Source: a virus
DNA length: 25,398 nt
Direction: 5' to 3' (one strand)
Virus record (IMG/VR): IMGVR_UViG_3300035698_004071
Span: 1 to 25,398 of that record
Below are positions 1-25,398 of the stretch, one piece after another. A program made the position numbers and the translations under genes. Under the pieces are notes generated by a model that was not told where the DNA came from, did no database searches, and saw nothing but the letters and a program-made list of their open reading frames with translations. The stretch's first letter is position 1; each line of letters begins with the position of its first letter.

Positions 1-60
1 TAACACCCGATACCTCCAACTGAACGTATTGGGTTAAGCCAAAAACGCTTATCGCTAAAA

Positions 61-116
61 GCCTCTTTGGATCAGATAGATTTAGCTCTGATTCAAATGA
101 GGCTTTTTTGTTTTTT
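61..116 (+). terminator. Strong intrinsic terminator before the scaffold gene
   Basis: The arm at 61-75 pairs with 88-103 through about 15 base pairs with one bulged base and one G-T pair. It is followed by six T, one G, then six more T. This is a textbook Rho-independent terminator. It sits just 26 bases before the scaffold start, so it should end or attenuate the upstream (probably portal) transcript. The first 60 bases of the window hold no gene that I can support. Confidence 0.85.
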
Positions 117-141
117 AAACCCTTTTATAAAGGAGAAAACC

Positions 142-996
142 ATGACCGAAGAAGCACTCGACATTGAAGATGATGTCGAAGACACCGACCTTGAAGCTGA
201 GGTTGAGGACGATGACGAACAAGAAGGTATGTACGTTGTCGGTGATGACAAAGACGAACCGGACGAGGACGAGAAGAAGGATTCCTCAGAGAAAGAGGTC
301 AACTTTAAAGACCTACAAAGTCAGTTTAACACCCAGGCAGAGGAAATGAAAACACTCAACTCCGAGCTTGAGAACCGAGACAAAGAGATTAAGAGAATAG
401 CCTACCAGCTACGGACAGTTAAGAAAGAGGATAAGGCTACTGACGAACAACCGGAATTTACGGACGCACAACTTCAGGGATTGCTCGAACAACACAAGGA
501 CGATCCGGCTGCCATGCTTCAGATTATGAAACTGGTAGCAAAGGAGACATCCAGAGCCGGAGATAAGAAAACGATAGACGAGGTTCAGGTTTCATCCAAC
601 AAGAAGGAAATGGATGCGTTCTTAACCAAGACTTACCCTGATTTAGCGAATGAAGGCAGCGAGTTCAAGACGAATGTGGATTCAACCAAGGACTATCTTG
701 GCATTTCAGATCATCCATATGGTGACTTCTTTGCAGTTGGAACGATGGTGCTTAACAATTTGGAGGGCATTGTCGCACACGCAAGGGAAGAAGGAAAGGC
801 CGCCGCTTTGACGGATAAGGCCGAGGACACCAGAAAGGAAGGCATCAAGTCGAACTCTCTGTCAGCAGTAACCGGCAAGAAAGGCAAAACGTCAGTTTCA
901 TCCTCAAAGTATCTGAAGGTTGCGAAGCAAATGGGTTTAAGCAAGACCGCGACTGAACGATACCTCAAATCGATGTCCAAGGCAAAGGAGGCATAA
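142..996 (+). CDS. Probable capsid scaffolding protein
   Basis: A 284-residue, highly charged protein. The first 70 residues are almost all Asp and Glu, followed by a predicted coiled coil (about 75-115) rich in Gln, Glu and Lys. The last 50 residues are basic (Lys-rich), like the coat-binding tail of podovirus scaffolds. The start is set at the ATG at 142 because an AAAGGAG ribosome site lies 5-10 bases before it. A longer reading from 67 would begin inside the terminator hairpin. It lies two genes upstream of the decoration and coat genes, where scaffolds sit in T7-like and P22-like late operons. The function is inferred from position and composition, not from a conserved catalytic motif. 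Confidence 0.75.
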   Translation: MTEEALDIEDDVEDTDLEAEVEDDDEQEGMYVVGDDKDEPDEDEKKDSSEKEVNFKDLQSQFNTQAEEMKTLNSELENRDKEIKRIAYQLRTVKKEDKATDEQPEFTDAQLQGLLEQHKDDPAAMLQIMKLVAKETSRAGDKKTIDEVQVSSNKKEMDAFLTKTYPDLANEGSEFKTNVDSTKDYLGISDHPYGDFFAVGTMVLNNLEGIVAHAREEGKAAALTDKAEDTRKEGIKSNSLSAVTGKKGKTSVSSSKYLKVAKQMGLSKTATERYLKSMSKAKEA

Positions 997-999
997 TCA

Positions 1000-1719
1000 A
1001 TGAAATTAACAAACGATACCACCGAAAACCAAGACCTTATGTGTGATTTCTGTTCCAAGACAGTAAAGAGTCTTGCCGGGAAATCAGCCCATGAAAGGGC
1101 GTGTAAGCAAAACCCTGAAAATCAGGAGACAAAGGAAGCGCCAGTAAAGGCATTAACACCCGAAGAAGCGGCAATCGTAAGCCGTGTTGATAGTGAAGAC
1201 ACTGACTGGTTTACCATTAGCGAGGAATCGATAACAGATTTTTCACTTATGGCTGATCCTCTCTTGCTTCCACCGATAGCGCAGAAGTTTCAGAACGAAA
1301 GAATCTATGCTTTCAGATGGTGCGAAAGAACTGCCAAACGTGTCGATCAATTATGTAAATCACAACAACCCCCGTTAAGATGGGCGATTGTGAACAAGTC
1401 AACCCTGCCTCAGTTATCCGGTGAGGTTGACGACATACTTGGGTGTGTATGCAGACTTGACCAACTGCTTTTATTCAAACCGTGGGCGCATCATGCCATG
1501 GTGAAAGCAGCAAAAGAGGCGCTTGCCAACAACCTGGACAGATCCGGCCAGCTTGAATCAAAAACGGAAAAGTCTGATGAAAGTTATCAGTACTTAGCTG
1601 GGAAAGATCACAAGATTAAATCCGGTGACGACATCCATTTTGACGAGGCAGCTTTTGACGCTTCAATGGGAGAAACAACAGACACGGCGGGTTTGGGTGA
1701 TTTGGTGGTGAACGAATAA
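1000..1719 (+). CDS. Hypothetical virion-region protein with C2HC zinc finger
   Basis: A 239-residue protein starting 3 bases after the scaffold stop, with AAAGGAGG ahead of the ATG. Residues 15-35 show C15-x2-C18-x12-H31-x3-C35, the spacing of a classical C2HC/C2H2 finger, so a single zinc-binding knuckle at the N terminus is likely. The middle (about 75-185) is mixed, with several Trp and Cys residues. The C-terminal 50 residues are acidic and look disordered. I do not recognise the rest. Its place between scaffold and capsid accessory genes suggests a head-assembly or packaging role, perhaps contacting DNA or the portal. That is inference from context only. Confidence 0.7.
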   Translation: MKLTNDTTENQDLMCDFCSKTVKSLAGKSAHERACKQNPENQETKEAPVKALTPEEAAIVSRVDSEDTDWFTISEESITDFSLMADPLLLPPIAQKFQNERIYAFRWCERTAKRVDQLCKSQQPPLRWAIVNKSTLPQLSGEVDDILGCVCRLDQLLLFKPWAHHAMVKAAKEALANNLDRSGQLESKTEKSDESYQYLAGKDHKIKSGDDIHFDEAAFDASMGETTDTAGLGDLVVNE

Positions 1720-1731
1720 GGAGAATTAACA

Positions 1732-2373
1732 ATGGCTAATAACTACGATAGGGCATTTGGATTTATGCCCTACGGACCTGTTTTAAGAGCCAGATATTAC
1801 GCAGTACTTCATGCTCCAATCATCGGGTTTTATCACGGTGATGTTGTTGGAGTTTCGGGTGTTCATTACTTGACCCCGAAAATGGGTTATCTGCCAGGGG
1901 TATATGATGACGCTGTGCCTGATGGTCTTGATAATCTACTTGGTGCGATTCTGGCTATTTTTGATGAGGATATGGACCCGGCTAAGTACATTGCTGCGAC
2001 AGACGCCGGTAACGGCGTAATTTCTGGATACCTTTTGGTAGCGGATCATCCCGATCAGGTTTATGTGGCAAGGGAAGATTTTGCGACTAACGCTATCACG
2101 GCAGCCGAAGGTTCCCAAAACGCTAATATTGTAAGCCAAACATTGTGTGCCGGAAATACGAAAACCGGACGATCACGGCAAATGATTGATTCAGATACGG
2201 CGGCTGATACTGCTGATTTGGATATTAAAATATACGGTCCTCATCCTAACGATGTGGATCTATTTGCAGACAACACGCCGGGAACTTCGCTGGTTGAAGG
2301 ATGTCGGTTTATTTGCAAGATTAACACTCATTACGAAGCTATGCCAGGTGTTGACGCTGGTGCATCTGCCTAA
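1732..2373 (+). CDS. Capsid decoration/stabilisation-type structural protein
   Basis: A 213-residue protein with AAGGAG before the ATG. The architecture matches a family of beta-rich phage proteins found next to coat genes. Those proteins begin with a short 'MAN...GF.P.G' motif, then have a 'GDVV' strand, a 'YLLVADHPDQVY' segment, a 'DSDTAADTADLDIKIYG' segment and a final 'CKINTHYE' strand. Here these occur at about 1-17, 35-40, 100-112, 151-167 and 195-202. The family is generally annotated as head decoration or structural protein. The neighbouring coat gene begins 18 bases downstream, which supports a particle role. The assignment rests on remembered family pattern; copy number and exact site on the capsid cannot be told from sequence. 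Confidence 0.65.
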   Translation: MANNYDRAFGFMPYGPVLRARYYAVLHAPIIGFYHGDVVGVSGVHYLTPKMGYLPGVYDDAVPDGLDNLLGAILAIFDEDMDPAKYIAATDAGNGVISGYLLVADHPDQVYVAREDFATNAITAAEGSQNANIVSQTLCAGNTKTGRSRQMIDSDTAADTADLDIKIYGPHPNDVDLFADNTPGTSLVEGCRFICKINTHYEAMPGVDAGASA

Positions 2374-2391
2374 CGGCGAAAGGAGACAATT

Positions 2392-3318
2392 ATGTGGACA
2401 CGCGCAAGATTTAACGATGAATACGTCCCCGGTCTTTTTGCTCTGGCAGTGGATACTTACATCACCAAGCGAGCAGAAAGCATGTGGAAACAACTCGTCA
2501 CGACAAAGACGAGTCAGAAGAAAAAGGAAGAAGACGTTATCCGATCCGGTTTGGGCTTGCCCCAGATCAAGGGTGAGGGTTCTGGAGTCACTTATGACAC
2601 TCAGATTGCCGGTGCGAAACAGACATGGATTCACGATGTCTTTGCACTTGCTGTCAGAATTACCGAGGAAGCCGTTGACGACAATTTGTACGAGTTGAAA
2701 GGCGGCGGTGACGGTGCAGAACTGAAGGAAATCTTCTATGATTTGGGCGAAGCTATGGCCGAGAATGTTGAAGTCCGTATGGCAAGGTTCTTCAATTCGG
2801 CAACGGCCACAACCTATCATACGACAAGGGACAGTGTGGCGTTTGCATCAGCAAGCCACTCAAGGCTGGACGGTTCGACCTACTCCAACCTTTCGACAAA
2901 TGCAGACCTTACCTATGACACTTTTTGGGCGGTCTTGATTGCTGCTGAGAATCAGTACAACCATCGGCAGTATCGAACCAAGAAAAAGGTCAAGAACCTC
3001 TGGATTCCTCCCCAGCTTGAAAAGAAAGCCAGGGAAATACTCTATTCACCGGACAGGCCAGATAATGCCAATAACGCAATATCTGCTTATAAACAGTCCG
3101 GCAGAAAGATCGGCCTGAAATCATGGCCTCACATGACCGATACGGATATGTGGGTTATGCAGTTGGACGGCAGGGGAATTGTGCATTTCAACCGGAGAAA
3201 GACGAGATTCGCAAGGGACAAGGACTTCCAGACCGGAGATTTTATGGTCAAGGGAGATCAGCGTTTTAGTGCTGAAATAGCAGACGAGCGTGATTTTTAT
3301 TTCAACGTTCCTGCTTAA
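2392..3318 (+). CDS. Major capsid protein (HK97-like fold)
   Basis: A 308-residue protein preceded by AAAGGAG. The order of segments is that of HK97-fold coat proteins. There is an N-terminal helical arm, then 'YDTQIAGAKQTW' and 'RITEEAVDDNLYEL' (the usual strand leading to the long spine helix), then 'MARFFNSA'. Next comes the 'SHSRLDGSTYSN...DLTYDTFW' P-domain region (about 152-180), then 'LWIPPQLEKKAREIL' (about 204-218) and a C-terminal beta region with 'TGDFMVKGDQRFSAEIADERDFYFN'. Length is typical. No protease domain is present upstream in the window, and a separate scaffold gene is, which fits assembly on an unfused scaffold. A hairpin follows the gene. Confidence 0.85.
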   Translation: MWTRARFNDEYVPGLFALAVDTYITKRAESMWKQLVTTKTSQKKKEEDVIRSGLGLPQIKGEGSGVTYDTQIAGAKQTWIHDVFALAVRITEEAVDDNLYELKGGGDGAELKEIFYDLGEAMAENVEVRMARFFNSATATTYHTTRDSVAFASASHSRLDGSTYSNLSTNADLTYDTFWAVLIAAENQYNHRQYRTKKKVKNLWIPPQLEKKAREILYSPDRPDNANNAISAYKQSGRKIGLKSWPHMTDTDMWVMQLDGRGIVHFNRRKTRFARDKDFQTGDFMVKGDQRFSAEIADERDFYFNVPA

Positions 3319-3329
3319 TCAACAACAAC

Positions 3330-3361
3330 TCAGGGGGATAGGTGACGAGCCTACCCCCTGA
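3330..3361 (+). terminator. Hairpin after the major capsid gene (weak terminator or processing site)
   Basis: Arms at 3330-3342 and 3350-3361 pair over about 12 bases (TCAGGGGG with CCCCCTGA, then TAGG with CCTA, one bulged A) around a 7-base loop. There is no T run after it, so it may slow transcription or set an mRNA end rather than terminate fully. A hairpin right after the coat gene is common in podoviruses and helps keep coat expression higher than that of later genes. The 121-base gap here has no other gene. Confidence 0.5.
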
Positions 3362-3439
3362 TACAAAGGGTTAAGCGGGTGTGCAAATCATCCGGGCAGC
3401 CTGTTGAGAGAGATGGGGTGTTCCAAGAAGGAGTAAATT

Positions 3440-4426
3440 ATGAGCTTTACAGAATATCCGAATGGAATCACGAGCTTTGGTATTCCGGTTTTTGGTGGTG
3501 GACTTCCTCCAATTACCGGCAGTTATTACCATGTTAATCCAAGAATCGGAGCTAACGCTGATAATAGTGGCAAGGAAATATCTCAGCCACTTGCTGATTT
3601 TGAATATGCAGAGGGGCTGCTAACTTCAGGTGTTGGGGATGGTATGGTCGTATGGTCTCAAGGAATTGCGAGCACTACGTCTGAATTAAGTGCTGCTATG
3701 GCTTTTGACAAAAGTGGCTGCACGGTTGTTGGTGTCCATGCTGGCCAGGGCTTTAAGGGTAGGGCAAGAATAATCGGCACTGCTGCACTTGACCTGGCTT
3801 ACTTGATGGATGTGTCTGGTGGTAACAATTCTTTCTATAATCTACACTTTGGCAATGAAGGAAATGCCAACACTGCGCTCGGTTGTGTGAGGGTTACCGG
3901 AAATAGAAATTATTTCTATAACTGTCACTTCGTGGGGGCAGGACATGCAACTCCTGGTGCGGTAGCTCTTGCTGCTGGTTCCAGTTACGGCGCACATGAC
4001 CTTCTATTGTCGTCATCCGAGAATACGTTTGAACGCTGCACATTTGGCGATAACTCAGTCATTAAAGCTGCGGCTAACGCAAATCTTGTGATTGGCGCAC
4101 AGCAAAGCAAGAATGAGTTTATTGATTGTAGATTCATAAAAACTTCGACAACTGCCGGTACTGGAGCAATCGGTCTTTATGCTGCCAATGTTCTTAACGG
4201 ATGGGTTACTTTTAAGAACTGTCTTTTTACCTGTTGGTATGCAAACGAGACACACACGAACAACACATCATTACTGATTGGTGCAGAAGCAACCAATTCG
4301 GGTCTTTTGATGCACAACTGCGGAATGATAGGGTGGGCTGAATGGGACGATGCAGCATCATCCAAATTATATGCTACCACCGCTGCTGGTGCGGCTACTG
4401 GTGGTGTTGCTGCGGCTGCTGGTTAA
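3440..4426 (+). CDS. Right-handed beta-helix protein next to the capsid gene
   Basis: A 328-residue protein with AAGGAG before the ATG. The N terminus contains 'YPNGITSFGIPVFG', a pattern I associate with small capsid-proximal phage proteins. From about residue 95 to 300 there are repeating short strands with Asn/Cys/Phe ladders ('NSFYNLHF', 'NYFYNCHF', 'NTFERCTF', 'NEFIDCRF', 'VTFKNCLF'), each about 25-35 residues apart. This is the signature of a parallel beta-helix (pectate-lyase-like) fold. The last 20 residues are Ala and Gly rich. No catalytic residues are evident. It could decorate the capsid or be an early spike. Its place right behind the coat gene and far from the fibre cluster favours a capsid-surface role, by inference. 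Confidence 0.7.
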   Translation: MSFTEYPNGITSFGIPVFGGGLPPITGSYYHVNPRIGANADNSGKEISQPLADFEYAEGLLTSGVGDGMVVWSQGIASTTSELSAAMAFDKSGCTVVGVHAGQGFKGRARIIGTAALDLAYLMDVSGGNNSFYNLHFGNEGNANTALGCVRVTGNRNYFYNCHFVGAGHATPGAVALAAGSSYGAHDLLLSSSENTFERCTFGDNSVIKAAANANLVIGAQQSKNEFIDCRFIKTSTTAGTGAIGLYAANVLNGWVTFKNCLFTCWYANETHTNNTSLLIGAEATNSGLLMHNCGMIGWAEWDDAASSKLYATTAAGAATGGVAAAAG

Positions 4427-4438
4427 AGGAGGTAGTTA

Positions 4439-4645
4439 ATGTCAGAATCATGTCCGAAGTGTGGTGGTGATGGCATATTTGATGGGGAGGAGTGTTCGCA
4501 TTGTGGTGGTGATGGTGTCTTCACTAAACATTCACCGGCAAATGTAACTCCTTCTTATATTATATTAGAGGCACTGAACGCCACAGAATATAATGCCCTA
4601 ACTGCTGCAAAAAAAGCTAATGTTTTACTCTTATTGGCTTGTTGA
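4439..4645 (+). CDS. Small zinc-ribbon protein, apparently frameshifted
   Basis: A 68-residue reading frame with AAAGGAGG before the ATG. Two CxxCGGDG motifs (C5-C8 and C19-C22) resemble the cysteine-rich repeats of DnaJ and imply one bound zinc. Residues about 45-68 ('EALNATEYNALTAAKKANVL...') match the first half of a short conserved phage domain whose second half normally continues with 'VDLNEGKAGR...'. That second half is present in the DNA, but one frame over, from 4641 to 4739. As written, the protein stops at TGA 4643-4645 and loses it. A real frameshift mutation, a programmed shift or an assembly error are all possible. Confidence 0.6.
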   Translation: MSESCPKCGGDGIFDGEECSHCGGDGVFTKHSPANVTPSYIILEALNATEYNALTAAKKANVLLLLAC

Positions 4646-4739
4646 CTTGAACGAGGGTAAGGCCGGAAGGGTTAGGTTGTGGAGTTGGTTTGGTGCTGAA
4701 TCCACAACCGTTGCGAATCTAACAGAACTATTAACATAA
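4641..4739 (+). pseudogene. Out-of-frame conserved C-terminal part of the 4439 gene
   Basis: Reading from 4641 in the +1 frame gives 32 residues, 'VDLNEGKAGRVRLW' then 'WFGAESTTVANLTELL', ending at TAA 4737-4739. This is the expected end of the domain that starts in the 4439 frame. Joining needs a +1 (or -2) shift near the TGT TGA codons at 4640-4645. An ATG at 4620 lies in this frame but has no ribosome site, so independent translation is unlikely. Confidence 0.55.
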
Positions 4740-4740
4740 A

Positions 4741-4768
4741 ACTTGAGGGGTGAAATGCCCCTCTTTTC
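4741..4768 (+). terminator. Intrinsic terminator after the zinc-ribbon gene
   Basis: GAGGGG at 4745-4750 pairs with CCCCTC at 4758-4763 around a 7-base loop, followed by TTTT and preceded by AAAA. It lies directly after the out-of-frame domain end (4739), which supports that stop as the original gene end. The next ATG is only 12 bases downstream, so read-through must feed the tail genes. Confidence 0.7.
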
Positions 4769-4779
4769 AAAGGTAATTT

Positions 4780-5301
4780 ATGGGCGGCGGCACAGTAGAA
4801 GTTCACAGGGACAGCGAACCATTTGCGTCTGGGACACACACCGGGCCGTTTGGATCAACAGACTTGATTGCAAAGGGCAAAGATTTCAAATCGTGCGGTG
4901 TCCAGGTTGGTGTTTTAATTAAGAACCTGACTTCTGGCGGGAGTGGAATAACAACTGCTGTCACAGAAACAAATGTTTCGTCCACAATGGTTCCATCGGC
5001 TGACAGTCCTCTCATCGATGCTGATGGTGAATTTGTATATGATTCAGACGGTGCGCAAGTGTTTATGCAACCTGAAGATGATTCAGTACAAGGTTGGAAT
5101 CGTGGTGACGAATACGAAATATATACAACTGCCACCGAGGACAGCGTAATCTCATCCACTTGGGTTGACCGAAGATACGGCAGGCCAACAGACATGAGAA
5201 AGCTCAAGAAAGGCATTAGGGGTGCAGACCTTGACCTTGACGAATATTCGCCCAATGTATTTGGCCGAGGGCAGCCGAGCAATTCAAGGAGATATCCATA
5301 A
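4780..5301 (+). CDS. Small phage structural protein, paralogue A
   Basis: A 173-residue protein. It is the first of two tandem paralogues (the next starts at the following base). Both share 'DSEPFA.GTH.G', 'DF.SCGVQ..VLIKN.T.G.SG', 'GDEYEIY.T.TEDS.IS..W.D.RYGR'. This copy has about 30 extra acidic residues (about 73-103) between the two halves. The central part (about 35-70 plus 'WNRGDEYEIY') is the same small beta module that appears inside the adaptor protein at 5713. Function is not known to me. Its position between capsid and adaptor genes suggests a neck, tail or capsid-surface component. Confidence 0.65.
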   Translation: MGGGTVEVHRDSEPFASGTHTGPFGSTDLIAKGKDFKSCGVQVGVLIKNLTSGGSGITTAVTETNVSSTMVPSADSPLIDADGEFVYDSDGAQVFMQPEDDSVQGWNRGDEYEIYTTATEDSVISSTWVDRRYGRPTDMRKLKKGIRGADLDLDEYSPNVFGRGQPSNSRRYP

Positions 5302-5709
5302 ATGGGTGGTGTAAACGAAAAGCACATAGACAGTGAACCGTTTGCATTTGGCACTCATTTAGGCGTTGACGGTGCAGCGAGTTTGTATGTACCTGGCGCT
5401 GATTTCCAATCGTGCGGAGTTCAAGAGGATGTATTGATTAAAAACACGACTGACGGAAGTTCCGGCACAACTTCATCGATTACCGAAAACACCGTTGTTG
5501 GAACCTTGTCGGGAGGCACGAATAACTCATGGGCTAATGGTGACGAATACGAGATATATCTCACCGACACCGAAGACAGCCTTATCTCAGCGAACTGGAC
5601 TGACAAGAGATACGGCAGGAACTACCCTAAACATAAACTTTACGCGGGGCTAATACCGAAAGACATTGATAAAGATGAGTTTCGCAAACCCCGAAGCGGT
5701 CCGAGGTAA
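5302..5709 (+). CDS. Small phage structural protein, paralogue B
   Basis: A 135-residue protein starting immediately after the stop of paralogue A, with AAGGAG about 10 bases before the ATG. It keeps the same motifs as paralogue A ('SEPFAFGTH', 'DFQSCGVQEDVLIKN', 'WANGDEYEIYLT', 'TEDSLISANW', 'RYGR') but lacks the central acidic insertion. The C terminus is basic and ends 'RKPRSGPR'. The pair looks like a tandem gene duplication that has since diverged. The shared module is described under the 4780 and 5713 genes. Specific function is not recognised. Confidence 0.65.
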   Translation: MGGVNEKHIDSEPFAFGTHLGVDGAASLYVPGADFQSCGVQEDVLIKNTTDGSSGTTSSITENTVVGTLSGGTNNSWANGDEYEIYLTDTEDSLISANWTDKRYGRNYPKHKLYAGLIPKDIDKDEFRKPRSGPR

Positions 5710-5712
5710 ATA

Positions 5713-6825
5713 ATGGCACTTGAATCTGTTTCAGGATATTACGAGGGCTACACACTTCAGCAACTCGAAGAACAAATTTTGTGGGAATTAGGCCAGGTTT
5801 CAGGCGTAACGGCTTCATATGGGAAATTCCCACAGACAAAGATCAGGGAAAAGCTCAATAACCGTCAAGCCTGGTTTGTGCATCACACCCATTGTCTAAA
5901 GAAGTTCGCTCTTATCGTGGCAAAGGAGAGTTACAGACAGTATAAACTTCCGACAAACTGCATGGACGGCGGCCTGATAGCGGTTAAATACTACGACTCA
6001 GCAACGTCTTACGCAAATATGGAGGTTGTTGACCTTGATTATATGAACAACACGCATGAGGGTTATCTTGTGGCCGATGACGGAACACCGGAATATGCTT
6101 TCATGGGAGATTCGTACGGCAATATCCCGATGCTAGAGGTTCATCCTGCTCCTGATGCAGACGGCACGAACTACACCGTATCACCAGACACCGGAGTTGT
6201 GACAGGTGGAGACATACCAGGGGCAACAAATAACGTATCAGGGACCGCTACCGGCGGTTCAGGCACTACCCTTGAGGACTCAGCTACCACCTTGACGTCA
6301 CTTGGTCTTGTTGGTGGAATGTACGTTAGGAACGTCACAGACGGCTCATACGGCTATATCTTGTCAGTTGCGACCAACACCATCACTTTTGCAGCTACTT
6401 TAACAGGGGGTACGGCAAACACGTTCTCGGCAGGGGATTCTTACCTGGTTCTATCCGGGGAATATGGAGTAGTAACTTCATGGGAGAATGACGATCAGTT
6501 CATATTCGGGTCAGAAGTCGGGATTTTAAGCAGCGTGACGGTTCCGGCAGGGAACTTCAGGGCAGATTATGTGCCGTATCCGTTAGAGTTTCCGTCAACT
6601 GGAAATGACCAGATGAAACCCGAAATCCCGAAACTATACCAAATGGACGCTCTTGCCATGGGAGTTGTTGCGGATTTTTTAAGGACGTTTCACGAAAACA
6701 GCAAACAATTTAAAAGGGCTGAAGCCTATGACAAGATCGCTAATTTGGCGACAGTGGCAGCTTCACGCAAGAAGTCAACAAGGCCGTTTAAAAACAAACC
6801 CGTAAGAATGAGGCCGGTGTTCTAA
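5713..6825 (+). CDS. Head-tail adaptor / tail tubular protein A-like
   Basis: A 370-residue protein just upstream of the nozzle gene, the position of T7 gp11 and P22 gp4-type adaptors. The N-terminal helices (about 10-75; 'KIREKLNNRQAWFVHH') and the later 'FRADYVPYPLEF' strand with helical C terminus ('YQMDALAMGVVADFLRTF', about 312-329) are typical of this class. A beta module of about 75 residues (about 176-250; 'LGLVGGMYVRNVTDGSYG', 'FSAGDSYLVL') is inserted in the middle. It resembles the core of the two preceding small proteins. The C terminus is strongly basic (Lys/Arg, about 345-370), which suits contact with DNA or portal. Its stop overlaps the next start (TAATG). Confidence 0.65.
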   Translation: MALESVSGYYEGYTLQQLEEQILWELGQVSGVTASYGKFPQTKIREKLNNRQAWFVHHTHCLKKFALIVAKESYRQYKLPTNCMDGGLIAVKYYDSATSYANMEVVDLDYMNNTHEGYLVADDGTPEYAFMGDSYGNIPMLEVHPAPDADGTNYTVSPDTGVVTGGDIPGATNNVSGTATGGSGTTLEDSATTLTSLGLVGGMYVRNVTDGSYGYILSVATNTITFAATLTGGTANTFSAGDSYLVLSGEYGVVTSWENDDQFIFGSEVGILSSVTVPAGNFRADYVPYPLEFPSTGNDQMKPEIPKLYQMDALAMGVVADFLRTFHENSKQFKRAEAYDKIANLATVAASRKKSTRPFKNKPVRMRPVF

Positions 6826-8630
6826 TGATAGATCATCTTTTATTTAACGAGGGTGTTTCTGATGATGTGAGATCCGCACTTCAAAAGCCGGGATACCTGA
6901 AGACCGCCGTTAATATCGCGTTCAAGAAGGAAGGTCAACAGGGATTAAGGACAGGTTATAAAAAAGTAAATCCAACTGCGGTTAGCGCTATACATTCGAT
7001 TAAGCGTTTCAGGGATAGGCTGTTAATCGGAGACGCGGCCTATTTGCGCCACAATGTGTTATATGGGGATTTCACATCCCTTGGAAGTGATTTTACAAAC
7101 GCCATATTCACATCAAGTGAATACAAGGATTTTCTTCATCTTGTAAACGGCACCGACAATCTGTTTTTCGATTCAAGCGGAAATCTTTATAACGCTTTTG
7201 TTGCCAACCCGATAACCGCACCAGCAGGGGCAGCCGGTGCATCCGGAAGTCCAAGCGACACCTATGCTTTATATGTATCCTATTTAATTACATGGCCAAA
7301 CGGCCAGCAGTATGAAACCGGGCTTTCGGACAGTGTTGACGTAAAGGTTGCGAGTGAGAAAATAAGCTGGTCAAGTATTCCATTAAGTGCTTATGCGGCA
7401 ACTTCAGGCACAGCGCCAACGATTCATAGAAAGCTGTATCGCGGACCCGGAACCGGGGGAACTTTAGCAGATATCTATCTTGTGACAACCTTAACAAACA
7501 ACACAGCTACGACCTACACAGATAATGTTACCGATGCAGCACTTGCGGCAAACGGGGCGTGTGCGGTTGATACCTACATCGTACCACCGACAACTCCTAA
7601 ATATCTGGAATATCATTACAGTAGATTGTTTCTAATCGATACGACTAATCCCCACAGGCTTTATTACTCCGAAGCACCACAGGGCGATACGAGTACTGAA
7701 AACGAGGTTTTAAGACCATTGGCTTATGTGACAGACAACTGGATAGATTTAAGGGCGGCTGGATTCGGCAGGGTAGATCCGCAGGGACTTTTAGCGTGGG
7801 GAACTTATATCTATATCCCGTTAAAGCACACCTGGATAAGAAAGGACGGCAACGACCCGGACACCTGGAACATTAAAAAAACATGGGCGATGCATGGTAT
7901 ATCAGCACCACATACAATTACGCCGATTGGCGAGGTTAATGGAATTATAGGCTTGTCATCCCCAAGGGGAGGGACACCGGGACTTTCAATATTCAACGGC
8001 AGTACGAGTAGGATAATCACACACGACAGATTTGCAGACTTATTTGAGGACGATCTAAACCATGACCAAATTCACAAATGCCGTGGAGACTTTGACGGAA
8101 GATATTATCATCTTTTATATCCGTCTGGAAGTGCAACCGAACCGGACAAACACGCGGCATTTGATCTTTTAAGATACCCGGAAATAAGACTTGCATATTG
8201 GGAGGATCTAAACGGCAGATGTATAGATGTGGATGAACAGAGTACGAGGGTTTATATCGGCGGTTCAGATGGATATGTGAGAGAAAATTCTGGCGGTGAA
8301 ACCATTAATGTCGAGGTCGAAACTCACGACAATATCGGCGGTAAAATTGAGCTTGCGAATACAAAAAAAACAATCAAGGAAATTAAGTACTCCATAAACA
8401 CAGGCGGGGAGAACGTAACACTTGAAATCTATCTGGGCGAGGATCTTGCAAAATGGTCTGACGGATCAACATCAGTCTTAATTTCAGGTACAGACGACAG
8501 CGTTCAGTATTTCAAGGACATCCCGCCTAATTGGGAGTGCTATAAATATTCGATTAAAATAACAGGTACGGGTTTGGACACATTTGAGCTTTTCAGTCCG
8601 TGGGATGTTCATCTTGATATTACGAAGTAA
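6825..8630 (+). CDS. Tail nozzle / tail tubular protein B-like
   Basis: A 601-residue beta-rich protein overlapping the adaptor stop by one base. It has repeated blades of the type seen in podovirus nozzle proteins (P22 gp10, T7 gp12): 'SIKRFRDRLLIGDAAYLRH' (about 57-75), 'YLEYHYSRLFLIDTTNPHRLYYSEAP' split by a turn (about 262-286), 'IDLRAAGFGRVDPQGLLAWGTYIYIPLKHT' region (about 307-336), and 'YYHLLYPSG' (about 426-434). The phrase 'NPHRLYYSEAP' in a blade is a strong recall of this family. Residues about 140-245 form an inserted fibronectin-like domain ('YALYVSYLITWPNGQQYETG'). It would sit below the adaptor and anchor fibres. No enzyme motif is visible. Confidence 0.72.
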   Translation: MIDHLLFNEGVSDDVRSALQKPGYLKTAVNIAFKKEGQQGLRTGYKKVNPTAVSAIHSIKRFRDRLLIGDAAYLRHNVLYGDFTSLGSDFTNAIFTSSEYKDFLHLVNGTDNLFFDSSGNLYNAFVANPITAPAGAAGASGSPSDTYALYVSYLITWPNGQQYETGLSDSVDVKVASEKISWSSIPLSAYAATSGTAPTIHRKLYRGPGTGGTLADIYLVTTLTNNTATTYTDNVTDAALAANGACAVDTYIVPPTTPKYLEYHYSRLFLIDTTNPHRLYYSEAPQGDTSTENEVLRPLAYVTDNWIDLRAAGFGRVDPQGLLAWGTYIYIPLKHTWIRKDGNDPDTWNIKKTWAMHGISAPHTITPIGEVNGIIGLSSPRGGTPGLSIFNGSTSRIITHDRFADLFEDDLNHDQIHKCRGDFDGRYYHLLYPSGSATEPDKHAAFDLLRYPEIRLAYWEDLNGRCIDVDEQSTRVYIGGSDGYVRENSGGETINVEVETHDNIGGKIELANTKKTIKEIKYSINTGGENVTLEIYLGEDLAKWSDGSTSVLISGTDDSVQYFKDIPPNWECYKYSIKITGTGLDTFELFSPWDVHLDITK

Positions 8631-8641
8631 AGGAGTGAAAA

Positions 8642-9562
8642 ATGGGTTTCTTTGACAAGATTAAAAGTTTTATAGGGCCGGTTTTGGGCGGTGGACTTGG
8701 CGCACTTCTCGCACCTTTCACCGGGGGGGCATCGCTTCCTCTTATGATGGGACTTGGCGCAGCGGGTGGAAGTGGTATTCAAAGCGCAATAGAGGGTAGA
8801 AATTTAAGAGAGGCACTTCCGGGCATGGCACTTTCAGGACTTGGCGGCTACGCTGGGGGCGCTCTTATGCCAGCAGCAGGTGCGACGGGTGGTGTAGGTG
8901 GTGCAAATGCTATGGGAGTCGGTGGGGCGGGAGCATTACAAGTAGGCGCTCCGGCTACAATTGGTGCCGATGCTGCATATGCTGCTTCAAGTGGTGCGGG
9001 TGCTGGATTAGGCCAAAGCGGGCTGGCTCTTTTATCTGGTGGTGGACCAGGCGCAACAGGTGGAGGATTCGGGGCGATGGCAAAAAAGTACGCTCCATAT
9101 GTAGCAGGCGCCGGAGTACTTGATTATATGGCCAAGGACGCAGGGATAGAATCACAGCAGGAAGCCAGCCAACAGGCGTTAGACCAATATCTTACATCTC
9201 ATAAAAAGTCTACCGAGTGGACACCTGAAGACCGACAGAAAATGATGAAGGCCGTCATGGGTATTTATTCTGAAGATATGGAAGCTGCAAAACGCAAAAC
9301 ATCATCCTCAATGGCATCAAGGGGTGTGGGCGGTGGTTCATACGGCAAAAAGGTTACATCTATTGAGCGTCAGGGCAGAGAGGCGGCAGCACGTTCACTT
9401 GCCGGGACATTCAAACCAAGCGGTCAACCACCTTCAGCGAGTGCCTTCTTTTCAAACGCAGCCGCACAGGGCAGGAACGCCGGGGCTGAAACCGGACAGG
9501 ATATGTTGAACTTTGGCGGGCAGATGTCAACACTTGCTCTTATAAATCAGTTGTTTAAATAG
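8642..9562 (+). CDS. Ejection (internal virion / DNA-transfer) protein, Gly/Ala-rich
   Basis: A 306-residue protein with AAAGGAGTG before the ATG. It begins 'MGFFDKIKSFIGPVLGGG', followed by about 150 residues of Gly-, Ala- and Met-rich hydrophobic sequence with several possible membrane-inserting helices. A helical polar part follows (about 165-240), then 'NAAAQGRNAG' and a C-terminal amphipathic stretch. This composition is typical of small podovirus ejection proteins that enter the host envelope with the DNA. The next two genes continue the ejection block. The assignment is by composition and order; no catalytic site is seen. A 7-base G run occurs near 8723, within the Gly-rich coding region. 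Confidence 0.65.
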   Translation: MGFFDKIKSFIGPVLGGGLGALLAPFTGGASLPLMMGLGAAGGSGIQSAIEGRNLREALPGMALSGLGGYAGGALMPAAGATGGVGGANAMGVGGAGALQVGAPATIGADAAYAASSGAGAGLGQSGLALLSGGGPGATGGGFGAMAKKYAPYVAGAGVLDYMAKDAGIESQQEASQQALDQYLTSHKKSTEWTPEDRQKMMKAVMGIYSEDMEAAKRKTSSSMASRGVGGGSYGKKVTSIERQGREAAARSLAGTFKPSGQPPSASAFFSNAAAQGRNAGAETGQDMLNFGGQMSTLALINQLFK

Positions 9563-9571
9563 GAGGCGATT

Positions 9572-10294
9572 ATGCCTGAAGATAAAGGATTTTTCACGGG
9601 GGCAACTGAGGCTTTAAAGTTGGCGGTGCCTTTGGTGATTCAGAAACGGAGACTTGATTCCGTGGAAAGCCGGTTTCAACAGAAGATGGAACTGAAAAGA
9701 AGTGAGATATTACAAGAGGGCATTGAGGCCCACGATAAAATACAGGCTGACTTTATAATAGATAAGCTCAATGTGGAAATGGAAAAGTTTCAATTCAACG
9801 AGGAATTATCCCTTGACAAAGCGAAATTAACACAAAAAACGAACCAGGAATCAGACGAGCTTGAATTTGAAAAACAACAAGAGCAGACAGACAAAGAACA
9901 AGAAGCGGCGAAACTTACATTTAACAAGCTCAAACTTAATACACCCAAGACCACAAAACCAAAGGATAGGACCACCGAGAACCGGATGAGGGCGAAGGAC
10001 ATAGCCGCATCTGAAAAGAAGATAACGGAAGATAAGGATTTTACACAGATAGATTTCTTCAATCAATATGCCAAGAAACCATATGTTTATACCGTTGGAG
10101 AAGGCAAATCCCCATGGCATCTTCCGATTGCAGGTTGGGAAATTCCTTTGACCGGAGAAGCCCCTGAACCCAAGCAGATAAAACTCCCAAAATATCAAGG
10201 AAAGCAAGTGTATGCCGAGGACGTATATCAAACCATGATCGATAACGACATGACCTTTGAGGAAGTTCTAAGAGAAATCGGAGCTTTGAAATAA
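9572..10294 (+). CDS. Coiled-coil ejection-block protein
   Basis: A 240-residue protein with TAGGAGG before the ATG. Residues about 20-155 are almost entirely charged and helical (Glu, Lys, Gln, Asp) with heptad-like spacing, so a long coiled coil is expected. The last 75 residues are less charged and contain 'GKSPWHLPIAGWEIPL', perhaps a small folded tip. It overlaps the 10294 start (TAATG), so translation is coupled to the giant protein. It most likely assembles with its neighbours as an internal or ejected virion protein. No family name is certain. Confidence 0.6.
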   Translation: MPEDKGFFTGATEALKLAVPLVIQKRRLDSVESRFQQKMELKRSEILQEGIEAHDKIQADFIIDKLNVEMEKFQFNEELSLDKAKLTQKTNQESDELEFEKQQEQTDKEQEAAKLTFNKLKLNTPKTTKPKDRTTENRMRAKDIAASEKKITEDKDFTQIDFFNQYAKKPYVYTVGEGKSPWHLPIAGWEIPLTGEAPEPKQIKLPKYQGKQVYAEDVYQTMIDNDMTFEEVLREIGALK

Positions 10295-13200
10295 TGGGCG
10301 TAAACCTATTTGCAGAAACCGCACCAGCAGGAAAAAACATTCCATCATCCATCTCGCCAGATGCTTTCAGAAAAGATGGTACAAAAAAAGGCGTTGGATT
10401 TTTAGGAGCCTTAAAAAGACCGGACGGCAGAACTTCAACTGAAGTATCAATCGGTATTGAATTTGATGGCAAGGAAGCAGAGATACCATCCCTTGTTCGG
10501 ACACTTACAAGTGAAGAAATTGAATATATTAGAACTACTAAATTAAGCCCTGAAATGTGGAAAACTCCTATTGGGAAAAAGATAGTGCCAAAAGCCATAG
10601 ATCACGCAAAAGAAAGAATGGAAAAGGGGCTGAGTCCTTTTTACCAAAAAGATGAGGGGAAATCGAAAAGCACCGGCACAGGGCGAAACCTGTTTGCAAG
10701 TGGTGTGAAAGATCGAGCAAAGAGTTCGTTTACACCTTTAGTTATGCCAGAACAGGAAGGGCTTTATGAGGGATTTGTAAAGCCGACAATCAAAGACATC
10801 GGAAAGAACATTGTGGCAGCCGGAGAAACGGGCTTATCATTTGGCACAGGTGCGGCGTTGTGGCCGTTTTCAAAGGCATACGGACTTATGGCGCTACCAT
10901 TTGGTGAGGACGTTTCAAGACAGGCTGAACAAGACATTGCAGGATTGGCATATGAGCCAAGGACAGGGCTTGGAAAACAATCAACCGAAACTTTAGGCAA
11001 GGCTTTTGAGATCGGACTGACTCCCGCAAGGATGGCCGGAGAAGGTGTTAAGGAGCTTGTCGGTCCAAGGGCGGGGTATATCGCTGAATTGGTCAGCGAA
11101 TTGGCGATGTTTAAGATTGCCCATAGCGCCGGTAAAAAGATAGCGGCACCGAAAAAGGCTGAATTTGAGAAGAAATTAGCGAAACTTTCACCTGAAGAAC
11201 TGTCCGAGGTTCAGGAAGCTGCGTTCAAACTTGATGACACCTATGCCAAGACGGGTCCGGTAGAGAGGGGCAAAGAGCTTGTACCGAGCCATAAACCCAC
11301 CGTGGATATGAAACAGCCCCCCACCATAGAAAGAACCAAGCCAACACTAAAGGCGTTGCCACCTGCACAGGGATTTGAGCTTGTCGGAAAGCCGAAGGGT
11401 GAACCATCAAAAATCAAGTCTGGAGAGGTCAGGACTGAAAAGAAAAAAGCGGCGTTTATTGATGAAAACCTAAAACTCGAAACTAAAAGAAAACCCGGAG
11501 AGCTTGGACAGGTCAGGCGATTCGGAATGATGGAACCAGGCAAACCAAAATCACCACCGGCTGAAACCGGGACGCTGAGAGGCCAGATAGTTCAGGCTGG
11601 TGGTATCAGAAGTGACCAATTCGATACTTTATTCAAAGACCGCGCACCTACCGAAAGAGCATTGTCACGAAGGCGAGGAAGGCGCATTGACGAGCTTGAG
11701 ACAGAATTAAGAGAAGACGGCTTTTTATTGCCGACAGAATCCCTTGCCGATGCCTTGAAGGACTCGAAGCGTTTGGGCATGAAGAAGTTGAGCGACGACA
11801 AGCAATTTAAGTTTCATGAGAAGCCGGTTGAGGAACCGCCAAAGGTGAAAGCCGAGGTTAGGCCGGAAGCCACATTTAAAGAGCAAGAAGGGGTTGTATT
11901 TCAAGGAGGAGGAAAGGGACATGACTCAGGATTCTATACAACATCCCCAACCAAAGCGAGGATATTTGCTGAAACTGCGAAGAAAGAGGGTTATGACCCT
12001 GAAATAAGAGCATACAAAGTAAGTGATATGCCTGAAGACTTGTTTTGGGAAGGAGATAATTTACTACCAAGAAATGAATTTGTTAAAAAACATGGCAGGG
12101 AAATTGGAGATCCTGCAAAAAGAACAAAACCATTTGAATCAATATCTTTGGACGAATTTAACAAGCAAAAGCCCACCCCCAAAGCCGAGGCGAAGGCTAA
12201 AGAGCCGTGGGAGATGAGCAAGGCTGAGTATCGTGGGCGGTATAAAAAGGGAGAAAGTGACAAGGTTATTGTTGAGAAAATTGGATCATCAAAACCTGAA
12301 GATATATTGAACTATTATAAAAAGAAATATCCAGAACTAAAAAACACAGAGATTGAACAAGGTGGAGGTGTTGCTGATGTCATGCTAACCAAGGGTGCTG
12401 ATGAGGGCATGGTTAAGATTGATGGAAAAAAATTTACTATTAGAATAACCAAAGTCGCATCTCCCACTACAGTAAGGCACGAAATAGAACACTTGCTTGA
12501 TGAAATTCATAACAGAAAACCCGGATTTGGTAACTTTTCGAGGTTTAGGCATAAGGAATTTCCCGCTGATTATAAGCATCGTCAATCAGTCAAGCAAGCC
12601 ATATCCGATGGCCTTAAAGTTTCCGAATCCGTACTCAAGGACTACCCTGAACTAAAGGCCAAGCCTAAATATAAGGCCATAAAAATATACAGGGGGGAAA
12701 GCGCCTATAATAAAGACGGTAGTTATTATACCAAAGACAAGGAATGGGCGAGGCAGTTTACACAGTCTGGATTAGACAAGGAGATTAAAGAGACATCTAT
12801 TCTTGAAAAAGATATTTACAAGGCAGAACCACTCCCAAGAGCAACGAGCGAAAAAGATTTTGATGTTGCAATAAGCGAGGCTAAAAAGAAGGGTTTTGGT
12901 GCAGCCTGGTTTGATGAAGGGCCAAGAGAACCAAATTCCATTTTTGTAATTGATAAATCAAAGACGAAGCCCAAGGTCAAAGACATTCTTAAAAGCGAAA
13001 AGGGTGCGATTGAAATTGATTTGTCCATAGTGAGGGACGTAGGCAAGGGCGCAAAGGAAGCCTACAAAGACATCAAGAAAATGGGTGATGAGTATCTTGG
13101 TTCGATTTCCACACGGTTAGGAAACATAGACCCGGAACTTAAAAATCATTTAAGAAAGTACGAGTTTAGACAACGAAGAAAGATACTGAAGGACACAAAG

Positions 13201-14922
13201 CGAGTATTGCCGATGCTCAAAAAGATCAAGAAAATGTCGGCAGAAGACCAGAGAATATTCGATCTTGCACGAAAGAACGGTGGATCAAAAACCATTCAAG
13301 AACTTATGCTCAAATATGACATGGCTAAAGAATACAAAGAAACCCGCAAAGTCTTAAATGAGATGTACGATGAAGCCCAATCAGCAGGGTTTGACGTAGG
13401 GTACAGGGAACACTTCCACCCAAGGGTAATAAAGGACACCGAGGGATTTTTAACCCACTTTCAGAAAGGAACCGATTGGCCACTGTTCGACAAGGCTATC
13501 AAGGAAAAAGAGGTAAAGCTCGGAAGATACCTTGAGGCCGATGAAAAAGCACAAGTTATAAACACCATGCTCAGAGGATACGAACAAGGAGGTATCAGAC
13601 TTTCAAAACCCGGACAATTAAAAGCAAGGACTATCGAAAAAATCACTCCTGAATTAAACAAGTTTTACATGAGCGCAGATGCTTCTTTGATTCAGTATAT
13701 CAATAAAGTTACGGCTGCGGTTGAGGCAAGAAAGATATTCGGCAAGGGCGAGAACATAAACGATTCAATAGGCCATTATATTTTAGACCTGATTGCAAAG
13801 GGTAAGATCACGCCAAAAAACGAGGTTATACTACGCGATATTTTAAACGCCAGGTTCAACGAGAAGGGAACCAGGGGCGTTGTGGGGATGTATAAAAACC
13901 TATCGTATATCGACACAATGGGATCACCGATATCGGCAATTACACAGATAGGAGATTTATCGTGGGCGTTATATAAGAACGGCATACCAAGGACGGCAAG
14001 CGCAGTTGTAACGGCGGTCAGGGGCAAGTCATTAATCAAACCCAAGGATTTGGGGATTGAAAGAATCGCAGAGGAATTTACGGAACCGTCAAGGCTTTCA
14101 AGTGCGGTCAACACGGTTTTTAAGGCCGTAGGTCTTGAGAAGATAGACTTTATCGGAAAAGAAACCCTGATCACATCCACAATTAAAAAAGCACAGAGTC
14201 AAGCCAAGTCGAAAAACCTAAAGAAACTTGGTGAGCTAAAGGCAGAATTAAGACCGATCTTTGGCGATGAAACTATGTCTCTTATCACCGATTTAAGAGA
14301 AGGGAACATTTCAGAGAACGTCAAGCTATACGCCTTTAACGTATTGTCAGACTTTCAACCTATCGCACTTGCAGAGATGCCACAGAAATATCTCACAGGT
14401 GGAAACGGCAGAATTTTTTATATGCTAAAGACCTTCACTATAAAACAGTTTGATGTTTACAGAAAAGAGGTTTTCCAGAAGATCAAGACACCCGGAACAC
14501 GAATCAAAGGCATTAGAAACCTTGTTAGACTTGCGGCGTTTTTTGTAGCTGCAAATGCAACGGCAGACACAATCAAAAGTCTTATCTTAAACAGGCCATT
14601 AGATCCTGAAGATTTGCTCGTTGACAACATTCTCAGGCTGTTTGGCATCTCAAAATTCGTGACTTGGAAAGCGAGGTCTGAAGGTGTTGGGAGTGCGCTT
14701 GTCAGACAGGTAGCGCCACCGTTTAAGTTTATTGACGCAGCAACCAAGGACATAAACAGGGCCGGTGATGAGAAGGGGCTTGAAACCACTTCATCAATTC
14801 CGTTGGTCGGAAAACTATATTATTGGTGGCTTGGAAAGGGCGCTAAAAAGTCAGAAAAGAGACGAAAGAAAAAGTCGAAAACAACAAAATTCAAAGGTAT
14901 GTCAACTATAAAGGGATTTTAA
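10294..14922 (+). CDS. Giant ejection protein with zincin and ADP-ribosyltransferase-like segments (polyvalent protein)
   Basis: A 1542-residue protein. Residues about 14-115 form a recurrent phage N-terminal domain ('GVGFLGALKRPDGRTSTEVS' and 'IPSLVRTLT'). Residues about 166-206 are Gly/Ala-rich and may insert in membranes. From about 534 there is an ADP-ribosyltransferase-like pattern ('VFQGGG...SGFYTTSPTKARIFA'). A 'PWEMSKAEY' motif lies at 638-646. A perfect zincin motif, H729-E-I-E-H733, follows in 'TVRHEIEHLLDEI'. A second transferase-like segment begins at about 797 ('KIYRGES...GSYYTKDKEWARQF'). Residues about 905-1190 are helical and charged. The C-terminal 340 residues ('MGSPISAITQIGDLSWAL', a hydrophobic helix near 1415) resemble large polyvalent protein-associated domains. 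Such proteins (Iyer, Burroughs and Aravind family set) are thought to be injected with DNA. The activities are inferred from motifs. Confidence 0.7.
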   Translation: MGVNLFAETAPAGKNIPSSISPDAFRKDGTKKGVGFLGALKRPDGRTSTEVSIGIEFDGKEAEIPSLVRTLTSEEIEYIRTTKLSPEMWKTPIGKKIVPKAIDHAKERMEKGLSPFYQKDEGKSKSTGTGRNLFASGVKDRAKSSFTPLVMPEQEGLYEGFVKPTIKDIGKNIVAAGETGLSFGTGAALWPFSKAYGLMALPFGEDVSRQAEQDIAGLAYEPRTGLGKQSTETLGKAFEIGLTPARMAGEGVKELVGPRAGYIAELVSELAMFKIAHSAGKKIAAPKKAEFEKKLAKLSPEELSEVQEAAFKLDDTYAKTGPVERGKELVPSHKPTVDMKQPPTIERTKPTLKALPPAQGFELVGKPKGEPSKIKSGEVRTEKKKAAFIDENLKLETKRKPGELGQVRRFGMMEPGKPKSPPAETGTLRGQIVQAGGIRSDQFDTLFKDRAPTERALSRRRGRRIDELETELREDGFLLPTESLADALKDSKRLGMKKLSDDKQFKFHEKPVEEPPKVKAEVRPEATFKEQEGVVFQGGGKGHDSGFYTTSPTKARIFAETAKKEGYDPEIRAYKVSDMPEDLFWEGDNLLPRNEFVKKHGREIGDPAKRTKPFESISLDEFNKQKPTPKAEAKAKEPWEMSKAEYRGRYKKGESDKVIVEKIGSSKPEDILNYYKKKYPELKNTEIEQGGGVADVMLTKGADEGMVKIDGKKFTIRITKVASPTTVRHEIEHLLDEIHNRKPGFGNFSRFRHKEFPADYKHRQSVKQAISDGLKVSESVLKDYPELKAKPKYKAIKIYRGESAYNKDGSYYTKDKEWARQFTQSGLDKEIKETSILEKDIYKAEPLPRATSEKDFDVAISEAKKKGFGAAWFDEGPREPNSIFVIDKSKTKPKVKDILKSEKGAIEIDLSIVRDVGKGAKEAYKDIKKMGDEYLGSISTRLGNIDPELKNHLRKYEFRQRRKILKDTKRVLPMLKKIKKMSAEDQRIFDLARKNGGSKTIQELMLKYDMAKEYKETRKVLNEMYDEAQSAGFDVGYREHFHPRVIKDTEGFLTHFQKGTDWPLFDKAIKEKEVKLGRYLEADEKAQVINTMLRGYEQGGIRLSKPGQLKARTIEKITPELNKFYMSADASLIQYINKVTAAVEARKIFGKGENINDSIGHYILDLIAKGKITPKNEVILRDILNARFNEKGTRGVVGMYKNLSYIDTMGSPISAITQIGDLSWALYKNGIPRTASAVVTAVRGKSLIKPKDLGIERIAEEFTEPSRLSSAVNTVFKAVGLEKIDFIGKETLITSTIKKAQSQAKSKNLKKLGELKAELRPIFGDETMSLITDLREGNISENVKLYAFNVLSDFQPIALAEMPQKYLTGGNGRIFYMLKTFTIKQFDVYRKEVFQKIKTPGTRIKGIRNLVRLAAFFVAANATADTIKSLILNRPLDPEDLLVDNILRLFGISKFVTWKARSEGVGSALVRQVAPPFKFIDAATKDINRAGDEKGLETTSSIPLVGKLYYWWLGKGAKKSEKRRKKKSKTTKFKGMSTIKGF

Positions 14923-15831
14923 ATGCCAGAAATGCCGTTCACGCTTACGGAGACAGACCCGGAAAAGAAAATCGAGCAGATGTTTCTCATGGTGTCCGAG
15001 CTTTATCAGGAGCGCATAGGCGGTGCAATCATTGGGGATGTATTCACCATTGGCGATGACGACATTCTTTCTCTTGCATTGAGTTCCACCGGGGGGCTTA
15101 AAAAAGCATCAAGCGAAGTTGCAATCAAGGTCAACAGCACAGGTGGGCTTGAAACCGATTCTGACGGTGGGGCTATAAAGATTAAATCTACAGGTGGGCT
15201 TGAAACCGATTCTGACGGCGGGGCTATAAAGATTAAATCTACAGGTGGGCTTGAAACCGATTCTGACGGCGGGGCTATAAAGATTAAATCAGCCGGCGGA
15301 TTGGAAACCGATTCTGACGGACTTCAACTTACCGATGCAACAAAAAATATTGACCTGCCGATTGCTACAGGCGGGGGCACTTCCACGGTATCGGCCATTA
15401 CGGGCGCAACCTCAATAGACTTTAACGCCGATGCCGAAACTGCATATACTAAATTTCATGTGCCTTTGGATTGGGACGCTGCGAGTGATTTAACATTAAA
15501 GGCTACGATCCAGAACCAAATAGCCGAGGACGATGGGGATGATATCAGTTTTACTTGTACGATTCACGGTGTTGCAGACGGTGAGACAAATGCCGATGCC
15601 GGTCAATCGGTTGCTTTGGCTTTAAATTTAACGGGCGGGGATGAGGCCATAAACAAGGCTAATCTTGTAAGCGGAACAATAGACTATAATCACGGCACAT
15701 ACCCGATAGCCGCAGGGGATGCGGTAATTATAAAAATAGTTGTCAATCTTGGAGGTGCCGGGGAATGCACCGGACCCCTCCATATTATAGATTGGTGGAT
15801 AGAATATACTTCAAATAAGCGAGGGACTTAA
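14923..15831 (+). CDS. Tail fibre with beta-spiral-like shaft repeats
   Basis: A 302-residue protein starting at the base after the giant ejection gene. The N-terminal 55 residues ('MPFTLTETDPEKKIEQMF', then a short hydrophobic strand) could be the tail-binding part. Residues about 56-134 are a shaft of five units with a 17-residue period, consensus 'STGGLETDSDGGAIKIK'. The 'GL..D..GaI.v' pattern matches the triple beta-spiral repeats of adenovirus and related fibres, which form trimers. The C-terminal half (about 145-302) is beta-rich with 'YTKFHVPLDWDAASDLTLKA' and a final 'IIDWWIEY' strand, and could be a jelly-roll-like receptor-binding head. The assignment as a fibre is firm; the trimeric fold is inferred. 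Confidence 0.75.
   Translation: MPEMPFTLTETDPEKKIEQMFLMVSELYQERIGGAIIGDVFTIGDDDILSLALSSTGGLKKASSEVAIKVNSTGGLETDSDGGAIKIKSTGGLETDSDGGAIKIKSTGGLETDSDGGAIKIKSAGGLETDSDGLQLTDATKNIDLPIATGGGTSTVSAITGATSIDFNADAETAYTKFHVPLDWDAASDLTLKATIQNQIAEDDGDDISFTCTIHGVADGETNADAGQSVALALNLTGGDEAINKANLVSGTIDYNHGTYPIAAGDAVIIKIVVNLGGAGECTGPLHIIDWWIEYTSNKRGT
15088..15324 (+). repeat. 51-base in-frame tandem repeat (17-residue shaft units)
   Basis: Units begin at 15088, 15139, 15190, 15241 and 15292, exactly 51 bases apart. Units two to four are nearly identical in DNA. The first and the last are diverged. The near-identity suggests recent copy-number change by slippage or unequal exchange, so shaft length may vary between related phages. 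Confidence 0.9.
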
Positions 15832-15832
15832 A

Positions 15833-17857
15833 ATGAAAAAAGGCTTTTTATCTATATTGGTAGTTTTGATTCTTTCCGTATCATTGTGTTTTGCGGGCTC
15901 ACTTACCAAGGGGTTGATCGGAAAAGAAGATTTTGACCTATGGGACGGTGTTGACGAGACTTTCACAAGAGCAACATCTTCCGGTTATGACATGACCCTT
16001 CATAGTGTGGATTGGCCCGGTGTTGACATCCTTAAAATCTATGGCGGAGGGGTTAATCGCACAAAAGCAACGATTAGTTCTGCAATGACGGCTGTTGGAA
16101 CTTCTAACAAGATGAGATTCTTTCTGTCACCTGGAACGTGGACTATTACGGATGATATAACGATTACAAGCAACATAGAACTTTACTGTCCTCCTGGTGT
16201 TACGCTTTCCATAACTACAGGAAAAACCCTTACGATCAACGGTCCGTTTAATGCCGGATTATATCAGGTGTTTAGTGGAGCCGGAAGTGTTGCGTTTGGT
16301 AATGATGGACATATTAAAGAGGTCTATCCTCAATGGTGGGGGGCATTAGGAGATTTAAGTAATGATGATACCGCAGAAATTCAAGCGGCTTTAGATGCGT
16401 TTCCTTATGTCTTTTTACCAAGGGGTGAATATCTAACCTCCGCTGTTATAACATTTAATGAATCAAATTCATTGGTGGGTGTGAGCAGCAACCACACGGA
16501 CGCAAAAAGGGACGATGTGACAAGTATCTATGCTAGTCATGCTACCGGAGATGCTATTTTAATCGATCAATCTTACCCTGTTATTAAAAATGTTTGTATC
16601 TTTTCAACCGGGACAAGGGATACTGCGGGTGTAAGTGGAAATGGTATTACCATAGATAAAGCCACTGGACAGTCGTTGTATGGCAGATTCGAGAATATGA
16701 TTATTAAAGACCAACCTGACAGCGGTTTTTATATGGAAAATGGTGAACAGACCTTTGTGAAAAATATTAATACTATAGATAATGGGGAGCATGGTTTTTA
16801 CTTGGAAGGTGAATCCCCCGCGGCAAACGAGCCGTGGAACAGTACTTTTATAAATTGTCGTGCAACTGGCAACTCCGAACTTGGGTGGTATGTTGATGCC
16901 GTATTTGCATGTACCTTTATAAATATACAGGCAACTGAAAACACAGGAAATGCAGGCTGTGATGGTCAGGCATTGTTTAGAAATTGCAAGTCTGTTCAAA
17001 TCATCAACCCGAATGTTGAGGATCAGGACGGAGATGCCTCGACATTTGGTATTGAAATGAGGGCTTGTTTAAGCTCTGAAATATTCGGTGGTCATTTCTC
17101 ATCTCTAACATACGCAATAAAACTAAACGGTGCAAGCAAGGGGTGTAAGGTTACATATCCTCATGCTGTTAATACTAACGCAACCGCCAACATGACAGCA
17201 ATGGTATGGGTTGCATCGGCAGATGTTGAAGACGCTGTTGTTGCACTTCAGCAGGACTTATTGGACGATGTTGATGCCAGAATTGTGGACTCAGGAACTA
17301 ACACCGTTGTTTTACCCGCGGCTTATCAGGTATTACAAAACCTTTGGATCCCGGCTGATAAGTGGACTCCGGCGACTACCAATGGTTGTGCTGCTCTTGC
17401 AAGCGCAGAAACGACGACAAATGATTACATGATTGAATATCTCGCGTTTGATAATGGAACAGAGGAATTTGCTACACATAGCTTGGTAATGCCAGAAGGT
17501 TGGGATCGTGGAACTGTAAAGGCAAAGTTCTATTGGATACCTGCGACTTCATGTACCGCCGGTGATACAGTAGAGTGGGAACTTGGCGGTGCTAATGTAA
17601 GCAATGATGGAACTGTTGACTCAACATTCGGTACACCTAAAGCTATAAGCGATACTGTAACTGCCGGAGTTGAGGCCGATTTACACATATCAGCCACAAC
17701 CGCCGCGATTACAATCTACAATACCCCGGCTCTGGGGGATTATGTTCATCTTAAAGTCTCAAGAAACGTAGGAGGAACCGATGACATGACAGAAGACGCA
17801 TGGCTACTTGGGGTATTGCTTCAGATAAAAATAAACAAATATGTGGCAGGGTGGTAA
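15833..17857 (+). CDS. Tailspike, pectate-lyase-like beta-helix with N-terminal signal peptide
   Basis: A 674-residue protein. It begins with Met-Lys-Lys, a hydrophobic core (residues about 5-18) and 'LCFAGS', a good type I signal-peptidase site after A21. A leader region is followed by 'PQWWGALGDLSNDDTAEIQ' (about 166-184), the signature start of the pectate_lyase_3-type tailspike helix. Repeating coils then run to about 450. Residues about 500-674 ('NLWIPADKWTPATTNGCAA', 'SLVMPEGWDRGTVKAKFYW', 'LLGVLLQI') form a separate beta domain widely seen at the C terminus of phage fibres. The likely role is binding or cleaving a surface polysaccharide. A signal peptide on a tailspike is unusual; see findings. 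Confidence 0.75.
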   Translation: MKKGFLSILVVLILSVSLCFAGSLTKGLIGKEDFDLWDGVDETFTRATSSGYDMTLHSVDWPGVDILKIYGGGVNRTKATISSAMTAVGTSNKMRFFLSPGTWTITDDITITSNIELYCPPGVTLSITTGKTLTINGPFNAGLYQVFSGAGSVAFGNDGHIKEVYPQWWGALGDLSNDDTAEIQAALDAFPYVFLPRGEYLTSAVITFNESNSLVGVSSNHTDAKRDDVTSIYASHATGDAILIDQSYPVIKNVCIFSTGTRDTAGVSGNGITIDKATGQSLYGRFENMIIKDQPDSGFYMENGEQTFVKNINTIDNGEHGFYLEGESPAANEPWNSTFINCRATGNSELGWYVDAVFACTFINIQATENTGNAGCDGQALFRNCKSVQIINPNVEDQDGDASTFGIEMRACLSSEIFGGHFSSLTYAIKLNGASKGCKVTYPHAVNTNATANMTAMVWVASADVEDAVVALQQDLLDDVDARIVDSGTNTVVLPAAYQVLQNLWIPADKWTPATTNGCAALASAETTTNDYMIEYLAFDNGTEEFATHSLVMPEGWDRGTVKAKFYWIPATSCTAGDTVEWELGGANVSNDGTVDSTFGTPKAISDTVTAGVEADLHISATTAAITIYNTPALGDYVHLKVSRNVGGTDDMTEDAWLLGVLLQIKINKYVAGW

Positions 17858-17860
17858 ATT

Positions 17861-19810
17861 ATGAAAAAAATAGTGTTTATTGCGGTTTGTATTTTACTTT
17901 TAACTGCATCCCAACTTTGTGCAGCCACATCAAGTTATAAAACGTCCGAAATGGACGATCTTCTTGACGAAGTAACTGCGGGCGTTGCCTCAAGTGCTGG
18001 TGCTGCTGATGCTGGAAAGATCATTAATCTTGATTCTGGAGGTCTTATCGACAGCACGTTTTTAACGGATGTGATAGGCGCTTCCGAAATGGATGATGCA
18101 GACCACGGAGACTTTTCGTGGTCAAGTGGATCTGGAACAATTGACGATGATGTTTTGGACAAGGCCAACTTCAAGGACGAGGACTGGGGTGACGGTTCGA
18201 TTTCCACCAACTCGTTCACTATCGATGACGATGTTCTGGACAAAGCTAACTTTAAGGATGAAGATTGGGGAGACATGAGTGTGTCTACCAATTCTGTTAC
18301 CCTTGATGCTGACGTAGTTGCGGCGGCTGAGATGGCTGATTCCGACCACGGATTCTTTACCTATGCAAGCGGGATTGCTTCTCTTGATACTGGCGGTTTG
18401 ACATCTGCCAATTTACTTGGGGCGTTGACAAACGAAACCGGGACAGGTACGGCGGTATTTTCTATATCCCCGACCTTTACCGGAACCTTGAGTGCCGCTG
18501 CCCTAACAACAACAGGCACACTTACTTTCGGAACAGACACTCTAACATCAGCAGAATTGTTGGATACTTTGAGCAACGAAACTGGAACTGGTGTTGCTGT
18601 TTTTGGTACGTCCCCGACAATTGGTGGAACGGCGGTAATGACAAATATAGACGGTTCTGGCACGGTGAGCGCAAATTTGTTTACTCCTGATGCCGCCGAT
18701 GGTGCGGCTCTTGGTACAACCGCTTTAGAGTTTTCAGATGGTTATTTTGCTGACGGCGCATTGATTTACTTCGGTGACGATCAAGAAGTCGCTTTAGCTC
18801 ATCTACATGATTCAGGTATAAAACTTTATGGGGTTTTAACAAGTCAAGCAGCATCGCCCGGATGGATTGGAAATGATACTTCTTATGGAAACACCGCTGT
18901 TGTAAATATCTATGGAGCTTTACAAGATGAGGTAGCTGGCACATATGGAAATGTTACTTTTAGGGGACGCACCAGCGATGCTTTAGCCACCTTTATGACA
19001 TATGAGGGTTTTACAGATCAATTATCATTCAACAAATCCACACGCATGAATGACAGCATTTACAGTCTTTATGGTACTGGAAGCGATGCAAAAATAGGCT
19101 CAAGCACAGCGAATCAATTAGACATATTAGACAGTTCGGATAATGTAGTGTTTTGGTTCGACATGGCCAATTCGACTTTTAACGCCAAAGCAACCGCATC
19201 CCCTCAAGTGGGGCTGTATGATTCGAGTGATAACGATGGAGCAGGGGCAGCCAGAGATGATCACTATGCAGGCGGCATAGGTGCAAACTTTTCGCTCGAT
19301 ACAGAGGACGCCGAGGTATCAGATGTGTCTTTTTATTATATGGATGCTGGAACAAAAAGCGAAGCAATCACCATTGACGGATCAGCGGATCAGATTATAA
19401 CCGGCGTAGGGATTGCAGACGATCACGGTGGTTATTCCACAAGAGTTTTCGCAGCAACAAGTGGTTCACTTACTGGTGCCACTGATAAAATAGAACTTAA
19501 TGTACCTACTGGATGGGTGATTAAAAGGTGTATGCTGCATGTAAAAACAGCGGTGGTTGATAGTGCCGGGGATGATACGTGGAGTTCGGAGTTAAACGAT
19601 GGAGCGCAAGAAGAAATCATCTCTGCTGGTTCGGCAGCGGCCCAAAATACGAATGTAACCCACTTCGCTCACGAAGACTCGGCATATGGCGGCACCCTGA
19701 CCAATGCCGAAACCGACATTCTTTTGACACCCAATGGAGGCAATTTTTCATCCGGTGAAATTGAAGCGCATTGTCTATGTGAAGGTTTCGTGGCTTGGAC
19801 TAACGAATAA
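17861..19810 (+). CDS. Tail fibre with 27-residue repeats and N-terminal signal peptide
   Basis: A 649-residue protein. Residues 1-21 are Met-Lys-Lys, a hydrophobic stretch and 'QLCAATSS', a Sec-type signal with cleavage after about A21 or A22. Residues about 67-174 are four 27-residue repeats. A beta-rich low-complexity region follows ('NETGTGTAVFSISPTF', 'NETGTGVAVFGTSPTI', about 35-40 residues apart). Next come a typical fibre segment near residue 290-320 ('EFSDGYFADGALIYFGDDQE') and a C-terminal domain of about 120 residues ('STRVFAATSGSLTGATDKI' to 'CEGFVAWTNE'). The stop overlaps the next ATG. A host-range fibre is the best reading. The ligand is unknown. Confidence 0.7.
   Translation: MKKIVFIAVCILLLTASQLCAATSSYKTSEMDDLLDEVTAGVASSAGAADAGKIINLDSGGLIDSTFLTDVIGASEMDDADHGDFSWSSGSGTIDDDVLDKANFKDEDWGDGSISTNSFTIDDDVLDKANFKDEDWGDMSVSTNSVTLDADVVAAAEMADSDHGFFTYASGIASLDTGGLTSANLLGALTNETGTGTAVFSISPTFTGTLSAAALTTTGTLTFGTDTLTSAELLDTLSNETGTGVAVFGTSPTIGGTAVMTNIDGSGTVSANLFTPDAADGAALGTTALEFSDGYFADGALIYFGDDQEVALAHLHDSGIKLYGVLTSQAASPGWIGNDTSYGNTAVVNIYGALQDEVAGTYGNVTFRGRTSDALATFMTYEGFTDQLSFNKSTRMNDSIYSLYGTGSDAKIGSSTANQLDILDSSDNVVFWFDMANSTFNAKATASPQVGLYDSSDNDGAGAARDDHYAGGIGANFSLDTEDAEVSDVSFYYMDAGTKSEAITIDGSADQIITGVGIADDHGGYSTRVFAATSGSLTGATDKIELNVPTGWVIKRCMLHVKTAVVDSAGDDTWSSELNDGAQEEIISAGSAAAQNTNVTHFAHEDSAYGGTLTNAETDILLTPNGGNFSSGEIEAHCLCEGFVAWTNE
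18059..18382 (+). repeat. Four 27-residue (81-base) fibre repeats
   Basis: Units start at 18059, 18140, 18221 and 18302. The pattern is (I/L)D-x-DV(L/V)..A(N/E)(F/M).D.D(W/H)G, then about ten small polar residues. Units two and three are identical over their first 18 residues but differ at 11 of those 18 codons, all synonymous. The protein repeat is therefore old and constrained, unlike the DNA-identical repeat at 15139. Confidence 0.85.
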
Positions 19811-21762
19811 TGAAAAAATCTATCCTATTAGCTATATCAATCCTTCTTTTGTTGGCATCTCCTGCGTGGAGTGCTACTTGGTATGTTACTCAGTCTGGTG
19901 GAGGAAATGGAACTGCTTATGCCTCTCCAATGAGTGTCGCGCAGCACAATGCCAATACTTATGGGATAGGTGCGGGCGATACGGTTTATCTTTGCGATAT
20001 TACTACTTCAAGAATAAACGCTCCAATTAGCGGTTCATCAGGACAGGAGATTACTTATCGTGGGGACGATGCAGGGCATACTGCAACAGTCAGATACACT
20101 CATGGGACTGCTTCGGCCTTCTCGACCAATAATAAAAATTATTTAATATTCTCAAATATCTTTTTTGATGGGGATGGGTCAAACGGGTATGGTGGATTGG
20201 TTATCAGCGGTGGAAGTGATTATATTGACGTCCGATCATGTACTTTTGAAGAATTTTCCTCAAGGGGAATCACTATACATGAAGATGGATCACACACCTC
20301 GATCACCATAGGTGGAAGCGCCGCATACGCCAATACTATTTATAATTGTGGAACTGACAACGGTAGTGGGGATATAATCGGGAGCAATATAACCGGTTTG
20401 ATTATCAGCCATAATCATTTGTACGCTGATAATGCAACCTATGGTATAGACGGGATTGCATTATTTTATTCCTCAGGTATTATAGAGTACAACAGGATTC
20501 ATGGTCATAATAGTGCTACCGGTGAAACTGGCGAAGACGGGATTGACCTCAAGGCAGACAATCACGACCTAATTATTCGTTTCAATGCTATTTATGACCA
20601 TGAGTATCAATCCGGCATTACCGTACAGATGGGATCATATGATATACATATTTACGGTAATTTGATTTATGATAACAAGTGGGGGGGGGTTTATATCAAA
20701 AGGGCGTGTGAAGGCTCTCACGATATGTACAATATAGATGTTTGGAGTAATATTCTTTATGAGAATGGCGCTGGTGTAGCGGTTAACGAGAGTGGCGGTA
20801 ACTATGAGGGTTGTCGTGGCCCAGCCAATCTTAGCGATGTTGGAATTTATAACAATATCTTAGCAGAAAACGGCAATTGGGCTGGAAACTTATATTCGAG
20901 GGGAGGAGTTGTTCTTCAGCATGGTTCGGGCCATGTAGTTAAAAATAATATCTTCTATAAAAACCACGGACTTTATGGTGGAAACATCTATGAGCAGGTG
21001 GCTCTAACAGGTGGCACAGGGACTTTCGATTATAATTATTACTATTACGATGCTACGACAACAAGGGACTATTTTTATACAGATGGGGCAAAAACTTTCA
21101 CTGAATGGAAAGCAGAGGGTTTTGATGATGGTGGAGACAGTTATTATATAGATCAGGAGATGGTAGATGAGGACAACCAAGACTATACTCTGGAAAGTGA
21201 CTCACCTTGCATTGACACTGCTGCTGATCTTTCTCAATGTTTTGGTGTCTACATTCAAGATGAACTATACAATGTATGCCTTGAGTATGGACTTGATCCC
21301 GGTGCAGCTACCGACTGGACAACCACACCGCCGACAGTCGGCTTCTTAGATCAAGGAGATGCTTGGGAGGTGGGGGCTTATGTATTTTCAGCTTCCGATG
21401 TCACAGCCCCAACAATATCAGGTTCAGGGCCATCGGGTGTCGAAACTTGCACCTCAGATCCAAAAGACGTAACGATGACATGGGATACAGACGAAACAGC
21501 TAACTGTCGAATCTCAACTACAAATCAGGCTTATGCTGCCATGCCAGCGGATTCTGTAACGACCACAGATGCAATGTCTCACAGCGACACAGAATCTTTT
21601 GCCTGCGATGCCTCATATAACAGATATGTTGCATGTATTGATCCAAGCGCCAATGATTCCACTGTTACAACTATTAGCTTTTCAATAGGGACAGGCGTAC
21701 CGCCTGAACCGGACTCATCTGGAACGGGGGTTGGAATGGGATGTGCTGGCGGTTCAATGTAA
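19810..21762 (+). CDS. Beta-helix spike or glycan lyase-like protein with signal peptide
   Basis: A 650-residue protein. Residues 1-21 are Met-Lys-Lys, a Leu-rich core and 'SPAWSATW', a clear Sec signal with cleavage after S21. 'ATWYVTQSGGGNGTAYASP' after it is the usual opening of secreted right-handed beta-helix proteins. Coils with Asn ladders run from about 60 to 440 ('LIFSNIFFDG', 'IIEYNRIHGHN', 'GEDGIDLKADNHDLIIRFN', 'IHIYGNLIYDN', 'VVKNNIFYKN'). 'ESDSPCIDTAADLS' (about 461-474) matches the closing motif of choice-of-anchor Q/NosD-like helices. The last 110 residues are a beta-sandwich-like domain with paired Cys ('VETCTSDPKDVTMTW') and a Gly-rich tail. A catalytic site cannot be assigned. 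A G9 run lies inside (20681-20689). Confidence 0.72.
   Translation: MKKSILLAISILLLLASPAWSATWYVTQSGGGNGTAYASPMSVAQHNANTYGIGAGDTVYLCDITTSRINAPISGSSGQEITYRGDDAGHTATVRYTHGTASAFSTNNKNYLIFSNIFFDGDGSNGYGGLVISGGSDYIDVRSCTFEEFSSRGITIHEDGSHTSITIGGSAAYANTIYNCGTDNGSGDIIGSNITGLIISHNHLYADNATYGIDGIALFYSSGIIEYNRIHGHNSATGETGEDGIDLKADNHDLIIRFNAIYDHEYQSGITVQMGSYDIHIYGNLIYDNKWGGVYIKRACEGSHDMYNIDVWSNILYENGAGVAVNESGGNYEGCRGPANLSDVGIYNNILAENGNWAGNLYSRGGVVLQHGSGHVVKNNIFYKNHGLYGGNIYEQVALTGGTGTFDYNYYYYDATTTRDYFYTDGAKTFTEWKAEGFDDGGDSYYIDQEMVDEDNQDYTLESDSPCIDTAADLSQCFGVYIQDELYNVCLEYGLDPGAATDWTTTPPTVGFLDQGDAWEVGAYVFSASDVTAPTISGSGPSGVETCTSDPKDVTMTWDTDETANCRISTTNQAYAAMPADSVTTTDAMSHSDTESFACDASYNRYVACIDPSANDSTVTTISFSIGTGVPPEPDSSGTGVGMGCAGGSM
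20681..20689 (+). repeat. G9 homopolymer in the spike gene
   Basis: Nine G in a row encode Trp-Gly-Gly-Val at residues 291-294. It is the longest G run that I see in the window. Gain of one G gives a TGA after about nine codons. Loss of one G gives a TAG after about 18 codons. Either would truncate the protein in mid-helix. Confidence 0.9.
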
Positions 21763-21799
21763 ATGAGAAGCGGACTGACGCAGCGCCGATACGATGCAC

Positions 21800-21850
21800 C
21801 AGCCCTGACCGGAAACATTAAACAGGAATGTCCCCGGCTGATTTGTTTTT
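21800..21850 (+). terminator. Possible terminator after the tail genes
   Basis: CAGCC at 21800-21804 can pair with GGCTG at 21836-21840. Inside it, ACATT can pair with AATGT. ATTTGTTTTT follows. The stem is interrupted, so this is a weaker candidate than those at 61 and 4741. It is well placed to end the tailspike transcript. Confidence 0.35.
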
Positions 21851-21884
21851 AGGGGATTAGAAAACGAAAATCAAGGATAAAATC

Positions 21885-22055
21885 ATGAACGGAATTGAAA
21901 AGGAAACATTTGTTGGAGCAAAGCCGGATGTCAGGGATGAGATTTTATTCGACATGTTTATGAATATTTGGACTCGCATGGATAGGTTTGAAAAACGTAT
22001 ATGGGGCTATGTTTTGGTGATGGTAATGCTGATTGGTGCGGTAGCTATCAAATAA
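21885..22055 (+). CDS. Small C-terminally anchored membrane protein (possible lysis accessory)
   Basis: A 56-residue protein with AAGGA 7 bases before the ATG. The first 38 residues are polar and charged ('DEILFDMFMNIWTRMDRFEKR'-like helix). The end is a single hydrophobic segment, 'WGYVLVMVMLIGAVAI', then Lys. A polar helix plus a C-terminal membrane anchor is the layout of XhlA-type haemolysin/holin-associated proteins. It lies just before the endolysin promoter. A lysis-accessory role is inferred from layout and position; it is too short for a firm family call. Confidence 0.6.
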   Translation: MNGIEKETFVGAKPDVRDEILFDMFMNIWTRMDRFEKRIWGYVLVMVMLIGAVAIK

Positions 22056-22062
22056 AAAAAAC

Positions 22063-22091
22063 TTGACATATGTTCCCAAATAGTTTACCAT
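22063..22091 (+). promoter_or_regulatory. Sigma70-type promoter for the endolysin gene
   Basis: TTGACA at 22063-22068 is a perfect -35 box. A 17-base spacer leads to TACCAT at 22086-22091 (four of six to TATAAT). Transcription would start near 22098, about a dozen bases before the GTG start. It is the only clean promoter that I can see on the + strand of the window. Confidence 0.65.
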
Positions 22092-22098
22092 TTGGGAA
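22073..22098 (+). promoter_or_regulatory. Perfect dyad overlapping the promoter (probable operator)
   Basis: TTCCCAAAT (22073-22081) and ATTTGGGAA (22090-22098) are perfect 9-base inverted arms separated by 8 bases. The dyad covers the promoter spacer, the -10 box and the likely start site, so a bound dimeric repressor would block RNA polymerase. Spacing of about 17 bases between arm centres, roughly 1.5 turns, suits a helix-turn-helix dimer. The repressor is not in the window. Confidence 0.65.
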
Positions 22099-22110
22099 AA
22101 GGTCGATGAT

Positions 22111-22539
22111 GTGGAATGTAAGAGATGCTCAACAGAAACGTACATAATTCACATCAATGCTAGCCATGAGCATCTTTGCCAAAAGTGCTACGACATGGGA
22201 GATATAACAAAAAACTTTAGTCGACACGAATTTACCTGCAAGTGTGGCTGCGGGTTAAATGATATAGACCATCGCATAGTCCACCGCCTCCAAGTTGTCC
22301 GAGATATTCTCCAAGTAAAAATAACTATAAACTCTGGTTGTCGGTGTTTAAACCACAATTATAATGTCGATGGTAAACCTGCGAGTTTGCACCTAATAGG
22401 CAAAGCTGCCGATTGGTCGGTGGAGGATGAAGAAACACTCATGGAAGCCGGTCGTATGCTTGCGAATTGGAGCGGTGGATTTCGTCACTACCTCGATTTC
22501 ATCCATTGTGATCTAGGGCCGAAAAGGAGATGGGGATAG
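22111..22539 (+). CDS. Endolysin, M15-family peptidase with N-terminal zinc ribbon
   Basis: A 142-residue protein. The start is GTG at 22111, with AAAAGG 8 bases before it. ATGs at 22106 and 22109 are out of frame. Residues 3-26 hold C3-x2-C6 and C23-x2-C26, a zinc ribbon. Residues 36-142 are a peptidase M15 (M15_3/VanY-like) domain. It shows 'FTCKCGCG', 'INSGCRC', then 'S92-L-H94-L-I-G-K-A-A-D101' and 'F-I-H132-C-D-L-G-P-K-R-R-W', giving H94, D101 and H132 as the zinc ligands. M15 endolysins cut peptide bonds in the peptidoglycan stem. There is no signal peptide, so release depends on the holin (23994). The added N-terminal ribbon is uncommon. The promoter and dyad lie immediately upstream. 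Confidence 0.85.
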   Translation: MECKRCSTETYIIHINASHEHLCQKCYDMGDITKNFSRHEFTCKCGCGLNDIDHRIVHRLQVVRDILQVKITINSGCRCLNHNYNVDGKPASLHLIGKAADWSVEDEETLMEAGRMLANWSGGFRHYLDFIHCDLGPKRRWG

Positions 22540-22540
22540 A

Positions 22541-22909
22541 ATGAAGAAGTGTTCATCTTGTAAAATATTGAAAGATTGCTCTATGTTTTATAAAAATAGA
22601 ACCACAAAAGATGGGCACAGCAATCAATGTAAAACTTGTCATGGTTTGTCCGCATCGAAAGCAAAAAATGAGTGGTATTTAAATAATAGAAAACAAAACA
22701 AATGTCTTGTTTGTAAAAAAACAATAAAAAACACTTCCAAGCATTGCTACCAATGTGGTGGTAAAAATAGAAGGAAATATCAAATGGGGAGACACGTTGA
22801 GGGAAAGCCATACACAGACAATGGTTTTAAGGGTTGTCCGTATTGTGAAATGTGGGTTGATGACGATGAGGATGTCTATAACAATGTCGGGATAGACGAA
22901 CCAGAATAA
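22541..22909 (+). CDS. Small multi-CXXC zinc-binding protein
   Basis: A 122-residue protein starting one base after the endolysin stop. It has five CXXC pairs: C4-C7, C30-C33, C55-C58, C69-C72 and C99-C102. The first 33 residues ('MKKCSSCKILK...FYKN...KDGHSNQCKTC') match the zinc-binding opening of HNH/endonuclease VII-type phage proteins. No H-N-H catalytic core follows, so it may be a zinc-binding remnant or an adaptor without nuclease activity. The sequence is rich in Lys and Asn in its middle and AT-rich compared with its neighbours, which suggests a separate origin. Function is unknown. Confidence 0.65.
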   Translation: MKKCSSCKILKDCSMFYKNRTTKDGHSNQCKTCHGLSASKAKNEWYLNNRKQNKCLVCKKTIKNTSKHCYQCGGKNRRKYQMGRHVEGKPYTDNGFKGCPYCEMWVDDDEDVYNNVGIDEPE

Positions 22910-22912
22910 GAG

Positions 22913-22942
22913 TTTGGTAGCGAAACAGATTTCATTACCAAA
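22913..22942 (+). other. Inverted repeat between the CXXC gene and the next gene
   Basis: TTTGGTA at 22913-22919 pairs with TACCAAA at 22936-22942. GAAA and TTTC extend the stem after a small internal loop. There is no T run. It may be an RNA hairpin or a binding site; I cannot tell which. Confidence 0.45.
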
Positions 22943-22973
22943 ATACTTGGTTCGCGAATAGCAAGGAGGATGA

Positions 22974-23189
22974 ATGAAACTTCAAATTTATCTCGATGAT
23001 GGGCGTGTTTGTGAATACGAACACAAGAACTCAATGAAGGCAAGAGAACACGCATCAGCGATCATTAAAAACGGACTCAGGCACAATGACGGGGAGATAG
23101 TCGAATGGTATCCTCCGCACAGAATATCGAAAGTGAAGTGGGAAACAGACGGCACGACAAACTATATTTCAAAATTTAGAGAGACATAA
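22974..23189 (+). CDS. Small conserved-looking phage protein
   Basis: A 71-residue protein with a strong AAGGAGG site before the ATG. It begins 'MKLQIYLDDGRVCEYEH', likely a beta hairpin, followed by a helix ('KAREHASAIIKNG') and a strand ('EIVEWYPPHRISKVKW'). A compact alpha/beta fold is likely. No motif points to a function. It is the first of a run of small genes between endolysin and holin. Confidence 0.65.
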   Translation: MKLQIYLDDGRVCEYEHKNSMKAREHASAIIKNGLRHNDGEIVEWYPPHRISKVKWETDGTTNYISKFRET

Positions 23190-23203
23190 GTGAAGGACAT
23201 TAA

Positions 23204-23383
23204 ATGCCATACCCTGAAGATGATGGTAGTAATTTGCTTTTGGATTTTCGCCGCCTGGAGGTGGATTTCAAAGAGTGTCAACGCCGACTTACTAAAGCTG
23301 AGAATAAAATACGACAGATCCTAATCTTGATTAGAATAGCAAACAAGATTCCAATCACAAACGCAATCGGTGAGCGGATCTGA
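23204..23383 (+). CDS. Small helical protein
   Basis: A 59-residue protein, MPYPEDDGSN at the start. AAGGA lies 6 bases before the ATG at 23204. Residues about 11-45 form one charged amphipathic helix ('DFRRLEVDFKECQRRLTKAE'), probably a coiled coil, followed by a more hydrophobic Ile-rich end. A GTG at 23190 opens another frame (45 residues with a hydrophobic segment) over the same DNA, but it lacks its own ribosome site and is less likely. Function is unknown. Confidence 0.5.
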   Translation: MPYPEDDGSNLLLDFRRLEVDFKECQRRLTKAENKIRQILILIRIANKIPITNAIGERI

Positions 23384-23403
23384 GGTAGGACATCTCGTCC
23401 GGG

Positions 23404-23436
23404 TTGACGATAATATTAATATTTGATTGACGATAA
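23404..23436 (+). repeat. Direct repeat in an AT-rich gap
   Basis: TTGACGATAA occurs at 23404-23413 and again at 23427-23436, 23 bases apart, with TTGACAA just after it. The gap is AT-rich and has -35-like hexamers but no convincing -10 at the right distance. It could be a protein-binding site or a weak promoter region. Confidence 0.4.
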
Positions 23437-23454
23437 ATTGACAATGGAGGAACC

Positions 23455-23643
23455 GTGATAAAAACATTATTATCATTTTTCGGATATGCAAAGGTGCCAA
23501 GAGCCGCAATAAGACTGTCTATTATCCAAGAGGATTTTTTTAAACGACTAATTGAAACAACAGGATCAGATGCGTTTAGCGGGTATTTAAAAAACCAAAA
23601 GACATTAACTGAATATCTAAGATCCGGTCAGTTGTTGTCATAG
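23455..23643 (+). CDS. Small hypothetical protein, GTG start
   Basis: A 62-residue protein. The GTG start at 23455 is set by GGAGG at 23446-23450. It starts 'MIKTLLSFFGYAKVP' and has two amphipathic helices ('RLSIIQEDFFKRLIE', 'LKNQKTLTEYLRSG'). No family is recognised. The codon use and tight spacing fit the small-gene run around it. Confidence 0.5.
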   Translation: MIKTLLSFFGYAKVPRAAIRLSIIQEDFFKRLIETTGSDAFSGYLKNQKTLTEYLRSGQLLS

Positions 23644-23663
23644 ATAGATTATGGGAGGATTAA

Positions 23664-23810
23664 ATGGATGAAATACTTATAAAACTAAAGAAGAAGCGAG
23701 CGGCGGTCTATGATGAAGCAACTGCAGCTCCCGCAGGATACATGCCGAACAAAGAGTTATGGGAAAAACATCGGATTTTAGAGACAGTTATTGAAGCATT
23801 GGAGGATTGA
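23664..23810 (+). CDS. Very small hypothetical protein
   Basis: A 48-residue protein with GGGAGG before the ATG at 23664. It is helical and charged ('MDEILIKLKKKRAAVYDEA', then 'ELWEKHRILETVIEALED'), with a 'PAGYMPN' turn between the two helices, so a helical hairpin is likely. Its stop abuts the ATG of the next gene, and its last codons (GGAGGAT) carry the ribosome site for it, which supports both being real. Confidence 0.55.
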   Translation: MDEILIKLKKKRAAVYDEATAAPAGYMPNKELWEKHRILETVIEALED

Positions 23811-23993
23811 ATGGAACACAAGAATAATGACAGGGAAGAAGTGTTGAAACGCTACAGGGATATGTCTCTAAAAGAATTGGTGAAGATGAGATTATATAGC
23901 AGTTATGTAAGCGGATGCGCCGAGCAAGTAATTTTCGAGAAAGTTGACCGCGCAAACGTGTCAATACGGCCAAGAAAGGAAGGGAAGGGATAG
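23811..23993 (+). CDS. Small basic protein, translationally coupled
   Basis: A 60-residue protein whose ATG follows the previous TGA directly. Residues 1-35 are charged and helical ('REEVLKRYRDMSLKELVKMR'). The C terminus is basic ('IRPRKEGKG'). The final GGAAGGGA codons serve as the ribosome site for the holin gene, so this gene and the holin are coupled. No family is recognised. A role tied to lysis timing is possible but rests on position only. Confidence 0.55.
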   Translation: MEHKNNDREEVLKRYRDMSLKELVKMRLYSSYVSGCAEQVIFEKVDRANVSIRPRKEGKG

Positions 23994-24434
23994 ATGGGAT
24001 TCTGGACAGGAATAAAAGCATTTTTTACGATAGCGCCCAAGGTTGCAGATGATGTATTCGACAAAGAGAAAGGTCTGCTTGTCAGGGCTGGTGGGTTTAT
24101 AGATGGTCTTAGTTATACAGATCAGGAAAAGGCACAGGATTTTACCCTGTTATCAAAAAACTTGCACGAATTTGTAAAGATGACACTTGCCGAATCAACC
24201 ATTAGGAGCAAAACAAGAAGGGAGATCTCTGTTTTGTGGGTAAAGGTTCAGCTTGGATTGGTGCTTATGGTTGCGATTACAATTCCGCTTGACAGAAAGG
24301 TGGCGGACTTTTATTTTAAATTAGCAACCTGTGATGTAATGCTGTATGGCACTTTTTCTGTACTCGCTTTTTTCGTTGGTGCGTATGCGTGGGGATCATA
24401 TATTAAAAAGGGAACAAACGAGCAACTAAAATAA
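23994..24434 (+). CDS. Holin, 3TM/GTA-like superfamily
   Basis: A 146-residue protein. 'DKEKGLLVRAGGFIDGLSYTDQEKAQ' (split about 23-48) and 'LHEFVKMTLAESTIRSKTRR' (about 57-76) are hallmark segments of the 3TM-type phage holin family. Two membrane segments follow, about 79-98 and 115-134, with a short loop between them. The N-terminal 'MGFWTGIKAFFTIAP' may form a further amphipathic membrane helix. The protein would form the membrane lesion that lets the M15 endolysin at 22111 reach the wall. It is the last + strand gene; its 3' end overlaps a tiny opposite-strand frame at 24400-24495. Confidence 0.8.
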   Translation: MGFWTGIKAFFTIAPKVADDVFDKEKGLLVRAGGFIDGLSYTDQEKAQDFTLLSKNLHEFVKMTLAESTIRSKTRREISVLWVKVQLGLVLMVAITIPLDRKVADFYFKLATCDVMLYGTFSVLAFFVGAYAWGSYIKKGTNEQLK

Positions 24435-24495
24435 AAGGGTACGGCACAGCAAAAGCTAAAATCAGTACAACCACAACAGCTAATATTGTTCTCAT
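24400..24495 (-). CDS. Tiny membrane peptide antisense to the holin end
   Basis: A 31-residue frame: ATG at 24495, stop at 24400. It has an excellent ribosome site, TAGGAGGGTAGC, ending right at the ATG. Almost the whole peptide is hydrophobic ('ILAVVVVLILAFAVPYPFIL'), a single membrane span with one Arg at each end. It overlaps the last 35 bases of the holin gene in antisense. The ribosome-site quality and the match to the site of the 25113 gene argue that it is real, though it is very short. Confidence 0.5.
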
Positions 24496-24504
24496 GCTAC
24501 CCTC

Positions 24505-24561
24505 CTATGGTTTTGGCTCTAATAGTTCGGGGTTCTCGTAGATGTTGCCGATGTTTATCAG
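24505..24561 (-). other. Short coding-like segment repeating the end of the 25241 gene
   Basis: On the minus strand, 24561 to 24505 reads 'LINIGNIYENPELLEPKP' then TAG. The core 'IGNIYENPEL' is also in the gene ending at 25241. Over the ten core codons the copies differ only at third positions (GGC/GGG, GAG/GAA, CCC/CCA, GAA/GAG, CTA/CTT). There is no ATG in frame before a stop at 24565-24567. It may use a CTG start, be joined by a -1 shift from the 24558 gene, or be a remnant. Confidence 0.4.
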
Positions 24562-24662
24562 TTCTTACTCTTAAAATAAAAGAACACAGCTATAATTATT
24601 GTGCAAAATGCCCACAAAATCCACGGGACATATTCAGCCAATTTTAAAAGATCGTGTTCCAT
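24558..24662 (-). CDS. Small single-span membrane protein
   Basis: A 34-residue frame from ATG 24662 to TGA 24558 with GGGAGGG 7 bases before the start. The ribosome site overlaps the stop of the upstream gene (24666). A short polar N terminus ('MEHDLLKLAEYVP') precedes one membrane span, 'WILWAFCTIIIAVFFYF', and a Lys-rich end. It could act as a small holin-like or anti-holin-like membrane protein, but nothing in the sequence proves it. Confidence 0.5.
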   Translation of the reverse strand: MEHDLLKLAEYVPWILWAFCTIIIAVFFYFKSKN

Positions 24663-24665
24663 GCC

Positions 24666-24857
24666 TTACCCTCCCGTACCCTCATTTTGGTTGTTTTGTT
24701 TCAGCCATTCGCCCACAAAAGATATATTGCAAAATATGCCTCTCCAAAAAACCATCCCCTCATATACGTCCATATCATTTCGTTTTGAGATAAAAACCGC
24801 AAACGGCAACTTATGTTCTTGAGGTACATTTTTTATTAACTCATAATTTTTGTTCAT
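24666..24857 (-). CDS. Small hypothetical protein, minus strand
   Basis: A 63-residue protein, ATG at 24857, with GGTGAG a few bases before it (a weaker site than its neighbours). It is a mixed alpha/beta sequence ('ELIKNVPQEHKLPFAVFIS', 'WRGIFCNISFVGEWLKQ'). Its stop lies 3 bases before the ATG of the 24662 gene, so the two are probably cotranscribed. No family is recognised. Confidence 0.5.
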   Translation of the reverse strand: MNKNYELIKNVPQEHKLPFAVFISKRNDMDVYEGMVFWRGIFCNISFVGEWLKQNNQNEGTGG

Positions 24858-24887
24858 ATCTCACCAAATCTCCCTCATAAAGTCAAG

Positions 24888-24917
24888 CCCCGTAACGGGG
24901 AACGAATCGGGAACGAG
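24888..24917. repeat. Palindrome with paired CGTTCCCC-type repeats, inverted orientation
   Basis: CCCCGTAACGGGG at 24888-24900 is a near-perfect palindrome. Overlapping it, CGGGGAACG (24896-24904) and CGGGAACG (24908-24915) are the reverse complement of the repeats at 25138-25157 and 25249-25267, with a start-to-start spacing close to 11 bases. The pair lies in a non-coding gap between two minus-strand genes. Confidence 0.6.
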
Positions 24918-24918
24918 G

Positions 24919-25113
24919 TTAAGCGATTCCCCTTTGGTTTCCGTCGAGAATTGCCTGGATCTTTGGATGAAGTTCATCTAAGGCCATTTTGTATCCAATA
25001 GCTATTCCTGCAACCACAGCAAGTCTTGGTGAAGATTTGAAACCACCCATTTCCAATGCATTAAATTTTATTTCGTCATATTTTCTATAGAATCTTTCTT
25101 CCAGTTCGCTCAT
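24919..25113 (-). CDS. Small hypothetical protein, minus strand
   Basis: A 64-residue protein with a TAGGAGGGTAGATA ribosome site just before the ATG at 25113. The first 25 residues are a charged helix ('MSELEERFYRKYDEIKFNA'). A Gly/Ala-rich, mildly hydrophobic stretch ('RLAVVAGIAIGYKMAL') and a final helix follow. It sits next to the attachment-like region. An excision or control role is conceivable, but it has no helix-turn-helix that I can recognise. Confidence 0.55.
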   Translation of the reverse strand: MSELEERFYRKYDEIKFNALEMGGFKSSPRLAVVAGIAIGYKMALDELHPKIQAILDGNQRGIA

Positions 25114-25134
25114 TATCTACCCTCCTATGTTTTG

Positions 25135-25157
25135 ACTCGTTCCCCACTCGTTCCCCA
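25135..25157. repeat. Left pair of arm-type repeats
   Basis: ACTCGTTTCCCC and ACTCGTTCCCC lie in tandem, 12 bases apart (the first has one extra T). They precede the tmRNA/tRNA-like core by about 37 bases. The same pair recurs on the other side of the core. Tandem arm sites flanking a core are how tyrosine-integrase attP sites are built. Confidence 0.65.
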
Positions 25158-25193
25158 CTATGGTACAACCCATTGATTTTATTAGTCCGACTG

Positions 25194-25221
25194 CGGGTTC
25201 GACTCCCGCCGCCTCCACCAT
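25194..25221 (+). other. Attachment-site core: 3' end of a tmRNA or tRNA gene
   Basis: A perfect T arm, GCGGG (25194-25198), TTCGACT loop, CCCGC (25206-25210), is followed by a 7-base 3' acceptor strand CGCCTCC (25211-25217), then A and CCA. No D arm, anticodon arm or 5' acceptor strand is found upstream, so it is a 3' fragment and not a complete RNA gene. The acceptor strand would pair with GGGGGCG (typical of tmRNA) or GGAGGCG (a tRNA-Ser type). Phages that integrate at such genes carry exactly this 3' piece in attP. Confidence 0.75.
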
Positions 25222-25240
25222 GATTTCAGTAACTTAGGGG

Positions 25241-25396
25241 TCATTTTTCGTTCCCCGCTCGTTCCCCAAGCTCTGGGTTTTCGTAGATGTTCCCGATGAT
25301 TTCAAGTGTCTGGTTTGTGTCATTAGTACACAAGCAAGGTATATAATCGGGATCGTTATTGACCGCTTTAATACAAAAGCATCCATCTTGAAAAAT
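25241..25396 (-). CDS. Partial hypothetical protein, runs off the right edge
   Basis: An open minus-strand frame from the window edge to TGA at 25241-25243, 51 residues, with its start outside. It reads 'FQDGCFCIKAVNNDPDYIPC', then 'LEIIGNIYENPEL' and a basic/acidic tail coded by the arm repeats. The 'IGNIYENPEL' core recurs at 24505-24561 with only synonymous changes, which supports it being translated. Three Cys residues in the first half may bind metal. Function is unknown. Confidence 0.55.
   Translation of the reverse strand: MFQDGCFCIKAVNNDPDYIPCLCTNDTNQTLEIIGNIYENPELGERAGNEK
25249..25267. repeat. Right pair of arm-type repeats
   Basis: CGTTCCCC at 25249-25256 and 25260-25267, 11 bases start to start. 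They mirror the left pair at 25138-25157. They lie within the last codons of the minus-strand frame ending at 25241. Confidence 0.65.
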
Positions 25397-25398
25397 CA

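Follow-up and report, generated by a model that had tools for sequence, protein, structure and literature searches.

Assembly of tailed-phage virions is generally assumed to take place entirely in the cytoplasm. The P22 tailspike is the last part added to the particle, and its addition is possible in vitro. Phage proteins that leave the cytoplasm have also been described, which applies to T5 Llp, an outer-membrane lipoprotein on the periplasmic side that blocks FhuA (PMC9586334), and to lambda Lom, a protein with a signal peptide whose gene lies between the spike and fibre genes (PMC12309495). The passages we found in the literature on phages and signal peptides mention no tailspike with a signal peptide, in line with an earlier note on the locus presented here, which had put them forward as a candidate for something undescribed.

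Three leader-bearing genes in a late tail block

The window analyzed here comprises the 25,398 nucleotides of the IMG/VR record IMGVR_UViG_3300035698_004071, and all features described lie on its plus strand. The major capsid protein (2392..3318; PF25209 Phage_capsid_4, E 2.5e-8, above cut-off; phrog_371) and a head-closure/tail protein of the Hc3 (P22 gp10) type (6825..8630; phrog_8040 'head closure Hc3', E 1.3e-5) are followed by a 1542-aa protein (10294..14922), which occupies the place where P22-like phages encode their giant ejection (internal virion) protein. A family search with the 1542-aa protein gave no matches, and a sequence search only weak local ones; it shares 36% identity over 98 aa with a 1153-aa protein of contig L019, which matches phrog_6651 'internal virion protein'. 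The order of capsid, head closure gp10, ejection-protein position, and tailspike agrees with Shewanella phage X14 and Thalassomonas phage BA3; this agreement is one of gene order only, as no X14 or BA3 protein matched any window protein in sequence. The sole close relative of the window, L036 (about 61–89% in the head genes), stops before the spike block, and the isolate phages searched yielded no relatives of genes B or C and, for gene A, relatives of the C-terminal domain only.

Genes A, B, and C are sandwiched between the large putative ejection protein and an endolysin at the end of the block (22111..22539; peptidase M15, PF08291, E 1e-15). Gene A (15833..17857; 674 aa) encodes a leader, a spike N-domain (15896..16099; mature start TKGLIGKEDFDLWDG), a pectate-lyase-type beta-helix, and a phage C-terminal domain (17336..17854) with 44–58% identity to leaderless proteins of other phages. 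Its PF12708 match (E 1.5e-11) lies above the cut-off, it also matches phrog_7458 (tail spike), and the best PDB matches of the structure model are phage tailspikes, i.e., Geobacillus virus E2 ORF18 and the Klebsiella K2-2 tailspike. By family and modeled fold, A thus qualifies as a phage tailspike of the beta-helix type. The model renders the leader as a helix and the C-terminal part poorly. Gene B (17861..19810; 649 aa) combines a leader with repeats that are fibre-like by eye; Pfam and PHROG searches gave no matches, and its middle part matches large leaderless ORFs on IMG/VR phage contigs, by which B is likely a tail/spike-type protein. Gene C (19810..21762; 650 aa) encodes a leader and a 629-aa protein that is beta-helix-like by eye only, with no family match in Pfam or PHROG and an unusable structure model (pLDDT 36). 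A bacterial origin of C was considered and dropped, with two weak matches in 297 genomes of the phylum of the Geobacter MAG. The label 'tail/spike' given to all three genes beforehand is hence shown for A, likely for B, and only putative for C. Directly upstream, a leaderless tail fibre with short tandem repeats, F (14923..15831), has no hydrophobic N-terminus, as previously stated; its C-terminal domain shows 58–76% identity to gene products from the tail regions of two further viral contigs. A shared origin of the C-terminal domains of A and F was rejected (hhalign probability 5%).

The three ORFs are located exactly where they had been reported. Their leaders, called by a simple ad hoc rule of our own, span 15833..15895 (A, MKKGFLSILVVLILSVSLCFA), 17861..17923 (B, MKKIVFIAVCILLLTASQLCA), and 19810..19872 (C, MKKSILLAISILLLLASPAWS). 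Each carries Lys-Lys, a hydrophobic core, and a type-I site, with cleavage predicted near residue 21, i.e., before GSLTKG in A, ATSSYK in B, and ATWYVT in C; residues −3 to −1 are C-F-A, L-C-A, and A-W-S, respectively. The core length of 12–14 residues proposed earlier does not apply to A, where it is nearer 16. In a 19-residue hydropathy scan, the leaders peaked at 2.5 (A), 2.5 (B), and 2.0 (C), compared to ≤ 1.3 elsewhere in the proteins, and thus form the single strongly hydrophobic stretch of each. With a positively charged n-region, an uncharged core of 10 or more residues, and small residues at −3 and −1, all three look like cleavable Sec signal peptides of the signal peptidase I type. 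Lipoprotein processing by signal peptidase II was discarded: VSLC in A and SQLC in B are unlike the lipobox [LVI][ASTVI][GAS]C, the leader of C has no cysteine, and the Pfam model LPAM_1 reached only E 2.4 on C. A wrong start codon was ruled out as well, since every gene starts with ATG and later starts within the first 80 codons show Shine–Dalgarno matches of at most 3 bases. Gaps of 0, 1, 3, and −1 nt across the block correspond to a co-translation type of layout without a gap for a promoter; together with promoter-like sites at or below the shuffled level, this speaks against a separate moron with its own promoter. Applied to 483 non-spike ORFs (≥ 150 aa) from related viral loci, the leader rule fired 29 times; among 88 E. 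coli ORFs, it fired 7 times, mostly on membrane proteins. Three consecutive leaders are therefore unexpected by chance, as had been argued.

Leaders among viral relatives

A leader is present on 19 of 64 non-redundant IMG/VR relatives of the spike domain of A, an enrichment over the other ORFs (29 of 483; p = 1e-7). Genes next to leader-bearing spikes also have leaders at a higher frequency (14/59 vs. 8/114, p 0.003), so that the predicted clustering on neighbouring tail genes is borne out. The window is not unique in this regard: two or more leader-bearing genes were also found in L097, L119, L061, L012, and L084, and arrays of two to four such genes were seen.

A type-I-like site follows the core in 18 of the 19 leaders, which had been picked without requiring a cleavage motif; shuffling gave a mean of 13.8 and reached this value in 20 of 2000 cases, a moderately strong test. 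The five spikes L016, L042, L054, L065, and L079, all from the same phage group, have divergent leaders, yet their cleavage sites share a single alignment column preceding [EDT][FY][FL]xDV-like residues; in L016, terminase and SU10-type portal genes adjoin the leader-bearing spike gene. Furthermore, leaders directly precede three unrelated phage N-domains, each of which starts at Met in other phages. The first is found behind a leader in A and L037 and at the initial Met in leaderless L077 and L092. The second belongs to the spike L012, whose contig is P22-like (with Hc3 at E 4e-86 and a DNA-ejection protein), and occurs without leader in the 'tailspike' gp02 of Shewanella phage X14 and in gp26 of Rhodoferax phage P26218. 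The third is Mtd_N (PF18454), right behind the leader in L119, from a Geobacter-MAG contig that also encodes capsid and terminase, and in the prophage L126, whose protein additionally carries a Phage Tail Collar domain (E 2.6e-25). The predicted cut leaves A and L012 with nearly the N-terminus of their leaderless homologues. Leaderless homologues (L077, L092, and X14) thus do exist, as the earlier note had reckoned with in case a later Met were the true start; in the window, however, no usable later start is available within the translated frame, and the leader therefore appears to be a module that was gained or lost.

These observations bear on the suggestion that the leader stays uncleaved and provides the virion with a hydrophobic anchor or an element of its tail tip. 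The helix in the structure model and the leader of L037, which has no clear type-I site, would fit, but the sites after 18 of 19 leaders, the one cleavage column in five spikes, and the same N-domain without any leader in homologues make such an anchor very improbable.

For the viral rows of the domain tree, at least 11 switches between presence and absence of the leader were counted, although weak support forces only two over all rows. Such turnover could reflect an evolutionary leftover, in which spike domains picked up leaders from bacterial secreted proteins and these are tolerated with little function; in Planctomycetota and Clostridia, the domain does occur on proteins of the secreted type. 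A cell would hardly be able to ignore very hydrophobic leaders, though, and they diverge while their features and site persist, are enriched on spikes, and stand before three unrelated N-domains; we consider a mere leftover improbable. Cysteine content and parity are equal in leader-bearing and leaderless spikes and hence give no sign of adaptation to an oxidizing compartment; the idea of a disulfide adaptation of exported spikes was dropped.

Probable export and possible fates of the mature proteins

The leaders, their type-I sites, the position in a late tail-to-lysis block, and the recurrence before known tailspike N-domains suggest that proteins of the A/B/C type are probably functionally exported. 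The very hydrophobic leaders would route them through Sec, and signal peptidase I would trim them to the N-terminus of leaderless homologues. Mature trimers could then gather outside the inner membrane and be freed at lysis. In the least certain step, the spikes would join already completed particles at the time of lysis or later, which we think the most likely fate since the trimmed protein keeps its N-domain at the usual N-terminus; we give this later docking just short of an even chance. As a whole, the reading that A and B, and probably C, are tail proteins which bind receptors or degrade glycans, carry a functional Sec signal peptide, and dock late has, judged from sequence, about an even chance of being right.

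Export could also serve proteins that never join a virion, i.e., periplasmic or freed factors that cleave glycans or block receptors in the manner of T5 Llp, built from spike domains, and stop superinfection or the sticking of new virions to debris. Phages do export receptor blockers (T5 Llp, PMC9586334; lambda Lom, PMC12309495), and arrays of two to four leader-bearing genes would suit such factors. Moreover, the virion could make use of F or, in the case of the L012 contig, of a spike-like protein (L135:1281-3248), neither of which has a leader, and could thus do without the exported proteins. However, the N-terminal phage domains retained by A, L012, L119, and L126 would be of no use to a free protein, L012 occupies the usual spike position, and A, B, and C have no lipobox, with A and B (650–670 aa) unlike small exclusion lipoproteins. 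We regard a purely non-virion role as rather unlikely and favor late docking.

As the same kind of leader precedes tailspikes of many unrelated phages, some phages may export host-recognition proteins before the particle is complete. We tentatively propose a widespread, unrecognized class of tailed phages in which Sec-exported, signal-peptidase-trimmed spikes complete the particles at or after lysis, with assembly split over two compartments. If true, Sec leaders on a substantial fraction of one spike family would mean that the envelope of cells infected by some phages receives phage proteins for host recognition or glycan cleavage, with implications for the order of virion assembly, superinfection exclusion, and the origin of soluble depolymerases. 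Leader-bearing spike genes would also matter for annotation, because they may be filed as bacterial secreted proteins.

Comparison with known systems

Like T5 Llp and lambda Lom, A, B, and C appear to be phage proteins leaving the cytoplasm, and the lom gene likewise lies among tail genes (PMC12309495). Llp and Lom, however, are a small lipoprotein and an outer-membrane protein rather than spikes and lack virion-type domains, whereas A, B, and C comprise 649–674 aa without a lipobox. Secreted bacterial PF12708 pectate-lyase-like proteins share the signal peptide and the beta-helix-type domain, and the loci in Planctomycetota and Clostridia share a KEVYPQWWGA-type motif with phage spikes; they differ in occurring as arrays on the chromosome and, as far as seen, in lacking the C-terminal phage domain of A. 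As these arrayed proteins bear leaders and share the spike domain of A, some leaders may stem from captured secreted proteins. Fibres of the Major tropism determinant type share their N-domain (Mtd_N, PF18454) with L119 and L126, where it lies behind a leader, but only 1 of 42 in viral contigs, and none among the matches listed from Bacillota-phylum genomes, carries a leader. Further counterparts are the tailspikes of P22-like podophages: X14 gp02, BA3, and P26218 gp26 share the N-terminal domain of the L012 spike at about 45–58% identity, and the window and L012 share with X14 and BA3 the placement of the gene behind that of the giant ejection protein. The isolate proteins begin at the N-domain without a signal peptide, whereas those of the window and L012 place a Sec leader ahead of it.

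Leader-bearing genes in the window

The earlier note had described three consecutive genes with Sec-type leaders (Lys-Lys, a hydrophobic core, and a candidate type I cleavage site) downstream of a leaderless tail fibre gene. Our ORF and sequence check bore out the three ORFs and their leaders, i.e., A (15833–17857, tailspike-type), B (17861–19810, fibre-like), and C (19810–21762), and a hydrophobicity check likewise found fibre F (14923–15831) to lack one. Predicted cleavage points lie between MKKGFLSILVVLILSVSLCFA and GSLTKGLIGKEDF in A, between MKKIVFIAVCILLLTASQLCA and ATSSYK in B, and between MKKSILLAISILLLLASPAWS and ATWYVT in C. The leader is the sole strongly hydrophobic stretch in each protein, a second hydrophobic segment being absent. 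A later true start was ruled out for all three, as alternative starts within the first 80 codons have Shine-Dalgarno matches of at most three bases. Intergenic gaps from 14922 on are 0, 1, 3, and −1 nt, and promoter-like sites are not enriched across the spike region over shuffled sequence. The leader-gene block is bounded by a 1542-aa protein and an M15 endolysin; just before the latter, a small ORF (21886–22055) with one C-terminal hydrophobic segment looks holin-like by eye.

A contains PF12708 (above cut-off), and its model (mean pLDDT 56; good only for about residues 80–270) best matches phage tailspikes. The middle part of B has leaderless homologues in other phages, and C received no family or fold assignment. 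Near-perfect tandem repeats GGLETDSDGGAIKIKST in F (15150–15330) weakly match the avian adenovirus fibre repeat PF06536. A siphophage-like contig (L235, 12391–15683) carries an F homologue, and three small genes with leaders lie a short way past the tail genes of that contig.

Frequency and cleavage sites of leaders

We screened every ORF of the viral loci with a leader rule purpose-made for this analysis (Lys/Arg, then nine uncharged residues, mean hydropathy ≥ 2.2, near the start, Shine-Dalgarno ≥ 3), which contains no cleavage motif. Among 64 non-redundant viral proteins with A's GKTLTING...KEVYPQWWGA domain, which were aligned and their loci retrieved, 20 were positive (19, A included, without the plainly spurious L044), compared to 29 of 483 other ORFs of ≥ 150 aa (Fisher p = 1.3e-7); these homologues come from a conserved-motif scan rather than a random sample of phages, and IMG/VR contigs are fragments, some possibly misclassified. 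Seven of 88 E. coli control ORFs were positive, including mipA and yaaI, whose products are exported, and several membrane proteins (nhaA and lspA among them). The rule therefore detects leaders and cannot by itself separate them from first membrane spans. Conservation across homologous loci, which the earlier note had proposed to examine, was partial: 19 of the 64 relatives carry the leader, and leaderless homologues exist (proteins L077 and L092).

Leaders are no general feature of tail proteins: of the Mtd_N proteins from viral contigs (42 after removal of redundancy), one bears a leader, and among the matches listed from Bacillota-phylum genomes none does. Leader-bearing spikes occur in podophage neighbourhoods, beside siphophage genes (in L063, one resembling tail protein J), and beside myophage genes (in L078, those for the baseplate). 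Their neighbours bore leaders in 14 of 59 cases, versus 8 of 114 beside leaderless spikes (p = 0.003; 12 of 55 and p = 0.009 without the window). In a shared-domain tree (133 columns), viral rows require at least 11 changes of leader label, with most forks weak and starred branches forcing only 2 changes over all rows. Contigs from Planctomycetes (L107) and Clostridia (L115) each encode five proteins that share the spike domain of A, the majority bearing a signal peptide, and are thus bacterial arrays built in the same way.

An [AVSTGCLI]-x-A site follows the core in 18 of the 19 leaders; among shuffles of the same residues the mean was 13.8 sites, and 20 of 2000 attained 18. One SU10-like group supplies five spikes (L016, L042, L054, L065, and L079) whose leaders differ in sequence and length; their sites ASA, ANA, TNA, ASA, and ASA share one alignment column, followed by EFFSDV, EFFRDV, TYLRDL, DYFRDV, and EFFPDV, respectively. 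A terminase gene (phrog_38) adjoins the spike in L016 and L042, and L016 also has an SU10-type portal.

Leaders on three N-domains

Judged from sequence, the leader is an added module, seen on three unrelated N-domains. The first is represented by A and its relative L037 with a leader versus leaderless L077 (MAVITKGFIGKEDFKLWDG) and L092; cut after FA and before GSLTKGLIGKEDFDLWDG, A would start identically to L077. For the second, L012 (MKK..., predicted cleavage between CVTA and GATYVNTYPKFKAWDTNANPLVGGKV) stands against gp02 of Shewanella phage X14 (MAVSIIGPKFYAWDRCGKPLAFGKL) and gp26 of Rhodoferax phage P26218. The contig carrying L012 belongs to a P22-like phage, with an Hc3 match to P26218 (E 4e-86) and genes of the gp4 and DNA-ejection types. 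A second leader-bearing gene comes after L012, both genes having weak CBM_4_9 and K1-lyase_C matches. The third is Mtd_N. The contig of locus L119 comes from a Geobacter MAG and encodes a capsid protein (phrog_334, E 1e-104), an internal virion protein, and a terminase; L119 itself has three consecutive leader-bearing genes, the last combining leader and Mtd_N (E 6.6e-15). L126, from a different genome in the same Mtd_N genome search, joins leader, Mtd_N (E 3e-17), and Phage Tail Collar (E 2.6e-25), and the Mtd_N region of this fibre is 100% identical to IMG/VR contig L155 across 52 compared residues. A 4516-aa ORF (L134, 157–14967) lies immediately upstream of this leader, Mtd_N, and Collar fibre.

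Putative export and likeness to P22-like phages

The anatomy of Sec signals is well established, and on this basis the leader-bearing proteins would be exported by Sec and then trimmed by signal peptidase I. The trimmed spike may still dock on virions, the main hint being its N-terminus, which would be that of an ordinary spike. Docking after lysis is plausible by analogy, since P22 tailspikes are the last part added and can be added in vitro. Two points count against docking: a fibre or spike-like protein that lacks a leader is encoded in the window and likewise in the L012 contig, and export of proteins that block receptors is known from phages (T5 Llp, PMC9586334). Close behind docking stands the alternative that free or periplasmic spikes block superinfection or clear glycans. 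Within the open-licence PubMed Central texts searched, we found no description of a signal peptide on a tailspike.

The window is a 25.4-kb IMG/VR virus record with a capsid gene and an Hc3-type head-closure protein. It also encodes two adjacent paralogues (4780–5301 and 5302–5709) that are 43% identical across 154 aa, and a portion of the second resembles residues 194–246 of the next protein (5713). None of the window's own proteins had a direct sequence match in the isolates X14 and Thalassomonas phage BA3, so its likeness to P22-like isolates lies in gene order and remote families. The gene order in the window resembles that of these phages, which runs from capsid to head-closure and then ejection proteins, and on to the giant protein and the tailspike.
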